This document shows, one piece after another, positions 1 through 64,000 of a stretch of 64,000 nucleotides of DNA. The stretch spans positions 2,889,366 through 2,953,365 of the forward strand of contig NZ_CP132359.1 in NCBI RefSeq assembly GCF_030758975.1. The letters are read 5' to 3'. The stretch comes from Bosea beijingensis. Its GTDB lineage: Bacteria; Pseudomonadota; Alphaproteobacteria; Rhizobiales; Beijerinckiaceae. A program made the translations under genes and the position numbers. Below the pieces are notes generated by a model. It ran no database searches. It was given only the letters and a program-made list of their open reading frames with translations, and was not told the origin of the DNA. Position 1 is the first letter of the stretch. The number at the start of each line of letters is the position of its first letter.

Positions 1-20
1 TTCAGGAGGCTCCGGAACCA

Positions 21-70
21 TCTGGAGCATCCTTCGAGACGCTGCGTTCCGCGGCTCCTCAGGATGAGGG
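21..70. repeat. Imperfect palindromic intergenic repeat
   Basis: Two arms face each other: one starts CATCCTTCGAGACGC at base 28 and the other is GCGGCTCCTCAGGATG ending at base 66. The outer CATCCT/AGGATG pairing is perfect and the inner part is imperfect. This layout is typical of small dispersed palindromes between genes in Rhizobiales. It lies just downstream of the minus-strand msrQ gene. No second copy was noticed in the window, so calling it a dispersed repeat is inference. Confidence 0.45.
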
Positions 71-91
71 CTGGAGCCCCCGAACACTCTC

Positions 92-1000
92 TCACGCCGC
101 GCGAGCGGTCGCCGTCTCGCGCGCTTGTCGTGGCGGACGGGCTTTGCGGGCGCGCAGGCCATGGCCGAGTGCCACCACGAGACCGGCGAGTGCAACCCAA
201 TGCGCCGGGCGGATCGAGGCATAATCCTGATAGATCAGGATGTCGGCATTGGCCTGGAAGACCAGCCAGGCCGAGACGCCCGAGGTCGCCGCATACCAGC
301 CGGCCTCCAGGCAGGCGGTGAGCAGCCCTGCGAGAAGCGCCAAGCCCGCGAGCACGGCTAAGGAAACCGGCAGCTTCCAGCGATACAGGCCGCGGTAGAG
401 CATCAATAGCAGGAACAGACCGCTCATCAGCACGGGTTCGGTGACGTCGATCTTCGATTGCAGCGCGAAATGCAGCAGCGCCAAAATCGCGATCGGATAG
501 ACGAGATTGTGCAGGCGCTGCCAGTTCTTGCCGAGGCGGCGGATCATGCCGTCGGTCGAGGTCACGCCCTGCGCGACGAGGCCGATCAGCGCGACGAAGC
601 CGATCGTCAGGTAGAAGCGCTTGACGATCTCCGAGACGATCAGCCCCCAGTCGAAGGCCATGTCGATGCAGTAGAGCGCCAGATGCCCGAGCGCATAGGC
701 CATGACGCCGAGGCCGAGCATGCGGCGTATGCCGATCAGCTTGCCCCAGTCGAACAGGCGCCGGAACGGCGACACCGCGAGCGTGGCGATGAAGATCCTG
801 ACTGCCCAGGTCCCGGTCTGGTGGATCGCCTCCGTCCAGGGCTTCGAGCCGAGCTGATGCATCCAGGCGGCGTAGAGCAGCATGAGTGCCGGCACGAGCA
901 GCAGCGCGAAGGCCAGCCCACGCAGGGCCGAGAACCGCCCCTGCCGGTCTGTCCAGGGCAGCCAGGTTTTTAAGCCGGTATTTGCGGGGCGGGTGCTCAT
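92..1000 (-). CDS. msrQ: MsrQ, haem-binding membrane subunit of methionine sulfoxide reductase
   Basis: This is a 302-residue ferric-reductase-like membrane protein of the YedZ/MsrQ family. MsrQ is an inner-membrane b-type cytochrome that passes electrons from the quinone pool or flavin reductase to periplasmic MsrP, which repairs oxidised methionines. About six hydrophobic segments are visible, with candidate haem-ligand histidines in GHLALYC and LHNLVYP-x-AILALLH. The start used is the ATG at 1000 (MSTRPANTG); an in-frame start at 1042 would add 14 non-hydrophobic residues. Its usual partner msrP is not in the window and could lie beyond the left edge. It is divergent from the HAD gene, sharing a gap of about 100 bases. 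Confidence 0.9.
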   Translation of the reverse strand: MSTRPANTGLKTWLPWTDRQGRFSALRGLAFALLLVPALMLLYAAWMHQLGSKPWTEAIHQTGTWAVRIFIATLAVSPFRRLFDWGKLIGIRRMLGLGVMAYALGHLALYCIDMAFDWGLIVSEIVKRFYLTIGFVALIGLVAQGVTSTDGMIRRLGKNWQRLHNLVYPIAILALLHFALQSKIDVTEPVLMSGLFLLLMLYRGLYRWKLPVSLAVLAGLALLAGLLTACLEAGWYAATSGVSAWLVFQANADILIYQDYASIRPAHWVALAGLVVALGHGLRARKARPPRQARETATARAA

Positions 1001-1098
1001 GACCCCGGCATAAACGATGGGGTCCACCGCTGTCCTGCACATCTGGACACAAGGGCGTGAATGCGGTGTCCTGCCGGCCCTTTCAACCGGGTCCGATC

Positions 1099-1713
1099 AT
1101 GGCTTCCAGCACTCCCATCGTCGTCTTCGACGTCGGCAACGTCCTGCTGCGCTGGGATGCGCGGCTGATCTACCGCTCGCTGATCCCAGAATCCGAGCGG
1201 CTCGACTGGTTCATGCAGAACATCTGCACAGGCGACTGGAACCTGGAGCAGGATCGCGGCCGCTCCTGGGAGGAGGGCGTGGCGCTGTTGGTCAAGCAGC
1301 ATCCGGAATGGGAGCGCGAAATCCGCGCCTTCGACGAGAGCTGGCACGACAGCGTGCCCCATGCCATCGCCGACAGCGTCGCGGTGCTGGAGGAACTGAA
1401 GGGGCAGGGCGAGCAAGTCTACGCCATCACCAATTTCTCGCGCGAGAAATGGGCGGAATGCCTGATCCGCTTCCCGTTCCTGCAGAGCTTTGACGGCGTC
1501 GTCGTCTCCGCCCATGAGCGGATGCTGAAGCCGGAGCGCGCGATCTACGAGGTGCTGCTGGACCGTTACGGTCTGACGGCCGGCGATTGCATCTTCGTCG
1601 ACGATAGCGAGAAGAACGTCGTGGGGGCCCGCGCCGCTGGCATGCGGGCCGTCCATTTCGTCGAGCCCATCGACCTGCGCGCCGAACTGCGCGGCCTGGG
1701 CGTCAGGCTCTGA
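1099..1713 (+). CDS. HAD-family phosphatase (YihX-like, subfamily IA)
   Basis: A 204-residue HAD hydrolase. Motif I is DVGNVLLRWD with nucleophile Asp11; the DxGNV form is characteristic of the YihX alpha-D-glucose-1-phosphatase group rather than the more common DxDxT. Motif II is the Asn of ITNFS, motif III the Lys of MLKPE, and motif IV the FVDDSEKN acidic pair. It is expected to be a cytoplasmic phosphatase acting on a small sugar phosphate; the exact substrate cannot be read from the sequence. The start is the ATG at 1099 (MASSTPIVVF), because the 14 residues gained by starting at 1057 precede the conserved first strand without purpose. It is monocistronic and divergent from msrQ. Confidence 0.85.
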   Translation: MASSTPIVVFDVGNVLLRWDARLIYRSLIPESERLDWFMQNICTGDWNLEQDRGRSWEEGVALLVKQHPEWEREIRAFDESWHDSVPHAIADSVAVLEELKGQGEQVYAITNFSREKWAECLIRFPFLQSFDGVVVSAHERMLKPERAIYEVLLDRYGLTAGDCIFVDDSEKNVVGARAAGMRAVHFVEPIDLRAELRGLGVRL

Positions 1714-1746
1714 CGGGCAGAGCCTGACTGACGAGCGCGCCTGGAT

Positions 1747-2874
1747 TCAGGCTGCGTTCTTGATCGCGACGCTCGGCACGAGACCGGCGGCATCGACGCC
1801 GCGGGCCTCGCCGACCAGCCTGGCGCCCGCCTTGGTCGCCAGGAAATCGGCGAGGACGGCGTCTTCCTGACGCACGAAGCCCTTCGCGGGCAGCTTGCCG
1901 GCAAGGAAGAGCTCGACCATGGCGACGCAGCCGGCGGCGGTGGTGAGCTGGATCGCGCCCAGATCGTCATTGCCGTCATAGCGCAGCACGACGCTCTCTT
2001 CCTCCAGGCGGCCGTTTCGCTCGCCGACACCGGTCACGAAGATCACGACCACGTCCTTGCGGGTGAAGGGCGCAGAATGCGTCAGGATGCGGCGCAGCGT
2101 CTCGCGGTCGTCGGCGAGGTCGAGATCGCGCAGCAGCAGCTTCATGATCTCGGCATGGCCGGGATAGCGCAGCGTCTTGTAGCTCATGTTGCGCACCTTG
2201 CCGGCGAGCGTCTCGGTCAGGGTGCCGAGCCCGCCCGAGGTGTTGAAGGCCTCGTAGGCGACGCCGTCGATCATCACGCTCTCAATGCCTTCCAGCGCCG
2301 GCACCAGGGTCGGCTGGCCGTCGAAGACGATCTCGCAGGGGTTGCAGTATTCGTTGATCAGGCCGTCGACCGACCAGGTCACGTTGTAGCGTAGCGCATT
2401 GGTCGGATAGAGCGGCAGCGCGCCGACGCGCATCTTGATCGCGCGGACGCTCTCGAAGCGCGCGGCCATGTCGGCGCCGAGAATGCAGATGAAGCCGGGC
2501 GCCAGGCCGCATTGCGGGACGAGCGCGACGTCGGAGGTCTCGCCGAGCTCCTTGATATAGGCGGTGGTGGCGACGTCCTCGGTGAGGTCGAAATAATGGG
2601 TCTTGGTCTCGGCCGCGACCTTGGCGATGCCCTTGTTCAGGAAATACGGGCAGGCGCTGACGACGATGTCGCGGTCCTTCAGGAAGACGCGCAGCGCGTC
2701 GAGATTGGAAGCATCGACGGTCTCGGTGGCGAAACGGCCACCGGCCGCGTGCTTGAGCTGGGTGGCGGAGGCGTCGGCCAGGGTCACCTGATGGCCCTGC
2801 TCGGCCAGCATGCCGGCGATGATGACGCCGATCTGGCCGGCGCCGAGCACGGCAATGCGCTTCTGGATGGTCAT
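1747..2874 (-). CDS. Saccharopine dehydrogenase family protein (lysine-dehydrogenase-like)
   Basis: A 375-residue NAD(P)-dependent oxidoreductase. The N-terminal Rossmann motif is AVLGAGQIG (residues 8-16). The body has the family stretch HYFDLTED followed by QCGLAPGF. Members of this group oxidise or reductively form secondary amines at the end of lysine; several alphaproteobacterial relatives are L-lysine 6-dehydrogenases forming allysine. An Lrp/AsnC regulator lies about 180 bases upstream on the same strand, which fits an amino-acid catabolic gene under local control. The lysine assignment is inference from family and context; other members act on polyamines or related compounds. Confidence 0.8.
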   Translation of the reverse strand: MTIQKRIAVLGAGQIGVIIAGMLAEQGHQVTLADASATQLKHAAGGRFATETVDASNLDALRVFLKDRDIVVSACPYFLNKGIAKVAAETKTHYFDLTEDVATTAYIKELGETSDVALVPQCGLAPGFICILGADMAARFESVRAIKMRVGALPLYPTNALRYNVTWSVDGLINEYCNPCEIVFDGQPTLVPALEGIESVMIDGVAYEAFNTSGGLGTLTETLAGKVRNMSYKTLRYPGHAEIMKLLLRDLDLADDRETLRRILTHSAPFTRKDVVVIFVTGVGERNGRLEEESVVLRYDGNDDLGAIQLTTAAGCVAMVELFLAGKLPAKGFVRQEDAVLADFLATKAGARLVGEARGVDAAGLVPSVAIKNAA

Positions 2875-3053
2875 GTCGCGATCTCCTGGTGGGTGTCGGG
2901 TCGGCCAGGAGCCTCCCCCTCGACGCGGATTATCGCCGCAAGCCGCGCGGGCTTTAACGGGCAGATCGTCGGGAGATCGCGGTATGACGCTTCAATTCGA
3001 TGGGAAATGAATGAAGGCGATGGGGAACGCCGAAGGTCTCGGCAGCGCCGCCG

Positions 3054-3497
3054 TCAGCGCTCGAACTTGCGGGCCAGAATCACCGAGGAGGTGGTTCGGC
3101 GCACGCCTTCCATTTCGGCGATCCAGTCGATGATCGTGTCGAGGTCGCTGGAGGTCTCGCACTCGATCTTGACGCAGAGGTCGAAATGCCCGCTCAGCGT
3201 GTGGCATTGCACGATTTCCGGTCGCTTCTTCAGCGCTGCGACCACGCCACCCTGCTGCTTCATCTCCAGCTCGATCATGATCAGCGCCGAGATCGTGGTC
3301 GCCGGCCGGCTCGCCTTGCCAAGGATCGTGGTGTAGCCGGCGATCACCCCGTCGCGTTCAAGCCGGCTCAGCCGCCCCTGCGCTGTCGCCCGCGAGACGC
3401 CGAGCTGCTTGGCGATCTCGGACAGGGGCAGGCGGGCATTCTCTGTGAGAATGCGGATGAGCTCGCGGTCCTTCGCGGCGTCGGACGGCCGTGCCAT
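3054..3497 (-). CDS. Lrp/AsnC family transcriptional regulator
   Basis: A 147-residue regulator with an N-terminal winged helix (LSEIAKQLGVSRATAQGRL, residues 25-43) and a C-terminal RAM/AsnC ligand-binding domain (residues about 65-147). Length and architecture are standard. These proteins bind DNA as dimers or octamers and respond to an amino acid. The start is the ATG at 3497 (MARPSDAAKD); further upstream in the same frame the composition does not look like coding sequence. It lies upstream of, and parallel to, the saccharopine-dehydrogenase-like gene and probably regulates it. Confidence 0.88.
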   Translation of the reverse strand: MARPSDAAKDRELIRILTENARLPLSEIAKQLGVSRATAQGRLSRLERDGVIAGYTTILGKASRPATTISALIMIELEMKQQGGVVAALKKRPEIVQCHTLSGHFDLCVKIECETSSDLDTIIDWIAEMEGVRRTTSSVILARKFER

Positions 3498-3720
3498 GTC
3501 GTCTCCGGTGATCTGGCGGGCCGTCATATAGCAGGGAAATGCGGCTGCTCCACAAGGGACCGCATCGCTGTTGCCGCGCAGCGATGGAGAAAAAACGCGC
3601 CCGAAAAGGGACATCTTGTCGTCCGAAGCATTGTTTCGCGCGCCGGAGGGGACTTGCCTCGGAGCGCAAATCGGAGTGGCATGCCGACCGGCGGCAGCAC
3701 GCTTTGCCATGGAGAACGCC

Positions 3721-4185
3721 ATGTTCAGGACTTTCATTCTCGCATCCGCATCGGCCCTCGCTTTCGCCTCTTTCTCCGTGGCGCCAGCCTCGGCGCTGAC
3801 GATGAAGGAATGCAGCGCCAAGTATCAGGACGCCAAGAAGGCCAACACGCTGAAGGGCCAGAAGTGGAATGATTTCCGCAAGGCCCAGTGCGGCGATGAC
3901 GACGCCAACGATGCCGATGCCGCGGCTGCAGTGCCGGAGACCGCCGCTCCCGCGACGACGACCGCTGCCGCTCCTGCCGCCAAGCCGGCCGGCAAGGCCA
4001 AGGCCGCCGTCTTCCCGAAGGCCGTTTCGCAGAAATATTCGAACGAGAGCGCCGGCAAGGCGCGCCTGAAAACCTGCGCCGATCAGTACAATGCCAACAA
4101 GGCGGCCAATGCCAATGGCGAGCTCAAGTGGATCGAGAAGGGCGGCGGCTACTGGAGCCAGTGCAACACCAAGCTGAAGAGCTGA
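3721..4185 (+). CDS. Small secreted protein with two Cys-bounded repeat units, function unknown
   Basis: A 154-residue precursor with a clear signal peptide (MFRTFILASA onward, cleavage near residue 25). The mature protein has two similar units, about residues 28-57 and 116-148. Each starts with a Cys followed by A-K/D-Q/K-Y, contains a Lys-Gly or Gly-Glu-Leu-Lys-Trp stretch, and ends in Gln-Cys (Cys31/57 and Cys119/148). They are joined by a low-complexity Ala/Pro/Thr linker (residues 66-97). The units resemble PsiF-type Cys repeats, but I cannot name a function. The start at 3721 is chosen because GGAGA lies eight bases upstream. A strong terminator follows. Confidence 0.75.
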   Translation: MFRTFILASASALAFASFSVAPASALTMKECSAKYQDAKKANTLKGQKWNDFRKAQCGDDDANDADAAAAVPETAAPATTTAAAPAAKPAGKAKAAVFPKAVSQKYSNESAGKARLKTCADQYNANKAANANGELKWIEKGGGYWSQCNTKLKS

Positions 4186-4208
4186 TCTTCAGCAGGTTTC
4201 TGTTTTGG

Positions 4209-4236
4209 AAACGCCGCGCTGAAAGGCGCGGCGTTT
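4209..4236 (+). terminator. Rho-independent terminator after the secreted repeat protein
   Basis: A perfect 11-bp stem (AAACGCCGCGC paired with GCGCGGCGTTT) with a six-base loop, followed by TTTCATGTTTT. It lies 24 bases after the stop codon of the gene ending at 4185. Confidence 0.85.
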
Positions 4237-4275
4237 CATGTTTTGGGAGCCTGTTTCAGGCTCGCTGAAAGCCCA

Positions 4276-4410
4276 TTGTCATTCCGGACAAGCCGCGTAG
4301 CGGCGCAGATCCGGAACCCACGACTGGGTGAGGCATCCATGCCGCGTTGCCGACGGCTCACCCGGTCGTGGGTTCCGGGTTCTTCGCTACGCGCAGCCCC
4401 GGAATGACAA
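4276..4410. repeat. Dispersed 135-bp palindromic element, copy 1
   Basis: The ends are perfect inverted repeats: TTGTCATTCCGG at the left and CCGGAATGACAA at the right. A second internal inverted pair is built on GGAACCCACGACTGGG and GTCGTGGGTTCC. The same ends and the same internal core occur again at 20003-20135. No ORF is present, so this is a non-autonomous, hairpin-forming intergenic repeat of the kind common in Rhizobiales. Its centre differs from that of copy 2. Confidence 0.85.
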
Positions 4411-4451
4411 GCGTGGGGCCCGAAACGGCTAAGGCCACCCGTCAACACCAC

Positions 4452-5387
4452 CTATAGCGACTGCGACGGGCGCGATCCGGGGTCCGCCGGCCGCGACGGC
4501 GATGGCGTCGTCTGCCTTTGCCCCTTGCCGATCATCTCGCCGCGGGTGCGGATGACATGGGCGGTCACCACCTCCTGAACGCGCCTTTCCGCCGCGTCGC
4601 GCACGACGTTGCGGTTGGCCGGCCGGCCGTCCTCGGTCTCGATGATCTCGATCGTGGCATTGGTCAGCGCGTCGACATCGCTCTTGCAGAACAGCATCGC
4701 GGCCTTGGCGACGACCTCGGCCTTCTCGTCGGTCAGCAGCATCGGCGCGCCCTCGCGGCCGATGCAGGCCAGCATCTTGTTTCGGATCAGGTCGCGGGTC
4801 TTCTCCAGCAGCGCCTTCTTCTCTGCCCGCGCCGCGCGCTCCTGCTCCGTCGGCTGGGGAGTCTGCGCCTGGGCGGGTGCGCCGGGCGTGACGGGGCCGC
4901 GCACATTGGCGCTCTGCTTCACGCATTCGACGAGCGCCGGCAGCATCTCGCCGGTCGAGGTCAGCGCGAAGGTGTAGCGCGCGTCATTGGCGACCAGCTC
5001 CAGATAGCGCCCTTGCCGGAAGGCGTTGATCAAGGTGGATTGCGCCGGCATGGCAATGGTGACGAGCGTCGGCGACTTGATGTTGGCGGTGACGTCGATG
5101 GTCGAGCTGCGGTCGAACACGAGCCGGAGCTTCAGCGTCTCGCCGGTCCTGAGTTTCCAGTCCGGCTTCGAGAAGCCGAGCAGCCAGGAGAATTGCGCGG
5201 TGACAGAGGTCAGCATCGTGACGCCGCTTTTATAGCGGGCGCTGACGGCGCAATGCGAGAAGGCGCCGCTCTGGTCGTTGGTGAAGGTTCCGCCCGACCA
5301 GTTGCCGACGACGATCTTGCCGAAAGGGCCGGCGGCAGCGGCCGGCAGCGACAGAAGACAGCTCAGGGCGACGATCGCGGCCCGCAT
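4452..5387 (-). CDS. Secreted protein of unknown function
   Basis: A 311-residue protein with an N-terminal signal peptide (MRAAIVALSC, cleavage near AAAAG at residue 20). A likely globular domain covers about residues 21-165, opening with the conserved-looking stretch IVVGNWSGGTFTND and containing Cys46 in FSHC. It is followed by a Pro/Gln/Glu-rich linker (about 173-195) and an Ala/Glu/Arg-rich helical C-terminal segment with two further cysteines. The start at 5387 is preceded by GGAGGA six bases upstream, which decides it over an upstream in-frame start at 5417. No enzyme motif is visible. It is predicted to be periplasmic. Confidence 0.7.
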   Translation of the reverse strand: MRAAIVALSCLLSLPAAAAGPFGKIVVGNWSGGTFTNDQSGAFSHCAVSARYKSGVTMLTSVTAQFSWLLGFSKPDWKLRTGETLKLRLVFDRSSTIDVTANIKSPTLVTIAMPAQSTLINAFRQGRYLELVANDARYTFALTSTGEMLPALVECVKQSANVRGPVTPGAPAQAQTPQPTEQERAARAEKKALLEKTRDLIRNKMLACIGREGAPMLLTDEKAEVVAKAAMLFCKSDVDALTNATIEIIETEDGRPANRNVVRDAAERRVQEVVTAHVIRTRGEMIGKGQRQTTPSPSRPADPGSRPSQSL

Positions 5388-5456
5388 CCAATTTCCTCCG
5401 TTGATATCCCACCCCAAGGCTAGATCAGGATGGCAGCCGGGGGAAACCCGCTTTTT

Positions 5457-6561
5457 TCAGGCCGTCTCGGGCCGGAGTGGGCGCAACAGCATCGCGAGCA
5501 GGTCGCTCTGGCTGACGAGCCCGACCAGCCGCTCCTTGTCATCGACTACGATGACGGCGTGATGGCGACCGTCGGTGAGGGCGGCGATGAGGTCGACCGC
5601 AGGCTCCTCGGGGCGCGCGATCACAGCCGGAGACATCACGTCGCGGACACGCAGTCCGGGCAGGGTCAGTTCGCGCAGGCCGACCGTGCCGAGCAGCCGG
5701 TTCTCGCGGTCGACCACGGGCAGGGTCCGCACGCCATGGTCCAGCAGCAGGCGGCGGGCGGTCTCGATATCGTCGTGCTGATCGACCCGGATGAGGTCGC
5801 GCGACATGATGTCGGCGCAGCGCGGCAGATCGCTTGCGGGCGAGCGCGTGCAACTCGACGCGCCGCAGCAGCCGGTCGAGATCCTCGCGATCGATGTCGA
5901 AGGCCTCGCCGACATCGCGCAGCGCGGCGTCGATATCGGCTTCGGTGAAACCGACGCGCTGCGCCGAAGGCGGGTCCTTCGTGCCATGGCTGTTCGCCGG
6001 GATCTGCGCGCGATGCGGATAGCTGTGGCTGGAAAAACGATGGAAGGCGATGCCGAGCAGGGTCAGCACCAGCGCATTGAGCCCGACCGGAACGAAGGCG
6101 AAGCCGAGCCCATAGGTCGCGACGGCCGGCCCGCCGAGCGCGGCGGTCAGCGCCGCGGCCCCGCCCGGCGGATGCAGGCAGCGCAAGAGCGACATCGCCG
6201 CGATCGCGAGTGCGACCGCGCATCCGGCCGCGACCGCGGGCTCCGGCACGTAGCGGCTGACGAGGAGGCCGATCAGGGCGGAGACGGTGTTGCCGCCGAC
6301 GATCGGCCAGGGCTGCGCCAGCGGGCTCGACGGGATCGCGAAGAGCAGCAGGGCTGACGCACCCATCGGTGCCACGAGAAGCGGCAGATGCGGATCGTTG
6401 CCGAGCATCAGGCCGCAGATCAGCCCGGTCGCGCCGACGCAGACGAGCGCGCCGAGGCACGCAACCAAACGATCGCGCCAGGTCGCGCCGGCCAGGATGG
6501 GCACGAAGAGCCGGAAGCGCGAACGGCGACTTGCCGGAGAAGGAGGAGAAACGGAACTCAT
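5457..6561 (-). pseudogene. HPP-family membrane protein with CBS pair, frameshifted
   Basis: The N-terminal part (6561 down to about 5830) is an HPP-domain membrane protein with the name-giving CLHPPGGAAAL motif and several hydrophobic helices. The C-terminal part, in another frame (about 5830 down to 5457), encodes two CBS motifs, starting at DIMSRDLIRV and DVMSPAVIARP. Removing one base near 5832 (reading AAG GAT instead of AAG CGA) joins the two into one protein of about 368 residues, the usual HPP-CBS layout. As written, the first frame runs into junk and stops at 5539. It is either a real inactivation or a one-base sequence error; separate translation of the CBS part is possible but less likely. 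Confidence 0.8.
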
Positions 6562-6715
6562 CACGGCCGATTGGGCTGCTCAACTCTATGGCAGGCTCAA
6601 TAGGCGGATCGCACTTGGCGGGGCAACGCTATTCTGCTGGGAAACCGGCCGCTTTTCTGCAGAAGGCAGAAACGTCTTTTCGAGCAGTGCAATTGGGGAA
6701 TTTCGATCTAGCGAA

Positions 6716-6742
6716 GTCGCCCGGCCTGAACGGCCGGGCGAC
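6716..6742 (-). terminator. Stem-loop downstream of ilvD
   Basis: A perfect 11-bp stem (GTCGCCCGGCC with GGCCGGGCGAC) and five-base loop, about ten bases beyond the ilvD stop codon. No clear T-run follows on the minus strand, so it may end transcription weakly or protect the transcript 3' end. Confidence 0.55.
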
Positions 6743-6753
6743 CTTGAGTGAAA

Positions 6754-8595
6754 TCAATCGACGACGCGCACGGCGCCCTTGGCGGCGCTCGTCGTCGTCG
6801 CGGCATAGGCCTTCAGCGCGGTCGTGACCTTGCGCTTGCGCGGCGCGGCCGGCTTCCACGCATCCTTGCCCTTCGCTTCCATCGCGGCGCGGCGACGCGC
6901 CAGCTCCTCGTCGGAAACCTCGAGCGTGATGCTGCGATTGGGGATGTCGATCGCGATGACGTCGCCGCTTTCGACCAGGCCGATCGTGCCGCCTTCCGCC
7001 GCTTCCGGCGAGACATGGCCGATCGAGAGGCCCGACGAGCCGCCCGAGAAGCGCCCGTCCGTGATGAGCGCGCAGGCTTTGCCGAGGCCCTTCGACTTCA
7101 GGTAGCTCGTCGGATAGAGCATTTCCTGCATGCCCGGCCCGCCGCGCGGCCCCTCATACCGGATCAGCACGATATCGCCTGGCGCGACCTTGCGATTGAG
7201 GATGCCCTCGACCGCCGCGTCCTGGCTCTCGAAGATCACGGCCGGACCCGAGAACTTGAGGATCGAGGCATCGACGCCCGCCGTCTTCACGATGCAGCCG
7301 TCGAGCGCGATGTTGCCGAACAGCACGGCGAGGCCGCCGTCTTTCGAGTAAGCATGCTCGGCGCTGCGGATCACGCCCTTCTCGCGATCGGCATCGAGTT
7401 CGGCGAAGCGCCGGTCCTGGCTGAAGGCGGTCTGCGTCGGCACGCCGCCCGGCGCTGCGCTATAGAAGGAGCGCACCGCCTCGCTCTGGGTCTGGGTGAT
7501 GTCCCAGCGCGCCAAGGCGTCCGCCATCGTCGCGCTGTGAACGGTCGGCAATGAGGTGTCGATCAGCCCGGCGCGGTCGAGTTCGCCGAGGATCGCCATG
7601 ATGCCGCCGGCGCGATGGACGTCCTCCATATGCACGTCGGCGACGGCCGGCGCGACCTTGCACAGCACCGGCACGCGGCGCGACAGCCGGTCGATATCGG
7701 CCATGGTGAAGTCGATCTCGGCCTCATGCGCCGCCGCCAGCAGGTGCAGCACCGTGTTGGTCGAGCCGCCCATGGCGATATCGAGCGTCATCGCGTTCTC
7801 GAAGGCCTTGAACGAGCCGACTTGGCGCGGGAGCACGCTCTCGTCGTCCTGCTCGTAATAGCGGCGGGCGAGATCGACGATCAGGTGGCCGGCCTCTACG
7901 AAGAGGCGCTTGCGGTCTGCATGGGTGGCGAGCGTCGAGCCGTTGCCCGGCAGCGCGAGGCCGAGCGCCTCTGTCAGGCAGTTCATCGAATTTGCCGTGA
8001 ACATGCCCGAGCAGGAGCCGCAGGTCGGGCAGGCGGAGCGCTCGATCACGTCGACCTGCTCATCCGTATATTTGTCGTCGGCGGCGGCGATCATCGCGTC
8101 GACGAGGTCGACCTTCTTCAGCACGCCTTCGGCGATGTACTTGCCGGCCTCCATCGGCCCACCCGAGACAAAGACGGTCGGGATGTTCAGGCGCATCGAG
8201 GCCATCAGCATGCCCGGCGTGATCTTGTCGCAATTCGAGATGCAGACCATCGCGTCGGCGCAATGCGCGTTGACCATGTATTCGACGCTGTCGGCGATAA
8301 GCTCGCGCGAGGGCAGGCTGTAGAGCATGCCGTCATGGCCCATCGCGATGCCGTCATCGACCGCGATCGTGTTGAACTCCTTGGCGACGCCGCCGGCCTT
8401 CTCGATCTCGCGCGCTACGAGCTGGCCAAGATCCTGGAGATGGACATGGCCCGGCACGAACTGGGTGAAGGAGTTCACCACCGCGATGATCGGCTTGCCG
8501 AAATCGCTGTCCTTCATGCCGGTGGCGCGCCACAGGCCGCGGGCGCCGGCCATGTTGCGGCCATGGGTGGAGGTGGCGGATCTCAAGCGAGGCAT
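6754..8595 (-). CDS. ilvD: Dihydroxy-acid dehydratase IlvD
   Basis: A 613-residue enzyme of the IlvD/Edd family that dehydrates 2,3-dihydroxy-3-methyl acids to 2-oxo acids in valine, leucine and isoleucine synthesis. Iron-sulfur ligands are visible in NCDKITPG (Cys122) and [11 protein letters not shown] (Cys189/192/195), and the C-terminal part has [19 protein letters not shown]. Length is normal for the long IlvD type. The alanine/lysine-rich C-terminal tail after about residue 575 is an addition with no known role. It is divergent from a LysR regulator across a 200-base gap. Confidence 0.96.
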
Positions 8596-8796
8596 TGCTA
8601 AGCGTCTCCGGTCTCGGGCTCGAAATGTCCCGTTGGCGATACGCTATCGCCCACGCGCCCTGCGACAAAATTGAATTCTTCGATTTCCATGATCGGCGCC
8701 ACGCATGGCGGCTCCTGGCCCTGCCTAGAGGACAGATGGTTTCCGAATTGCCATAACGGCTCCTGCTCGATGGTTATGAGGTGAGGACGCCGCGCC

Positions 8797-9663
8797 ATGC
8801 TGCGCAATATCGACGTGGATCTGCTGCGCAGCTTCGTCACGGTCGCGGAGCTCAGGAGCTTCACGCGCGCGGCCGCCGCGCTGTTCCGCAGCCAGTCGAC
8901 GGTCAGCACCCAGATCCGCCGACTGGAGGAACTGGCCGGCCAGACCCTGCTGCAACGCTCACCCCACGAGGTTCTTCTCACGCGCGCGGGCGAACAATTC
9001 TTGGGCTATGCCCGCCGCATTGTCGCGCTGCATGACGAGGCGCTCGACGTCATCAATGCGCAAAGCGTCAGTGGCCGGGTCCGGCTCGCGGTGATGGACG
9101 ACTATGCCACCATCGTCCTGCCGGAGACGCTGGCGCGCTTCGCCCGCTCGCACCCGGATGTCGAGCTGGAAGTGACGACCGGCTTCACCCGCGATCTCCT
9201 GAACAGCCTCGGCGAGGAGTTCGACCTCGTGCTCGCGACCCAGAAGGCCGGGGACGGGCGCGGCGAGGTCCTGCGCAAGGAGCAGACAGCCTGGGCCTGC
9301 TCGGATCGCACCGCCTTCTCTGTGGAGGAGCCGTTGCAGCTCGCATTGCTGAAGGCGCCCAACATGTTTCGCGAATGGGCACTCGAGTCATTGAACGAAG
9401 CGGGCCTGCGCTGGCGCATCCTGTTCTCGTCGTCGAGCATCGGTGCCGTCGAGGCGATGGCGGCATCCGGAGTTGCGCTGACGGTGGTGAAGGCTGGGAC
9501 GGCCCGCCCCGGCCTTCAGTTGCTGGGCGCCGAGCATGGCTTGCCGGCGCTGCCGTCCTCCGAGATCGCGCTGCATCTGGCGCCGGGGCGTGCATCGGCT
9601 GCTGTCGCGGCGCTGAGCACCTTCCTGGCGGAAGCCTTGAGCGACGCCGTGCCTCTGCCCTGA
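8797..9663 (+). CDS. LysR-family transcriptional regulator
   Basis: A 288-residue LysR protein with a standard N-terminal winged helix (residues about 5-65, DLLRSFVTVAELRSFTRAA) followed by a two-lobed effector domain. It is divergent from ilvD. LysR proteins commonly control the adjacent divergent gene, but ilvD is usually constitutive or attenuated, so control of ilvD is only a possibility. The effector domain gives no hint of the ligand. Confidence 0.9.
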   Translation: MLRNIDVDLLRSFVTVAELRSFTRAAAALFRSQSTVSTQIRRLEELAGQTLLQRSPHEVLLTRAGEQFLGYARRIVALHDEALDVINAQSVSGRVRLAVMDDYATIVLPETLARFARSHPDVELEVTTGFTRDLLNSLGEEFDLVLATQKAGDGRGEVLRKEQTAWACSDRTAFSVEEPLQLALLKAPNMFREWALESLNEAGLRWRILFSSSSIGAVEAMAASGVALTVVKAGTARPGLQLLGAEHGLPALPSSEIALHLAPGRASAAVAALSTFLAEALSDAVPLP

Positions 9664-9842
9664 GGCCGCGTTTCGGGGCTTTTCTTCCGGCCTTGGAGCA
9701 GGGTGGTTTTGGGGAGCATGTGAAAGGGCCCCGGAAATTGCTCCGACAGCAGCCCATTCGAAGCCTCGGACTTATCCTTTCGTCTTAAGCCTCTGGATTT
9801 ATTGCAGAACTCATTTTTGTCGAAAAACTTTCAAAAAGCGCG

Positions 9843-9872
9843 TTGACAGGAGAAAGGGGTCCCGCCTATAAA
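9843..9872 (+). promoter_or_regulatory. Near-consensus sigma-70-type promoter with no evident gene
   Basis: TTGACA at 9843-9848 and TATAAA at 9867-9872 are separated by 18 bases, and an AT-rich stretch with A- and T-runs (about 9785-9840) precedes them. The arrangement resembles strong stable-RNA promoters of alphaproteobacteria. It points rightwards into the 3' end of the minus-strand CoA-transferase gene, and no plus-strand gene follows until 11734. It may be a remnant of a rearrangement or drive an antisense transcript. Confidence 0.55.
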
Positions 9873-9906
9873 CCGGCCATCGAGACGGCGCCGCCGCTGA
9901 GCGGCA

Positions 9907-10617
9907 TCAGGCTGCCTCCCTCTTGCGCTCGGTCAGCTTCTCGATCTTCTTCTCGTTGATCGTGCTCTTGATGATGCGGTCGACATAGATGCCGGGGGTA
10001 TGGATCGCCTCGGGATCGAGCGAGCCGACCGGGACGATCTCCTCGACCTCGGCCACGGTCACCTTGCCGGCGGTCGCCATGTTCGGATTGAAGTTCCGCG
10101 CGGTCTTCCGATAGACGAGATTGCCGGCGGTATCGGCCTTCCAGGCCTTGACGATGGCGACATCGGCGCGCAGCCAGGTCTCGCGGACATAAAGCTGGCC
10201 CTCGAATTCCTCGACCGGCTTGCCCTCGGCGACGACCGTGCCGACGCCAGTCTTGGTGTAGAAAGCCGGGATGCCCGCGCCGCCGGCGCGGATGCGCTCG
10301 GCCAGCGTGCCCTGCGGGTTCAGTTCCAGCTCCAGCTCGCCGGCTAGGTATTGCTGCTCGAACAGCTTGTTCTCGCCGACATAGGACGCGATCATCTTCT
10401 TGATCTGGCGGCTCTGCAGCAGCATCCACAGGCCGAAGCCGTCGGCGCCGGCATTGTTCGAGATCACCGTGATGTTCTTCACGCCGGAATCGCGGATCTG
10501 CGGGATCAGGCTCTCGGGGTTGCCCGACAGGCCGAAGCCGCCGGACATGATCGTCATCCCGTCGAAGAGCAGCCCTTCGAGCGCGGCCGCCGGGCCGTCA
10601 TAGATCTTTCCTGTCAT
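9907..10617 (-). CDS. 3-oxoacid CoA-transferase subunit A (partner subunit B absent)
   Basis: A 236-residue alpha subunit of the SCOT/AtoD type, with the CoA-binding glycine segment [11 protein letters not shown] and [15 protein letters not shown]. In this family the catalytic glutamate sits in subunit B, so this polypeptide alone should be inactive. The stop codon overlaps an ATG (TGATG), the usual coupling to subunit B, but the second frame ends after 13 codons. Of two adjacent ATGs (10620, 10617) the second has the better distance from GGAGGA. It either pairs with a subunit B encoded elsewhere or is a relic of a deleted pair. Confidence 0.85.
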
Positions 10618-10764
10618 CATTCCTCCAGGGCGCGGCCCGCTGCCGCGACATGCGTTCTCGCCGGGACGAGGTAGGCAGCCCGGTTGTTCCGGCGCGATCA
10701 GAATACGATCGCCGGGGAATGTCCATGGCCGCGGTGACTTGTTCCGCAAATCAGTCGGGCCGGC

Positions 10765-11637
10765 CTACTGGTGGAAGGTCCAGAGCAGGCTTTCGCTGAG
10801 TTCCTTGAGGGCTTCCACCGCGTCCGGCCGCTCGCGCGCGACGGCGGCGATCAGGGCATCCGCCAGCGCGAAGACCGCGGTCGGCGAGTTTGGCAGCAGC
10901 CGGCTGCGGGCCGGGGCGAACAACGTGACATCGGCGACGGGGGCGAGCGGCGAGGTCGGGCTGTCGGTTAGGGCGAGCAGCGAGGCGCCCCGCTTTTTGG
11001 CGAAACTCGCGAGGTCGAGCGTGGCGCGGGAATAGCGCGGCACCGAGATCGCGACGATGAGATCGTCGGGCCTTGCCGACATCATGTGGCGGATGGCGCG
11101 CTCCGGACCGGTGCGCGAGGAGGCGAAGGTCACGTCGGCATCGAGATAGAGCGCGAGCCCATCCTCCAGGAAGGAGGCGACGTGGTGGCACGCGCCGGAA
11201 GCGGCGATGAAGACGCGCGGTGCCTTCAGCAGCAATTCGACGGCCTTGGTCACGGAGGCTTCGTCGAGCCCGTCGCGGGCAGCCTGGAGATTGGCGTTCT
11301 GGTCGGCGAGCGCGGCGGTGAAGGTCGCGAAGGTCGAGCCGGCGGCGGAGCGGGCGCCGGCGAAGCTGTCGACCGGGTCATGGGCGAACTTCAGGGCGGC
11401 GGAAAGCGCTCCGCGGAACTCGCCATAGCCGCCGTAGCCGAGTGCCCGGACGAAGCGCGTGACCGTCGCGTTGGAGGTACCGCTACCCTCCGCCAATCCC
11501 TCGATCGTCATGGTGGCCACGTCAAGCGGGTGCTGCAGCACGAAATCGGCGGCGCGGCGATGGCCGTTGCTCAGCGACGGGTAGATCTGGGCGATCCGAT
11601 TGGAAAGATCCGTCGTCGGCTTCAGGCCCTGTGACAT
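10765..11637 (-). CDS. RpiR/MurR-family regulator (HTH + SIS)
   Basis: A 290-residue regulator with an N-terminal HTH_6 domain (residues about 10-85) and a C-terminal SIS sugar-phosphate-binding domain (about 125-260; core FIAASGACHHVASFLEDG and TDSPTSPLAPVADV). It is divergent from the peptide-type ABC operon starting at 11734 and very probably controls it through a site in the 96-base gap. A SIS domain suggests a phosphosugar or phosphorylated amino-sugar effector. Confidence 0.92.
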   Translation of the reverse strand: MSQGLKPTTDLSNRIAQIYPSLSNGHRRAADFVLQHPLDVATMTIEGLAEGSGTSNATVTRFVRALGYGGYGEFRGALSAALKFAHDPVDSFAGARSAAGSTFATFTAALADQNANLQAARDGLDEASVTKAVELLLKAPRVFIAASGACHHVASFLEDGLALYLDADVTFASSRTGPERAIRHMMSARPDDLIVAISVPRYSRATLDLASFAKKRGASLLALTDSPTSPLAPVADVTLFAPARSRLLPNSPTAVFALADALIAAVARERPDAVEALKELSESLLWTFHQ

Positions 11638-11660
11638 GCGCGGCTACCCGATTGACGTTC

Positions 11661-11670
11661 GAAAATTTTC
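11661..11670. promoter_or_regulatory. Palindromic candidate operator GAAAATTTTC
   Basis: A perfect 10-bp palindrome GAAAATTTTC in the divergent gap between the RpiR regulator and the Dpp-type operon; a related half GACGAAAATAAAAC lies about 15 bases further on. A/T-centred GAAA-TTTC palindromes are typical RpiR-family sites. Assignment is by position and form only. Confidence 0.5.
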
Positions 11671-11733
11671 ATGTTTGCTACTAGACGAAAATAAAACTGT
11701 CAAAAGCGGTTTCAACCGGGAGCGGACCTGATC

Positions 11734-13347
11734 ATGCGTAAACCCCTATTCCTCGCGGCTTTCGCGGCCGCCTGCCTTGCCGGCACGGCCGTCTCGGCGC
11801 AGACGCTGCGCATCGCTCTGTCATCCGAGCCGACCGCCGTCGATCCGCATTACCACGACCTCACCCCCAACAATGCGCTGGCCCAGCATATCTTCGACTC
11901 TCTGGTGCGCCAGGACGAGCAGCAGAAGCTGCATCCGAACCTCGCCATGTCCTGGGAGAACGACGGCAAGAACCGCTGGACCTTCAAGCTGCGCGACGGC
12001 GTGAAGTTCACCAACGGCAAGCCCTTCACCGCCGAGGACGTGGTCTTCACCTTCTGCCGCACGCTGAAGAACGAGACCAAGGTCTCGGATTCCTTCGCCG
12101 ACATCACCGGCAATTTCGCCTCGGTCGAGACGCCGGATGCGCAGACGCTGGTGATCAACACGAAGGAGCCAGAGCCTCTGCTGCCGAACCTGCTCTCGGG
12201 GCTCAGCATTCTCTCGGCCTCGGTCGTCGAGCATGGCCCGATCAGCTACGACATCGCCAAGAATTGCGGCGTCACCGGCCCCTGGCCGACCGTAACCGGC
12301 TTCAATGACGGCACCCTCGCCGTCGGTACCGGCCCCTACAAGCTCAAGTCCTATGTGCGGGGCTCCGCGATCGAGCTCGAGCGCAACCCGACCTATTGGG
12401 GCAAGGCAGAGCCTTGGGCGACCGTGCGCTTCCTGCCGGTGACCAATGCCGGCCCGCGCCTCGCCGGGCTGCTCGCCGGCGATTACGACGTGATCGAGAA
12501 CCCGGCCGCGCGCGATCTCGGCCGGATCAAGGACGACAAGCGCTTCGGCCATGTCATCACCCCCTCGACCCGCGTCGTCTATTTCCAGCTCGACGTCGCC
12601 CGCGACCAGAGCCCCTTCGTCAAGTCCGAGGATGGCAAGAACCCGCTGAAGGACCTGCGCGTCCGCAAGGCGATGTCGCTCGCCATCGACCGCGATGCCA
12701 TCGTCAAGCGCATCATGGACGGCGCGGCGGAGCCGGCCTACCAGTACCTGCCGACCGGCATGTTCGGCACGCAGCCCAATCCACCGAAGCTGGCCTATGA
12801 TCCGGCGCAGGCGAAGAAGCTGCTGGCCGAGGCCGGCTATGGCAAGGGCTTCCAGGTCACGCTCTCGACCACCAATGACCGCTATATCAACGACAGCCAG
12901 ATCACCCAGGCCGTCGCGCAGTACCTGACCCAGGTCGGCATCAAGGCCGAGGTCGATGCGATGACCCGCGCGATCTATTTCCCGCGCCGCGCCAAGAAGG
13001 AATTCTCCGTCGCGATCGGCGGCTGGGGCTCCGGCACCGGCGAGGCGGCTTCCTTCCTGCGCCAGTGGCCGCCGACCCCGAACGAGGCCAAGACGATCGG
13101 CGGCTCGAACTATGGCGGCTACAAGAACGACCAGTTCGACAAGGTGATCCGCGAGGCGATCTCGACGCTCGACGACAACAAGCGTTCGCAGCTCCTGCAG
13201 GAAGCCGGCAAGATCGTCGTCGACGATTACGCCTTCATCCCGCTGCACTTCGAGAGCGGCATCTGGGCCTTCAAGTCCGAGCTCGACGTCAAGGGCCGCG
13301 CCGACCAGTTCATGCTGGCGATGTCGGTGAAGCCGAAAGCCAAGTAA
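11734..13347 (+). CDS. Peptide-type ABC transporter substrate-binding protein (DppA-like)
   Basis: A 537-residue family-5 extracellular solute-binding protein with a signal peptide ending near AVSAQ (residue 23). The mature part starts TLRIALSSEPTAVDPHYHD, typical of dipeptide/oligopeptide/nickel receptors, and the length is normal. It is the first gene of a five-gene importer (11734-17364). It probably binds peptides or peptide-like conjugates in the periplasm. The RpiR regulator hints at a cargo containing an amino sugar, but that is inference. Confidence 0.93.
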   Translation: MRKPLFLAAFAAACLAGTAVSAQTLRIALSSEPTAVDPHYHDLTPNNALAQHIFDSLVRQDEQQKLHPNLAMSWENDGKNRWTFKLRDGVKFTNGKPFTAEDVVFTFCRTLKNETKVSDSFADITGNFASVETPDAQTLVINTKEPEPLLPNLLSGLSILSASVVEHGPISYDIAKNCGVTGPWPTVTGFNDGTLAVGTGPYKLKSYVRGSAIELERNPTYWGKAEPWATVRFLPVTNAGPRLAGLLAGDYDVIENPAARDLGRIKDDKRFGHVITPSTRVVYFQLDVARDQSPFVKSEDGKNPLKDLRVRKAMSLAIDRDAIVKRIMDGAAEPAYQYLPTGMFGTQPNPPKLAYDPAQAKKLLAEAGYGKGFQVTLSTTNDRYINDSQITQAVAQYLTQVGIKAEVDAMTRAIYFPRRAKKEFSVAIGGWGSGTGEAASFLRQWPPTPNEAKTIGGSNYGGYKNDQFDKVIREAISTLDDNKRSQLLQEAGKIVVDDYAFIPLHFESGIWAFKSELDVKGRADQFMLAMSVKPKAK

Positions 13348-13376
13348 GCCGCCGGCCGACAGGCCATCGACAAGCC

Positions 13377-13400
13377 GGGCCGCCTCTCGCAAGGCGGCCC
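13377..13400 (+). other. Intercistronic stem-loop between binding protein and permease
   Basis: A perfect 9-bp stem (GGGCCGCCT with AGGCGGCCC) and six-base loop lie in the 84-base gap between the binding-protein gene and the first permease gene. There is no T-run. Such hairpins commonly protect the upstream mRNA, raising binding-protein output relative to the membrane genes. Confidence 0.65.
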
Positions 13401-13431
13401 GCGAACCATCGAGCGGAGCCGGTCGAGCATC

Positions 13432-14409
13432 ATGACCGCCTATGTCCTGCAGCGACTGATCCAGAGCGTGCTCGTGCTGCTCGCGGTCTCGGTCGTGGTG
13501 TTCTTCGCCGTCTACGGCATCGGCGATCCCGTCGAATTGCTCGTCTCGCCCTCGGCCAGCGCGGCCGAGCGCGAGGCGCTGGTCCGGAGGCTCGGCCTCG
13601 ACCTGCCTGTCTGGCAGCAATATTTCGTTTTCATGGGCAATGCGCTCAAGGGCGATCTCGGCCGCTCCTTCGTCCATGGCGTGCCGGCGATCGAGCTCAT
13701 CCTCGGCCGCCTGCCGGCGACCTTCGAGCTCGTCCTGCTCTCGATGACGCTCGCCATCGTCACCGGCGTGCCGATTGGCCTCTATGCCGGGCTCGATCCG
13801 GACAGCCGGCCTTCGCGCATCATCATGGGCGGAACCATCCTCGGCTTTTCGCTGCCGAGCTTCTGGAAGGGCATGATGCTGATCCTGCTCTTCGCGGTGG
13901 TCCTGCGCTGGCTGCCGACGGCGGGGCGCGGTGAAACCGTTTCGCTCTTCGGCATCCAGACCAGCCTGCTGACCTGGGACGGGCTCACCCATCTCGCCCT
14001 GCCGGCGATCAACCTCGCCATTCCCCAGATCGCGCTGATGATCCGCCTCGTCGCGGCCGGTACGAGCGAGGCGATGACGCAGGATTATGTCAAATACGCC
14101 CGCGCCAAGGGCGTGAAGCCGCGCCGCGTCGTCGGCCGGCATGTGCTGCGCAACATCCTGATCCCGGTCGTCACCGTGGTCGGCATCGAATTCGGCAGCC
14201 TCGTCGCCTTCTCGACAATTACCGAGACGGTGTTCGCCTGGCCGGGCATGGGCAAGCTCCTGATCGACTCGGTCTACCAGCTCGATCGGCCGGTGGTCGT
14301 CGCCTATGTGCTGTTGGCGACGCTGCTCTTCGTCACCGTCAATTTCCTCGTCGACATCCTCTATGCCGCGCTCGACCCGCGCGTGAAGCTGACGGGAGAG
14401 ATGGCATGA
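13432..14409 (+). CDS. Peptide-type ABC transporter permease (DppB-like)
   Basis: A 325-residue inner-membrane permease of the BPD_transp_1 family with about six hydrophobic helices. The EAA loop follows the pattern of this group (DYVKYARAKGVKPRRVVG). It forms a heterodimer with the next permease. The last four bases overlap the next start (ATGA), so the two are translationally coupled. Confidence 0.93.
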   Translation: MTAYVLQRLIQSVLVLLAVSVVVFFAVYGIGDPVELLVSPSASAAEREALVRRLGLDLPVWQQYFVFMGNALKGDLGRSFVHGVPAIELILGRLPATFELVLLSMTLAIVTGVPIGLYAGLDPDSRPSRIIMGGTILGFSLPSFWKGMMLILLFAVVLRWLPTAGRGETVSLFGIQTSLLTWDGLTHLALPAINLAIPQIALMIRLVAAGTSEAMTQDYVKYARAKGVKPRRVVGRHVLRNILIPVVTVVGIEFGSLVAFSTITETVFAWPGMGKLLIDSVYQLDRPVVVAYVLLATLLFVTVNFLVDILYAALDPRVKLTGEMA

Positions 14410-15314
14410 GCGCTCCCGCGAAAGCCCCGGCTGTCCCGGCCTATGCCGACACACCGCTGCGCGAAAAGGTGCTGCGCCGCATCCGCAACCGGCCGACGAC
14501 ACGCGGGGCCGCGATCCTGCTCGGCATCATGGTCGCGCTCGCCCTGCTTGCGCCCGTCATCGCACCGCAGAATCCGCATGACCTCGCCGCGCTTAGCGTA
14601 ATGGACAACCGCCTGCCGCCGGGCGAGGCCGGCATGAACGGCCTGACCTACTGGCTCGGCACGGATTCGCAAGGCCGCGACATGTTGAGCGCGATCCTCT
14701 ACGGGTTGCGCACCAGCCTGATGGTGGGTCTCACCGCGACGCTGGGCGCGCTGTTCATCGGCATCTCGGCCGGGCTAGTGGCGGCGCAGTTCGGTGGCGT
14801 TGTTGACGCGGTGATCATGCGCGTCGTCGACTTCATGCTCGGCTTTCCCTCGATCCTGATCGCGCTCGTGCTGCTCGCTTCGATCGGGCGCGGCGTCGAC
14901 AAGGTCATCCTCGCCATCATCCTCGTGCAATGGGCGCAATATGCCCGGCTGATGCGTGCTTCCGCGCTGGTCGAGCGGCGCAAGGAATATATCGAGGCGG
15001 CCCTGAATTTCGGCCTGCCGACCCGGCACATCATGATCGCGCATCTGCTGCCGAATTCGGTTGGTTCGGTGCTGGTCGTGGCCTCGATCAGCATCGCCGG
15101 CGCGATCACGCTGGAGGCGACGCTGTCCTTCCTCGGCGTCGGCGTGCCGGTGACGCAACCCTCGCTCGGCCTGCTCATCGCCAACGGCTTCGAGTTCCTG
15201 CTTTCCGGCGAATACTGGATCGCGGTCTTCCCCGGCATCGCGCTGGTGCTGCTGATCGGCTCGCTCAACCTCGTCGGCGACCGGCTGCGCCGCAGCTTCA
15301 ACGTGCGCTCATGA
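14406..15314 (+). CDS. Peptide-type ABC transporter permease (DppC-like)
   Basis: A 302-residue permease. It has the DppC/OppC N-terminal leader with a helix at about residues 35-55, a periplasmic loop with WLGTDSQGRDMLS, and the EAA segment KEYIEAALNFGLPTRHIM. Start and stop overlap both neighbours by four bases. It is the second half of the membrane channel. Confidence 0.93.
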   Translation: MSAPAKAPAVPAYADTPLREKVLRRIRNRPTTRGAAILLGIMVALALLAPVIAPQNPHDLAALSVMDNRLPPGEAGMNGLTYWLGTDSQGRDMLSAILYGLRTSLMVGLTATLGALFIGISAGLVAAQFGGVVDAVIMRVVDFMLGFPSILIALVLLASIGRGVDKVILAIILVQWAQYARLMRASALVERRKEYIEAALNFGLPTRHIMIAHLLPNSVGSVLVVASISIAGAITLEATLSFLGVGVPVTQPSLGLLIANGFEFLLSGEYWIAVFPGIALVLLIGSLNLVGDRLRRSFNVRS

Positions 15315-16291
15315 GTGATCCCCTGCTTGAAGTCCGCGGTCTGCGGACCGTCTTCCACGCGCTCGACGGCGCCTGGCCTGCCGTCGATGGCGTCGATCTC
15401 AGTGTCTCGCGCGGCGAGGTTCTGGGGCTGGTCGGCGAGTCCGGCTCCGGCAAGTCCGTGACCGGCTTCTCGCTGGTGCGCCTGATCGATCCGCCAGGCG
15501 AGATCGTGGCGGGCACGATCAGCTTCGGCGGCGAAGACCTGCGCGCCGCTTCGGAGGAGCGCCTGCGCGACCTGCGCGGCGACCGCATCGCCATGATCTT
15601 TCAGGACCCGCTGATGACGCTGAACCCGGTGCTCAGCATCGGCGAGCAGATGAGCGAAGCGATCCTGGAGCATCGCGACTGCAGCCGCGCGGAAGCGCTC
15701 AGTGAAGCCGCCAAGGCGCTCGCCCGCGTCGGCATTTCCTCCCCCGAAGCGCGGCTCAAGCAGTTCCCGCACGAGTTCTCCGGCGGCATGCGCCAGCGCG
15801 TCGCGATCGCGACCGCGCTGCTCAACGCACCCGATCTGATCATCGCGGACGAGCCGACGACGGCGCTCGACGTCACCATCCAGAGCCAGATCCTGTTCGA
15901 GGTGCAGAAGCTCGCCCGCGAGACCGGCACCGCGGTGCTCTGGATCACGCATGATCTCGCTGTCGTGGCCGAGCTCGCCGACCGGGTGGCGGTGATGTAT
16001 GCCGGCCGCGTCGTCGAGATCGGGCCGGTCGACGCCGTGCTCGATGCACCGCGCCATCCCTATACGCTCGGCCTGCTCAATTCCTCGGCGGCCAATGTTC
16101 TGCCTGGCGAACGCCTGAACCAGATCGACGGCGTCGCCCCGCGCATCGACGCCCGCCCGAGCGGCTGCCCGTTCCGCCCGCGCTGCCCGCGCGTCCAGCC
16201 GGTCTGCGCCGAGCGCGACCCCGAGACGGTGGACGAGGGCGCCCGCAGCTTCCGCTGCCATAATCCGGTGCCGGTGGGAGAAGCGGCATGA
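15311..16291 (+). CDS. Peptide-type ABC transporter ATPase (DppD-like)
   Basis: A 326-residue ATPase with Walker A GESGSGKS (residues 42-49), signature FSGGMRQRVAIA, Walker B IIADEPTTALD, and the oligopeptide-transporter C-terminal cysteine-rich tail (CPFRPRCP). The start is the ATG at 15311 overlapping the DppC stop by four bases; in-frame upstream extension reads through the permease gene out of frame and is not real. Confidence 0.94.
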   Translation: MSDPLLEVRGLRTVFHALDGAWPAVDGVDLSVSRGEVLGLVGESGSGKSVTGFSLVRLIDPPGEIVAGTISFGGEDLRAASEERLRDLRGDRIAMIFQDPLMTLNPVLSIGEQMSEAILEHRDCSRAEALSEAAKALARVGISSPEARLKQFPHEFSGGMRQRVAIATALLNAPDLIIADEPTTALDVTIQSQILFEVQKLARETGTAVLWITHDLAVVAELADRVAVMYAGRVVEIGPVDAVLDAPRHPYTLGLLNSSAANVLPGERLNQIDGVAPRIDARPSGCPFRPRCPRVQPVCAERDPETVDEGARSFRCHNPVPVGEAA

Positions 16292-17364
16292 GTGCTTCGA
16301 CGACCGCCCATACCGGTGCCCCGATCATCGAGCTCAAGGGCATCACCAAGCATTTCCGCCGCAAGCCGACGCTGGCGGAACGCATCCTGATGGCGACCGG
16401 GCGGGGCAAGGCGCCGCCGGTGCTGCGCGCCGTCGACGGCATCGATCTCAGCGTCAAGCGCGGGGAAGTGCTCGGCCTCGTCGGCGAATCCGGTTGCGGC
16501 AAGTCCACGCTCGCCCGCGTCGTCACCGGCATCCTGAAGCCGACGACCGGCGAGGTGGTTTACGAGCAGCGGCCGGTCGCGGGTCTGAAGGGCAAGGAAC
16601 GGCTCGATTTCCTGCTGAAGGTCCAGATGATCTTCCAGGACCCCTACGCCTCACTCGACCCTCGCATGAAGGTCAGCCGTATCGTCGGTGAGGCGCTCAG
16701 CGTCCACAAGCTCCTGCCCAAGGCGGAGATCGATGGTGCGGTCGACCAGGCGCTGAGCGAGGTCGGGCTCGATCTCGCCTATCGCGAGCGCTATCCGCAC
16801 CAGTTCTCGGGCGGTCAGCGCCAGCGCATCGGCATTGCCCGGGCGCTTGCCGTGAAGCCGGACTTCCTGGTCTGCGACGAGCCGGTCTCGGCGCTCGACG
16901 TCTCGATCCAGGCGCAGGTCATCAACCTGTTCATGGATGTGCGCGCGCGCCATGGCCTGACCTATCTCTTCGTCAGCCACGATCTCGGTCTCGTCCGCCA
17001 TATCAGCGACCGCGTCGCGATCATGTATCTCGGCCGTATCGTCGAGGTCGGCACGGCGGCGGAGATTTTTGCCGAGCCGGCGCATCCCTATAGCGCGGCG
17101 CTGATCGCGGCGATTCCCTCGGCAGCACGGCGCAAGCGCGCCTTCCAGCCGCTCAAGGGCGAATTGCCCTCGCCATTGGCGCCGCCGCCCGGCTGCCCGT
17201 TCCATCCGCGCTGCGAGCAGGCGATGCCGGTCTGTCGCGAGGTTCGGCCTGTTCTCACCGAGATCGCGCCGGGGCGCAGCGCCGCCTGCCATCTGCACAC
17301 CAGCATCGGACCGAAAAGTGGAATCCACTTTTCGGAAAAATCCGATGCGATTCCAATAGAATAG
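16288..17364 (+). CDS. Peptide-type ABC transporter ATPase (DppF-like) with repeat-derived tail
   Basis: A 358-residue ATPase with Walker A GESGCGKS (residues 67-74), signature FSGGQRQRIGIA, Walker B VCDEPVSALD and the C-terminal GCPFHPRC tail. The final residues after about position 341 (GPKSGIHFSEKS) come from a palindromic repeat lying inside the gene's 3' end (17311-17335), so the natural end of the protein was probably slightly upstream. This tail is not expected to affect the ATPase core. It is coupled to DppD by an ATGA overlap. Confidence 0.93.
   Translation: MSASTTAHTGAPIIELKGITKHFRRKPTLAERILMATGRGKAPPVLRAVDGIDLSVKRGEVLGLVGESGCGKSTLARVVTGILKPTTGEVVYEQRPVAGLKGKERLDFLLKVQMIFQDPYASLDPRMKVSRIVGEALSVHKLLPKAEIDGAVDQALSEVGLDLAYRERYPHQFSGGQRQRIGIARALAVKPDFLVCDEPVSALDVSIQAQVINLFMDVRARHGLTYLFVSHDLGLVRHISDRVAIMYLGRIVEVGTAAEIFAEPAHPYSAALIAAIPSAARRKRAFQPLKGELPSPLAPPPGCPFHPRCEQAMPVCREVRPVLTEIAPGRSAACHLHTSIGPKSGIHFSEKSDAIPIE
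17311..17335. repeat. Palindromic repeat CCGAAAAGTGG-aat-CCACTTTTCGG inside the dppF-like 3' end
   Basis: Perfect 11-bp inverted repeats with a three-base loop, followed by AAAAATCCGATGCGATTCC. This motif is familiar as a dispersed intergenic palindrome in Rhizobiales genomes. Here it supplies the last coding residues of the DppF-like protein and may also form a stem-loop in the mRNA. Confidence 0.75.
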
Positions 17365-17418
17365 GCCATCGTTGTCGCGTCCGATCGGACGCGCGATGAT
17401 CTAGGCTCCGGAGGCCGC

Positions 17419-18294
17419 ATGATCACGAAAACCCTGAACCCGCCGGTCGGGCGCAGCGCGCTGCCCTTCATCGACGTCAGCCATCCGGACAAGCCGCTGG
17501 AGGTGAATTTCTACCGCCCGGCGCGGCACCAGCCGAATGATCCAGTGATCGTCGTGCAGCATGGCATGCTGCGCAACGGCGACGACTACCGCGATTTCTG
17601 GATCGATGCGGCCGAGAAGCACAACCTGCTCATCGTCGCACCGACCTTCCCGAACGAGCCTTTCCCGAAGGCCGAGGGCTACAACAATGGCTTTGTCATC
17701 TCCGGTGAGGGCACGATCGCACCGCGCGCCGAGTGGCTCTATGCCGTGCCCGGGCGCGTGCTCGATGCGCTCCGTACCGCCGGCGTGATCGACAAGCCGG
17801 TCATCCGCATCTTCGGCCATTCGGCCGGCGGCCAGTTCGTCCACCGCATGCTGGCGACCGAAGGCGGCGCGCTGTTCGAGGCGGCGATGGCTTCCAATCC
17901 CGGCTGGTACACCCTGCCGACACCGGAGCGGAATTTTCCGGAAGGGCTCGGTGGGCTCGGGCTCGACAAGGCGGCGCTGACGCGCTGGCTCGCCTATCCG
18001 ATGATCCTTTTCGCGGGTGACCGCGATATCGTCACCGATGACCCGAACCTGCCGGCCCAGCCCGAAGCTTTGGCACAAGGGCCACATCGCTATGGCCGCG
18101 CGCATTTCATGCTCGATTTCGGCAAAGCGGAAGCGGCTCGCCTCGGCGCGCCCTGCAACTGGCAACTGCTCACGGTTGCCGGCATCGGCCATGACGGCGC
18201 GGCGATGTCGCGCGCCGCTGCATCCTACTGGTTCGAGGGCCGCCGGATTCCGCCGGCCGAGGAACTCGGCAAGCAGGCCGCCCCGGTTCTCTGA
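17419..18294 (+). CDS. Alpha/beta hydrolase
   Basis: A 291-residue alpha/beta hydrolase with the nucleophile elbow GHSAGG (Ser137) and a likely catalytic histidine in GIGHDGAAM near the C-terminus; an oxyanion-type HG lies in VVQHGMLRNGDDY. There is no signal peptide, so it is cytoplasmic. It starts 54 bases after the importer operon on the same strand and is followed by a strong terminator, so it is probably its last gene and may open or de-esterify the imported compound. Esterase, lipase-like or peptidase activity cannot be separated. Confidence 0.8.
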   Translation: MITKTLNPPVGRSALPFIDVSHPDKPLEVNFYRPARHQPNDPVIVVQHGMLRNGDDYRDFWIDAAEKHNLLIVAPTFPNEPFPKAEGYNNGFVISGEGTIAPRAEWLYAVPGRVLDALRTAGVIDKPVIRIFGHSAGGQFVHRMLATEGGALFEAAMASNPGWYTLPTPERNFPEGLGGLGLDKAALTRWLAYPMILFAGDRDIVTDDPNLPAQPEALAQGPHRYGRAHFMLDFGKAEAARLGAPCNWQLLTVAGIGHDGAAMSRAAASYWFEGRRIPPAEELGKQAAPVL

Positions 18295-18307
18295 CAAGCC
18301 TCGAGCC

Positions 18308-18337
18308 GGCCTCGCCCAACTGGGGCGGGGCCTTTTT
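18308..18337 (+). terminator. Rho-independent terminator closing the Dpp-type operon
   Basis: GGCCTCGCC pairs with GGCGGGGCC (one G-U pair), with a short loop, followed directly by TTTTT at 18333-18337. It is 14 bases after the hydrolase stop codon. Confidence 0.85.
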
Positions 18338-18492
18338 CGACGTCGCTCCGCTCCGGCCGTCTCTGCCGCTGGAATGGGCAACCTTGCCGTAATCTTCGCC
18401 CGCAATCTGCGCATGCCGGCCCGCTCCGATCCACGGAGCCGAATCGGCTGGCAGATGTGTCGGCGGCGAGGAGCCCCCGCAAGGAGCAATCG

Positions 18493-19134
18493 ATGTCTCG
18501 TATCCTTCCTCTGGCCGGCCTCGGCCTGATGGCCCTGTTCGCGCTGCCGGCGCAGGCGGCCGACCGCGCCCGGCCACTGTCCCAGGAATGGCCGGCCTAT
18601 TCGGCGCCGCGCGCCTATAACTGGAACGGCTTCTACGCCGGCGCGCATGCCGGCGGCGGCTTCGACCGCTTCAACGGCGTCAGCAAGAAGAGCCGCAACG
18701 AAATGCTGCTCGGCGGGCAGGTCGGCTACAACGTCCAGATGGGCACGATGCTGTTCGGTGTCGAAAGCGACCTCTCGATGAACGGCTTCGGCAAGGGCTC
18801 GAAGCGTGGCGGCGGCACCAGCGCCGACATGCGCTATGTCGGGACGCTGAAGGCCCGCGCCGGCGTCACCTTCGACCGCCTGCTGGTCTACGGCACCGGC
18901 GGTCTTGCCTATGGCAGTGTCAAGGCCAGCGACGGCCTCGTCTCCAAGACGCGCGGCAAGACCGGCTATGTCGTCGGCGCCGGCGCCGAATACGGCATCA
19001 CCGACAATCTCTCCGCCAAGGTCGAGTACAACTATGTCTCACTCGGCAAGGACAACTTCCAGCTCGGCAACAGCCGCACGCGGGTCGGCGTCACCGAGCA
19101 TCTGGTCAAGGCCGGCCTGAACTACCGGTTCTGA
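18493..19134 (+). CDS. Outer-membrane beta-barrel protein (Omp25/Omp31-like)
   Basis: A 213-residue precursor with a signal peptide ending at AQAADR (about residue 23). The mature protein starts with the Rhizobiales barrel signature YNWNGFYAGAHAGGG, alternates hydrophobic residues across about eight strands, and ends VKAGLNYRF with the C-terminal Phe typical of outer-membrane insertion. The start at 18493 follows AAGGAG. It probably adds to envelope stability, as Omp25/31 do in Brucella; no transport role is visible. Confidence 0.9.
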   Translation: MSRILPLAGLGLMALFALPAQAADRARPLSQEWPAYSAPRAYNWNGFYAGAHAGGGFDRFNGVSKKSRNEMLLGGQVGYNVQMGTMLFGVESDLSMNGFGKGSKRGGGTSADMRYVGTLKARAGVTFDRLLVYGTGGLAYGSVKASDGLVSKTRGKTGYVVGAGAEYGITDNLSAKVEYNYVSLGKDNFQLGNSRTRVGVTEHLVKAGLNYRF

Positions 19135-19145
19135 TCGTGAAGTTT

Positions 19146-19169
19146 CGGGCCGGCCCGTCAGCCGGCCCG
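19146..19169 (+). terminator. GC-rich stem-loop after the barrel protein
   Basis: Nine-bp stem CGGGCCGGC with GCCGGCCCG and a six-base loop, 11 bases after the stop codon. There is no T-run, so it is a weak terminator or 3'-end stabiliser. Confidence 0.5.
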
Positions 19170-19300
19170 GTTCGGGTTGCGGTCTCGCGCGCGCGTCGCT
19201 GTCGCGCCGGCCGCAACCGGTCATGGGTGGAGCGTCATGTCTGGATTTGTCGCCCCTTCTCCGACATGACGTTCCATCCATGCATCACTACGGACGTGAC

Positions 19301-19984
19301 ATGCGCGCTTTGATTGTCGAGGACGAGCCGGAGCTCATGTCCTATCTCTCGCTCCTGCTCGGCAATGCGGGGATGGTCGTGGACCGCACGGATAGCGTGG
19401 AGACCGCGCTCGCCGCCCTGCGGACGGCGCCGTTCGACATCGCCGTGGTCGACCGGCGCCTGCCTGATGGCGATGGTCTGTCGATCGTGAAAGCCATGGC
19501 CACGGCCGAGAATCGCCCGGCGTTCCTGATGCTGACGGCGCGCGACGCCAAGCCCGACGTGATCGAGGGCCTGAACGGCGGTGCCGACGATTATCTGGTC
19601 AAGCCGTTCGAGCCGGGCGAGTTGATCGCGCGGGTGCGCGTTCTGGCGCGGCGCCGCCATCCGAAGCGCTCCCTCGTTCTCAGCGCCGGCAATCTTTCGC
19701 TCGACCTCGAAGGCCGCAATGCCTCGGTCGGGGCGGAGATGCTCGATCTGCGCCGGCGCGAGGGGCTGATCCTGGAAGCGCTGGTGCAGCGGACCGGCCG
19801 TGTCGTCACCCGCGACGTGCTGATCGAGGCGGTCTACGGCTTCGACGACCTGATCGAGTCGAACACGCTGGAAGCGCAGATCTCGCGGCTCCGGCGCAAG
19901 CTCCGCGATGCCGGCGCCGATGTGGAGATCACCTCGCTGCGCGGCATCGGCTACATCCTGAAGAAGGCGGAGCCGGCGCTGTAG
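19301..19984 (+). CDS. OmpR/PhoB-family response regulator
   Basis: A 227-residue two-domain regulator. The receiver domain (residues 1-115) has acidic pocket EDE (7-9), phosphoacceptor Asp51 (AVVDRRLPDG) and the conserved Lys in DDYLVKPF. The C-terminal winged helix (about 130-225) contains the EAQISRLRRKL recognition helix. The start is the ATG at 19301; an ATG at 19280 is also possible. It is convergent with the histidine kinase at 20166-21494, from which only a palindromic repeat separates it. The two probably form a pair despite their opposite orientation. Confidence 0.92.
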   Translation: MRALIVEDEPELMSYLSLLLGNAGMVVDRTDSVETALAALRTAPFDIAVVDRRLPDGDGLSIVKAMATAENRPAFLMLTARDAKPDVIEGLNGGADDYLVKPFEPGELIARVRVLARRRHPKRSLVLSAGNLSLDLEGRNASVGAEMLDLRRREGLILEALVQRTGRVVTRDVLIEAVYGFDDLIESNTLEAQISRLRRKLRDAGADVEITSLRGIGYILKKAEPAL

Positions 19985-20002
19985 CGCTGGGTTTGCCCAC
20001 CC

Positions 20003-20135
20003 TTGTCATTCCGGGGCTTCGCGTAGCGAAGAACCCGGAACCCACGACTGGGTTGGTGGCTCGCAACCGAACTCTTGGCTTCTCACCTGGTCGTGGGTTC
20101 CGGGTTCGCGCCCGCGGCGCGCCCCGGAATGACAA
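20003..20135. repeat. Dispersed 133-bp palindromic element, copy 2
   Basis: Perfect 15-bp terminal inverted repeats (TTGTCATTCCGGGGC and GCCCCGGAATGACAA) and the same internal pair (GGAACCCACGACTGGG and GTCGTGGGTTCC) as the element at 4276-4410. It sits between the 3' ends of a convergent gene pair, where its hairpins could act as a two-way terminator. Confidence 0.88.
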
Positions 20136-20165
20136 GCGTGGTTCGAAGCGACCTGCTTATGCCAG

Positions 20166-21494
20166 CTACACCGTCCGAAAGGTCAGGCGGATCGTCGTGC
20201 CGCCGCCTTCGGTATCGCTGAGATCGAGCGCGCCGCCATGCGCGGCCATGATGTCGCGCACGATCGTCAGGCCGAGCCCGGCCCCGGTCGAGTGCGGCGA
20301 CATCCGGTTGAACGGCTCGGTCACCTGCGCGCGCTTCGCGGCGGCGATCCCGATGCCGTCGTCGCTCACCTCCAGCACGCTCCCATCGATGACCTTGACC
20401 AGGATGGAGGAGCGCGCCTGCGCGTGGCGCAGCGCATTGTCGATGAGGTTGGCGAGCGCGGCGCGGGCCGTGGCTTCGTTGGCCGCGATCAGGACGTCCT
20501 GCGAGCCTTCTTCCTCCAGCGCGATGTCGATGCCGTTGCTGAGCACCAGCGGGGCGAGATCGGCGAGTACGTCGCGGGCCAGGGCGTTGAGGCGCAGCGG
20601 CTCGAAAGGCAGCTCGGTATTGTGCAGGCGGGCGAGCTGCAGCATCGAGGAAACGATGGTGGTGAGGCGGGTGACATCGATCGTCAGCGCAAGGCGCGCC
20701 GCCTCGTCGGGCAGCGAATCCACCTTTGTGCGCATGACCGCGAGCGGCGTGCGCAATTCATGCGCGACATTGTTCATGAAGCGCCGCTGCACCTCCATGT
20801 TGCCCGCGATCTGGTCGAGCGCCGAGTTCAGGGCCGTGGTCAGCGGCATCAATTCGACGGGCGTCTCCTCCGTCGGCAGCAGGCCGCGCGGCGCGCGGGG
20901 ATCGATCCGGGCGGCGGCTTCGGCCGCGCTGCGCAGGCGGCTTGAGATATAGGAGACCGACATGGCGATGGCGGCTGCGATCATGATCCCGAACACGACC
21001 GAGATCGCCGCCGCGGAACCTGCGATGGCGCGCAGGAAATAGCCGAGGATCACGCCCCAGCCCGGCCGCCCGCCGCCGGTGGCGACGAGGATGCGGCTGC
21101 CATCCTGCTCGGCAACCTCGACCGAGAGCGCATTATCGCCGCCGACCCGCATCTGCGCGGCGATGGTCGGGCCGTCCAGCCGGATGTCGATCGGCAGGCC
21201 CGGCCGCAACTCTGGCGCATACTCGACGACCGAACGTCCATCCGAGACCAGATACCAGAGCAGCGGGCTGGCCTGCTCGATCTTGGCGAGGCCAGGCGAT
21301 TTCTGGACCTGCAATGCGGCGGTGCCGGCGGGGCGCACGCTTTGCCGAATGATCTGGGAGGTGACATCGTTGCGCAGGACGCCCGGGTCCTCGGTGATGA
21401 AGGTGAAGGCGAGCACGGCCGCGATGAAGGCGACGAACAGGACGGTGCCGAGCAGCGTCAGCCGGATGGTCAGGGCACGCGAGAGCGAGGTCAT
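20166..21494 (-). CDS. Sensor histidine kinase
   Basis: A 442-residue membrane kinase. TM1 lies at about residues 11-33, a periplasmic sensor region at about 35-147 and TM2 at about 150-178. A HAMP-like linker leads to the HisKA domain, with phosphoacceptor His245 in NNVAHELRTPLAV, and then to an HATPase_c domain with a DDGIGIA-type G1 box and GAGLGLTIVRDIM. The start is the ATG at 21494. The likely partner is the convergent response regulator at 19301-19984. The signal cannot be told from the sequence. Confidence 0.92.
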   Translation of the reverse strand: MTSLSRALTIRLTLLGTVLFVAFIAAVLAFTFITEDPGVLRNDVTSQIIRQSVRPAGTAALQVQKSPGLAKIEQASPLLWYLVSDGRSVVEYAPELRPGLPIDIRLDGPTIAAQMRVGGDNALSVEVAEQDGSRILVATGGGRPGWGVILGYFLRAIAGSAAAISVVFGIMIAAAIAMSVSYISSRLRSAAEAAARIDPRAPRGLLPTEETPVELMPLTTALNSALDQIAGNMEVQRRFMNNVAHELRTPLAVMRTKVDSLPDEAARLALTIDVTRLTTIVSSMLQLARLHNTELPFEPLRLNALARDVLADLAPLVLSNGIDIALEEEGSQDVLIAANEATARAALANLIDNALRHAQARSSILVKVIDGSVLEVSDDGIGIAAAKRAQVTEPFNRMSPHSTGAGLGLTIVRDIMAAHGGALDLSDTEGGGTTIRLTFRTV

Positions 21495-21542
21495 CGCCGG
21501 GCATCCGTCCGCGGCCATGAGCGTTTCGACGCAGGGGATATC

Positions 21543-21553
21543 GAAACGGTTTC
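21543..21553. promoter_or_regulatory. Palindrome GAAACGGTTTC in divergent promoter region
   Basis: An 11-bp odd-centred palindrome between the histidine kinase and the DUF1134 gene. It has the form of a LacI-like or response-regulator half-site pair. No LacI gene is nearby, so its user is unknown. Confidence 0.35.
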
Positions 21554-21680
21554 AACGTTGCGGGTCGTCACGGAGCCTCTGTGCGGGTATGGCTTCTCGG
21601 GCCGGGGGCGTCGCCCTGCCGGGCTCCGCATGGACCGTATCACCCTTGTCGTTCAATCCCCTCATGGATCGCCTGGCCTG

Positions 21681-22361
21681 ATGCAAGCGCTGCGCGCCAT
21701 GGCGGGAGGGTTGCGGCTGCGCGATCTGGCGGTGGCGGTCCTGCTCGCGATTGGACAGGCGCAAGAGCCGGCTGCCGCGCAGGGCGTTCCGTCGCGAGAC
21801 GATATCCGGCCCGGCCAGTTGCCGACCGCTTCGCGCCATGACATCGCCCGGCTGGTCGATGGCGTGTTCAATGCCGCTTCCAAAACGGTCAGCGTGCCGA
21901 TCGAGCGCTCGCTCGCGCTCTTCGGCGAGCCGAACGCCTATATCGTCGGCGGCGAGCTCAGCGGCTCCTTCGTGGTCGGCGGGCGGCATGGCAGCGGCGA
22001 ATTGCGGTTCTCGGACGGGGTGCCGATGCCGGTGATCTGGACGGCGCTCTCGGTCGGCATCGGGCTCGGCGCCGATTACGGGCGGGTGATCATGCTGGTC
22101 TACGGGCTCGACCGGCAGGAGGATGTTTTCGGCACCTATGCCAGCCTCGGCGGCAGCGCCCATTTCCTCGCCGGAGCGAATGCGACGATCCTCGCCTCCA
22201 GCCGGGCCCGGATCGTGCTGATCTCGTCCGGCCTGGGCCTCAGGCTCTCGGGAGACCTTAGCCGGATTCGGATCGAGCCCGGCGGCGAGCCGGAGACGCT
22301 GCGCCCGCCCGCCGATATCTGCGGCGCGCCCGGCGGCTGCGCCCCGCCCGGCCGGCGCTGA
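21681..22361 (+). CDS. DUF1134 (EipA-type) envelope protein
   Basis: A 226-residue secreted protein. After a signal region (MQALRAMAGG to about AAAQG, residue 35) the domain shows the DUF1134 pattern AYIVGGELSGSFVVGGRHG, then a W-containing segment, GADYGRVIMLVYGL and a C-terminal RIVLISSGLGLRLS. The family includes EipA of Brucella abortus, a periplasmic barrel-fold protein needed for envelope integrity. The start is uncertain: an in-frame ATG at 21630 would add 17 residues. The proline-rich cysteine-containing tail (ICGAPGGC) is unusual. It is divergent from the kinase gene, which might control it. Confidence 0.8.
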   Translation: MQALRAMAGGLRLRDLAVAVLLAIGQAQEPAAAQGVPSRDDIRPGQLPTASRHDIARLVDGVFNAASKTVSVPIERSLALFGEPNAYIVGGELSGSFVVGGRHGSGELRFSDGVPMPVIWTALSVGIGLGADYGRVIMLVYGLDRQEDVFGTYASLGGSAHFLAGANATILASSRARIVLISSGLGLRLSGDLSRIRIEPGGEPETLRPPADICGAPGGCAPPGRR

Positions 22362-22374
22362 AGGAAGGCTCAGG

Positions 22375-23058
22375 CTAGCGCTCCCGGCCGATATTGCGCT
22401 GCGCAGTGACATGGAGCTCGTCGAGGCGGGCCGAGATGTCCAGTGCGATCAGGCCGATCTCGCGGTCGTCGGCGGCCTTGCGCACATAGAGAGGCTCGGA
22501 CCAGAGGACACAGCCGCGCCCGAAGGGCAGGGCGATGCTGGCATGGTCCCAGTTGTCGAGATCGACCCGCGCGCTGGTGACGGCAGCGAAGAGATAGATC
22601 GGGCGGCCGGTTGCGCGGGCAAGCTGCACAGCCCCTTTGCCGGCGATGCGCGACAGCTTGGGGACATCGGCCGTGAGCATCAGGCTCGTGCCCTGACGCA
22701 GGGCGTCGCGCATCTCGAAGAAGGCCGGGACGGAGCGCTTCGCCGCGATCTTGGCCGGGGTCTGCGTGCCCGATCCACGGATGCTGCGGAAGCCGGCGCG
22801 TTCGACGACCGAGCTTACGACCGATCCGTCGAAATGCAGCGAGGTCAGGACCGCAACGCGCGAGGCGCCCTCCAGCGCTGCGAGGCTCAGCATCTGCTGG
22901 CCGTGCCAGGTCAGGGCGATGAAGGGTTCGCAGTTGCGCTCCCAGGGCCGGGCGCCGGGGATGACCGGCTTGAAGCGCGTCGTCCGCCGGACCAGGTCGA
23001 GATAGGCATGCAGGGCGCGGCCGGCGAGCGCTGCCGACCGGTCTGGGCTGAAGAGCAT
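22375..23058 (-). CDS. DUF374-type lysophospholipid acyltransferase-like protein
   Basis: A 227-residue protein with the DUF374 layout: ALTWHGQQML, then SLHFDGSVVSSVVERAGF, a GSGTQTPAK segment in place of the usual RGSS-RGG, and QLARATGRPIYLFAA. Such proteins resemble the LPLAT fold and are tied to lipid A or membrane-lipid acylation in alphaproteobacteria. The usual TPDGPRGPR block is replaced by a diverged segment LTADVPKLSRIAGKG, so activity should not be assumed. Start 23058 has GGAGATC upstream. It lies convergent to the DUF1134 gene. Confidence 0.75.
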   Translation of the reverse strand: MLFSPDRSAALAGRALHAYLDLVRRTTRFKPVIPGARPWERNCEPFIALTWHGQQMLSLAALEGASRVAVLTSLHFDGSVVSSVVERAGFRSIRGSGTQTPAKIAAKRSVPAFFEMRDALRQGTSLMLTADVPKLSRIAGKGAVQLARATGRPIYLFAAVTSARVDLDNWDHASIALPFGRGCVLWSEPLYVRKAADDREIGLIALDISARLDELHVTAQRNIGRER

Positions 23059-23166
23059 CGTCCGATCTCCGCGATGAGAATCATCGGGAGTGGTCGGCGC
23101 GGCGGTTTGCTGGAACATTGCGCGGGCGCGACAGCGCCCACGAAGTGGCCCGGAAAGCCGCCCTTG

Positions 23167-24291
23167 TCAGTGCCGGCCGTGGCTGTGGTCGGTCTTCAGG
23201 CGCCTTTCGATGAAGCGGCTATAGGAGCCCATGCCGTAGCTGAACACGGCATAGACCAGCGCCGCGAAGATATAACCCTCCAGCACGGCGATGCCCTGCC
23301 AGACCGGATCGCGCATCGCCGAGCGCACCGTGTCGAGGAAGTCGAGCAGGCCGATGATGGTGACCAGCGTCGTGTCCTGGAAGAAGCCGATGAAGATGTT
23401 GACCAGCGGCGGGATCACGATCTTCAGCGCCTGCGGCAGCACGATCTTGCGCATCGACAGCCAGTAGCCGAGGCCGAGCGATGCCGCCGCCTCATGCTGG
23501 CCCTTCGGCACCGCCTGCAGGCCGCCGCGGACGGTCTCGGCGATATAGGCGCCGGCGAAGATGATGATCGCGACTTGCGCCCGCAACAATTTGTCGATGG
23601 TCACGCCATCCGGCATGAACAGCGGCAGCATGACCGAGGCCATGAACAGGATCGAGACCAGCGGCACGCCGCGCACCATCTCGATGAAGACGACGGCGAT
23701 GACCTGGATCGCCGGCAGCTTCGAGGAGCGCGCCAGCGCCAGCAGCACGCCGAGGACGAAGCCGAAGGCGAGCCCGACCGAGGAGAGCATGAAGGAGAGC
23801 GGCAGGCCGCCCCAGTTCGTGGTGCTGACCACGCTGAGACCGAAGACCCCGCCATACATCAGCACGCCGCAGATGACGACGACGGCGAGCCAGAGCCAGA
23901 GCAGCCGGCGAGACCAGAAGCGCGGAATCATCGAATAGATCATCGCGCCGAGGAAAAGCAGCACCGCCAGAGCCGGCCGCCAGTGCTCGTCATAGGGGAA
24001 GAAGCCGAAGATCATGAAGCGCAGCTTCGCCGCCAGGAACGGCCAGCAGGCGCCGGCGCCGGCGGCGGCCTTGCAGGTCTGCGGTCCGCCCTCGACGATG
24101 GCGCGGGTGACGAGCCAGCCCCAGGCACCGGTGACGAGGCGGTAGATCAGCCAGAGGCAGGCGAAGGTGACGACGGCGTTGAAGGGCGTACCGATATAGG
24201 GCTTGAGCAGTGCATACCAACTGCTCGCGGGCCGTTTCGGCCGCTCGTCGGCGACGGATGCCAGGGTGCTGAGCTGGGCGGTGTCGGTCAT
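23167..24291 (-). CDS. aapM: General L-amino acid ABC transporter permease AapM
   Basis: A 374-residue permease of the AapM/BztC type: an N-terminal helix, a long hydrophilic/periplasmic insertion with several helices (about residues 60-175), then the HisM-like core with the EAA loop QHEAAASLGLGYWLSMRKI. AapM works with AapQ as the membrane channel for broad uptake of L-amino acids. It starts one base after the aapQ stop codon. In the known aapJQMP operon the ATPase gene aapP follows, but here the next gene on this strand is the DUF374 protein and no aapP is present. Confidence 0.93.
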   Translation of the reverse strand: MTDTAQLSTLASVADERPKRPASSWYALLKPYIGTPFNAVVTFACLWLIYRLVTGAWGWLVTRAIVEGGPQTCKAAAGAGACWPFLAAKLRFMIFGFFPYDEHWRPALAVLLFLGAMIYSMIPRFWSRRLLWLWLAVVVICGVLMYGGVFGLSVVSTTNWGGLPLSFMLSSVGLAFGFVLGVLLALARSSKLPAIQVIAVVFIEMVRGVPLVSILFMASVMLPLFMPDGVTIDKLLRAQVAIIIFAGAYIAETVRGGLQAVPKGQHEAAASLGLGYWLSMRKIVLPQALKIVIPPLVNIFIGFFQDTTLVTIIGLLDFLDTVRSAMRDPVWQGIAVLEGYIFAALVYAVFSYGMGSYSRFIERRLKTDHSHGRH

Positions 24292-24292
24292 C

Positions 24293-25465
24293 TCAACGCT
24301 CCACCAGCGCGACGCGGGCGTTGTACCAGTTCATCAGCATGGAGATCGTGATCGACATGCCGAGATAGACCAGCATGAAGATGGCGATGCCCTCGATCGC
24401 CTGCCCGGTCTGGTTCATCGTCGTGTTCGAGACCATGACGAGGTCGGGATAGCCGATGGCGATGGCGAGCGACGAGTTCTTGAAGGTCGAGAGATAGGAG
24501 CTGGTCAACGGCGGGATGATCACGCGCAAAGCCTGCGGCAGCACGACGAGCCGCATGGTCTGGCGGTCGTGCAGCCCGACCGCGCGCGCCGCCTCCCATT
24601 GGCCGCGTCCGACCGAGAGGATGCCGGCGCGCACGATCTCGGCGATGCCGGCGGAAGCCGAAAGGCCGAGCCCGACCAGAAGCGCCGTGAATTCCGGCGT
24701 GACCTGCAGGCCTCCGGTGATGCGGAAGCGACCTTTCTCCGGCCAGTTCACCGCCATCTCGGGCTGAAAGATCAGCATGGCGAGGAGGACCGGGACGACG
24801 AGCGCGGCAAGGACATAGGGCCAGGCCATGCGGCTCTGGCCGGTGGCGACGCGCTTGCGGCGGAAGGACGAGGCGACGAGGCAGGCCAGCACGATGCCGA
24901 GCACGACGCCGGCCAGCACGCCGGTATGGGCTGATGACCAGCGCAGCGAGGGCACGATCAGGCCGCCATTGCTGAGGAAGACATCGGGCAGGATCTGCCA
25001 GGCCTCGCGCACCGGCGGGAAGACCGCGACGATCAGCGCGTACCAGAGGAAGAGATAGAGCAGCAGCGGCACGTTGCGCAGCGCCTCGACATAGACCAGC
25101 GCGAGCGTCGAGAGCAGCGGATTGCGCGACAGCCGGGCGATGCCGACGGCGAGGCCGAGCACGCTCGAGAGGATGACGGCGAAGACCGAGACCCAGATCG
25201 TGTTGAGCAGACCGACCAGGATCGCGCGGCCATAGGTGTTGCCGGAATCGTAGGAGATGAAGGACTGGCTGATGACGAAGCCGGCGGGCCGGGAGAGATA
25301 ATCGAAGCCGGTCGCGATGTTCTGCGCCGCCAGCTTCCGCGAGACGGTGCCGAAGAGATAGAGGCCGATGCCGACGACGAGCGCGACCGCGACGACCTGA
25401 TAGAGCACGGCGCGGACGCGCACGTCGTAGAGCAGCCGCACCGGGCTGGAATCGGAGGTGGCCAT
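24293..25465 (-). CDS. aapQ: General L-amino acid ABC transporter permease AapQ
   Basis: A 390-residue permease of the AapQ/BztB type. It has an N-terminal helix (about 28-48), the hallmark FDYLSRPAGF segment near residue 63, a periplasmic loop of about 50 residues, and the core EAA loop QWEAARAVGLHDRQTMRLV. Length matches the family (about 400). It is followed immediately by aapM and is 187 bases downstream of aapJ. Confidence 0.94.
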   Translation of the reverse strand: MATSDSSPVRLLYDVRVRAVLYQVVAVALVVGIGLYLFGTVSRKLAAQNIATGFDYLSRPAGFVISQSFISYDSGNTYGRAILVGLLNTIWVSVFAVILSSVLGLAVGIARLSRNPLLSTLALVYVEALRNVPLLLYLFLWYALIVAVFPPVREAWQILPDVFLSNGGLIVPSLRWSSAHTGVLAGVVLGIVLACLVASSFRRKRVATGQSRMAWPYVLAALVVPVLLAMLIFQPEMAVNWPEKGRFRITGGLQVTPEFTALLVGLGLSASAGIAEIVRAGILSVGRGQWEAARAVGLHDRQTMRLVVLPQALRVIIPPLTSSYLSTFKNSSLAIAIGYPDLVMVSNTTMNQTGQAIEGIAIFMLVYLGMSITISMLMNWYNARVALVER

Positions 25466-25651
25466 CGGGCTGTTCCGGGCTGGGGACGCACCGGCCGCAC
25501 AGGGGCGGCCGATGGTCTCAGGTCAATCGAGGGAACGCATGGCAGATCGCCCTCACGTCCCGCCGGACGCGGCAACAGCGATCCATGTGGTTATTGTCGC
25601 ATCGGAGCGGGAAAGCGGAGGCCGCCTTCCCGCCCGAGGCGAAGGCCGGGA

Positions 25652-26683
25652 TCACCGGAAAGGCGGGGAGTAGATCAGGCCGCCCTTGTTCCAGAGCTGG
25701 TTGGGGCCGCGGGTCAGGCCAAGCGGGGTCTTCTCGCCGAGATGACGCTCGAAGAGTTCGCCGTAATTGCCGAGCTGCTTGATCGCGTTATAGGCCCATT
25801 TGTTGTCGAGATTCAGCATCTTGCCGAGGTCGCCGTTGACGCCGAGCAGGCGCTGGACCTCGGGGTCCTTGCTCTTGAGCTGCTCGTCGATATTGCCCTT
25901 GGTGACCCCGTACTCCTCGGCCGCGATCAGGGCGTTGACCGTCCAGGAGACGATGTCGCGCCAGTTGCTGTCGTTCTGGCGGACGACGGGAGCGAGCGGC
26001 TCCTTCGAGATGGTCTCGGGCAGGATGACGTATTGCTTGGGATCGTTGGCGATGGCGCGCACCGAGGCCAGATCCGAGCGGTCGGTGGTGATGACGTCGC
26101 AGCGGCCGGAGAAGAAGGCGTTGCGCCACTCGTCCGGGTTCTCGAAGACGACTGCCTCGTACTTGATGTTGCGCGGCTTGAAGTAGTCCTCGAGGTTCTG
26201 CAGCGTCGTCGTGCCCGGCAGGATGCAGACGGCCGATTGCGAGAGCTCCGACGCGCTCTTCACGCCGAGCTTGGTCGAGACCATCAGGCCCTGACCGTCA
26301 TAAAAGACGACCGGCGCGAAATCGAGGCCGAGCGAGGTATCGCGCGAGAAGGTCGCCGTGGTCTGGCGCGAGAGCAGGTCGACCTCGCCCGACTGCAGGC
26401 CCTGGAAGCGGACATTGGTGTTGAGCGGGACGAAATCGACCTTGTCCGGCGCGCCGAAGACGGCGGAGGAGACGGCGCGGCAAACGTCGGCGTCGAAGCC
26501 CTGGCGGACGCCCTTGTCGTCGGCATAGGAGAAGCCCGGGGCCGTCGGGGAGACGCCGCAGAGCACCTTGCCGCGCTTCCTGACGGCTTCGAGCGTGGCC
26601 TGCGCCGAGGCCGGCGCGGCATAGACGGACAAGGCCGCAGCGGCGAGGCCGAATGCGACCAGTTTACTGAACATCTTGGACAT
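25652..26683 (-). CDS. aapJ: General L-amino acid ABC transporter binding protein AapJ
   Basis: A 343-residue periplasmic receptor with a signal peptide (MSKMFSKLVAFG to ASAQ, about residue 28). The mature start TLEAVRKRGKVLCGVSPTAPGF is typical of AapJ/BztA, with Cys42 and Cys154 and a third near C195 in GRCDV. Length equals the family norm of about 341. It heads the minus-strand aapJ-aapQ-aapM unit and is divergent from the histidine kinase gene at 26871 across 187 bases. Confidence 0.95.
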   Translation of the reverse strand: MSKMFSKLVAFGLAAAALSVYAAPASAQATLEAVRKRGKVLCGVSPTAPGFSYADDKGVRQGFDADVCRAVSSAVFGAPDKVDFVPLNTNVRFQGLQSGEVDLLSRQTTATFSRDTSLGLDFAPVVFYDGQGLMVSTKLGVKSASELSQSAVCILPGTTTLQNLEDYFKPRNIKYEAVVFENPDEWRNAFFSGRCDVITTDRSDLASVRAIANDPKQYVILPETISKEPLAPVVRQNDSNWRDIVSWTVNALIAAEEYGVTKGNIDEQLKSKDPEVQRLLGVNGDLGKMLNLDNKWAYNAIKQLGNYGELFERHLGEKTPLGLTRGPNQLWNKGGLIYSPPFR

Positions 26684-26870
26684 AGGCGTTTCCCCTTGTG
26701 CGCGCCTGTCATCGGCGCGTCGAAAGCGAGCCTATTGGGGCGTGATGGCGTCCGCAAGAGCGTTGCGCGCGTCCGCCACGCGGGATTTTCCATTCCTCGC
26801 GTCACAACACCTGCGCTTCGTCCGGCAGTGACGGCTTGCGCCCTTCGCGCTAGGCTTGGCTTGAAACCGG

Positions 26871-28418
26871 ATGAAATCCTTGACACCGCGCCTCGCCCCT
26901 TTCCTGCTGTTGTGGGTTCCGCTGGCACTGGCCGGGCTGGGGCTTGGCGCTGCCGTCGAGTTCGTGCGCGCGGGCGATGCGCTCCAGCGCGAGGGGACGA
27001 CGCTGCACCGCGTCGTCTCGCAGCGCGTCGAGCAGCATGACGCGCATCTGACCAGCCTGGCGGCCGTGCTCGCCAGCTCGAACGCGGAATCGGCGAGCTT
27101 CCGCGCGGTGATCGAGGCGATGCGGCGCTTCTATCCGCGCATCGTCGCCGTCGAATTGATCGAGACCGTCTCCGTGGGCGGCGTGCCTCCGAGCCTGGGC
27201 GATTTCGATCCGGCGGCGCTGTCCGCCCGTGTCGCCGCGCTGGCGCCGGGCCAGGCCGTCACGCTCGCCAGTCGCTCGGGGAGCCCGTTCTACGCCCTGG
27301 TGAAGCGCGTGCCCGATATCGGCCATGGGCCACGGGCGCTGGTCCTCGTCATCGATGCCCGGCTTCTGACCGAGCCGGAAGGCGGCTTGAGCGACAATGC
27401 CGCGTTGAAGCTGAGCGATGCCTCCGGGACGGCGATCGTCCAGCATGGCTCGCCACTGGCGCAAGCCACGCCGATCCCGGAACTCTCCTTCACGAAGGCC
27501 CTGGGCAGCCGGTCGCAGCCGCTGCTGCTGGAATTGACGCGGCGGCCGGCCCTGGCCGAACTGCTGCCGCCGGGTCTGCTGTTCGGCTGGCCGGTCGCTG
27601 CGGGCCTCGGCCTGTTCCTGCTGCTGGCGGTGCTGCGTGAGCGGCGCGCCAGCCGGCGGGCACGCGAGGCGGTGCGCCTGCACGAGCACGATGCCCGGCT
27701 CGCCCATGCGATGCGGGTCAACACGGTCGGCGAGATGGCCTCCGGCATCGCCCATGAGATCACGCAGCCACTGACTGCGATCCTGAGCCAGAGCCAGGCC
27801 GGCCTGCGGCTCGCACGATCAGGCGATGCGGCACCCGGCGATCTTGTCGGGGTGCTTGAGGCGAATGTCCGGCACGCACGCCGAGCCGGCGAGATTCTCG
27901 AACGATTGCGGACCTATGTGACGCGGCGCGAGCCGCAGCGGCAGCCGCATGACCTCAACCGGATCGTCCGCAATGTGGTCGAGCTCAGCCAGCGCGACCT
28001 GCAGGAGCGGGAGGTCACGCTCCGGCTGGAGCTGAGCGAGCCCGGGCCGCAGGCGCTGCTCGACCGGGTCTCGATTGAGCAGGTCGTGCATAATCTCGTC
28101 CGCAATGCCGCCGAGGCGGTCGAGGCCATGCCGGCCGGACGGCGCGAGATCGTCTTGGCCACGCGTCTCGTCGACGGCGAGGCGGAGATCGCCGTGACCG
28201 ATGACGGGCCGGGCATCGCCGAGACCGATATGGCTCGCGTGTTCGAGCCGTTCTTCACCACCAAGAGCAGCGGCATGGGGCTCGGCCTGCCGCTTTGCGA
28301 GCGACTGGTGGAGGCGGCCGGCGGGCGGATCGCTGCGCGCAACGGGCCTGAACGCGGGGCGGTCTTCAGCGTGCGCTTTACGGCGCTGGCGAACGAACTC
28401 GGGATGGCGGCGGAATGA
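26871..28418 (+). CDS. Sensor histidine kinase with large periplasmic domain
   Basis: A 515-residue kinase with TM1 at about residues 9-28, a periplasmic sensor region of about 205 residues and TM2 at about 235-255. The HisKA domain carries His295 in SGIAHEITQPLTAI, the form found in FixL/DctB-type kinases, and HATPase_c contains VTDDGPGIAE and GMGLGLPLCERLVEAAGG. The stop overlaps the start of the next response regulator by four bases, so they form one system. It is divergent from aapJ and upstream of a haem-binding-like protein, either of which could be its target. Confidence 0.93.
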   Translation: MKSLTPRLAPFLLLWVPLALAGLGLGAAVEFVRAGDALQREGTTLHRVVSQRVEQHDAHLTSLAAVLASSNAESASFRAVIEAMRRFYPRIVAVELIETVSVGGVPPSLGDFDPAALSARVAALAPGQAVTLASRSGSPFYALVKRVPDIGHGPRALVLVIDARLLTEPEGGLSDNAALKLSDASGTAIVQHGSPLAQATPIPELSFTKALGSRSQPLLLELTRRPALAELLPPGLLFGWPVAAGLGLFLLLAVLRERRASRRAREAVRLHEHDARLAHAMRVNTVGEMASGIAHEITQPLTAILSQSQAGLRLARSGDAAPGDLVGVLEANVRHARRAGEILERLRTYVTRREPQRQPHDLNRIVRNVVELSQRDLQEREVTLRLELSEPGPQALLDRVSIEQVVHNLVRNAAEAVEAMPAGRREIVLATRLVDGEAEIAVTDDGPGIAETDMARVFEPFFTTKSSGMGLGLPLCERLVEAAGGRIAARNGPERGAVFSVRFTALANELGMAAE

Positions 28419-29020
28419 GGCCGGCAGCGCGGATCGTCTATCTGATCGACGACGATGCCGATGTGCGCGACGCGCTCGTCCTGCTGCTGCGCACCATGGG
28501 CTTCGCGCCGCGGCCCTTCTCCGGCGTGCAGCCGTTCCTCGACAGGCCCGACCCGCGCCAGGACGGCTGCCTCGTCGTGGATATCCGCATGCCCGGCACC
28601 TCCGGCCTGCAATTGCTGGAGCGCATGGCCAAGGAGGTCGGCGGCATGCCGACGGTGATGATCACCGGCCATGGCGACGTCGCCGCCTGCCGGCGCGCCT
28701 TCAAGGCCGGTGCGGTCGATTTCCTGACCAAACCGATCGACGAGCAGGTGCTTCTGGAGGCGGTCGAGGCGGCTTTCGCGGCGCTCGATCAGCGCAACCG
28801 GGCCGAGACCGCCCGCGCCGGCCGCGACGCACTCAAGGCGAAGCTGACGCAGCGCGAGCGTGAAATCCTCGATCTCGTGGCCGAGGGCCTGTCGACCAAG
28901 GAGATCGCGCGGGCGCTCGACGTTTCGCCGCGCACCGTCGAGACCCACCGTGCCAATATCGCCGGGAAGCTCGGGGCGGGCTCCGTCGCCGAGATGGTGC
29001 GCTTCGCGCTGGAGGGATAG
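28415..29020 (+). CDS. FixJ/NarL-type response regulator
   Basis: A 201-residue regulator with a receiver domain (phosphoacceptor Asp56 in CLVVDIRMPG, conserved Lys in FLTKPID). After a short linker comes a LuxR-type helix-turn-helix (about 141-198; LTQREREILDLVAEGLSTKE). It is translationally coupled to the kinase gene. A perfect 8-bp inverted repeat 11 bases after its stop codon, in front of the next gene, is a candidate binding site. Confidence 0.94.
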   Translation: MRPAARIVYLIDDDADVRDALVLLLRTMGFAPRPFSGVQPFLDRPDPRQDGCLVVDIRMPGTSGLQLLERMAKEVGGMPTVMITGHGDVAACRRAFKAGAVDFLTKPIDEQVLLEAVEAAFAALDQRNRAETARAGRDALKAKLTQREREILDLVAEGLSTKEIARALDVSPRTVETHRANIAGKLGAGSVAEMVRFALEG

Positions 29021-29030
29021 GCGCGGGTCT

Positions 29031-29048
29031 CTCCGTAGGACTACGGAG
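29031..29048. promoter_or_regulatory. Inverted repeat CTCCGTAG-ga-CTACGGAG, candidate response-regulator site
   Basis: A perfect 8+2+8 inverted repeat in the 125-base gap between the FixJ-type regulator gene and the HbpS/GlcG-like gene. Its spacing suits a dimeric LuxR/FixJ-type DNA-binding domain. It could also be a short stem-loop at the end of the regulator transcript, but no T-run follows. Confidence 0.6.
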
Positions 29049-29145
29049 GCGGCTCCGGCGCCGCACCGATCAAAACGCCTGACGGGACCGGCTAACTTGC
29101 GGCCATCGAGCTTATGGCTCGCCCCGCTCAAGTCCCGGAGAGATC

Positions 29146-29637
29146 ATGACCAAGATCCGTTTCGCCGCCGCCGCCCTCGGGCTCGCGCTCGTTCCGGCCG
29201 CTGCCGGCGCCCAGGTCCTGCAGGAGCGCAACATGCCGCTCGCCATCGCCCAGGAAATCGCCCAGGCGACCGTCGAGGCCTGCGCCGCCAAGAACTTCAA
29301 CGTCACCGCGACGGTCGTCGATCGTGCCGGCGTCACCCGCGCCGTCCTCCGCACCGACAAGGCCGGCCCGCACACCGTCGCGGCCAGCCGTGACAAGGCC
29401 TTCACCGCGGCCTCGGCCCGCAACGCCACCGGCGCGATCGCCGAGGGCGTCGAGAAGAACCCGGCCGCGCGCAACATGGCCGCGATCGAGGGCTTCCTGC
29501 TGCTCGGCGGCGGTGTCCCGGTCAAGGTCGGCGACGAGGTGATCGGCGCCGTCGGCGTCGGCGGCGCGCCGGGCGGCCATCTCGACGAGGAATGCGCCAA
29601 TGTCGGCATCGAGAAGGTGAAGGCCAAGCTGCGCTGA
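29146..29637 (+). CDS. Secreted HbpS/GlcG-family (DUF336) protein, possible haem binder
   Basis: A 163-residue protein. The signal peptide ends near AGAQ (residue 22); the GlcG/HbpS domain follows (about 28-160), with the family pattern VTATVVDRAGVTRAVLRTDKA and a C-terminal VIGAVGVGGAPGGHLDEEC. In Streptomyces, HbpS is an extracellular haem-binding protein that acts on the SenS-SenR two-component pair. Here it follows a kinase and LuxR-type regulator pair, which recalls that layout. Haem binding is not shown by the sequence. A good terminator follows. Confidence 0.85.
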   Translation: MTKIRFAAAALGLALVPAAAGAQVLQERNMPLAIAQEIAQATVEACAAKNFNVTATVVDRAGVTRAVLRTDKAGPHTVAASRDKAFTAASARNATGAIAEGVEKNPAARNMAAIEGFLLLGGGVPVKVGDEVIGAVGVGGAPGGHLDEECANVGIEKVKAKLR

Positions 29638-29658
29638 GCCTGGGCCTGATCTGAAATG

Positions 29659-29692
29659 AGGCAGGCGGTTGCGGAAGCGGCCGCCTGCCTTT
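29659..29692 (+). terminator. Terminator after the HbpS/GlcG-like gene
   Basis: AGGCAGGCGG pairs with CCGCCTGCCT to form a perfect 10-bp stem, followed by TT. It lies about 20 bases beyond the stop codon. Confidence 0.75.
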
Positions 29693-29719
29693 CGCCTATT
29701 CACAGGAAGGAGCGCCGTG

Positions 29720-30409
29720 ATGGCGAGGATGCTGCTGATCGCCGTGGCCCTGGTCGCGGCCGCCCTGTTCGGCCGGGCCGTTGCGCAGACGCCGCCCGAC
29801 GCGACCGAGCTCGCCGCCTATCGCGGCTTGCATGCCGCCGCCGCCGTTGGCGATATCGCAACGATCCGGCGCCTTGCGGACGCCGGCGAAAAGCTCGATC
29901 AGCGCGACAGCAACGGCCGCACGCCGCTGCATGTCGCCGCCTTCCGCGGCCAGGCGGAGGCGATCCGCGCGCTGATCGTGGCCGGAGCCGATTCCGGCCT
30001 GTTCGACAACCAGCGCTATGACGCGGTGACCATCGTCTCCGTAACCGATGACGTTCCGGCGCTGAAGGCCCTGCTGGCCTCGGGCGCCTCGGCGAAGCTC
30101 ACCACCAGCCGCTATGATGGCACGGCGCTGATCGCCGCTGCGCATCTCGGCCATGACGGCATCGTCCGCGAATTGATCAAGGCCGGCGCGCCGCTCGACC
30201 ATGTCAACAATCTCGGCTGGACCGCCCTGATCGAGGCGGTGATCCTCGGCGATGGCGGCAAGCGCCATGTCGAGACCGTGCGGGCCCTGCTCGCGGCCGG
30301 CGCCGATCGTAATCTCGCCGACAGGCAGGGCGCCACGCCATTGCAGCACGCCCGTTCGCGCGGATACGCCGCCATGGTGGCGTTGTTGGAGGCCGGCGCT
30401 CCTCGCTGA
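29720..30409 (+). CDS. Secreted ankyrin-repeat protein
   Basis: A 229-residue protein with a signal peptide (MARMLLIAVALVAAALFGRA, cleavage near AVAQT). About five ankyrin repeats follow; clear ones start at NGRTPLHVAAFRGQAEAI, DGTALIAAAHLGHDGIV, LGWTALIEAVILG and QGATPLQHARSRGYAAMV. The start at 29720 is set by AGGAAGGAG seven bases upstream. It is likely to be periplasmic and to act by protein-protein contact; no partner can be named. It follows a terminator, so it has its own transcript. Confidence 0.85.
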   Translation: MARMLLIAVALVAAALFGRAVAQTPPDATELAAYRGLHAAAAVGDIATIRRLADAGEKLDQRDSNGRTPLHVAAFRGQAEAIRALIVAGADSGLFDNQRYDAVTIVSVTDDVPALKALLASGASAKLTTSRYDGTALIAAAHLGHDGIVRELIKAGAPLDHVNNLGWTALIEAVILGDGGKRHVETVRALLAAGADRNLADRQGATPLQHARSRGYAAMVALLEAGAPR

Positions 30410-30552
30410 AACCAGCCTCCATGGCTCGTGCGTGGAACCTGCTGCCGGACCGTTTCGACCCCATGCAAAGCGGCCAAATAGTTTTGCCGGAATTGCTCTA
30501 GGCAGGCGGTTCGGTCGCGCCCATACGACGCTGGTCCATTCGCGGGGGCTTC

Positions 30553-31332
30553 ATGACGATCGCCGGGCTGCTGCAGCCGTTCAGCACGGACCAGGTTTCG
30601 GCCTGCATCCTCGTCGTCTTCCTGACGGCGATCATGCGCGGCTATACCGGCTTCGGCTTCGCGCTCGTGGCCGTGCCGCTGCTCGCCCTGATCGCGGATC
30701 CCGTCACGGCCGTGCCGATGGTGCTGCTGCTCGAAGTGGCCGGCAGCCTGCAATTGCTGCCGGGCCTGTGGCGCTCGGCGCATCTGCGCTCCGTCCTGCT
30801 GCTCGTCGCCGGAGCGCTGCTGGCGACGCCGATCGGGCTTTATGGCCTCGCCGCGCTGCCGGCCGACGTGATGCGCCTCGTCATCGCGCTCGTCGTGCTG
30901 GCGACGACCTGCGCGCTTGCCGCCGGGCTGAAGGCGAACCACGAGCCGGGCGTGCCCGCGACCTTCGGCGTCGGCATCCTTTCCGGCCTGCTCAACGGCG
31001 CCGCCGCGATGAGCGGCCCGCCCGTCGTGCTGTTCTATCTCAACGCCCAGACGGCGATGCATGTCGGACGCGCCTCGATCGTCCTGTATTTCCTGCTGTC
31101 GGACACGGTTGCGATCGGCTTTGCGGGTGCATCCGGGTTGCTGGGCGCCTCGACGGCGCTGCTGGCGGCGGTGACCATCCCCGCGCTCTTCGTCGGACAG
31201 GTGATCGGGACGCGGCTGTTCCACTCGGCGTTGCAGCGCCATTACCGCATCGTTGCGATCGTGATCCTGCTCGCGGTCAGCGGCTTCGCCATCGTGCAAT
31301 CGGTCCATGCGTTGTGGGGAAGCGCCAGCTAG
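30553..31332 (+). CDS. TauE/SafE-family membrane exporter
   Basis: A 259-residue protein of about eight hydrophobic helices with the family's GYTGFGFALVAVP motif near the N-terminus and its repeat-like second half LLNGAAAMSGPPVVLFYLN. Such proteins move sulfite, sulfoacetate or related anions across the inner membrane. It is alone on its transcript; the next gene is a DeoR regulator 96 bases away. The substrate is unknown. Confidence 0.88.
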   Translation: MTIAGLLQPFSTDQVSACILVVFLTAIMRGYTGFGFALVAVPLLALIADPVTAVPMVLLLEVAGSLQLLPGLWRSAHLRSVLLLVAGALLATPIGLYGLAALPADVMRLVIALVVLATTCALAAGLKANHEPGVPATFGVGILSGLLNGAAAMSGPPVVLFYLNAQTAMHVGRASIVLYFLLSDTVAIGFAGASGLLGASTALLAAVTIPALFVGQVIGTRLFHSALQRHYRIVAIVILLAVSGFAIVQSVHALWGSAS

Positions 31333-31428
31333 GGCGCGTGCCGGCCGCTTGCATTTCAGGCCGGGCGGCTATCATACGCGCGTGGCCGGGCGGCCTTCCT
31401 GCGCCCGGCAGTCTGGCACGGACATGCG

Positions 31429-32211
31429 ATGAGCTCTTCCGCTCCCGATACCGAGACCCTGACCCCGCGCCAGCGGCAGATCCTCGACCTCGTGCAGGAT
31501 CTCGGCTTCACCACGATCGAGACATTGGCGGAGCGCTTCGGGGTGTCGGCCCAGACGGTCCGGCGCGAGATCATCCGCCTCCAGGCCGGCAATTTCCTGC
31601 AGCGCTTCCATGGCGGGGCGGGGCTCGCCTCCGGGGGCATCCGCTCGGCCTATGCCCAGAAACTCACCGTCTCGCCGCGCGGCAAGGAGCGGATCGGCGC
31701 AGCGGTGGCGCGGATCGTGCCACCCGGAGCCTCGGTCTTCCTCGATGTCGGCACCACGGTCGAGGCCGCCGCGCGGGCGCTGATCAACAAGCCAGGCCTC
31801 AGGGTGGTGACGGCGAGCGTCTCCGTCGCCCAGATCTTCTGCAGCCATGGCGTCTTCGACGTGGTGGTGACCGGCGGCACGACGCGCGGCGCCAACGGTT
31901 CGCTGGTCGGGCAGGCGGCGATCGCCAGTATCACGGGCTTCCGCTTCGACTACGCGATCATCGGCCTCGGCGGCTTCGACGATGACGGCGCGCCGATGGA
32001 TTTCGATCTCGAGAAGATCGCCGTCCGGCAGGCCGCGATGAGCCGCGCGCGGCAGAGCCTGGCGCTCGCCGACCATACCAAGTTCGACCAGACCGGCACG
32101 GCCCGCGTCGCGCCGCCCGAGGCGCTCAGCCTCGTCGTCGTCGACGCCGAGCCCGGCTTGCGCCTGCGCGAAAGCTGGGAGCGCAGCGGCACGCGCTGGC
32201 TTGTCGCCTGA
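31429..32211 (+). CDS. DeoR/GlpR-family transcriptional regulator
   Basis: A 260-residue repressor with an N-terminal DeoR helix-turn-helix (about residues 11-65; TIETLAERFGVSAQTVRREI) and a C-terminal DeoRC sugar-phosphate sensor domain (about 80-240; FLDVGTTVEAAAR, TGGTTRGANGSLVG, ADHTKFD). The family usually responds to phosphorylated sugars or polyols. It stands directly upstream of the PhnDCEE-type importer and HAD phosphatase on the same strand, and is the obvious local regulator. Confidence 0.92.
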   Translation: MSSSAPDTETLTPRQRQILDLVQDLGFTTIETLAERFGVSAQTVRREIIRLQAGNFLQRFHGGAGLASGGIRSAYAQKLTVSPRGKERIGAAVARIVPPGASVFLDVGTTVEAAARALINKPGLRVVTASVSVAQIFCSHGVFDVVVTGGTTRGANGSLVGQAAIASITGFRFDYAIIGLGGFDDDGAPMDFDLEKIAVRQAAMSRARQSLALADHTKFDQTGTARVAPPEALSLVVVDAEPGLRLRESWERSGTRWLVA

Positions 32212-32332
32212 CACTGCCGTTCGCCCGCCAAATCTTTAGCCGGCACCCTTGCGCCCGTGATCGCTTTTGATCAGGATGGAAGAAATCTTACACGAGCGCC
32301 GTCAGGGCGCCGCCGCTTCCAGGGAGGTTGCC

Positions 32333-33322
32333 ATGCTGCGCGCCAAGATCGCGTCCCTTTGCCTGCTTGCTTTCGGGGTCGGGCTTGCCGGTCCCGTCCA
32401 GGCGCAGGATTGCGCCAATCGCGGGACGCTCGATGCCCGCTATTGCGACGCCAATCGCGACCTGCTCGCCGATACGCCTGCCGATGCGGCGAAGCAGAAG
32501 GACCCGGACACGCTGATCTTCTCCTACACGCCGGTGGAGGACCCGTCGGTCTACGAGAACGTCTTCGCCGATTTCCTCGCCCATCTCAGCAAGGCGACGG
32601 GCAAGAAGATCAAATGGTTCGGCGCTGAATCCTATGCCGCGCAGGTCGAGGCGATGCGCTCCGGCCGCCTCCATATCGCCGGTGTCGCCAGCGGGCCGAC
32701 GCCCTTCGCGGTCAATCTCGCCGGCTTCGTGCCGATCGTCGCGATGGCCAAGAAGGACGATTCGATCGGCTATACGCTGCAATTGATCGTGCCTAAGGAT
32801 TCGCCGATCAAGAGCATCGCCGATCTCAAGGGCAAGCGCGTCGCCCACGTCGCGCCGTCCTCGAATTCGGGCGACACCGCGCCACGCATCCTGTTCAAGG
32901 AGAAGGGTGTCGTGCCCGGCAAGGACTACGAGGTCCTCTATTCCGGCAAGCACGACAACTCGATCATGGGCGTGGTCAACAAGGATTATGACGCCGCGCC
33001 GGTCGCCTCCAGCGTGGTCGAGCGCATGGCCGATCGCGGCATGTTCAAGCGTGATGACATCCGTATCGTCTATGAATCCAGCCCGTTCCCGCGCACGGCT
33101 TTCGGCCTCGCCCATGACCTCAAGCCCGAGCTGCAGGCCAAGATCAAGCAGGCCTTCCTGAGCTTCGACTTCCTGAATTCGGCGCTCGCCAAGGAGTTCA
33201 AGGACACCAAGGGCTTCAAGGAACTGAGCTACAAGGACGCCTGGGGCGACATCATCCTGATCCAGAGGGATAGCGGCATCACCTATACCCAGGACGGCCT
33301 CTCGAAGCTGAAGGGCGATTGA
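32333..33322 (+). CDS. PhnD-like ABC transporter binding protein
   Basis: A 329-residue periplasmic receptor of the phosphate/phosphite/phosphonate-binding family. It has a signal peptide (cleavage near QAQDC, residue 26), then Cys27 and Cys38 as a likely disulfide, and the domain core [20 protein letters not shown] conserved phosphate-contact-like stretch [10 protein letters not shown] lies near the middle. The start at 32333 has GGGAGG upstream. Its stop overlaps the ATPase start (TGATG). The cargo probably carries a phosphate or phosphonate group. Confidence 0.9.
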
Positions 33323-34179
33323 TGTCGGCTGTTTCTGGGGCTGCGGCCGGTGGCGCTCCGCTGCTGGCCGTCGCGGGGCTGACCAAGGTCTATCCGACCG
33401 GCAAGAAGGCATTGGGCGGCGTCGATGTCGTGATCGACCGGCCGCAGCTCGTCGCGGTGATCGGCTCGTCCGGCGCCGGCAAGAGCACTTTCATCCGCTG
33501 CATCAACCGGCTGGTCGAGCCGACGGCTGGCAGCGTCAGGCTCAACGGTGAGGATATCGTCGCGCTCGACCGCAAGGGCCTGCGCGCGGCGCGGCGCCGG
33601 ATCGGCATGATCTTCCAGGAATACAACCTGGTCGAGCGGCTCAGCGTCATGCAGAACGTGCTCTCGGGGCGGCTCGGCTATACTGGGCTCTTCGCCTCGT
33701 TGCGCTACCGCTTCCCGCCCGAGGATATCCAGGCCGCCTTCGCGCTCCTCGACCGTGTCGGGCTCGACGGCTATCACAACCAGCGCGCGGATGCGCTCTC
33801 CGGCGGCCAGCGCCAGCGCGTCGGCATCGCGCGCGCCCTGATGCAGCGGCCGGACCTCTTGCTGCTCGACGAGCCGACAGCGAGCCTCGACCCCAAGACC
33901 TCGCGCCAGATCATGCGCCTCGTGCGCGAGCTCGTGGCGGAGCGCCAGACTCCGGCAATCATCAATATCCACGACGTCGCGCTCGCCCGCGCCCATGCCG
34001 ACCGCATCATCGGCATGAAGGACGGGCTGATCGTGTTCGACGCCGAGGCCGCGGCCCTGACCGATGCGGCGCTGACCCGGATCTATGGCGAGGAAGACTG
34101 GTCGACCCCGCAGGACGATGACGACGAGGCTCCCGCCGTGCCGGCCGCCGCGACAGCACAGGTCGGCGCGCTGTCATGA
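33322..34179 (+). CDS. PhnC-like ABC transporter ATPase
   Basis: A 285-residue ATPase with Walker A GSSGAGKS (near residue 50), the PhnC-typical [18 protein letters not shown], signature [12 protein letters not shown] and Walker [12 protein letters not shown]. The acidic C-terminal tail ([14 protein letters not shown]) is longer than usual. The start is the ATG at 33322 overlapping the receptor stop. It energises the two PhnE-like permeases that follow. Confidence 0.93.
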
Positions 34180-34982
34180 CGACGGCTGCCGCAGCTTATC
34201 CCACTCGCTGGCGGGCGCCGAGCATCTTCGGCAGCCCCGGCCGGCGGCTCGCCTTCTGGGCTCTTGTTGCCGCCTATCTGGTCTGGTCGCTCTCGACGCT
34301 CAATGTCGACACGGCCCGCATCCTCGCCGGCCTGCCGCGCGCCTGGACGATCCTGGCGCGGATGGTCCCGCCGGATTTCGGCCGCTGGGAGCTGCTGCTG
34401 ACCGGCATGGTCGAGAGCGTGCAGATCGCCATTGCCGCGACGATCATCGGCGCGGTGCTGTCGATCCCGATCGGCATCGCGGCTTCGGCAAACCTCTCGC
34501 CGCGCCCGCTCTATCTGCTGGCGCGCGGCTTCATCGTCACCGGCCGGACCTTCCACGAGGTCATCATTGCGATCTTCTTCGTGAAACTGTTCGGTTTCGG
34601 CCCGGTCGCCGGGCTGCTGACGCTCGCCTTCTCCTCGGCGATCTTCCTCGGCAAGATGCTGGCCGAGGATATCGAGAACATGAAACCCGGCCCGGTCGAG
34701 GCGATCCGTGCCACCGGCGCGAGCTTCGGCCAGACCTTCTTCTACGCGGTCGTGCCGCAGGTCTTGGTCAAGACGCTGGGCGTGCTGATCTACCGGCTCG
34801 ATTCCAATCTCCGGCACTCGACCGTGATCGGCATCGTCGGTGCCGGCGGCATCGGACAGACGCTCTCAGCCTCGTTCTCGCGCTATGATTTCGACTTCGC
34901 CAGCGCGATCCTGCTGACGATCGCGGTGATGGTCGCCTTCGGCGAATGGTTCAGCGACTGGGCCCGGCGGAGGCTGAGATGA
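34176..34982 (+). CDS. PhnE-like ABC transporter permease 1
   Basis: A 268-residue permease with about six helices. It contains the PhnE-type segment [18 protein letters not shown], the EAA loop [17 protein letters not shown], and the [13 protein letters not shown]-terminal motif of phosphonate permeases. It overlaps the ATPase and second permease genes by four bases each. Confidence 0.92.
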
Positions 34983-35809
34983 CCGCGCACCCGCTCCCGC
35001 AGGACCGCGCGCCGATGCGCCGCTATCCCGACCAGTGGGAACGCTATTCGCTGCGCGAGCGCATCGTGCAGTGGATCTGGCTCGGCGGTATCGCCATCGC
35101 TGCGGCCTGGTCGGTCTCGGCGCTCGACATCGAATGGGCCTTCTTCGCCGACGCGCATGAGCAGGCGGCCGACCTGATCTCGCGGATGTGGCCACCGCGC
35201 TGGTCCTATCTGCCGCGCATCGTCCAGCCGCTGATCGAGACGCTGCATATCGCGACGCTCGGCACGATGATCGCCATCGTCTTCGCGCTGCCGGTCGCCT
35301 TCCTCGCCGCGCGCAACACCACCTACAACCAGGCGACTTGGCTGATCGGCCGGGCCATGCTGGTCTTGTCGCGCTCGATCAATACGGTGATCTGGGGGCT
35401 GCTCTTCGTCGCGATCTTCGGGCCGGGACCGGTCGCCGGCATCTGCGCGGTTGCCGCCCGTTCCATCGGCTTCATCGCCAAGCTCGTCGCCGAGGCGATC
35501 GAGGAGGTCGATGCCGGCCAGATCGAGGCGGTGGAATCGACCGGAGCCAGCACCTTGCAGGTCTATGGTGTCGCCATCCTCCCGCAGATCCTGCCTGTGC
35601 TGATCGGCACCTCGATCTATCGCTGGGACATCAACGTGCGCGAGTCGAGCGTGCTCGGCTTCGTCGGCGCGGGCGGCATCGGGCTCCTGCTCTACGCCTC
35701 GATCAACCAGTTCGCCTGGTCGCAGGCGATCGTGATCCTGATCGCCATCCTCGGCATCGTCATCATCAGCGAGGCGCTCTCGGCCTATGTCCGCTCCCGC
35801 ATTGTCTGA
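34979..35809 (+). CDS. PhnE-like ABC transporter permease 2
   Basis: A 276-residue permease of the same family, with RSINTVIWGLLFVAIFGPG, EAA loop QIEAVESTGASTLQVYG and GFVGAGGIGLLL. Start 34979 is fixed by the ATGA overlap with permease 1. The paired PhnE1/PhnE2 arrangement is usual for rhizobial phosphonate-type importers. Its 3' end overlaps the HAD gene by 23 bases. Confidence 0.92.
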   Translation: MTAHPLPQDRAPMRRYPDQWERYSLRERIVQWIWLGGIAIAAAWSVSALDIEWAFFADAHEQAADLISRMWPPRWSYLPRIVQPLIETLHIATLGTMIAIVFALPVAFLAARNTTYNQATWLIGRAMLVLSRSINTVIWGLLFVAIFGPGPVAGICAVAARSIGFIAKLVAEAIEEVDAGQIEAVESTGASTLQVYGVAILPQILPVLIGTSIYRWDINVRESSVLGFVGAGGIGLLLYASINQFAWSQAIVILIAILGIVIISEALSAYVRSRIV

Positions 35810-36692
35810 ACCGCGGGGCGAGACCGCCTTTCCCGGCGGCCTCTCCGCGCTCGTCGACCGCTATGACGGCTTCCTGCTCGACCAATGGGGCGTGCTGCAT
35901 GACGGCACGCGGCCCTATCCCGATGCGGTCGCCTGCCTCGAACGCCTGCGGGCTGCGGGCAAGGCCGTGATCATCCTGTCCAATTCCGGCCGGAGCGGCC
36001 GCGACAACGAGGCCGTGCTCGCCAGCATGGGCTTTCCCCGCGATCTCTATGATCGCGTCGCTTCGGCGGGTGACGATGCGCGCGAGGCGCTGCTGGAGCG
36101 TTCCGAGTCGGCCTATCGCGCTCTCGGCTCGCGCTGCCTGCTGCTGGCGCGGCCGGGCGAGGATCGTCTGGCGGCCGGGCTCGGCCTGACGCTGGTGGAG
36201 GCGCCGGAGGCGGCCGATTTCCTGTTCGTGATGAGCATGGACCCCGACACACAGTCGGTCGCAGGATGGAAACCGGTGCTGGAGCAGGCCTTGCGGCGCG
36301 GCCTGCCGATGGTCTGCGGCAATCCCGACCGCTACCGTGTCCATGCCGACGGCACGCTTCACGAAGCGCCGGGGCTGGCCGCGCTGATCTACGAGGAGAT
36401 GGGCGGCACGGTGCATTACCACGGCAAGCCGCATCCGCGGATCTACCGGAGCTGCCTGCGCTATCTCGATCTCCCGGCCGAGCGCCTGCTCGCCATAGGG
36501 GATTCGCTGGAGCATGATGTCGCGGGCGCGGCGGGGGCTGGTATCGATGTGGCCTTCATCGCAGGCGGCATCCATCGCGGCGATCTCGACTGGAGCGGAG
36601 ACGGCGAGGTTGATCCCGAGAGCTGCCGCCGGCTGTTCACGCGCGAGGGCCTGCAGCCGCGCTACGGCCTGTCCTGGTTCGCCTGGGGCTGA
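35787..36692 (+). CDS. HAD-IIA phosphatase coupled to the PhnDCEE-type importer
   Basis: A 301-residue HAD hydrolase of subclass IIA. Motif I is LLDQWGVLHDG, with the nucleophile Asp followed by Gln-Trp-Gly as in the TIGR01459-type hydrolases, and the cap contains NPDRYRVHADG. Motif III Lys is in HGKPHPRIY and motif IV in AIGDSLEHDVAGA. Its start lies 23 bases inside the upstream permease gene, which strongly ties it to the importer. It probably removes phosphate from the imported compound in the cytoplasm. The substrate is unknown. Confidence 0.88.
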   Translation: MSAPALSEPRGETAFPGGLSALVDRYDGFLLDQWGVLHDGTRPYPDAVACLERLRAAGKAVIILSNSGRSGRDNEAVLASMGFPRDLYDRVASAGDDAREALLERSESAYRALGSRCLLLARPGEDRLAAGLGLTLVEAPEAADFLFVMSMDPDTQSVAGWKPVLEQALRRGLPMVCGNPDRYRVHADGTLHEAPGLAALIYEEMGGTVHYHGKPHPRIYRSCLRYLDLPAERLLAIGDSLEHDVAGAAGAGIDVAFIAGGIHRGDLDWSGDGEVDPESCRRLFTREGLQPRYGLSWFAWG

Positions 36693-36876
36693 TCCGAACA
36701 CGCGGACGTCGATCGGGTTGACGCCGTTCGCATGAAAGCGCGTGGCGCGCGCTGCTTCCGCATCGCAAATTCTCCACGTCAGTCAGAGAAACCATCCTCT
36801 TGTAAAATTTCACAACATGTCTACGCTTCCCCTCAACGGGCGCCGATCAAGAGCGCCTTCGTGGAGGAAACCGGGA

Positions 36877-37638
36877 ATGGCGCGCAACGCGGCCCAGCCC
36901 CAACAGGCCGAGACGGGCGAGGCGCCGGCGCCGAAGCGGCGCAATCGCGTCAACCTGTTCGAACTCGCCTATGAGCGCATCGAGGCGCTGCTGATCACCT
37001 GCGAGCTTCCGCCAGGCCGCCTGCTGTCGCTTCAGGACCTGCAGGATATGACCGGCTATGGCCGCACGCCGGTCCATCACGCCGTCAACCGGCTGGCGAC
37101 GGACACCCTGATCGTCGTCCGTCCGCGCCATGGCCTTCAGATCGCGCCGATCGATCTGGCGCGGGAGCGTGTGTTGCTGCGCCTGCGGCGCGATCTCGAG
37201 CGCTTCGTCATCGGGCTCGCGGCGGAGAGGGCCGGGCCTTCCCATCGTAACCAGCTCCTGCATATCGAGCGCCTGTTGCGCGAGCGCCGGGACAGCCTGA
37301 GCCTCGCCGATTTCAACACGCTGGATCGCCGGATCGATGAAACGGTCCTGGCGGCCGCGGCAGAGCCCTTCCTCCAGCATACGCTGCGCCCGCTGCACAC
37401 GATCTTCCGGCGCATCGGCTTCATCTATCACAGCGCGATGCCGCAGCGGGTGAGCCTGGCGGTGTCGATCGACCATCATATCGCGGTCCTGAACGCCATT
37501 GCGGCGCGGCGCGCGGATGAGGCCGTCGCGGCCTCGGACGCGCTGATCGGCTTCGTGGACGGCATGTTCGACGAACTGGAAGCGGCGATCGACCCGTCCC
37601 TGCTGGATTGCCGGGTCGAGCCGCTGCTGAAGACCTGA
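36877..37638 (+). CDS. GntR-family transcriptional regulator
   Basis: A 253-residue regulator with an N-terminal winged helix (about 30-85; LSLQDLQDMTGYGRTPVHHA) and an all-helical C-terminal effector domain of the FCD type (about 100-235), including RRIDETVLAAAAEPFL. The start is the ATG at 36877, preceded by GGAGGA nine bases upstream; in-frame ATGs at 36742 and 36817 lack a ribosome site. It lies 19 bases upstream of a dehydrogenase and is probably co-transcribed with the amino-acid-type importer that follows. Confidence 0.87.
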   Translation: MARNAAQPQQAETGEAPAPKRRNRVNLFELAYERIEALLITCELPPGRLLSLQDLQDMTGYGRTPVHHAVNRLATDTLIVVRPRHGLQIAPIDLARERVLLRLRRDLERFVIGLAAERAGPSHRNQLLHIERLLRERRDSLSLADFNTLDRRIDETVLAAAAEPFLQHTLRPLHTIFRRIGFIYHSAMPQRVSLAVSIDHHIAVLNAIAARRADEAVAASDALIGFVDGMFDELEAAIDPSLLDCRVEPLLKT

Positions 37639-37657
37639 CGGAAGGAACCACCGGACC

Positions 37658-38635
37658 ATGCGCATTGTCTTCCACGGCGAGAACGCCGCTTCTTTCAGCC
37701 ACGGTTTCGCTGAGCTGGTCGGCGACAAGGCCGAGATCAGCCTCCTGCCCGACCATCTCGAAGCCGGGGCGGATCAGCAAGCCTATGCCGAGGCCGAAGT
37801 GATCGTCGGCGTGAAGTTCGGTGCCGATCTGCCGCAGCCCGCCGGGCTCAAGCTGTTCCATGTGCCCGGCGCCGGCTACGACATGGTCGATCTTGTGGCG
37901 CTCCCGGCATCGGCCGCCGTCTGCAACTGCTTCGGGCACGAGCAGGCGATCGCCGAATACGTGATGGCGGCGCTGCTGACGCGCAACATCCCGCTCGCCG
38001 ATGCCGACCGGCGCCTGCGGCAGGGCGACTGGGCTTATTGGGCCGGTGCGCCGGAACGCGTTCATGGCGAGATCGCCGGCCAGACTATCGGCCTCCTCGG
38101 CTTCGGCCATATCGGCAAGGCGATCGCGGCGCGGGCCAAGGCCTTCGAGATGAAGGTTCATGTCGCCAATCGCAGCGCGGTGCCGTCTTCTGCGCTGGTC
38201 GACCGCGCCTTCACGCTCGATGCGCTCGCGGAATTCTGCGCTTCGGTCGATGCCGTGGTCGTTTCCGTGCCGTTCACCGCGGAGACCAAGGGGATTGTCG
38301 GCACCGCCGCCTTCGCCGCGATGCGGCCGGGCGCCGTGGTGATCAATGTCGGGCGCGGCCCGACCATCGACGAGCAGGCCCTGTTCGACGCCCTGAAGGC
38401 CGGCCGGATCGGCGGGGCGATCATCGACACCTGGTACCGCTACCCCAGCGTTGGGGACAGCAATCCGCTGCCCGCAAATCTGCCTTTCCATGAGCTTTCA
38501 AACGTTTTAATGACGCCGCACATGTCCGGGTGGACCAGCGGCACGATCAGCCGCCGGCAGGGGGTCATTGCCGAGAACATCAAGCGCCGCTTCGCCGGCG
38601 AACCGCTCGTCAACGTCGTGCGCGCCAGCGCCTGA
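37658..38635 (+). CDS. D-2-hydroxyacid dehydrogenase-family protein, catalytic Glu replaced
   Basis: A 325-residue NAD(P)-dependent enzyme related to phosphoglycerate dehydrogenase. The nucleotide-binding motif is GLLGFGHIG (145-153); catalytic Arg233 (INVGRG) and His288 (LMTPHMSG) are present. The third family residue, Glu in DVFxxEP, is Tyr262 here (IDTWYRYPS), so chemistry or substrate range may differ. It sits between a GntR regulator and a polar amino-acid ABC importer and probably reduces or oxidises the imported acid or a product of it. Confidence 0.85.
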   Translation: MRIVFHGENAASFSHGFAELVGDKAEISLLPDHLEAGADQQAYAEAEVIVGVKFGADLPQPAGLKLFHVPGAGYDMVDLVALPASAAVCNCFGHEQAIAEYVMAALLTRNIPLADADRRLRQGDWAYWAGAPERVHGEIAGQTIGLLGFGHIGKAIAARAKAFEMKVHVANRSAVPSSALVDRAFTLDALAEFCASVDAVVVSVPFTAETKGIVGTAAFAAMRPGAVVINVGRGPTIDEQALFDALKAGRIGGAIIDTWYRYPSVGDSNPLPANLPFHELSNVLMTPHMSGWTSGTISRRQGVIAENIKRRFAGEPLVNVVRASA

Positions 38636-38723
38636 CGCGCCCGGGGCAATCAGGTTCTTCAACAACCGGCCACAAGAAGCCGGGCCAAGACAAGCGGCGC
38701 CGCCGCATCAGAGGAGACATCAG

Positions 38724-39527
38724 GTGAAACTGCTCAAGCATCTCAAGATTGCCGGCATGGCTCTCGCGCTCGGCGCCGGCATGCTCGCCGCCGGCCAGGC
38801 CTCGGCCCAGTCGGTGACCGACATCATCAAGCGCGGCTCGGTGAAGATCGGCGTGCTGATCGGCGCGCCGCCCTACGGCTCGGTCGATTCTCAGGGCAAT
38901 GCCATCGGCTACGATGCAGACGTCATCGCGCTCATCGGCAAGTATCTCGGCGTCAAGGTCGAGATGGTTCAGCTCACCCCGCCGGCCCGCATCCCGGCGC
39001 TGGAAGCCAACAAGGTCGACTTCCTCGTCGCCACGCTGGCGCCGACCCCGGAACGCGCCAAGGCGGTGATGTTCTCGATCCCGTACAGCGCCTTCCAGAC
39101 CGGCGTCTATGCCAAGAAGGGCGTCGCCATCAAGACCTGGGCCGATCTCAAGGGCAAGAAGGTCGGCGTCAACCGCGGCTCCAGCGTCGAGCGCGAGTTC
39201 ACCAATCGCGAGAAGGAACTGAACCTCACGATCCTGCGCTTCGAGGACGACGCCACCACGATGCAGGCGCTGTTCTCCGGCCAGGTCGAGGCCATCGCCG
39301 GCCCGGACGCGCAGGCCAACGCTGCCATGAAGGCGCGCGGCGAGACCGAGACCGAGCTCAAGTTCGTCTTCGGCGTGCAGCCGAACTCGATGACCATGCG
39401 CAAGGACGCCTATGAGCTGCGCCAGTGGCTCAACAACTTCATCTACTACGTCAAGCAGAACGGCGAGCTCGACGCCATCGCCCAGAAGTGGGTCGGCAGC
39501 CCGCTGCCGCCGCTCCCGACCTTCTGA
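38724..39527 (+). CDS. Polar amino-acid-type ABC transporter binding protein
   Basis: A 267-residue family-3 solute-binding protein with a signal peptide ending near ASAQS (residue 27). The mature part begins VTDIIKRGSVKIGVLIGAPP and contains the typical DFLVATLAPTPERAK block. The start is probably GTG at 38724, eight bases after GAGGAG; no suitable ATG exists before the signal peptide. It is the receptor of the importer 38724-41692, likely for an amino acid or amino-acid-like acid. Confidence 0.9.
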   Translation: MKLLKHLKIAGMALALGAGMLAAGQASAQSVTDIIKRGSVKIGVLIGAPPYGSVDSQGNAIGYDADVIALIGKYLGVKVEMVQLTPPARIPALEANKVDFLVATLAPTPERAKAVMFSIPYSAFQTGVYAKKGVAIKTWADLKGKKVGVNRGSSVEREFTNREKELNLTILRFEDDATTMQALFSGQVEAIAGPDAQANAAMKARGETETELKFVFGVQPNSMTMRKDAYELRQWLNNFIYYVKQNGELDAIAQKWVGSPLPPLPTF

Positions 39528-39537
39528 TCCGACGTCG

Positions 39538-39595
39538 CGATCGGATTTTCCGATCGGATCCGCTGATGTCCCGGCGCGCAAGCTGAGCGCGCCGG
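39538..39595 (+). other. Two intercistronic stem-loops after the binding-protein gene
   Basis: First hairpin: CGATCGGA-ttt-TCCGATCG (39538-39556). Second: CCGGCGCGC with GCGCGCCGG (39571-39595). Both are perfect stems in the 107-base gap between the binding protein and the first permease. They probably limit readthrough and protect the receptor mRNA. Confidence 0.7.
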
Positions 39596-39634
39596 AGACC
39601 CCTCGTCGACCTTCCCGGACGAAGGAGCGCGCCT

Positions 39635-40327
39635 TTGCTCTTCCAAGACGTCTTTTCCAAATGGCCGATGATCCTGAACGGGGTCTGGCTCACGATCGTG
39701 CTGTCCTTCGTCGCGATCGCGCTCGGCCTCGTGCTGGCGACCGCGCTGACCGCGCTACGCAGCCTCGCGGGCGCATGGGCTGGCTATATCGTCGACGCCT
39801 ATGTCGAGCTGATGCGCAACACGCCGTTCCTGGTGCAGCTCTTCATGATCTTCTTCGGGCTTCCCCAGATCGGCATCCGCCTCAACGGGCTCGAAGCCTC
39901 CCTGCTGGCGATGACGCTCAATCTCGCGGCCTATGCCACCGAGATCATCCGCGCCGGCGTCGACTCCATCCATAAATCGCAGATCGAGGCCGGGCTCGCG
40001 CTCGCCATGACCCGGTGGCAGGTACTGAAGCACGTCGTGCTGCAGCCGGCCTTCGCCCGGGTCTGGCCGGCGCTGTCGAGCCAGTTCGTGCTGATGATGC
40101 TGGCTTCCAGCATCTGCTCCTTCGTCTCGGTGCAAGAATTGTCGGGCACGGCGGCGATCATCGAGCAGGATACGTTCCGCTCGTTCGAGACCTACATCGT
40201 CGTCACCGTGCTCTATCTGGTGATGGCGCTCTCGTTCAAACTCTTCCTGAACTGGCTCGGCCGGAAGCTCTTCCCGCAGGTCTCGGGCCTCGCCCGCCTC
40301 ACCGAAGCGCATGGGGAGGCCGCCTGA
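39635..40327 (+). CDS. Polar amino-acid-type ABC transporter permease 1
   Basis: A 230-residue permease of the HisM/GlnP family with about five helices and the EAA loop QIEAGLALAMTRWQVLKHV. The best start is TTG at 39635, eight bases after AAGGAG; the first ATG (39661 region) would remove the N-terminal segment LFQDVFSKWP that is common in the family. It overlaps the next permease at TGATG. Confidence 0.9.
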   Translation: MLFQDVFSKWPMILNGVWLTIVLSFVAIALGLVLATALTALRSLAGAWAGYIVDAYVELMRNTPFLVQLFMIFFGLPQIGIRLNGLEASLLAMTLNLAAYATEIIRAGVDSIHKSQIEAGLALAMTRWQVLKHVVLQPAFARVWPALSSQFVLMMLASSICSFVSVQELSGTAAIIEQDTFRSFETYIVVTVLYLVMALSFKLFLNWLGRKLFPQVSGLARLTEAHGEAA

Positions 40328-40980
40328 TGCAGACCTTCGGTTGGCCAGAGGCCCTCTTCATCCTGCGCTCCGCCGGCTGGACGCTGGCGCTGACTGCGAT
40401 CGCCTTCTTCATCGGGAGCATCATCGGGGGCGCCTTCGCGATCATGCGCCTGTCGCGGCTGCGCTGGTTGCGCCGCTTCGCATCCGGCTACATTCTGGTG
40501 ATCCAGTCGATCCCGGTGCTCATGGTGCTGTTCATGAGCTATTACGGGCTCTCGGCGCTCGGCATTGAACTGCCGCCCTTCCTCGCGGCTTCGGCCTCGC
40601 TCTCGATCTATGTCTCGGCCTATCTCGCCGAGATCTGGCGCGGTTCGATCGAATCCGTGCCGCGCCAGCAATGGGAGGGCTCGGCCTCGCTGGCGCATAC
40701 GACGGCGCAGACCTATCGCCATGTCATCCTGCCGCAGGCGGTGCGCATCTCGCTGCCGCCGACGGTCGGCTTCCTCGTCCAGCTCGTGAAGAATACCTCG
40801 ATCGTGCAGGTCGTGGGCTTCGTCGACCTGATGCGCGCCGGCATGCTGGTCAACAACGCGACCTACCAGGCCTTCCAGATCTTCACGCTGGTCGGGGCGA
40901 TCTATTTCGCGATCTGCTTCCCGCTCTCCCGGCTCAGCCGCCATCTCGAAAAGGTGATGAATGCCAGCCGTTCTCATTGA
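40327..40980 (+). CDS. Polar amino-acid-type ABC transporter permease 2
   Basis: A 217-residue permease of the same family with ALTAIAFFIGSIIGGAFAIM as first helix and EAA loop QWEGSASLAHTTAQTYRHV. The start is the ATG at 40327, overlapping the stop of permease 1 by one base. It overlaps the ATPase gene by 20 bases. Confidence 0.92.
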   Translation: MQTFGWPEALFILRSAGWTLALTAIAFFIGSIIGGAFAIMRLSRLRWLRRFASGYILVIQSIPVLMVLFMSYYGLSALGIELPPFLAASASLSIYVSAYLAEIWRGSIESVPRQQWEGSASLAHTTAQTYRHVILPQAVRISLPPTVGFLVQLVKNTSIVQVVGFVDLMRAGMLVNNATYQAFQIFTLVGAIYFAICFPLSRLSRHLEKVMNASRSH

Positions 40981-41692
40981 AGGCATCCACAAGCGCTTCG
41001 GCTCGCTGGAGGTGCTGAAAGGCGTCTCGCTCAGCGTGGATGCCGGGCAGGTCGTGGCGATCATCGGTCGCTCGGGCTCGGGCAAATCGACGCTCCTGCG
41101 CTGCATCAACGGTCTCGAGAGCTTCCATGCCGGGAAGATCGAGGTCGCCGGCCACACGATGACCCAGGACCCGACGAAGCTGCGCGAATTGCGCAAGGAT
41201 GTCGGCATCGTCTTCCAGAGCTACAACCTGTTCCCGCATCTGACGGTGGGGCAGAACATCATGCTCTCGCCGCGCATCACCAAGAACGTGCCGCAGGCGC
41301 AGGCCCTGACGCTCGCCAAGGAGGTGCTGGCGCAGGTCGGCCTCTCCGAGAAGTTCGACAGCTACCCGGACAACCTCTCCGGCGGCCAGCAGCAGCGCGT
41401 CGCGATCGCCCGTTCACTGGCGATGCAGCCCAAGGTGATGCTGTTCGACGAGGTGACCTCGGCGCTCGATCCGGAACTGACCGGCGAAGTGCTGCTGGTG
41501 ATGGAGAAGCTCGCCAAGGGCGGCATGACCATGCTGCTGGTGACGCACGAGATGAATTTCGCACGTACCGTGGCGGACACCACCGTCTTCATGCATCAGG
41601 GGCTGATCTGGGAGAGCGGACCGTCCAAGGAGCTCTTCGCCAATCCGCAGACGCCGGAGCTCGCCAATTTCGTCAAGGCGGGCGCTCACTGA
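40961..41692 (+). CDS. Polar amino-acid-type ABC transporter ATPase (GlnQ-like)
   Basis: A 243-residue ATPase with Walker A GRSGSGKS (near residue 36), Q-loop IVFQSYNLFPHLTV, signature LSGGQQQRVAIA, Walker B VMLFDEVTSALD and the switch His in LVTHEMNFA. Length and motifs match GlnQ/HisP/AapP. It completes the importer starting at 38724. Because it is of the AapP family, it or a gene elsewhere could in principle also serve the aapJQM unit, which lacks an ATPase; that is speculation. Confidence 0.95.
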   Translation: MPAVLIEGIHKRFGSLEVLKGVSLSVDAGQVVAIIGRSGSGKSTLLRCINGLESFHAGKIEVAGHTMTQDPTKLRELRKDVGIVFQSYNLFPHLTVGQNIMLSPRITKNVPQAQALTLAKEVLAQVGLSEKFDSYPDNLSGGQQQRVAIARSLAMQPKVMLFDEVTSALDPELTGEVLLVMEKLAKGGMTMLLVTHEMNFARTVADTTVFMHQGLIWESGPSKELFANPQTPELANFVKAGAH

Positions 41693-41726
41693 GCGCCCGT
41701 TACTGACACGGCTCGCCCGGTCAGTA
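41680..41726. terminator. Back-to-back hairpins between convergent operons
   Basis: GGGCGCTCA-c-TGAGCGCCC spans the ATPase stop codon (41680-41698), and TACTGAC pairs with GTCAGTA (41701-41707 and 41720-41726) just before the end of the minus-strand RidA gene. With only 28 bases between the two genes, they probably end transcription in both directions. There is no T-run. Confidence 0.5.
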
Positions 41727-42107
41727 GACGGCCGTCGCCTCGACCTCGACCACGAATTCCGGCCGGCTGAAACCGGCGACGACGAGCAGCGTCGAGGCGG
41801 GCTTGACCGGGCAATCGGCCAGAGCCTCGTCGCGTGCCTTCATGTAAGCCGGCATGTACCGGCGGTCGGTGACGAAGGCGTTGAGGCGCACGACATTCGC
41901 CATCGACAAGCCGCCCTCGCGCAGGATCGCGGCGATGCTCTCGAAGCAGATGCGAGCCTGCTCGCCAGCATCCTCGGGGACGCTGCCGTCCGCGGCCACG
42001 CCGAGCTGGCCGGAGGTGACGAGAACGCCCTGCGCCGCCGCCTTCATGCCGTGGGAATACTGCCCGAAGGGCGGGGCGAGCGAAGCGGGCGTGAGCGGCT
42101 GTTTCAT
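41721..42107 (-). CDS. RidA/YjgF-family protein (reactive imine deaminase-like)
   Basis: A 128-residue protein of the YjgF/YER057c/UK114 family. It has PPFGQYSHG near the N-terminus, the family stretch ENxxAIL as ESIAAILREGG, and VVRLNAFVTDRR with a conserved Arg near ATDCPVKPASTLL. RidA proteins release ammonia from enamine/imine intermediates. The start is given as ATG 42107 (MKQPLTPASL); an ATG at 42128 is possible. It is the last gene of the minus-strand Pot-type importer unit, 13 or more bases after the creatininase-family gene. Confidence 0.85.
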   Translation of the reverse strand: MKQPLTPASLAPPFGQYSHGMKAAAQGVLVTSGQLGVAADGSVPEDAGEQARICFESIAAILREGGLSMANVVRLNAFVTDRRYMPAYMKARDEALADCPVKPASTLLVVAGFSRPEFVVEVEATAVY

Positions 42108-42141
42108 GAGCTGTTGATCCAGAGGCATATCGGGCGGCTAG

Positions 42142-42942
42142 TTACCATGCGGGCCGGGTATTAAGCGAGGTGAGCGGGAAGCGCTCGACCTCGCCGAGAA
42201 GCTCGACCAGCCGGTCGACGGCGAAATCCAGCGTCGCCTCGCCCTTCGCCGCGGTTGCAAGCGTGGCGTCGCCGCAGGCACCGGCTGGGTTGAGATCCTG
42301 CGCCTGCCAGCCCGGCTTGGCGCCGCCGCCGAGAGCGATATGGCGGAACCGATCGTCCCATTCCGTGGTTGCCGGGCGGAAATCCTGGGCCTTCTCCATC
42401 ACGACATTGGGAGCGTCCAGCGCCAGCATGACCGAGGTCTCCATGTCACCGGCATGGATGCCATGACGCATCTCATGGTCGGAATAGAGCCCCTCTGGCA
42501 TGCCGAGACCGAACCAGCTCACGCTGAAGACCAGCATGTTGTGCCGCACGCGCAGTTCGCGGGCGACGATGTCCATCGTGCTGATATTGCCGCCATGGCT
42601 GTTGAGCAGCACCATCTTGCGCACGCCGGATGCCGCAACGCAGGCGCCGATCTCGCACCACATGGTAATCAGCGTCGCGGCCGAATGGGTCAGCGTGCCC
42701 GGATAGCGCGCATGCTCGTTGCTCTTGCCGATCGACTGGCGCGGCAGGAACAGAACCGGGCTCTCCTCCGGCAGCTTGCGGGCGAGGCGCTCGACGACGC
42801 CGCCGACCACGGCGGCATCGACCGAGAGCGGCAGATGCGGACCGTGCTGCTCGGTGGCGCCGACCGGCAGGACGGCGATCAGCTTGCCGTGGTCGAGCTG
42901 CGAGAAGGCCTCGCTGGTATAGTCGGACCAGTAGCGTTTCAC
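42142..42942 (-). CDS. Creatininase-family amidohydrolase
   Basis: A 266-residue metal-dependent hydrolase. The metal-site motif is PVGATEQHGPHLPLSVDA (Glu31, His33, Asp42), with NSHGGN (His117) and GDMETSV (Glu169), as in creatininase and related cyclic-amide hydrolases. It lies ten bases after the fused permease gene, so it probably opens a lactam, cyclic ureide or similar compound brought in by the importer. Creatinine itself is only one possibility; family members also act on other amides. Confidence 0.9.
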   Translation of the reverse strand: MKRYWSDYTSEAFSQLDHGKLIAVLPVGATEQHGPHLPLSVDAAVVGGVVERLARKLPEESPVLFLPRQSIGKSNEHARYPGTLTHSAATLITMWCEIGACVAASGVRKMVLLNSHGGNISTMDIVARELRVRHNMLVFSVSWFGLGMPEGLYSDHEMRHGIHAGDMETSVMLALDAPNVVMEKAQDFRPATTEWDDRFRHIALGGGAKPGWQAQDLNPAGACGDATLATAAKGEATLDFAVDRLVELLGEVERFPLTSLNTRPAW

Positions 42943-42952
42943 GGCTTTCTCC

Positions 42953-44638
42953 TCAGCGGGCGTAGAGCTTGTCGAGCCGCACCACGCGCCCGACCAGCCA
43001 GAGCGTCACGACGGTCGCGACGATCAGCAGGGCCGAGATGGCATGGGCGGTGGGTTCGAGCGTGGTCGCTTCCGAATAGATCCGGACCGGCAGCGTGGTC
43101 ATGCGCGCGGTGGTCAGGAAGCTCGTGACGGTGACCTCGCCGAAGCTCATCAGGAAGCCGATGACGCCGGCCGCGAACAGGCCGGGCGCCAGCGCGGGCA
43201 GCGTCACCATCAGGAAGCGCCGGACCGGGCCGGCACCGAGGCTGTCCGCCGCCTCCTCCTGCGCCCGGTCGAGCGCCTGCACCGAGGTGGTGAGCAGCGC
43301 GATGACGAAGGGCAGGACGATGACGACATGGATGCCGACGAGGCCGAGGAAGGCGGGGATCGCGACATAGACCTGCAGCAGCTTGAGCATGCCGACGCCG
43401 ATGACGATCTGCGGCAGCGAAAGCGGCAGGAGCCAGAAGGCGAGCAGCGCGCTGCGCCCCGCGAAAGGATAACGGGCAAGCGCGAAGGCGGCCGGCGTCG
43501 CCAGCGCCAGCGCGACCAGCACCGAGACCACGGCGAGCTGGAGCGAGACCAGGAAGGAGGCGGTATAGGAGCCGCCGAACAGAACCTGCTCGTACCATTT
43601 CCAGGTGAAGCCGCGGAAGCCGGCGGCTGTCGCCAGGGGCACGTCGTTGACGCTTTGGACGACGACGAGGCCGAGCGGCAGCAGCAGCAGACCGATGCTC
43701 GCCGTCAGCAGCAGCCGCGACAGGGTGGGGCCGAGCGTTTCGGCCAGCGTGACGAACCAGCCGGGCAGGGAGACGGGCTCGCCCGGCTTGCCAGCGCGCC
43801 AGGGCATTGCACGGTTGAGTCCCCATGTGCAGAGCCCGGCGAAGATCAGGCCGGTCAGGGTGACGACGATCGCCAGCGCCGAGGCGAGCGGAGCATTGAG
43901 ATTGGCGACTGCCTCCTGCATCACCAGCATGCCGATGGTCATGACCTTCTTGCCGCCGAGCAGCGTCGCCGAGACATAGGCCGTGGTCGACATCAGGAAG
44001 ACGATGACGGTGCCCGAACGCAGGCCGGGCAGGGAGAGCGGCAGGTCGACGGTGAGGAAGCGTATGGCTGGACCGGCGCCGAGGCTCTCGGCGGCCTCGT
44101 GGACGCGCGGCGAGGTACTCTGCATGGTGTCGTAGAGCGCAATCACCATGAAGGGCATGAAGACCTGTGCCAGTCCGACGACGACCGCGCCATGGGTGAA
44201 CAGCATCCGGGTGGCGGTCGGCAGGCCGACGAGCCGGAGCGCGCTGTTGATCAGCCCGTCCGGCGAGAGCAGCAGCATGACGCCGAGCGAGCGCACCACG
44301 ACATTGGTCAGGAGCGGAATGAGGATGACGGCGAAGGCGAGGGCGCGCCACTGCACCGGCATCCGCGCCAGCCAGTAGGCGAGGGGATAGCCGAGCACTG
44401 CCGAGATCGCCGTGGTGGCGAGGCCGATCAGGATGGTTTCGCTGAGAACCTGGAAGTAGAAGCCGTCCCCGGCGATCTCGGTGAACTGCGCCAGCGACAG
44501 CGGCTGGATCAACGGCGCGAACGGGTCGCCACCGGCCTGGAGCGAGAGCAGGATCACCACCGCCAGCGGAGCGGCGAAGGCGAGCAGCAACCAGAGCGTG
44601 ACCGGCGCGGAGAGCGCCGGTCCTTTCCAGCCGGTCAT
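42953..44638 (-). CDS. Fused two-domain ABC permease (PotB-PotC type)
   Basis: A 561-residue protein with two complete BPD_transp_1 modules. The first (about residues 10-275) has the EAA loop VHEAAESLGAGPAIRF; the second (about 315-555) has EEAADSLGAGPVRRF. Spermidine/putrescine-type importers normally use two separate permeases, so this is a natural fusion like that of ferric-ion or thiamine permeases. The start is ATG 44638, overlapping the stop of the binding-protein gene by four bases. Confidence 0.9.
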   Translation of the reverse strand: MTGWKGPALSAPVTLWLLLAFAAPLAVVILLSLQAGGDPFAPLIQPLSLAQFTEIAGDGFYFQVLSETILIGLATTAISAVLGYPLAYWLARMPVQWRALAFAVILIPLLTNVVVRSLGVMLLLSPDGLINSALRLVGLPTATRMLFTHGAVVVGLAQVFMPFMVIALYDTMQSTSPRVHEAAESLGAGPAIRFLTVDLPLSLPGLRSGTVIVFLMSTTAYVSATLLGGKKVMTIGMLVMQEAVANLNAPLASALAIVVTLTGLIFAGLCTWGLNRAMPWRAGKPGEPVSLPGWFVTLAETLGPTLSRLLLTASIGLLLLPLGLVVVQSVNDVPLATAAGFRGFTWKWYEQVLFGGSYTASFLVSLQLAVVSVLVALALATPAAFALARYPFAGRSALLAFWLLPLSLPQIVIGVGMLKLLQVYVAIPAFLGLVGIHVVIVLPFVIALLTTSVQALDRAQEEAADSLGAGPVRRFLMVTLPALAPGLFAAGVIGFLMSFGEVTVTSFLTTARMTTLPVRIYSEATTLEPTAHAISALLIVATVVTLWLVGRVVRLDKLYAR

Positions 44639-45678
44639 CCGGCGATCTCGCGGTCGATCTTGCGCTGCCAGGCCGCGCGATTGGCGTTGATATAGGCCCA
44701 GTCGAAATCGACCATCTTGGCGATGTCGTCGCCGGCGAGCACCTTGCCCTTGAGGTCGGCGGGAATGGTGATGTTTCGCACGGTCGGCGAGTAGTAGATC
44801 TCGCGGGCGAAGGCGAGCATGCAGGGCTCGGACAGGTGGAGGTTGATCCACTCCTCGGCCAGGACCTGGTTGCGGGTGCCCTCGGTGATGCAGCCGACAT
44901 TCATCGAGATGGCCTGGCCCTCGACGGGGTCGGCGATGACGATGTTGGGGTTCTTGGTCTCGGCATATTTGCGGGTGAAGGACGCGAATTCGACGCCGAT
45001 ATCGCAGATACCCTGGTCGAACATGTCGTAGAGCTGGACTTGGCTCGAATGGATCGCGGCGAAAGGTTTGAGCTGCTTCACCTTCTGGATCACCATGTCG
45101 AAATCCTTCTCGGTGCCGCCGAAGGTCCGCGCCGTCATCATCAGCGCGGCGATGCCTTCGGTGCCGAGACCTTCGGGCCAGCTCACGCGGCCTTTCCACT
45201 CGTCGTTCCAGATATCCTTCCAGGAGGTGACCGGCTTCTTCGCCTTGCGGCCGTCATAGACGATGGTGCAGGGATTGAAGGCCACGCCGTAGCCGCCGAT
45301 CTTGGCGGGTTCGTAGAGATGCTCGTATTGCGGCACGGCCTTGCTCGGGGCCTGCGTGACCTTGGCCTGCAGCGCCTCGCGGCTTTCGTAGATGTTGAGA
45401 TAGATCACGTCGAAGCTCGGCCGGCCGCGTTCGGCATAGGCACGGGCGCGCCGCTCCAGCGTGTTGCCGAGGACATAGCTGACCTTGCAGCCGTATTTTT
45501 CGACAAGCGGCTTCTCGACATGCTCGCGCACGATGCGCTCCTGCGCGCCGCCCCAGATGCCGACGACGAGCTCGTCGCCCTTCTTGGGCTGGGCGCGGAC
45601 CGGCGTAATGAAATGCACGGGCGCGGCGAGGCCGGCGCCGAGCACCAGCTTGTTGAAGGTCCTGCGGGAAGGCGTCAC
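44635..45678 (-). CDS. Spermidine/putrescine-type ABC binding protein with Tat signal
   Basis: A receptor of about 347 residues of the SBP_bac_8/PotD group. The N-terminus carries a twin-arginine signal, SRRTFNKLVLGAG, so it should be exported folded through Tat. The mature part starts DELVVGIWGGAQER and has VIYLNIYESREAL and IVIADPVEGQAISMNVG. The likely start is GTG at 45678 with AGGAG seven bases upstream; a GTG at 45687 touches that site and is less likely. The ligand could be a polyamine or another cationic or amide compound, given the creatininase neighbour. Confidence 0.9.
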   Translation of the reverse strand: MTPSRRTFNKLVLGAGLAAPVHFITPVRAQPKKGDELVVGIWGGAQERIVREHVEKPLVEKYGCKVSYVLGNTLERRARAYAERGRPSFDVIYLNIYESREALQAKVTQAPSKAVPQYEHLYEPAKIGGYGVAFNPCTIVYDGRKAKKPVTSWKDIWNDEWKGRVSWPEGLGTEGIAALMMTARTFGGTEKDFDMVIQKVKQLKPFAAIHSSQVQLYDMFDQGICDIGVEFASFTRKYAETKNPNIVIADPVEGQAISMNVGCITEGTRNQVLAEEWINLHLSEPCMLAFAREIYYSPTVRNITIPADLKGKVLAGDDIAKMVDFDWAYINANRAAWQRKIDREIAG

Positions 45679-45692
45679 GGCTGGCACTCCTG

Positions 45693-46724
45693 TCAGATGA
45701 AGGTGGCGCCGCCGGGCAGCGCGATGACGCTGCCGGGAGCGCCCACGGGCGGGGGCGGGATATCGGAAGGCAGGATCAGGCGGATGGTGCCGGCCTCGCT
45801 CGCGAGGTCGACCTCGAAGCTCTCGCCGAGATAGGCGACCGACGCGATCGTGCCGGAGACGCGCAAGGGGCCTTGCGGCTTGTCCGAGAGGCGCAGGCGC
45901 GAGGCGCGCAGGACGAGGCGCCCGACGCCGTTCGGGGCGAGCTCGCAGGTCAGCCCCGGCGCATGGAACAGGCCGTTCTTCGTGCTTCCCGCAATCACGG
46001 TGCGGGCACCGAGGAAGCTGGCCGAGAATTCCGAGGTCGGTGCGTCGCAGAGCTGGCGCGGCGTGCCGAGCTCGCGGATGACGCCTTTCTCCATTACCGC
46101 GACGCGGTCCGACATGGCCAGCGCCTCCTGCTGGTCATGGGTGACGAAGATGGTGGTGATACCCAGGCGCTGCTGCAGCGAGCGGATCTCGTTGCGCATG
46201 TCGGCGCGCAGGTTGGCGTCGAGATTGGAGAGAGGTTCGTCGAGCAGCAATACCTCGGGCTCTACCACGAGTGCGCGGGCGAGCGCGACGCGCTGCTGCT
46301 GGCCGCCGGAGAGCTGGGAGGGATAGCGCTCGGCGAAGCCACCGAGCCCGACCGTCTCCATCGCAGCCCGTGCCCGCTCGCGCCAAACCTGCTTCGGCAG
46401 GCGGCGCATCCTGAGGCCGAAGCCGATATTGTCGAGCACGGTCAGGTGAGGGAACAGCGCATAGGACTGGAAGACCACGCCGATATTGCGCTGGTAGGGC
46501 TTGCGATGCGTGATGTCGCGGCCGGCCAGCAGCACGCGACCGCCCGTCGTCGGCACGAAGCCGGCGATCATGCGCAGTGTCGTCGACTTGCCGCAGCCGG
46601 AGGGGCCGAGCAGGGAGAGAAGCTCGCCCTTGCCGATCTCAAGCGAGAGCCGGTCGACCGCGAGCGCGCCGCCATAGCTGGCGCTGAGGGAATCGAGTGT
46701 GAGGTAGCCGGAAGCGGCCGTCAT
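45693..46724 (-). CDS. Spermidine/putrescine-type ABC ATPase (PotA-like)
   Basis: A 343-residue ATPase with Walker A GPSGCGKST (near residue 40), Q-loop VVFQSYALFPHLTV, signature LSGGQQQRVALA, Walker B LLLDEPLSNLD and a C-terminal TOBE domain (about 265-340). It is the first importer gene on this strand, 156 bases downstream of a LysR regulator and five bases before the binding-protein gene. Confidence 0.95.
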   Translation of the reverse strand: MTAASGYLTLDSLSASYGGALAVDRLSLEIGKGELLSLLGPSGCGKSTTLRMIAGFVPTTGGRVLLAGRDITHRKPYQRNIGVVFQSYALFPHLTVLDNIGFGLRMRRLPKQVWRERARAAMETVGLGGFAERYPSQLSGGQQQRVALARALVVEPEVLLLDEPLSNLDANLRADMRNEIRSLQQRLGITTIFVTHDQQEALAMSDRVAVMEKGVIRELGTPRQLCDAPTSEFSASFLGARTVIAGSTKNGLFHAPGLTCELAPNGVGRLVLRASRLRLSDKPQGPLRVSGTIASVAYLGESFEVDLASEAGTIRLILPSDIPPPPVGAPGSVIALPGGATFI

Positions 46725-46794
46725 CGGCCTGCCTCGTCACGGCCGGTTTCGATCAGCAGTTGGCTCGGCATGGTCCCCGTCCCGTCCGTGGCCA

Positions 46795-46808
46795 TCTGGA
46801 TGTCCAGA
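46795..46808. promoter_or_regulatory. Inverted repeat TCTGGA-tg-TCCAGA upstream of the PotA-like gene
   Basis: A perfect 6+2+6 inverted repeat in the 156-base gap between the LysR gene and the importer genes, about 70 bases before the PotA-like start. A LysR or other regulator could bind it. Only position supports this. Confidence 0.4.
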
Positions 46809-46879
46809 TCCAGCCACTATGGAGCGTAGCCGGCACAACAGGAAGCTTATGGCGGATTATGGTCGGTATATCGCCAGGC

Positions 46880-47869
46880 TTATCCTGCGGGCATCGCCTC
46901 GCGGCGCGGCACCTCATAGGCGATGCCGTGCAAGGCGTGGTCGAAGCGCCTCGCCTCCTGCCGGATCAGGTTGCGCAGCCATTGGTTGGGCCGGCTGGCG
47001 TGAGCGCGCTCGTGCCATTGCATGTAGAGCTGCATCTCGCCGAACTCGCGTGGTGCAGGCACGACCGTGAGTTCGCCGAAACCCGCTGTCTCGGCGATGT
47101 AGTCGGCATAGGGCTTGGCGGTGCTGAAGACGAGATCGGTCCGGCGCAGCAATTGTGGAATCTGGGCGTATTCGGGCACGGTGACGCCGACGCGCCGGCG
47201 CAGGCCCAGTTGCGCCAGCGGCGCGTCGATCGGGCTGTAGGCGGCATTGGCGATAGGTGTCGGCGAGACATGGTCGTGCTTCATGTATTCGCCGAGATCG
47301 ATCCGGGACAGGCGGGCGAGCGGATGGTCCTTCCGCATCACGCAGGCGATGCTGCAATGGAGCAGAGTGCTGGAGCGCAGATTGCCGGGTGGGGCGAGCC
47401 AGCTCCCGATGACGAGGTCGGTCCGTTCGCCGAGTTCGCCGGCAAGGTCCGTGCGCTCGGTCGGTGCGAAGAAGTCGACCGAGATGCCGGGCGCCTCGGC
47501 ACGGATGCTGGCAACCACCGCCGGAATCAGGAAGGCGCCGAAACAATTCATGGTGGCGACGCGCAGGCGCAGTTCCGCGCTCGCGGGGTCGAAATCCCGG
47601 CCGGCTTCCGTGGCTTCGGTGAGCTGGCCGAGCACGGCTTCCAGCAATGCCTGGATTTCGCGGCCGCGCTCGGTCGTGACCCAGCGCTGGCCGGAGCGGA
47701 CGAGGAGCGGGTCGCTGAACACGGCGCGCGCCCGCTTGAGGTTGAGGCTCACCGCCGGCTGGCTGTGGCCGAGCAGCGCCGCCACCCGCGAGACGTTGCG
47801 CTCCTTCAGCAGGAGATAGGTCGCGCGCAGCAGGCGGACATCGATATTCGGATCAAGGCCCTGATACAT
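46880..47869 (-). CDS. LysR-family transcriptional regulator
   Basis: A 329-residue LysR protein. The N-terminal helix-turn-helix is at about residues 10-70 (LLLKERNVSRVAALLGHSQP); the effector domain follows (about 100-310). It resembles the NodD/SyrM-like or dinitrotoluene-pathway branch in its LNLKRARAVFSDPLL segment. It is upstream of and parallel to the Pot-type importer and is its probable regulator. Confidence 0.9.
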   Translation of the reverse strand: MYQGLDPNIDVRLLRATYLLLKERNVSRVAALLGHSQPAVSLNLKRARAVFSDPLLVRSGQRWVTTERGREIQALLEAVLGQLTEATEAGRDFDPASAELRLRVATMNCFGAFLIPAVVASIRAEAPGISVDFFAPTERTDLAGELGERTDLVIGSWLAPPGNLRSSTLLHCSIACVMRKDHPLARLSRIDLGEYMKHDHVSPTPIANAAYSPIDAPLAQLGLRRRVGVTVPEYAQIPQLLRRTDLVFSTAKPYADYIAETAGFGELTVVPAPREFGEMQLYMQWHERAHASRPNQWLRNLIRQEARRFDHALHGIAYEVPRREAMPAG

Positions 47870-47985
47870 CGGGGGCGTTCCTTCCGGGCCGGCAAGCCCA
47901 GGCGGAACCTAGCGTCCGCCACGGCCCTGCGGAAGCCATGCAGGCGCCGGGGGCGCTCTGCTTCGGGCGGGAGCGGCGCAGCGCT

Positions 47986-49023
47986 TCAGAGCGTCTGCGT
48001 GACCTTGCGCAGATGCGGTGGGCGGTCGGGGTCGAGCCCACGTGCGGCCGCGAGCGCAGCGATGCCACCGTAGAAGGCGCGGGCCTGCAGCAGGGGCATC
48101 AGTGCGGCCGGGCTCTCGGCCGGCACAGGCAGGGCGATACCGGGAGCAGCGCCGGAACCGGCATAGGCGACCTCCACGCCGAGCGCGGCGAAGCTGCGCG
48201 CAACCGAGAGCGTGCTCTCGCTGCCTTCATCGGCCGGATCGAGCACCAGCGCCGGAAAGCCCGGCCCGACCAGTGCCATGGGCCCATGCAGCACCTCGGC
48301 GGCGCTGAAGGCTTCGGCATGGATGCGGCAGGTCTCCTTGAACTTCAGCGCCATCTCCTGGGCGATGCCGAGGCCCAGCCCACGGCCGATGACATAGAGG
48401 CTCGTCGCGTCCTTGAGGCGCAGCAGGAAGGGCGACCAGTCGCAGAGCCCGGCCTGCCTGAGGAGCTCGGGCGACCTCACCAGCGTATCCGCAAGGCCTC
48501 GCTCGCTGCTCCAGACCGCGGCGAGATGGAGGAGCGCGATGCCGGTGGCGAGGAAGCTCTTGGTCGCGGCGACGCTGGTCTCGGGACCGGCACCGAGCGG
48601 CAAGGCAACATCCACCAGTTCGGCCAGCGGCGATTGCATGTCGTTGATCAGGCCGATTGTCAGCGCGCCGCCGCGCTTGGCCGTTTCGGTCAGTTGCAGC
48701 GCATCGGGGCTGAGGCCGGATTGCGAGGCAGCGATGAAGACGGCTCCGGAGAGGTCGAGCTCCTCGCGATAGACCGAGGCGAGGCTGGGGCCGAGCGAGG
48801 CGACTGGCAGGCCGAGCGTCCGCTCCAGCAGATATTTGCCATAGGTCATGGCGTGGTCGGAGGAGCCGCGGGCACAGGTCGCGATGAAGGCGGGCCTGCG
48901 CCGGCGCAAGCGTTCGCCGAGCTCGACCATCGCGCCGGCATTGGCCGAGATCTGGCGGGCGGCGACGTCGGCAGCTTCCGCCGCCTCGCGGGTGAGAAGG
49001 GCTTCAGGCATCGATCCGGTCAT
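47986..49023 (-). CDS. Double-SIS sugar-phosphate isomerase/deaminase-like protein
   Basis: A 345-residue protein with two SIS modules. The N-terminal part FIATCARGSSDHAMTYGKY and the region AGPETSVAATKSF are shared with GlmS isomerase domains and with NagB-II glucosamine-6-phosphate deaminases; a related family, FrlB/FraB, cleaves phosphorylated fructosamines. The glutaminase half of GlmS is absent, so this is not cell-wall GlmS. It is the last gene of the sugar-importer operon, overlapping the kinase gene by 20 bases. It probably deaminates, deglycates or isomerises the kinase product. Confidence 0.85.
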   Translation of the reverse strand: MTGSMPEALLTREAAEAADVAARQISANAGAMVELGERLRRRRPAFIATCARGSSDHAMTYGKYLLERTLGLPVASLGPSLASVYREELDLSGAVFIAASQSGLSPDALQLTETAKRGGALTIGLINDMQSPLAELVDVALPLGAGPETSVAATKSFLATGIALLHLAAVWSSERGLADTLVRSPELLRQAGLCDWSPFLLRLKDATSLYVIGRGLGLGIAQEMALKFKETCRIHAEAFSAAEVLHGPMALVGPGFPALVLDPADEGSESTLSVARSFAALGVEVAYAGSGAAPGIALPVPAESPAALMPLLQARAFYGGIAALAAARGLDPDRPPHLRKVTQTL

Positions 49024-49951
49024 GGCTGCACAGCAGGTCCCGGCTCATGGCATCGACATCGGCACGGTCGAGCCGCGTTCCGGCTCCGCCGACCGAACGC
49101 ACGGAGAGAGTGCCGCAGACGACGCCTTCCGCCAAGGCCTGTTCGGGCGAGCGCGCTGCAAGCCAGGCGGCGAGGAATCCGGCATTGAAGGCATCGCCGG
49201 CTCCGGTCGTATCGATCACCGGTCCGCCTTCGGGCGCCGGTATGGAAAAGGCGGTGTTGCGCCGGAACAGGCGCGCGCCGTTGCCGCCGTCCTTGACCAC
49301 CACGACAGGGAAGTGGCCGGCGAGGCGGCTGCCGGCTTCATCGAGATCGTCGCTACGCGCTATGGCGATCGCCTCGGCGGCGTTGGGCAGGAAGATATCG
49401 GCACCGGCAGCACGCTCGATCAGGTCTGGCCGGCGGATCCAGTCGTCGTCCCAACTCGGATCGAGCGAGACGGTGAGGCCGGCGCGCTTTGCCCTGCCGA
49501 TCAGGTCAGGAACCTCGGCAAGCGTCGCGAATTCGGCGATGTGGAGATGGCGCGCGGCGGGGTCGGCGAGGGCCGCGTCGAGCGTGGCCGGGCGGGCGCT
49601 GCCGGCGCGCCGCGACAGGAAGGCGCGCTCGCCGTCCTGCACCATGACGACGGTTGGCTGCGGGCCGGCCTCAGGCGCATGTTCGAGCCAGCGAAGATCG
49701 ACGCCGCTTTCCGCCAGCGCAGACGCCAGCGTGCCGGAAAGCGGGTCCGTGCCGATGCGGGCGAGCAGGCCGGCTCGCGTGCCGAGCGCAGCGAGATGGG
49801 CGGCCGTGATGAAGCCGCCGCCACCCGGCACGATCGCGACGGTTTCGGCGAAACGTTCCTCGCCGAGGCATGGCATCGCGTCGAGCCCTCGGAAGACGAT
49901 GTCGCAGTAGAGCCGGCCGATGCTGAGGACGAGGTCGCGCCCGGCGCTCAT
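49004..49951 (-). CDS. PfkB-family (ribokinase-like) carbohydrate kinase
   Basis: A 315-residue kinase. The N-terminal VPGGGGFITAAHLAALG is the sugar-binding glycine segment and the C-terminal DTTGAGDAFNAG (residues 247-258) contains catalytic Asp253. It phosphorylates a sugar or sugar derivative with ATP. It overlaps the ATPase gene by four bases upstream and the SIS gene downstream. A PfkB kinase followed by a SIS enzyme also occurs in fructoselysine and fructose-asparagine pathways. Confidence 0.93.
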   Translation of the reverse strand: MSAGRDLVLSIGRLYCDIVFRGLDAMPCLGEERFAETVAIVPGGGGFITAAHLAALGTRAGLLARIGTDPLSGTLASALAESGVDLRWLEHAPEAGPQPTVVMVQDGERAFLSRRAGSARPATLDAALADPAARHLHIAEFATLAEVPDLIGRAKRAGLTVSLDPSWDDDWIRRPDLIERAAGADIFLPNAAEAIAIARSDDLDEAGSRLAGHFPVVVVKDGGNGARLFRRNTAFSIPAPEGGPVIDTTGAGDAFNAGFLAAWLAARSPEQALAEGVVCGTLSVRSVGGAGTRLDRADVDAMSRDLLCSHDRIDA

Positions 49952-51024
49952 AGGGCGCGCTCGGTCGCCGCATCGAACAGGCGAAGAGCGTCGATGCCGG
50001 CGCCAAGGCGGACCTCGTGGCTAACGACCGGCGGCGCCTTGGCCGAGGCCGAGGCGAGGATCAATCCATCGCCATGCTCGACATGGACGAAGGTTTCGGA
50101 CCCCAGCGGCTCGACAACCGCGACCTTGCCGGTGAGGACGAGATCGGCGTTTTCGCCGGACGCGAGCACGCGCAGCTCCTGCGGGCGGACGCCGACCAGA
50201 ACCTCCATGGGAAGCGGGGCCGGGCGGGACGGCAGGGCGATGGCATTGCCTGCCAGCTCCAGCGTCGGCTTTCCATCGACAATGCTCGTCTTGGCCGGCA
50301 GGATGTTCATCGTCGGAGAGCCGATGAAGCGGGCGGTGAAGACGTCGGCCGGCTTCTCGTAGAGCTCCATCGGCGCGCCGACCTGGAGGATGCGGCCGTC
50401 GCGCATCACCACGATGCGGTCGGCCAGCGTCATCGCCTCGACCTGGTCATGCGTGACGAAGACGATCGTGCGGCGGAGGCGCTGGTGCAGGCGCTTGATT
50501 TCCAGGCGCATCTGGGCGCGCAATTGCGCGTCGAGATTGGAGAGCGGCTCGTCGAACAGGAAGGCGGCGGGGTCGCGCACCATGGCGCGGCCGATGGCGA
50601 CGCGCTGGCGCTGGCCACCCGACAATGCCGAGGGCTTGCGTTCGAGCAGCGGTTCCAAGCCGAGGATGCGAGCGGTCTCCTCGATCCGGCGGCGCTTCTC
50701 GGCCTTGTCGAGCTTCGCCGTATAGAGGCCGAAGCCGATATTCTCCGCGACGCTCATATGCGGGTAGATTGCGTAGTTCTGGAACACCATCGCGATGTTC
50801 CGCTCCTTCGGCTCCAGCCGGTTCACCGGCCGGTCGGCGATGGTGATGGTGCCGCCGTCGATCTCCTCCAGCCCCGCGATCATGCGTAGCGTCGTCGACT
50901 TGCCGCAGCCGGAAGGGCCGACGAAGACGACGAATTCGCCGTCTGCGATCGCGAGGTCGATGCCATGGACGACCTGCGTCTTGCCGTAGCGCTTGACCAG
51001 CCCCTGAAGCTCGATACCCGCCAT
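49948..51024 (-). CDS. Sugar-type ABC transporter ATPase (UgpC/MalK-like)
   Basis: A 358-residue ATPase with Walker A GPSGCGKST (near residue 37), signature [12 protein letters not shown], Walker B FLFDEPLSNLD and C-terminal regulatory/TOBE domains (about 240-350). It is placed after the lyase gene, with start and lyase stop sharing one base (TGATG), so transporter and enzymes are translated as one unit. Confidence 0.95.
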   Translation of the reverse strand: MAGIELQGLVKRYGKTQVVHGIDLAIADGEFVVFVGPSGCGKSTTLRMIAGLEEIDGGTITIADRPVNRLEPKERNIAMVFQNYAIYPHMSVAENIGFGLYTAKLDKAEKRRRIEETARILGLEPLLERKPSALSGGQRQRVAIGRAMVRDPAAFLFDEPLSNLDAQLRAQMRLEIKRLHQRLRRTIVFVTHDQVEAMTLADRIVVMRDGRILQVGAPMELYEKPADVFTARFIGSPTMNILPAKTSIVDGKPTLELAGNAIALPSRPAPLPMEVLVGVRPQELRVLASGENADLVLTGKVAVVEPLGSETFVHVEHGDGLILASASAKAPPVVSHEVRLGAGIDALRLFDAATERAL

Positions 51025-52538
51025 CAGGCCGCTCCCATCAGATCCGCGAAGGCGGCGTCGAGTTCATGGCGCGCGGAAGCCTCGCGGGCAGCGGTGGCAG
51101 TCGCGGCGAGGCCGGCGGCCACCAGTACGCCGCGGTAACCGGCGAAGGCGGCGGCAAGGGCCTGCGGCCCCGGACCGCCGAAGCGCTCGCGCACCGCGAC
51201 GAAATGCTCGGGCGAGACGGCCTCGGCAAAGGCGGCTTCGTTCAATTGCGGTTCGCGGCCGGCATGCTGGCGGAATGCCTTGCGGAAGGGGGCGTAGCCG
51301 TCGCGCGGCAGGTCGCCATCGGCGGCGACCACGGCGCGCGCGACATCGGCCGCGATCTCATGGGCGGTGCGGAAGGAGAGGCCTTCCGAACGGACCAGCG
51401 TATCGGCCAGCTCGGTGATGGTGATGCAGGAGCGGCGGATGTTCTCGGCGACGCGGCGCCCGTCGACCTGCAATGCCGGCAGCAGGGCGGCGAGCAGGCT
51501 CAGCACGCGCTCGCCCGTCGCGAAGGCCTGATAGCCGGCTTCGTTGGTTTCACTCTCGGCGTCGTTCATGTCTGTGAAGGGCGTGTTGTGGACGATGTCC
51601 CTGACCATCCGCGCGCGTGCCATCGCCTGCGATGACAGGTGGCGCAGATGCTCGATCGGCACCGGATTGCGCTTCTGCGGCATGATCGAAGAGATCTGCA
51701 CGAAGGCATTGGGCACATAGAGCTGGCCGACCTCGAAAGCGGTCCAGACCTGCAGATCCTGGATCAGACGGCCGAGATGCAGGAAGACGAGCTCGACCGC
51801 GCTATAGGTCGCGGTGAGGTAGTCGATGGCGGCGATGCAGCCATAGGAATTCTGGAGGGGCGCCGCGAAGCCGAGCAGATGCGCGACGCGAGTACGGTCC
51901 AGCGGGAAGCCCGAGGTGGTGATCGCGGCGGCACCCATCGGCGACAGGTCGAGCAGGGCACGGGCCTGCACCAGGCGCTCATGGTCGCGCAGCATCACCT
52001 CGACCGCGGCAGAGAGGTAATGGCCGAAGGTGGTCGGCTGGGCCGGCTGCCCATGGGTATAGGCGACGATCAGCGTTGCCTTCTCGTGCTCGGCGAGGTC
52101 AAGGGTCGCGGTGATCAGTGCTCGCAGCAGGCCGGCCATATGGTCGAGCCGCGGCTTGAGCGCGAGCTTGAACAGGGTGTGGTCGATATCGTTGCGCGAG
52201 CGGCCGGTATGGAGGCGCCCGGCATCGTCGGCCGGCAGGCGCTTCTTCAGCTCGGCCTCGATCAGGAAGAAATAGTCCTCGACCGTGCCGTCATAGCTCA
52301 GCTTGGCCGGGTCGATCTCGGCATCGATCGCGTCGAGCGCCCGGGCGATGCGGCCGGCAGTCGCGCGGGGCAGGATTCCGGTCTCCGCGAGCATGACGAG
52401 ATGGGCGCGGTCGATGGCGCGGAAGCTCTGGACGTGATGCGTCTTCGCCCCGTCGAAGAGCGGGCGCAGCACGGTCTCCTTGTAGACGGGATCGGGGAAA
52501 ACGGACGTGTCGTTCGCGCGGGGATCGGTTTTCGTCAT
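51024..52538 (-). CDS. Argininosuccinate-lyase-superfamily enzyme within a sugar-importer operon
   Basis: A 504-residue ASL/fumarase-superfamily lyase. Family motifs are TGRSRND (111-117), YTHGQPAQP with Thr161-His162, and SSIMPQKRNP (283-292) with Ser283/284; both catalytic positions agree with argininosuccinate lyase numbering. Differences include Gly in place of Leu/Gln after THG and Ile for the first Gly of the GSS loop. It lies between permease and ATPase genes of an importer, overlapping one and five bases from the other, which is not where arginine-synthesis argH is found. It probably eliminates fumarate or a similar acid from an imported N-linked conjugate, as EDDS lyase does. The substrate is unknown. 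Confidence 0.85.
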   Translation of the reverse strand: MTKTDPRANDTSVFPDPVYKETVLRPLFDGAKTHHVQSFRAIDRAHLVMLAETGILPRATAGRIARALDAIDAEIDPAKLSYDGTVEDYFFLIEAELKKRLPADDAGRLHTGRSRNDIDHTLFKLALKPRLDHMAGLLRALITATLDLAEHEKATLIVAYTHGQPAQPTTFGHYLSAAVEVMLRDHERLVQARALLDLSPMGAAAITTSGFPLDRTRVAHLLGFAAPLQNSYGCIAAIDYLTATYSAVELVFLHLGRLIQDLQVWTAFEVGQLYVPNAFVQISSIMPQKRNPVPIEHLRHLSSQAMARARMVRDIVHNTPFTDMNDAESETNEAGYQAFATGERVLSLLAALLPALQVDGRRVAENIRRSCITITELADTLVRSEGLSFRTAHEIAADVARAVVAADGDLPRDGYAPFRKAFRQHAGREPQLNEAAFAEAVSPEHFVAVRERFGGPGPQALAAAFAGYRGVLVAAGLAATATAAREASARHELDAAFADLMGAA

Positions 52539-52543
52539 GGCAA

Positions 52544-53386
52544 TCAGCCCTTGAGGCCGGCGAGGACCACGCCGCGCACGATATAGCGCTGGAGCAGCAG
52601 GAAGACGGTCAGCGTCGGCAGGGTCGCGAGCGCCGCGCCCGTCATGATCAATTCCCACTGGACCTGCGATTCCACCGCGAAGCTCGTGAGGCCGACCGGC
52701 AAGGTGTAGAGCTCCTTCGATGTCGTCACGATCAGCGGCCAGATGAAGGCAGTCCAGTTGCTGAGGAAGGTGAAGATCGCCAGCGCCGAGAGGGCCGGCG
52801 TCACCAGCGGCATGGCGATGCGCCAGAAGATCGCGAACTCGTTGAGGCCGTCGATGCGTGCGGCTTCGAGAAAGTCGTTCGGCACGGTCTCGAAGAACTG
52901 CTTCATGAGGAAGGTGCCGAAGGCCGTCATCATGCCGGGGAACATGATGCCCCAGTAGCTGTCGAGCCAACCGAAGTTCTTGGCCATGACATACCAGGGG
53001 ATGACCAGCATCTCGGTCGGGATCATCAGCGTCGAGAGGATGGCGATAAAGACGAGGTAGCGGCCGCGGAACTGGAATTTCGCCAGGGTGTAGCCGACGA
53101 GGCTGTCGAAGAAGACGTTCGAGAGCGTGACTGCGACCGCGATGCCGAAGGAATTGGCGAACCAGCGCAGGAAGCGGCCGTCCGAAAGCACGGTCACGTA
53201 GTTGGCGAGCGTCGGATGGGCCGGGAAGAAGGCGAGATCGTAGATCTCGGAGGAATCCTTCAATGAGGTCGCGAACATGAAGGCGAGCGGCGTCACCATC
53301 AGCAGGCCGCCGCCGAAGAGCAGCAGCCAGGCGATGATGCGGCCGGGCTCGATACGCAGGGCCAGAGGGGAGGCGACGGCGCTCAT
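52544..53386 (-). CDS. Sugar-type ABC transporter permease (MalG-like)
   Basis: A 280-residue permease with six helices and the EAA loop FLEAARIDGLNEFAIFWRI, typical of family-1 sugar importers. Start overlaps the stop of the MalF-like gene by one base; the lyase gene begins five bases downstream. Confidence 0.94.
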   Translation of the reverse strand: MSAVASPLALRIEPGRIIAWLLLFGGGLLMVTPLAFMFATSLKDSSEIYDLAFFPAHPTLANYVTVLSDGRFLRWFANSFGIAVAVTLSNVFFDSLVGYTLAKFQFRGRYLVFIAILSTLMIPTEMLVIPWYVMAKNFGWLDSYWGIMFPGMMTAFGTFLMKQFFETVPNDFLEAARIDGLNEFAIFWRIAMPLVTPALSALAIFTFLSNWTAFIWPLIVTTSKELYTLPVGLTSFAVESQVQWELIMTGAALATLPTLTVFLLLQRYIVRGVVLAGLKG

Positions 53387-54327
53387 CAGCGGTCCTTCAG
53401 CAGCCGGAGCTGCAGCAGCGAGACCACGAGCAGCACGAGGAAGAGCACGACGGTCTGGGCCGCGGCATAGCCCATGTCGAAGGAGGAGAACGCCGTCTGG
53501 TAGATCATCAGCACGAGCGGCTTGGTCGCGTTCAGTGGCCCGCCGGGGTCGCTGCTCGTCTGGCTGGTCATGTTGTAGACCTGATCGAAGATCCGCAGGA
53601 ACCCGATCGAGGAGAAGACGACGAGGAAGACGATCGTCGGCTTGAGCAGCGGCAGGGTGATGCGCCGCAGGATCGTCCCGTTCGAGACGCCGTCGATACG
53701 GGCCGCCTCGTAATAGGTCGTCGGAATCGCGCGCAGACCCGCCATGAAGATCACGACCTGGAAGCCGAGCCCGGCCCAGATCGCCGGCGCGAGCACGGCG
53801 GGCAGCGATTGCGTGGTCGAGCGCAGGAAAGGCTGCTGGGCGATGCCGAGCCCGGCGAGCAGGTTGTTGAACAGGCCGATCGGGACCGGCTGGTAGAACC
53901 AGCGCCAGACCCAGGCCATCGCCGCGGCGGTCGTCAGGAAGGGCAGGAAATACAGCGCCCGGATCAAGCCGTGCAGGAAGCGCACCCGGTCGAGATGATA
54001 GGCGATGGTGAAGGCGAGCAGCAGGCTGATCGGCGTGCCCAGCAGCAGGTAGAGTGCGGTGTTGCGGAAGACCTGCCAGAACACGGGATCTGCCATCAGT
54101 CGTTTGAAATTGGCCAGTCCGATGAAGGAGGGCTTGGTCAGCAGGTTCCAGTTGGTTGTGGCGATCCAGAAGGCTTCCAGCGTCGGATAGAAGCGCACCA
54201 CCGCATAGAACAGCACCGGCACGGCCAGGAAGGACCAGGCCCAGAGGACCTGCTTCTGGCGCATGCCGAGGCCCGACGGGAGGTGGGCGCCGGACCGTGC
54301 ATCGACACGAGACGAAGAGGCGTTCAT
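53386..54327 (-). CDS. Sugar-type ABC transporter permease (MalF-like)
   Basis: A permease of about 313 residues with FLAVPVLFYAVVRFYPTLEA as first helix and the EAA loop YYEAARIDGVSNGTILRRI. The start is set at ATG 54327; a GTG at 54357 overlapping the binding-protein stop is possible and would add ten residues. It partners the MalG-like permease. Confidence 0.93.
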   Translation of the reverse strand: MNASSSRVDARSGAHLPSGLGMRQKQVLWAWSFLAVPVLFYAVVRFYPTLEAFWIATTNWNLLTKPSFIGLANFKRLMADPVFWQVFRNTALYLLLGTPISLLLAFTIAYHLDRVRFLHGLIRALYFLPFLTTAAAMAWVWRWFYQPVPIGLFNNLLAGLGIAQQPFLRSTTQSLPAVLAPAIWAGLGFQVVIFMAGLRAIPTTYYEAARIDGVSNGTILRRITLPLLKPTIVFLVVFSSIGFLRIFDQVYNMTSQTSSDPGGPLNATKPLVLMIYQTAFSSFDMGYAAAQTVVLFLVLLVVSLLQLRLLKDR

Positions 54328-54358
54328 CGCGACAATCCGATCCGGCGCCCGGTCCACA

Positions 54359-55618
54359 TCACTTCTTGTAGAAGCGGTCGAGGATGGGCTGCTCGGCCTT
54401 GGCGGCCTCGTCGAGCGCGGCCTTGGCGTCCTGGTTCTGCAGCAGCACGCGGTTGATCATGTCGAGCGAGACCTGGCGCTGGGCCAACTCGTCGACGAAG
54501 ACCGTGGCGTGCGAATAGTTCAGCGCCTTGAGGAAGGGCCCGTAGACCGGGTGGTTCAGGTTCTTCTCGGTCTCGGCCGCTTCCTTGCGCGCCGGCAATT
54601 CGCCGACAGTCTCGAGCCAGAGCTGCATCGCCTCGGGCGTGGTGACGAAGGCGAGGAACTTCTTGGCCGCCTCCAGCTTCGGGCCGGTCGGCTTGGTGGT
54701 GATGGCGTTGACCCAGTAGCTGGCGAAATTCGCCGTCTTGCCATCGGCCGAGGCGGGGAGCTCGGCAACGCCCCATTCGAAGGCCTTGATGCCGCCGAAG
54801 GCGCCGAGGCGGAAGGAGCCGTCGATCGTCATCGCGGCGCGGCCGGCGCGGAAGGCTGCCTGGCCCTCGTCCATGAAGCCGACCTGGCCGACCTTGTGGG
54901 TCCGCTGGAGATCGGCATACCAGTTCAGCGACTTGGCGCCCGCCTCGCTGTTATAGGTCACGGTCTTGTTGTCGTCGCTATAGGGCGCGCCGCCGTTCTG
55001 GCGCAGAAGCGTCTCGCGCCACCAGTGATAGTCCTGGCCGGGGAAGTCGAGCGTGATACCGGCGGAGAGCATGTTGCCGGCGCCGTCGCGCTTGGTCGTC
55101 TTCTTGGCGAAGTCGAGCAGTTCGTCCACGGTCTTCGGCGGCTTGTTCGGGTCGAGCCCGGCCTCCTGGAAGAGCTTCTTGTTGTAGAACAGCGCGAGCG
55201 AGCGCACCGCCGTCGGCAGCGCGTAATACTCGCCGTCGCGCTTCATCGCCGAGACGATCGGGTAGAATTCCTTCTCGATCATGGCGGGTGGGAAGGCGTC
55301 GCGCGGCAGCGGCTGGATGAACTTGGCGCCGACAAAATTGTCGAGCCAGCCATAGAAGAGCTGCACGACATCCGGGCCCTGGCCGGCCGGCATCGCCGCG
55401 GCGATCTTGGTCTGGTAGTCGGCATAGGGGAAGGTCGTCTGCTTGACCTTGATGTTCGGGTTGGCGGCCTCGAAGCGCTTGATCAACTCGGTCATCGCCT
55501 TGACGCGCGCGTCGAAGACATACTGCCAGTATTCGATTTCGACGGTCTGCGCCTTCGCGCCGGCGACCGCGCCGACCGAGACCATCAGACCCAACAGCAT
55601 CCCGCGTAAGCCGCGCAT
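54359..55618 (-). CDS. Sugar-type ABC transporter binding protein (MalE/UgpB-like)
   Basis: A 419-residue family-1 receptor with a signal peptide ending near AGAKAQ (residue 24). The mature start TVEIEYWQYVFDARVKAMTE and the YWVNAITTKPTGPKLEAAKKF block are typical. Start 55618 has GGGGAGAG upstream; in-frame upstream starts at 55708 lie in the promoter gap. It is the first gene of the minus-strand operon that runs to the SIS gene at 47986. Confidence 0.94.
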   Translation of the reverse strand: MRGLRGMLLGLMVSVGAVAGAKAQTVEIEYWQYVFDARVKAMTELIKRFEAANPNIKVKQTTFPYADYQTKIAAAMPAGQGPDVVQLFYGWLDNFVGAKFIQPLPRDAFPPAMIEKEFYPIVSAMKRDGEYYALPTAVRSLALFYNKKLFQEAGLDPNKPPKTVDELLDFAKKTTKRDGAGNMLSAGITLDFPGQDYHWWRETLLRQNGGAPYSDDNKTVTYNSEAGAKSLNWYADLQRTHKVGQVGFMDEGQAAFRAGRAAMTIDGSFRLGAFGGIKAFEWGVAELPASADGKTANFASYWVNAITTKPTGPKLEAAKKFLAFVTTPEAMQLWLETVGELPARKEAAETEKNLNHPVYGPFLKALNYSHATVFVDELAQRQVSLDMINRVLLQNQDAKAALDEAAKAEQPILDRFYKK

Positions 55619-55718
55619 GACCCTCTCCCCTGATTTCGTTGTCCCCCATCCCTGTCGGTGAACGGCATTCGGGAGGCTTGCACGCATCGTCATCTCGCCG
55701 GCCCGCAACTGTCAATCT

Positions 55719-55743
55719 ATTAATTCACTTGAGTTGGATTAAT
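55719..55743. promoter_or_regulatory. 25-bp inverted repeat ATTAAT...ATTAAT, candidate ROK operator
   Basis: ATTAATTCAC at 55719 and the mirrored GTTGGATTAAT ending at 55743 form an imperfect palindrome, with perfect ATTAAT outer arms, in the divergent gap between the binding-protein gene and the ROK regulator. AT-rich palindromes of about this size are typical of NagC/Mlc/XylR-type ROK regulators. It lies in an otherwise GC-rich region. Confidence 0.6.
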
Positions 55744-55783
55744 TGCCGGAGCAGGCTGTCCGCCCGTTCCTTCGCGACAGCCT

Positions 55784-57019
55784 ATGCCGAACCGTCCCAT
55801 CCCCCCGTCCCGCAGCGTCGCCGTCGGCACCAATCCCGAGCGGACGCGCAGCCATAACCGCCGGGTGGTGCTGGAAACCGTGCGCCAGCATGGGAGGTTG
55901 GGCCGCTCCGACATCGCGGTGTTGACCAAGCTTACGGCGCAGGCGGTCTCCAACATCGTCGCCGAACTGGTCGAGGAGGGCTTCCTCATCGAACTCGGCC
56001 GGCGCCGGACGGCGCGGGGCCAGCCGCCGGTCGAATTCGCCGTCAATCCCGAGGGCGGGATGACGGCGGGCATGGAAATCGCGGCCGATCACGTCACCAC
56101 CGTCCTCGTCGACCTCGCCGGGCGGATCAGGGCGCAGCGCATCGCGCCTCTTGCGGATACGACTGTCGCGGGCGTGCAGAAGACAGCCGCGGCTGAGCTG
56201 GCAGCGGTCAGGCGCGAGGCCGGCCTGCCCAAGCGCCTGCTCGGCTGCGGCGTGGTAATGCCCGGCCCGTTCGAGATCGAGGGCATGAATTCGGTCGGCA
56301 ACTCACCCTTGCCGGGCTGGGCCGGGCAGGATGCGGCGCAGTTGCTGCAGGACGCCCTGAACACGCCTGTGGTGATCGAGAACGACGCCAATGCGGCGGC
56401 GGTGGGCGAGCATCTCCACGGGCTCGGCCGCAACCTGCGCCATTTCTGCCAGATCTATTTCGGCGCGGGCCTGGGCCTCGGCGTCATTGTCGCCGGCCAG
56501 CCTTATCGCGGCGCCTTCGGAAATGCCGGTGAGATCGGCCATATTCCGGTCGTGCGCGACGGCCGCGCCTGCGCCTGCGGCGGGCATGGTTGCCTCGAAC
56601 GCTACGCTTCCTTCCATGCGCTGGCGGAGACGTTGCGCGAGGCCGGGATCGGAGGCGCCGAGCCCGAGGAGATCGCGAGCCTGCACGCGCAGGGCCATCC
56701 CGCCCTTTCCGGCTGGATCGCGGAGGCGGCCGGACTGCTGGCGCCGGTCGTGACGATGCTGGAGAACCTGTTCGATCCCGAAACCGTCATCCTCGGCGGT
56801 GAGATGCCGGATACGGTGATCGACGCGCTGATCGCGGCGATGGCGCCGCTGCCGATTTCGGTGGCGAACCGGCCGGGGCGGGCGATCCCGCGCGTCCAGC
56901 GCGGCGGGACCGGGCGCCTGACGGCGGCACTCGGCGCCGCGGCGCTGCCACTGCTCGACACGATGACGCCGAAGCTCGATCGCGTGAGCCTCACGCCGGA
57001 AGCGTCAATCTCCGAGTAA
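55784..57019 (+). CDS. ROK-family transcriptional repressor
   Basis: A 411-residue regulator with an N-terminal winged helix (about residues 28-70; SDIAVLTKLTAQAVSNIVAE) and a ROK sugar-kinase-fold domain. The latter has ENDANAAAVGE (Asp201) and GEIGHIPVV followed by the zinc motif CACGGHGC (Cys263/265/270). The kinase-like fold probably serves as sugar sensor. It is divergent from the sugar-importer operon and is its likely repressor. Confidence 0.93.
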   Translation: MPNRPIPPSRSVAVGTNPERTRSHNRRVVLETVRQHGRLGRSDIAVLTKLTAQAVSNIVAELVEEGFLIELGRRRTARGQPPVEFAVNPEGGMTAGMEIAADHVTTVLVDLAGRIRAQRIAPLADTTVAGVQKTAAAELAAVRREAGLPKRLLGCGVVMPGPFEIEGMNSVGNSPLPGWAGQDAAQLLQDALNTPVVIENDANAAAVGEHLHGLGRNLRHFCQIYFGAGLGLGVIVAGQPYRGAFGNAGEIGHIPVVRDGRACACGGHGCLERYASFHALAETLREAGIGGAEPEEIASLHAQGHPALSGWIAEAAGLLAPVVTMLENLFDPETVILGGEMPDTVIDALIAAMAPLPISVANRPGRAIPRVQRGGTGRLTAALGAAALPLLDTMTPKLDRVSLTPEASISE

Positions 57020-57035
57020 GCGCGTCGGGCCGCCG

Positions 57036-58193
57036 TCAGTACGAGCGCGGCATGCCCAGTACATGCTCGGCGAGATAGGACAGGATCAGGTTCGTGGAGA
57101 TCGGTGCGACCTGATAGAGCCGCGTCTCCCTGAACTTGCGCTCGACATCGTATTCCTCGGCAAAGCCGAAGCCGCCATGGGTCTGCACGCAGGCATTGGC
57201 CGCCTCGAAGGAGGCATCCGCCGCCAGCATCTTGGCCATGTTGGCCTCGGCGCCGGGATTGGCGCCGGCCTCGTATAGGCGGATCGCCTCGCGCACCATC
57301 AGTTCGGCTGCGCGCATGTTGGCGTAGGCCTTGGCGATCGGGAACTGGATGCCCTGGTTCTGGCCGATCGGGCGACCGAAGACATGGCGTTCCTTCGCGT
57401 AGGTCGAGGCCTTGTCGATGAACCACTTGGCGTCGCCGACGCATTCGGCGGCGATCAGGATGCGCTCGGCATTCATGCCGGAGAGGATGTAGCGGAAGCC
57501 CTTGCCCTCCTCGCCGACGAGGTTTTCGGCAGGGACCTTCACATTGTCGAAGAAGACCTCGGTGGTGGCGTGGTTCATCATCGTGCGGATCGGCCGGATG
57601 GTCAGGCCGTCCTTCAGTGCATCGCGCATGTCGAGGATGAAGACCGAAAGCCCGTCGGTGCGCTTGGCGACCTGATCGCGCGGCGTGGTGCGCGCGAGCA
57701 GCAGCATCAGGTCCGACTGGGCGGCGCGGCTCGTCCAGATCTTCTGGCCATTGACGACGTAATGGTCGCCCTCGCGGCGGGCGGTGGTCCTGAGCGCGGT
57801 GGTATCGGTGCCGCTGGTCGGCTCGGTGACGCCGAAGGCCTGAAGGCGTAGTTCGCCGGAGGCGATCTTCGGCAGGTAGCGTTGCTTCTGGTCCTCGGTG
57901 CCGTGGCGCAGTACGGTGCCCATCACATACATCTGGGCGTGGCAGGCCGCGCCGTTGCAGCCCTGACGCTGGATCTCCTCCATGATGACGGCCGCCGCCG
58001 AGAGCGCGAGGCCGGCCCCGCCATAGTCCTCGGGGATCAGCGCCGAGAGGAAGCCGCTTTCGGTCAGCGCCGCCACGAATTCGGCGGGGTAGGTCATCTC
58101 GCGGTCGAGCTTGCGCCAGTACTCGCCGGGAAAATCCGCGCAGAGCCTGGCGACGGCGTCGCGGATTTCGGAGTGGTCGGAAGCGTGCTGCAT
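57036..58193 (-). CDS. Acyl-CoA dehydrogenase family protein
   Basis: A 385-residue flavoprotein with the family blocks AFGVTEPTSGTDTTALRT and GQKIWTSRA, the mid-domain INxSVFI-like LSVFILDMRD, and the C-terminal QTHGGFGFAEEYDVERKFRE containing the expected active-site region. It oxidises an acyl-CoA thioester to an enoyl-CoA. The start is ATG 58193 (MQHASDHSEIRDAV); an ATG at 58256 with a GGAAGG site is also possible. It is the last gene of the right-end minus-strand cluster, with a gap of about 130 bases, so co-transcription is not certain. Confidence 0.9.
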   Translation of the reverse strand: MQHASDHSEIRDAVARLCADFPGEYWRKLDREMTYPAEFVAALTESGFLSALIPEDYGGAGLALSAAAVIMEEIQRQGCNGAACHAQMYVMGTVLRHGTEDQKQRYLPKIASGELRLQAFGVTEPTSGTDTTALRTTARREGDHYVVNGQKIWTSRAAQSDLMLLLARTTPRDQVAKRTDGLSVFILDMRDALKDGLTIRPIRTMMNHATTEVFFDNVKVPAENLVGEEGKGFRYILSGMNAERILIAAECVGDAKWFIDKASTYAKERHVFGRPIGQNQGIQFPIAKAYANMRAAELMVREAIRLYEAGANPGAEANMAKMLAADASFEAANACVQTHGGFGFAEEYDVERKFRETRLYQVAPISTNLILSYLAEHVLGMPRSY

Positions 58194-58324
58194 GCTGGTC
58201 TCAAGGCTGTCGTCAGGCGATGACCCTATGCCAGCGTTGGGAGGTTGGGCACCCATGTTCCCGCCTTCCCGGATGGCCGCAGGCGCGACTATGCGCCTGC
58301 GGCCCTGTCGTGCGCTGAAACAGA

Positions 58325-58666
58325 TTAGCGCGAGGCGGTGACCACGATCTCGATCAGGGGGCCGCCGAGATCGGCGACGCCGACCGTGGCACGGGTCGGC
58401 ATATCCTCGCCGAAGAAGCTGGTCCAGACGGCATCCATCTCCTTCTTCAGCTTGAGGTCGGTCACGAAGATCTGGGCTGCGACGATCGCCTTGCGGTCGA
58501 GCCCGACCTCGCCGAGATAGCCCTCGATCTTGCCGAGGATGTTCTGGGTCTGCGGGCCCATGCCCTGCGTGGTGTCGTCGGCGACGACGCCGCCGACGAA
58601 GGCGAGGTTTCCGGTCTCGACGACGCGGTTCTGGATCGGCGTGCGGATGGAGCGCTTGATGGCCAT
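58325..58666 (-). CDS. RidA/YjgF-family protein
   Basis: A 113-residue protein of the YjgF family (LAFVGGVVADDTTQGMGPQT, AAQIFVTDLK). It lies 23 bases after an amine-oxidising flavoprotein gene. RidA proteins hydrolyse reactive imines or enamines such as those released by D-amino-acid-oxidase-fold enzymes, so its placement makes functional sense. It is only distantly like the other RidA protein at 41721. Confidence 0.88.
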   Translation of the reverse strand: MAIKRSIRTPIQNRVVETGNLAFVGGVVADDTTQGMGPQTQNILGKIEGYLGEVGLDRKAIVAAQIFVTDLKLKKEMDAVWTSFFGEDMPTRATVGVADLGGPLIEIVVTASR

Positions 58667-58689
58667 GGGTCTTCTCCTTCGGTTGAAAG

Positions 58690-59817
58690 TCAGTGGGTGG
58701 TGGTGAAGCGGGCGATGTCGAGGCCGTCGATCGGCACGTTCGAGCGGCCGGTCGCAATGATCTCGGCCATCACGGCGCCGGCGCCGGGGCCGAGCTGGAA
58801 GCCATGCGCCGAGAACCCGAACTGGTGGTAGGCGCCCTCATGTCTGGCGCTTTTGCCGAAGACGGGCAGGTCGTCCGGCATGCGGGCCTCGATGCCCGCC
58901 CAGGCGCGTACGACGGGCGCGCCGCGCATGATCGGGAAGAGGTCCCAGACCGTGCCCGCGCTGATCGCGAGCTTGCGCCAGTCGAGCAGGGTGACGTTCT
59001 CGTCGCGCAGGGGGGTGCCGAGATGGCCGCCGCCGATCAGCACCGTGCCGTTGTCGAACTGCTTGAACGAGAGCTTTCGCCCGCGCAGGATTACCACCGG
59101 CTTGATGAAGGCCGGCAATGGCGCTGTGATCATCAGCATCGGGGCGATGACCTCCAGCGGCACGGGCTCGCCGAGATCGCTGGCGATGCGGTCGGCCCAG
59201 GCGCCGGCGGCATTGACGATGCGGGGTGCGAGGAAGGCGCCGGCATCGGTGGTGACGCGCCAGTTCGAGCCGTCCTTCTCGACCTTCGTGACGCGAACGC
59301 CTTCGCGGATGGTCGCACCGAGGCTCTCGGCCTTGCGCTTGAAGGCCTGCGTCGCGCGCAAGGGAATCGCGGCGCCGTCGCGGCGCGAGATCACGCCGCC
59401 TGGGCAGGTCTCGGAGACGGCCGGGACGATCGCGCGCAGTTCCCTCGCGTCGATCATTTCCTCATGATGGAAGCCGCGGAGCGTCAGGTCGGCGACGCGG
59501 GCGCGGCAGCCTTCCAGATCGGCCTCGTCCTCGGCGACCAGCACCTGCCCGTCGCTGGTGAAGCCGCAATCGTCGTCGACAAGTTCGGCGATATCGTGCC
59601 AGAGCGCCATCGAGGCGTTGGACAGCGGGATCTCCGCAACATGACGGGCAAGCTGGCGCACGCCGCCGGCATTGACGCCGGAAGCGTGGCGGCCGGCATG
59701 ATCCTTCTCGATCAGGATGACCGAGAGCCCGCGCATCGCACAATGCAGGGCGGTCGAACAGCCATGGATGCCGCCGCCGATGACGATGACATCGGCATTG
59801 CGACGGTCCCTCGTCAT
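58690..59817 (-). CDS. D-amino-acid-oxidase-fold flavoprotein (second copy)
   Basis: A 375-residue FAD-dependent oxidoreductase. The Rossmann motif is VIVIGGGIHGCSTALH (residues about 10-25), followed by EKDHAGRHASGVNAGGVRQ and the C-terminal FGFSAHGFQLGPGAGAVMAE. Enzymes of this group oxidise amines or D-amino/imino acids. Its start overlaps the upstream BFD-type flavoprotein gene by four bases, so it is likely to be the catalytic beta subunit of a split dehydrogenase. Confidence 0.9.
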   Translation of the reverse strand: MTRDRRNADVIVIGGGIHGCSTALHCAMRGLSVILIEKDHAGRHASGVNAGGVRQLARHVAEIPLSNASMALWHDIAELVDDDCGFTSDGQVLVAEDEADLEGCRARVADLTLRGFHHEEMIDARELRAIVPAVSETCPGGVISRRDGAAIPLRATQAFKRKAESLGATIREGVRVTKVEKDGSNWRVTTDAGAFLAPRIVNAAGAWADRIASDLGEPVPLEVIAPMLMITAPLPAFIKPVVILRGRKLSFKQFDNGTVLIGGGHLGTPLRDENVTLLDWRKLAISAGTVWDLFPIMRGAPVVRAWAGIEARMPDDLPVFGKSARHEGAYHQFGFSAHGFQLGPGAGAVMAEIIATGRSNVPIDGLDIARFTTTH

Positions 59818-61268
59818 CGCACGACCGCCGTCACCGAGGCTTCGGTCTGTGGCAGCGCGGCGAGTTCGGCGAGCGTCACCGGCTTGATCGGCGGGCGCAG
59901 GCGGTAATAGCCGGTCTCAGCCGGGGTCGCGCCGCGTGTCTCGGCGATCAGCTCGACCACGGTCGGGCCGCAGAGGCGGCCCTGGCATGGCCCCATCCCG
60001 CAGCGCAGGAAGGCCTTCATCTGGTTGGGGCCGGTGACGCCGAGGCGCTTGGCGGCATCGCGGATCTGGCCGGCGGTGACCTCCTCGCAGCGGCAGACGA
60101 TGGTCTCGTCCTTCGGTGGCGCCAGGAACTGCGGTGCCGGCTTGTAGAGCAGGTCGAGGAAGCGCCGGCCGCGCAGCTTCTTCTCCAGTTCGGCGCGGAC
60201 CGGCCCCGCCTGCCGGTCGCGCTCGGCTTCGTTCAGCTTGCCGAGCCGCGATGCCGCGCCGAAGGCTGCGATCTCGCCGCGCAGAGCCGCGCTTTCCGCG
60301 CCGCCGATGCCGGCGCCGTCGCCGGCGATCGCGATGCCCGGTACGGTCGAGGCGAACCAGGCATCGACGCGTGGCACCCAGGCGTGTTGCTCAGCATCGA
60401 AATCATGGGCGCAGCCGGCCGCGTTGGAGAAGTTGACGCTGGGTATCACGCCTTGATGCAGCAGGAGGGTGTCGCAGGCGATGGTGCCGGTGCGGCCGTT
60501 CTGCTCGAATTGCACCGTCGCCAGCTTTCCGCCGCCGGTCGCGGTCAGGCTTGTCACGCCGGCGACGAAGCGCAGCTTGCGCCGCGCGGCCAGCATCAGC
60601 TTGAGGCCCTTGGCGAAATAGGGCGAGCGCAGGAAATCGGGGATGGCGCCGAGCGCCTTCGACCAGTTGCCTTTCTGGGTCGTGTCGAGCACGGCAGCGA
60701 TCTGGCAGCCGGCGGCCGCGAGCTGACCTGCGAGCAGGTAGAGCAGGGGGCCGCAGCCGGCGATAACGGTGCGCCCCGAGGGAATCGCGCCGGCGGATTT
60801 CAGCGCGATCTGGGCGGCGCCCGCCGTCATCACGCCGGGCAGCGTCCAGCCCGGAATGGGGAAGGGACGCTCCTGCGCGCCGGTGGCGAGGATGACCTGT
60901 CGCGCGCTGATAATGCGGGCCTTGCCGTCGAGCGAGAGGCCGAGTTCGAATGTGCCGGGCGCGGTCTCGTCCGGACCGATCGACCAGACGGTGCAACGCG
61001 GCGCGTAAGTGGCTTGCGAGCGCTCGAAGCGTCCGACGATGTCGGCGCCACGCCAGTAGTCATCGCCGAGGATGGCGCGGTTCCTCACCGGCGTCGTGGT
61101 CACCGCGCGGTAGATCTGGCCGCCCGGTGCCGGGTTCTCGTCGGCGAGCAGGACGGAGAGGCCGAGCTCGGCGGCGCGAGCAGCGGCCGAGAGGCCGGCC
61201 GGGCCGGCGCCAACGATAACGAGGTCATAGCTCTCGGCGAGTTGTTCGATGCTGGCGATCGGAGTCAT
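59814..61268 (-). CDS. NAD(P)/FAD oxidoreductase with BFD-like 2Fe-2S domain
   Basis: A 484-residue flavoprotein. The FAD site is VGAGPAGLSAAA (residues 19-30), a second nucleotide-binding motif AGCGPLLYLLA is near residue 180, and the C-terminal BFD-like cluster is CRC (392, 394) ... RCGMGPCQ (423, 428). It resembles the alpha subunit of octopine/nopaline oxidase, hydrogen cyanide synthase HcnB and D-hydroxyproline dehydrogenase. It overlaps both the small 2Fe-2S gene and the flavoprotein gene by four bases. It probably carries electrons from the catalytic subunit. Confidence 0.92.
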   Translation of the reverse strand: MTPIASIEQLAESYDLVIVGAGPAGLSAAARAAELGLSVLLADENPAPGGQIYRAVTTTPVRNRAILGDDYWRGADIVGRFERSQATYAPRCTVWSIGPDETAPGTFELGLSLDGKARIISARQVILATGAQERPFPIPGWTLPGVMTAGAAQIALKSAGAIPSGRTVIAGCGPLLYLLAGQLAAAGCQIAAVLDTTQKGNWSKALGAIPDFLRSPYFAKGLKLMLAARRKLRFVAGVTSLTATGGGKLATVQFEQNGRTGTIACDTLLLHQGVIPSVNFSNAAGCAHDFDAEQHAWVPRVDAWFASTVPGIAIAGDGAGIGGAESAALRGEIAAFGAASRLGKLNEAERDRQAGPVRAELEKKLRGRRFLDLLYKPAPQFLAPPKDETIVCRCEEVTAGQIRDAAKRLGVTGPNQMKAFLRCGMGPCQGRLCGPTVVELIAETRGATPAETGYYRLRPPIKPVTLAELAALPQTEASVTAVVR

Positions 61269-61573
61269 TCCGCGGCCTCCGTCAGATGGCGGCGGCCATG
61301 CTGGGTCTCGATGCGCATGCCCTCCGCGAGCGGAACGAGGCAGCCCTGCCGGTTGCCGATGCCGTCGATGACGACGAGGCAGTCGAAGCAGACGCCCATC
61401 AGGCAATAGGGCGCGCGCGGCGTATCCGAGACCGGGGTCTCGCGGCAGGCGGTGATGCCGTTGGTCAGCAGGGCGGCGGCGACCGTGTCGCCCGCCCGCG
61501 CCGTCATCGGCCGGCCGTCGAAGGTGAAGCTCAGCTCCCCGCTCGCAGCAAGGTCAGCTATGGGCCGGAACAT
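61265..61573 (-). CDS. Small 2Fe-2S ferredoxin-like subunit
   Basis: A 102-residue protein with a plant-type 2Fe-2S pattern: Cys57, Cys62, Cys65 and Cys78 (PYCLMGVCFDC ... GC), plus Cys43. It corresponds to the gamma/small subunit of octopine-oxidase-like and hydroxyproline-dehydrogenase-like complexes. The start at 61573 (MFRPIADL) overlaps the upstream flavoprotein gene by 20 bases. Confidence 0.9.
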   Translation of the reverse strand: MFRPIADLAASGELSFTFDGRPMTARAGDTVAAALLTNGITACRETPVSDTPRAPYCLMGVCFDCLVVIDGIGNRQGCLVPLAEGMRIETQHGRRHLTEAAE

Positions 61574-62681
61574 GGAACCTCCGCGCGGTGAAGCTGGCGA
61601 CGCTGTCGGGCAAGACGCCGGCAAGGATCGCCGGAGCGAGCGTCAGGGCATGATTGGCGGCGAGCGTCACACCGGAATGGCAGGTGACGACGAAGGCGCC
61701 GGGATGGGTCACGGACTGGTCGTAGATCGGGAAGCCGTCGGGGCTCATCACGCGCAAGGCCGACCAGGTGCGGACGACGTTGAGGCCGGCGAGGCGCGGG
61801 AACATCCTCACCGCCCGTTCCGCCATGGTCGTGAGGATTGGCTGGCCAACGACGGTGTCGAAGCCCCGATCCTCCTGGCTGTCGCCGATCATCACGCCGC
61901 CCTCGTCGGTCTGGCGGACCGTGACCATCGGGTTGTGCAGGAAAGGCTCGGTCTTCTCGGTGACGATGATCTGGCCCTTGCTGGGCTTCACCGGCGCGTC
62001 GAGCCCGACCATGGGCGCGAGCCGCGCATTGCCGAGACCGGCGCAGAGCACGATTTTGCCGGCGCGCATCTCGCCCCAGGGGCCGGTGATGGCGAAGCCG
62101 CCATCCCGGGGGACGATGCTCTCGACCGGGCTGTTCGGGCGGTAGTCGACGCCGCGCCGTACCGTCGCCTCGCGCAAAGCCCGGAACAGCTTCAACGAAT
62201 TCACATGGCCGTCGAGCGGGGAATAGAGCGAGCCGACCACGTCCTTGCCGATCGCGGGCAGGCGCCGCTTCGTTTCGGCATGGTCGAGCACCTCATAGGG
62301 GAAATCGGTGAGCGGCCGGCTGTTATGGAGGCGGCGCATCGCGTCGACGCGCTTGTCGAGCTCGTCCTGCGAGAGGCAGAGCATGAAGCCGCCGGGCTGG
62401 CTATGGGCGACGTCGATGCCGGTCTCGCCTGCCAGCGACGCGGCCAACTCGTGCCAGGCATCGGCGGAGCGGCGCGACCAGAGCGCGTAGTCGGGCATGC
62501 CGAAGCCCTTGGACTGCACCCAGACCAGCGCGAAATTGCCGCGCGAGGCCCGCAACGCGGTGTCGCCCTCGTCGAGGATCGCGACCTTGGCGCCGTTGCG
62601 GGCGAGGCCGAGCGCGATGGCGCCGCCGACCACGCCGCCGCCGATCACGGCGACATCGGGTTCTCTGATGGTGGTGGACAC
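61554..62681 (-). CDS. D-amino-acid-oxidase-fold flavoprotein (first copy)
   Basis: A 375-residue FAD-dependent oxidoreductase with AVIGGGVVGGAIALGLARNG (residues about 11-30), ASRGNFALVWVQSKGFG and C-terminal VVTCHSGVTLAANHA. It is of the same fold and length as the protein encoded at 58690 but clearly divergent. It lies five bases after a permease gene and before the 2Fe-2S gene. It may be an alternative beta subunit or act on a second substrate. Confidence 0.9.
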   Translation of the reverse strand: MSTTIREPDVAVIGGGVVGGAIALGLARNGAKVAILDEGDTALRASRGNFALVWVQSKGFGMPDYALWSRRSADAWHELAASLAGETGIDVAHSQPGGFMLCLSQDELDKRVDAMRRLHNSRPLTDFPYEVLDHAETKRRLPAIGKDVVGSLYSPLDGHVNSLKLFRALREATVRRGVDYRPNSPVESIVPRDGGFAITGPWGEMRAGKIVLCAGLGNARLAPMVGLDAPVKPSKGQIIVTEKTEPFLHNPMVTVRQTDEGGVMIGDSQEDRGFDTVVGQPILTTMAERAVRMFPRLAGLNVVRTWSALRVMSPDGFPIYDQSVTHPGAFVVTCHSGVTLAANHALTLAPAILAGVLPDSVASFTARRFHVPAHS

Positions 62682-62686
62682 TGGCG

Positions 62687-63487
62687 TCAGCCTTTTCCGG
62701 TTCCGACGAACAGCCGGTCGAGCCCGAACAGCCTGTCCAGCGCCATCAGCAGGATGGCGGTCAGGGCAATCAGGCAGGCGGAGACGGCTGCGATGAGCGG
62801 GTCGATATTGTCCTGGATGTAGAGGAACATCCGGACCGGGAGCGTGGTGGTGGCGGGCGAGGCGATGAAGACGGTCATCGTCACTTCGTCGAAGGAGTTG
62901 ATCGCGGCGAGCAGCCAGCCCGAGACGACGCCGGGCAGGATCAGCGGCAGCGTCACGCGCCGGAAGACGACGGCCGGGCTTGCGCCGAGCGAGATCGCGG
63001 CGTGCTCGATGCGCCGGTCGATGCCGTAGGAGGCGGCGAGCACGAGCCGGAGCGCGAAGGGAAAGATCACGATGATATGGCTCAGCACCAGCCCGAGGAA
63101 GGTCCCGGAGAGGCCGATCTGCGTGAAGAAGCGCAGGAAGGCGATGCCTAGCACGACATGGGGGACCATCAGCGGCGACATGAACAAGGCGGTCATCGCC
63201 TCGCGCCCGGGGAAGCGGTAGCGGGCGATGGCGAGTGCGGCGGGAACGGCGAGCCCGATCGCGACGGTGGAGGAGAGTGCTGCGAGCCAGAGCGAGTCGC
63301 GGAAGGCGCGCAGGAACTCGGGATAATCCAGAATCGCCTTGAACCAGCGCAGGCTCCAGACCCGTCCCGGCAAGGAGAGATAGCCTTCCGGCGTGAAGGC
63401 GACGAGGCAGACCACGACCAGCGGCGCCAGCATGAAGACGACGAAGAGCGTGTGGAACAGGATGGCGAAGGGACCGTTGCGGCTCAT
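62687..63487 (-). CDS. Spermidine/putrescine-type ABC permease (PotC-like)
   Basis: A 266-residue permease with six helices and the EAA loop IEHAAISLGASPAVVFRRV. It overlaps the PotB-like gene by four bases and is five bases before the flavoprotein gene, linking import to oxidation. Confidence 0.94.
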   Translation of the reverse strand: MSRNGPFAILFHTLFVVFMLAPLVVVCLVAFTPEGYLSLPGRVWSLRWFKAILDYPEFLRAFRDSLWLAALSSTVAIGLAVPAALAIARYRFPGREAMTALFMSPLMVPHVVLGIAFLRFFTQIGLSGTFLGLVLSHIIVIFPFALRLVLAASYGIDRRIEHAAISLGASPAVVFRRVTLPLILPGVVSGWLLAAINSFDEVTMTVFIASPATTTLPVRMFLYIQDNIDPLIAAVSACLIALTAILLMALDRLFGLDRLFVGTGKG

Positions 63488-64000
63488 TCGAACACCTGCG
63501 AATAGCGGCGCTCGACCAGCCGGTTTGTGCCGACGGTGAGGATGACCAGGGCGGCGAGCAGGAGCACGGCGACGGCGGCGCCGAGCGGCCAGTTCAGCGT
63601 ATTCAGGAACTCGTCATAGGCGAGCGTCGCCGCGACCTTGAGCCGCCGGCCGCCGATGATCGCGGGGGAGGCGAAGGCGCTCGCCGCCAGCGCGAAGACG
63701 ATGATCGAGCCCGAGAGGATGCCCGGCACGATCTGCGGCAGGATCACGCGGCGCCAGATGGTCAGGCGCGAGGCGCCGAGCGAGAGCGCGGCATTCTCGA
63801 TCTGCGGATCGAGCCGCTGCAGCGAGGCCCAGACCGCGAGGATCATGAAGGGGATCAGCACATGGACGAGCGCGATCACCACGCCGGTCTCGGTGAACAT
63901 GAATTCGAGCGGTTGGCCGATCAGGCCGAGCGCCATCAGCCCCCGGTTGACGAGGCCGTTCGAGCCCAGGAGTAGCGCCCAACCGAGCGTGCGGGCGACA
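63484..64000 (-). CDS. Spermidine/putrescine-type ABC permease (PotB-like), partial
   Basis: The C-terminal 171 codons of a permease that continues beyond the right edge. The frame is open to the last base; residues VARTLGWALLLGSNGLVN precede the first internal Met (63936), as in PotB proteins. The EAA loop IENAALSLGASRLTIWRRV is complete. The ATPase and binding-protein genes should lie to the right of the window. Confidence 0.9.
   Translation of the reverse strand, partial: VARTLGWALLLGSNGLVNRGLMALGLIGQPLEFMFTETGVVIALVHVLIPFMILAVWASLQRLDPQIENAALSLGASRLTIWRRVILPQIVPGILSGSIIVFALAASAFASPAIIGGRRLKVAATLAYDEFLNTLNWPLGAAVAVLLLAALVILTVGTNRLVERRYSQVFE

Follow-up and report, generated by a model that had tools for sequence, protein, structure and literature searches.

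Several described systems share components with the locus analysed here. The Amadori operons frl and fra comprise an importer, a PfkB kinase and a SIS enzyme but no lyase, and thermococcal chitin catabolism uses, besides a PIG-L deacetylase, a glucosaminidase, a kinase and a SIS deaminase. EDDS lyase releases fumarate from N-substituted aspartates, and fumarase, a member of the same superfamily, performs a C-O cut on malate itself. Bacillithiol, finally, is a Cys-GlcN-malate and is produced by many Bacillota. According to a review of LmbE-like enzymes (PMC4101496), every such enzyme identified by then has a core of N-acylglucosamine as its target; TkDAC is given there as the PIG-L deacetylase of thermococcal chitin catabolism, and BshB and Bca, of bacillithiol biosynthesis and conjugate amidase function, as parts of systems that make or, presumably, recycle GlcN-malate. 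In the account of the 2SL pathway given in PMC9706529, 2SL acts on N-acetyl-S-(2-succino)cysteine with release of fumarate and is encoded in yxe gene clusters together with ABC transporter and deacetylase genes.

The operon described here lies in a window of 64,000 nucleotides of Bosea beijingensis DNA, the whole stretch that was analysed, and combines elements of these systems. As in the BshB and Bca systems, a PIG-L/LmbE hydrolase that may act on a GlcN-malate core is present at many related loci, but importer, lyase, kinase and GlcN-6-P deaminase suggest breakdown. A PIG-L deacetylation preceding the release of GlcN and a subsequent GlcN-6-P deaminase step would be shared with thermococcal chitin catabolism, which has a glycosidase where the present operon has a lyase. 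Importer, PfkB kinase and SIS enzyme are shared with the frl/fra operons, which have no lyase; the SIS protein of the present operon is of NagB-II type. The 2SL pathway resembles it in having a fumarate-releasing lyase in a catabolic cluster with an ABC importer and a deacetylase; compared by description, it differs in acting on a thiol adduct and in that no sugar kinase or deaminase is among the components listed in that account (PMC9706529). In the literature searched, neither a breakdown pathway for bacillithiol or glucosaminyl-malate nor an argH-like gene inside a sugar operon was found.

Operon organisation and conservation

The lyase gene starts five bases past a permease gene and overlaps the ATPase gene by one base, so that the ORF coordinates confirm the position and the one- and five-base junctions reported in the preliminary description (Table 1). 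Overlaps of 4 bases between the ATPase and PfkB genes and of 20 bases between the PfkB and SIS genes follow, and this spacing suggests co-transcription. The PfkB kinase, the SIS gene and the ROK regulator, which had likewise been placed beside the lyase, were all found, the regulator being divergently oriented. The spaced palindrome motif of the candidate operator occurs in 18 of 84 ROK/SBP intergenic regions, namely those of the window and of 17 closely related loci of Bosea type, and is matched by 0.06% of simple shuffles.

Table 1. Predicted features of the lyase locus (positions in the window).
Feature	Position	Strand	Remarks
ASL-superfamily lyase, 504 aa	51024..52538	-	ORF; PF00206 and PF14698 over cut-off; many relatives annotated argH
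Extracellular solute-binding protein (SBP), UgpB/MalE type	54359..55600	-	ORF extendable to TTG at 55708
Sugar ABC permease 1	53386..54357	-	
Sugar ABC permease 2	52544..53386	-	
UgpC/MalK-type ATPase	49948..51024	-	NF008653, 471 bits vs cut-off 432
PfkB-family sugar kinase, predicted glucosamine kinase	49004..49951	-	
SIS-domain protein, NagB-II-type glucosamine-6-phosphate deaminase (predicted)	47986..49023	-	
Divergent ROK-family transcriptional regulator	55784..57019	+	PF00480; NagC-like, below cut-off
Candidate operator, palindromic	55719..55743	.	ROK/SBP intergenic region

The comparison covered 80 relatives kept by the scan, 20 further genome regions and 21 plasmid regions. Counts over the 80 loci include those cut by contig ends, 12 being incompletely and 68 fully flanked. 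Both permeases and the ATPase are present at 79 of the 80 loci, the SBP at 78, the ROK regulator at 76 and PfkB at 71, with ROK kinases substituting for PfkB in some relatives. Since importer, SBP, ROK regulator and PfkB recur across these loci, the arrangement of lyase and importer genes is not due to chance. The SIS gene is found at only 20 of the 80 loci and hence falls outside the general core. No glycosidase gene was detected between the SBP and kinase genes of the 80 loci; a glycosidase or amidase gene located farther out in a locus could have escaped detection. At nine loci (L104, L117-L121, L123, L124, L137), the importer and lyase genes are accompanied by no kinase, PIG-L or deaminase gene. 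In a phylum sample searched at 1e-110, 6 of 398 matched, exclusively alphaproteobacterial, and the scan across species genomes yielded 506 pattern-matched lyase relatives.

Relationship of the lyase to ArgH and EDDS lyase

Both Pfam domains (Table 1) and an SSxMPxKxNP catalytic loop containing the serine place the window lyase in the ASL/fumarase superfamily. A structure model (pLDDT 80.9) matches EDDS lyase as well as ArgH. The Foldseek listing favours EDDS lyase, whose structures 6g3d and 6rx8 are the best matches (E about 2e-23 to 7e-23), whereas the sequence profile favours Thermus ArgH; a delta-crystallin H91 mutant is also among the structure matches. EDDS lyase has the ASL fold in common with the window lyase, but carries Gln at the position of His162, which is found in 28/28 family and 7/7 Deinococcus rows, and in the tree it forms a separate, long branch. 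An EDDS/iminodisuccinate-type xenobiotic lyase was set aside on these two grounds. Positions 290 and 320 of EDDS lyase, both Met in the variant 6rx8, correspond to Val293 and Met324 of the family.

ArgH (TIGR00838; 2e9f, 9ggi) shares with the window lyase the fold, the SSxMPQKxNP loop, Ser283 and Thr161-His162. The latter three residues, previously noted as kept catalytic residues, are indeed present, Ser283 in all 28 family rows. That their neighbours differ from ArgH is borne out by the alignment, in which 13 signature positions are identical in at least 27 of 28 alphaproteobacterial and 7/7 Deinococcus rows and different in the ArgH rows; examples are F90 in place of an ArgH His, V293 in place of Asp, and D323 in place of Tyr or Phe. 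These positions may line the leaving-group pocket. Moreover, residues invariant in the ArgH rows, the His of EDVHMN and the YNKDxQEDKE loop, which in ArgH surround the non-fumarate part of the substrate, are replaced in the lyase family, and the KGLPLAYNKD loop of ArgH reads HNTPFTDMND in the window lyase. T111, S114, R115, N116, S283, K289 and N291 are all kept. In known structures these residues serve the fumarate side, and a succinyl-type group is therefore expected in the substrate.

With 283.0 bits, the window lyase scores just above the TIGR00838 cut-off of 279.5, below which two Deinococcus relatives fall (276.5 and 265.6 bits). The preliminary description had implied that the lyase is not biosynthetic ArgH and had named a phylogeny with ArgH and EDDS lyase and a search for a second argH as checks. 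Both were run and agree with this view: the genome holds two other argH copies with better scores (594 and 589 bits), and in the tree the window lyase does not cluster with ArgH but forms a separate clade with its Deinococcus relatives (100/99), apart from ArgH and EDDS lyase. Four ArgH rows form a 100/99 clade excluding the window lyase, and the AU test rejects its grouping with ArgH (p-AU 0.0006). The tree relied on leaves out PurB, an exported ASL protein and a Geminicoccaceae protein; a tree including them gave long-branch warnings. Because of the two better argH copies and the separate clade, the window lyase, as far as its sequence tells, is not ArgH.

PIG-L partner, kinase and deaminase

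The commonest extra partner of the lyase family is a PIG-L/LmbE hydrolase, encoded at 56 of the 80 loci. Among 385 genomes of a class sample, the PIG-L partner occurs in 9 and the lyase in 12, all 9 being among the 12 (P = 5e-16 if independent, a figure made too strong by common descent of the locus). PF02585 was over cut-off in 5/5 partner proteins scanned, and HPDD and GQHGH-type metal motifs are present in 65 of 66 PIG-L proteins of at least 600 aa, the remaining one being cut where its sequence stretch begins; no tested PIG-L protein reaches an equivalog cut-off. The PIG-L domain has no match anywhere in the window genome. Of the 68 fully flanked loci, 52 carry PIG-L and 16 carry SIS, but none has both. 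EamA transporters adjoin PIG-L in 36 of the 80 loci and class-V PLP genes lie near four loci, both of which would fit a release of cysteine. Cysteine-related neighbours are few, and a gene named cysteine dioxygenase gave no Pfam or NCBIfam match. At two loci (L109, L110), lyase and PIG-L are paired with an apparent peptide-type binding-protein gene, as judged by eye.

The Deinococcus plasmid loci encode lyase, SBP and two permeases in 7/7 cases and a short PIG-L together with a carbohydrate kinase in 4/7; L099, L135 and L136 lack both PIG-L and kinase. Compared with BshB, MshB gives the short Deinococcus PIG-L the higher score. Bacillithiol has been chemically demonstrated in the lineage containing Deinococcus (PMC6282198).

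NagB, a GlcN-6-P deaminase, is encoded at some loci (251.6 bits against TIGR00502 in the Loktanella locus, cut-off 236.9), and a NagB-II-type SIS at others, including the window locus. The window SIS scores 308.5 bits against NF046059 for NagB-II (cut-off 430), and its residues 9-345 align end to end with residues 6-333 of the solved NagB-II deaminase 8eol, to which it has 224 bits compared with 31.5 bits to the putative fructosamine-phosphate deglycase 3eua. Because a NagB or NagB-II-type SIS is present, glucosamine-6-phosphate is a probable intermediate. An Amadori (frl/fra) operon was set aside because of these SIS scores and the PIG-L partner.

Proposed pathway and alternative explanations

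From the observed gene content, clade, residue signature and co-occurrence we infer the substrate, the reactions and their order. We tentatively regard the operon as serving the catabolism of a glucosaminyl conjugate with a four-carbon dicarboxylate aglycone; the likeliest candidate is glucosaminyl-L-malate, which forms the core of bacillithiol. Besides the gene content, the known targets of LmbE-like enzymes, the presence of bacillithiol in the lineage of Deinococcus and the C-O cut that furmarase makes on malate would fit this reading. The importer would take up the glucosaminyl conjugate, from which, at PIG-L loci, the PIG-L protein would first strip the N-acyl group (acetate or cysteine); in the window genome, in which no PIG-L was found, the substrate of the unit would be GlcN-malate with its amine free. 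Elimination of fumarate from the malyl group by the lyase, in the role of a glycosidase, would then give free glucosamine, which the PfkB (or ROK) kinase would convert to glucosamine-6-phosphate and NagB or the NagB-II-type SIS to fructose-6-phosphate and ammonia. Fumarate elimination is the most likely way in which the lyase frees glucosamine because the core operon lacks a glycosidase. Slightly more speculative is the possibility that these loci represent a bacillithiol-eating pathway of Alphaproteobacteria and Deinococcus, in which an ASL-superfamily lyase splits the glycosidic C-O bond of glucosaminyl-malate and so replaces a glycosidase. To our knowledge, there is no precedent for a C-O cut on a glycoside by the ASL/fumarase superfamily, and the mutual exclusion of PIG-L and SIS, which has no account in the proposed pathway, speaks against the scheme. 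So do the missing PIG-L match in the window genome, the MshB-leaning score of the short Deinococcus PIG-L, the lack of equivalog matches, the scarcity of cysteine-related neighbours, the sub-cut-off NagB-II score of the window SIS, the nine loci reduced to importer and lyase, and the three Deinococcus loci devoid of PIG-L and kinase.

Import of a conjugate between an amino sugar and an acid, fumarate release, phosphorylation and deamination had already been proposed in the preliminary description. This outline fits the gene content, but the substrates named there, N-succinyl amines, opines and Amadori compounds, fit less well than N-acylglucosaminyl malate because of the frequent PIG-L partner and the NagB or NagB-II-type SIS.

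All that gene content as such establishes is an amino sugar, an acyl group and an acid that can be eliminated. The lyase could thus open a conjugate in which the acid or the amino sugar is a different one, involving neither malate nor bacillithiol, as the lack of equivalog matches among the tested PIG-L proteins and the peptide-type binding-protein gene of L109 and L110 would allow; the kept fumarate-side residues, from which a succinyl-type group is expected, speak against this reading, which is less likely than the malate conjugate. Slightly less likely again, but conceivable for the PIG-L-free window locus, is a nitrogen-linked conjugate. Here the lyase would cleave the C-N bond of an amino sugar bearing an N-(1,2-dicarboxyethyl) group; examples are fructosyl-aspartate, an Amadori product, and the Heyns product formed from fructose and aspartate, cleavage of which would leave glucosamine. 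ArgH and EDDS lyase are known to cleave C-N bonds, SIS loci including that of the window lack PIG-L, and the combination of PfkB and SIS resembles Amadori operons; however, it is hard to see what a PIG-L N-deacylase would do where the dicarboxylate is already attached to the sugar nitrogen, and the window SIS is far closer to NagB-II than to 3eua. The N-glycan stub GlcNAc-Asn was set aside by reasoning only, since a cut of the aspartase type would leave the sugar bound. A lyase that strips 2-succino groups from thiol adducts, with the sugar genes handling what remains of a succinated low-molecular-weight thiol, has a model in 2SL and its yxe clusters, but is improbable, since the operon would have nothing to free the sugar from its aglycone. 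Despite its score just above the TIGR00838 cut-off, an argininosuccinate lyase of the ordinary kind that a sugar operon has captured is very unlikely in view of the two further argH copies, the separate clade and the conserved replacement of residues invariant in ArgH rows.

In conclusion, the lyase gene set is widespread in bacteria and appears to import and degrade an amino-sugar conjugate. If the proposed cleavage of glucosaminyl-malate is true, a large family now mostly annotated as argH (506 pattern-matched relatives) would consist of lyases that serve catabolism and catalyse a new reaction, and what becomes of a major microbial thiol could be tested directly by a single spectrophotometric assay.

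An argininosuccinate-lyase-like enzyme outside arginine biosynthesis

The preliminary description had placed the lyase inside a sugar-importer operon, and this is confirmed by the gene order. Names borne out by family scans run along the minus strand as solute-binding protein (SBP), permease, permease, lyase, UgpC-type ATPase, PfkB kinase and SIS protein, with successive intergenic gaps of 1, -1, 5, -1, -4 and -20 bases. The SIS gene is followed by a LysR gene. The spaced motif of the palindrome between the ROK and SBP genes is found in 18 of 84 ROK/SBP intergenic regions, every one of Bosea type.

Features of the lyase operon and its surroundings in the window
Feature	Position	Strand	Remark
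Lyase	51024-52538	minus	504 aa
ROK regulator	55784-57019	plus	divergent from the lyase operon
Palindrome ATTAATTCACTTGAGTTGGATTAAT	55719-55743		candidate operator; ROK/SBP gap
Polyamine-type ABC importer	42939-46724		flanking operon; judged by eye
FAD/iron-sulfur oxidoreductases	58690-61406		flanking; resemble D-hydroxyproline dehydrogenase set, judged by eye

The window lyase, which is 97% identical to that of Bosea robiniae, barely passes the argH model (283.0 bits, cut-off 279.5), which would explain the usual annotation of such lyases as argH. It is, however, not the arginine enzyme. The genome, a single contig (C1) of 5.56 Mb, contains two full argH copies scoring 594 and 589 bits (C1:704317 and C1:3642605), and in a tree of 42 proteins both cluster with Thermus and plant ArgH (support 100/99), whereas the window lyase forms one clade with 27 other alphaproteobacterial relatives and seven Deinococcus proteins (100/99). 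An AU test rejects placing the window lyase among the ArgH proteins (p-AU 0.0006). Two of the checks proposed in the preliminary description, a lyase phylogeny and a search for a second argH, set the protein apart from ArgH. EDDS lyase forms a long separate branch, and its position is therefore unsure. A fourth superfamily member of this genome (C1:406295-407587; loci L008/L012) looks exported, with a signal-like N-terminus, and reaches 179 bits against argH, below the cut-off.

In the alignment, T111, S114, R115, N116, D117, H162, S283, S284, M286, K289 and N291 are among the residues common to the family, Deinococcus and ArgH rows. Thirteen positions (F90, F91, D119, A159, D261, Q281, V293, H297, H317, N318, F321, D323 and P456) each keep their residue in all seven Deinococcus rows and no fewer than 27 of 28 family rows and differ in the four ArgH rows, with these ArgH rows end-trimmed, P456 gapped in one of them and two positions with only gaps in ArgH excluded. 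This pattern may be read as a fumarate side that was kept and a leaving-group side remodelled before the clade split into its alphaproteobacterial and deinococcal branches; the conserved side presumably binds a succinyl-type group, as in the superfamily. An AlphaFold model based on an alignment of 15 sequences (mean pLDDT 80.9, low confidence at residues 161-165 and 203-209) matches EDDS lyase and ArgH in Foldseek.

Gene neighbourhoods in Alphaproteobacteria and Deinococcus

A scan of species genomes yielded 506 lyase relatives, of which the best 80 were taken for locus comparison, with genes called by a purpose-written gene caller. Among these best 80 of 506, both permeases and the ATPase are present in 79 loci, the SBP in 78, the ROK regulator in 76, PfkB in 71 and a ROK-type kinase in three; deaminase-type genes comprise SIS in 20 and NagB in two. 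Of the same 80 loci, 56 encode a PIG-L protein (about 800 aa) and 36 an EamA transporter, which always adjoins PIG-L. The PIG-L domain scored above the Pfam cut-off in all five proteins scanned.

Among 385 sampled Alphaproteobacteria genomes, the lyase occurs in 12 and the lyase-associated PIG-L protein in nine, all nine falling among the 12 and eight carrying both genes on one contig. The overlap corresponds to P = 5e-16 under independence, a value too strong given the shared ancestry of the locus. The three lyase genomes devoid of the PIG-L protein are the window genome and two further sampled genomes, G286 and G291. Plasmid records with a PIG-L match number 31, with match coverage of at least 80% in 20; in all four loci chosen from these 20 via the PIG-L match (Thalassospira, Qingshengfaniella, Parasedimentitalea and Roseinatronobacter), an operon of importer, lyase, UgpC and sugar kinase adjoins PIG-L. 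The same operon lies beside PIG-L in records found via the lyase, from Loktanella (ROK kinase) and Aminobacter NyZ550 (PfkB). One locus (L084) has two PIG-L genes (1-1880, incomplete at the start of the stretch, and 3134-5509) near one lyase operon. Another (L088) is alphaproteobacterial and resembles Ochrobactrum-type loci, although its record is titled Bacillus subtilis SK6B4; either this title or the assembly appears to be in error.

In Deinococcus, each of the seven plasmid loci bearing the lyase has an SBP and two sugar permeases alongside it. Four add a ROK gene, a short PIG-L and an annotated carbohydrate kinase (D. wulumuqiensis, whose scanned kinase is ribokinase-like under the cut-offs, D. 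ficus, D. deserti and D. actinosclerus); the remaining three (L099, L135, L136) lack PIG-L and kinase. A long PIG-L gene lies between lyase and SBP in D. wulumuqiensis, D. ficus and, judged by sequence, D. actinosclerus; the D. ficus protein combines a hydrophobic signal-like start with PIG-L and carbohydrate-binding domains. The PIG-L-match region of D. psychrotolerans has no lyase within the stretch examined.

None of the 68 loci counted as fully flanked has both SIS and PIG-L: 52 have PIG-L without SIS and 16 SIS without PIG-L, the latter titled Bosea, Alsobacter or Boseaceae, the exceptions being a Rhizobiales bacterium and a Methylobacterium assembly. Three Brucella (former Ochrobactrum) records whose flanks count as incomplete, locus L115 and Roseomonas likewise have SIS but no PIG-L. 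NagB, unlike SIS, is found alongside PIG-L, with three such loci. Perhaps the compound taken up is N-acylated where PIG-L is present and a free amine where SIS is. A second, paralogous locus type, mostly in the genus of the window (lyase about 63-66%), consists of LacI-like regulator, importer, lyase and ATPase, with no PIG-L, deaminase or kinase (L104, L117-L121, L123, L124, L137). In three loci (L109-L111) the lyase is divergent from PIG-L, and in L109 and L110 the gene after it, judged by eye, resembles one for a peptide-type binding protein, in place of the sugar importer. A Cereibacter plasmid (L103) carries a different gene set, in which another argH-like lyase (33%) accompanies MmgE/PrpD, a SIS protein, an amino-acid importer and asparaginase.

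The sugar and its acidic partner

The SIS protein encoded in the window can be aligned end to end with the SIS-type glucosamine-6-phosphate deaminase of structure 8eol (224 bits) and stays below the NCBIfam cut-off. The NagB of the Loktanella locus passes TIGR00502 (251.6 bits, cut-off 236.9) and falls below a narrower model (303, cut-off 326); further NagB-like genes belong to loci L062 (Skermanella), L086 (Devosia limi) and L122 (a same-genus genome). That one lyase family has two unrelated families of deaminase among its loci points to glucosamine-6-phosphate as the predicted kinase product. Since the locus maps have no glycosidase between the SBP and kinase genes, genes further out being mostly unscanned, the lyase would be the only enzyme left for cutting the sugar from its partner.

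A natural compound that fits is GlcN-malate, made by the hydrolase BshB from GlcNAc-malate and part of bacillithiol (Cys-GlcN-malate); its L-malate presumably has the right configuration for the enzyme class. The PIG-L/LmbE enzymes known by 2014 have N-acetyl- or N-acylglucosamine cores as their substrates (PMC4101496). If bacillithiol itself were imported, PIG-L would free cysteine. Genes for class-V PLP proteins are found close to the loci of Loktanella, two Aminobacter and Devosia limi, the two scanned (Loktanella and Aminobacter NyZ550) being nearest to SufS models under the NCBIfam cut-offs, and together with EamA beside PIG-L these cysteine-linked neighbours weakly support bacillithiol import. 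A Roseinatronobacter gene named cysteine dioxygenase has no Pfam or NCBIfam match. Searches of open-licence papers yielded neither a breakdown pathway for bacillithiol or GlcN-malate nor a description of the PIG-L and lyase gene set.

Several results speak against the glucosaminyl-malate reading: the window genome has no PIG-L domain match, PIG-L and SIS exclude each other in the fully flanked loci, the second locus type has neither of these nor a kinase, and L109 and L110 combine lyase and PIG-L with the putative peptide-type binding-protein gene. For the Bosea-like locus of the window, an amino-sugar conjugate with a nitrogen link has to be taken seriously as a competing substrate. The window genome does have NagA adjoining another NagB-II-type protein and could therefore also handle a GlcNAc product. 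The proposal of the preliminary description, import of a conjugate of sugar or amino sugar and acid, its splitting with loss of fumarate, and phosphorylation and deamination of the sugar, holds in outline from gene content, and its substrate is now tentatively narrowed to an (N-acyl)glucosaminyl malate of bacillithiol type, the likeliest candidate at somewhat less than even odds.
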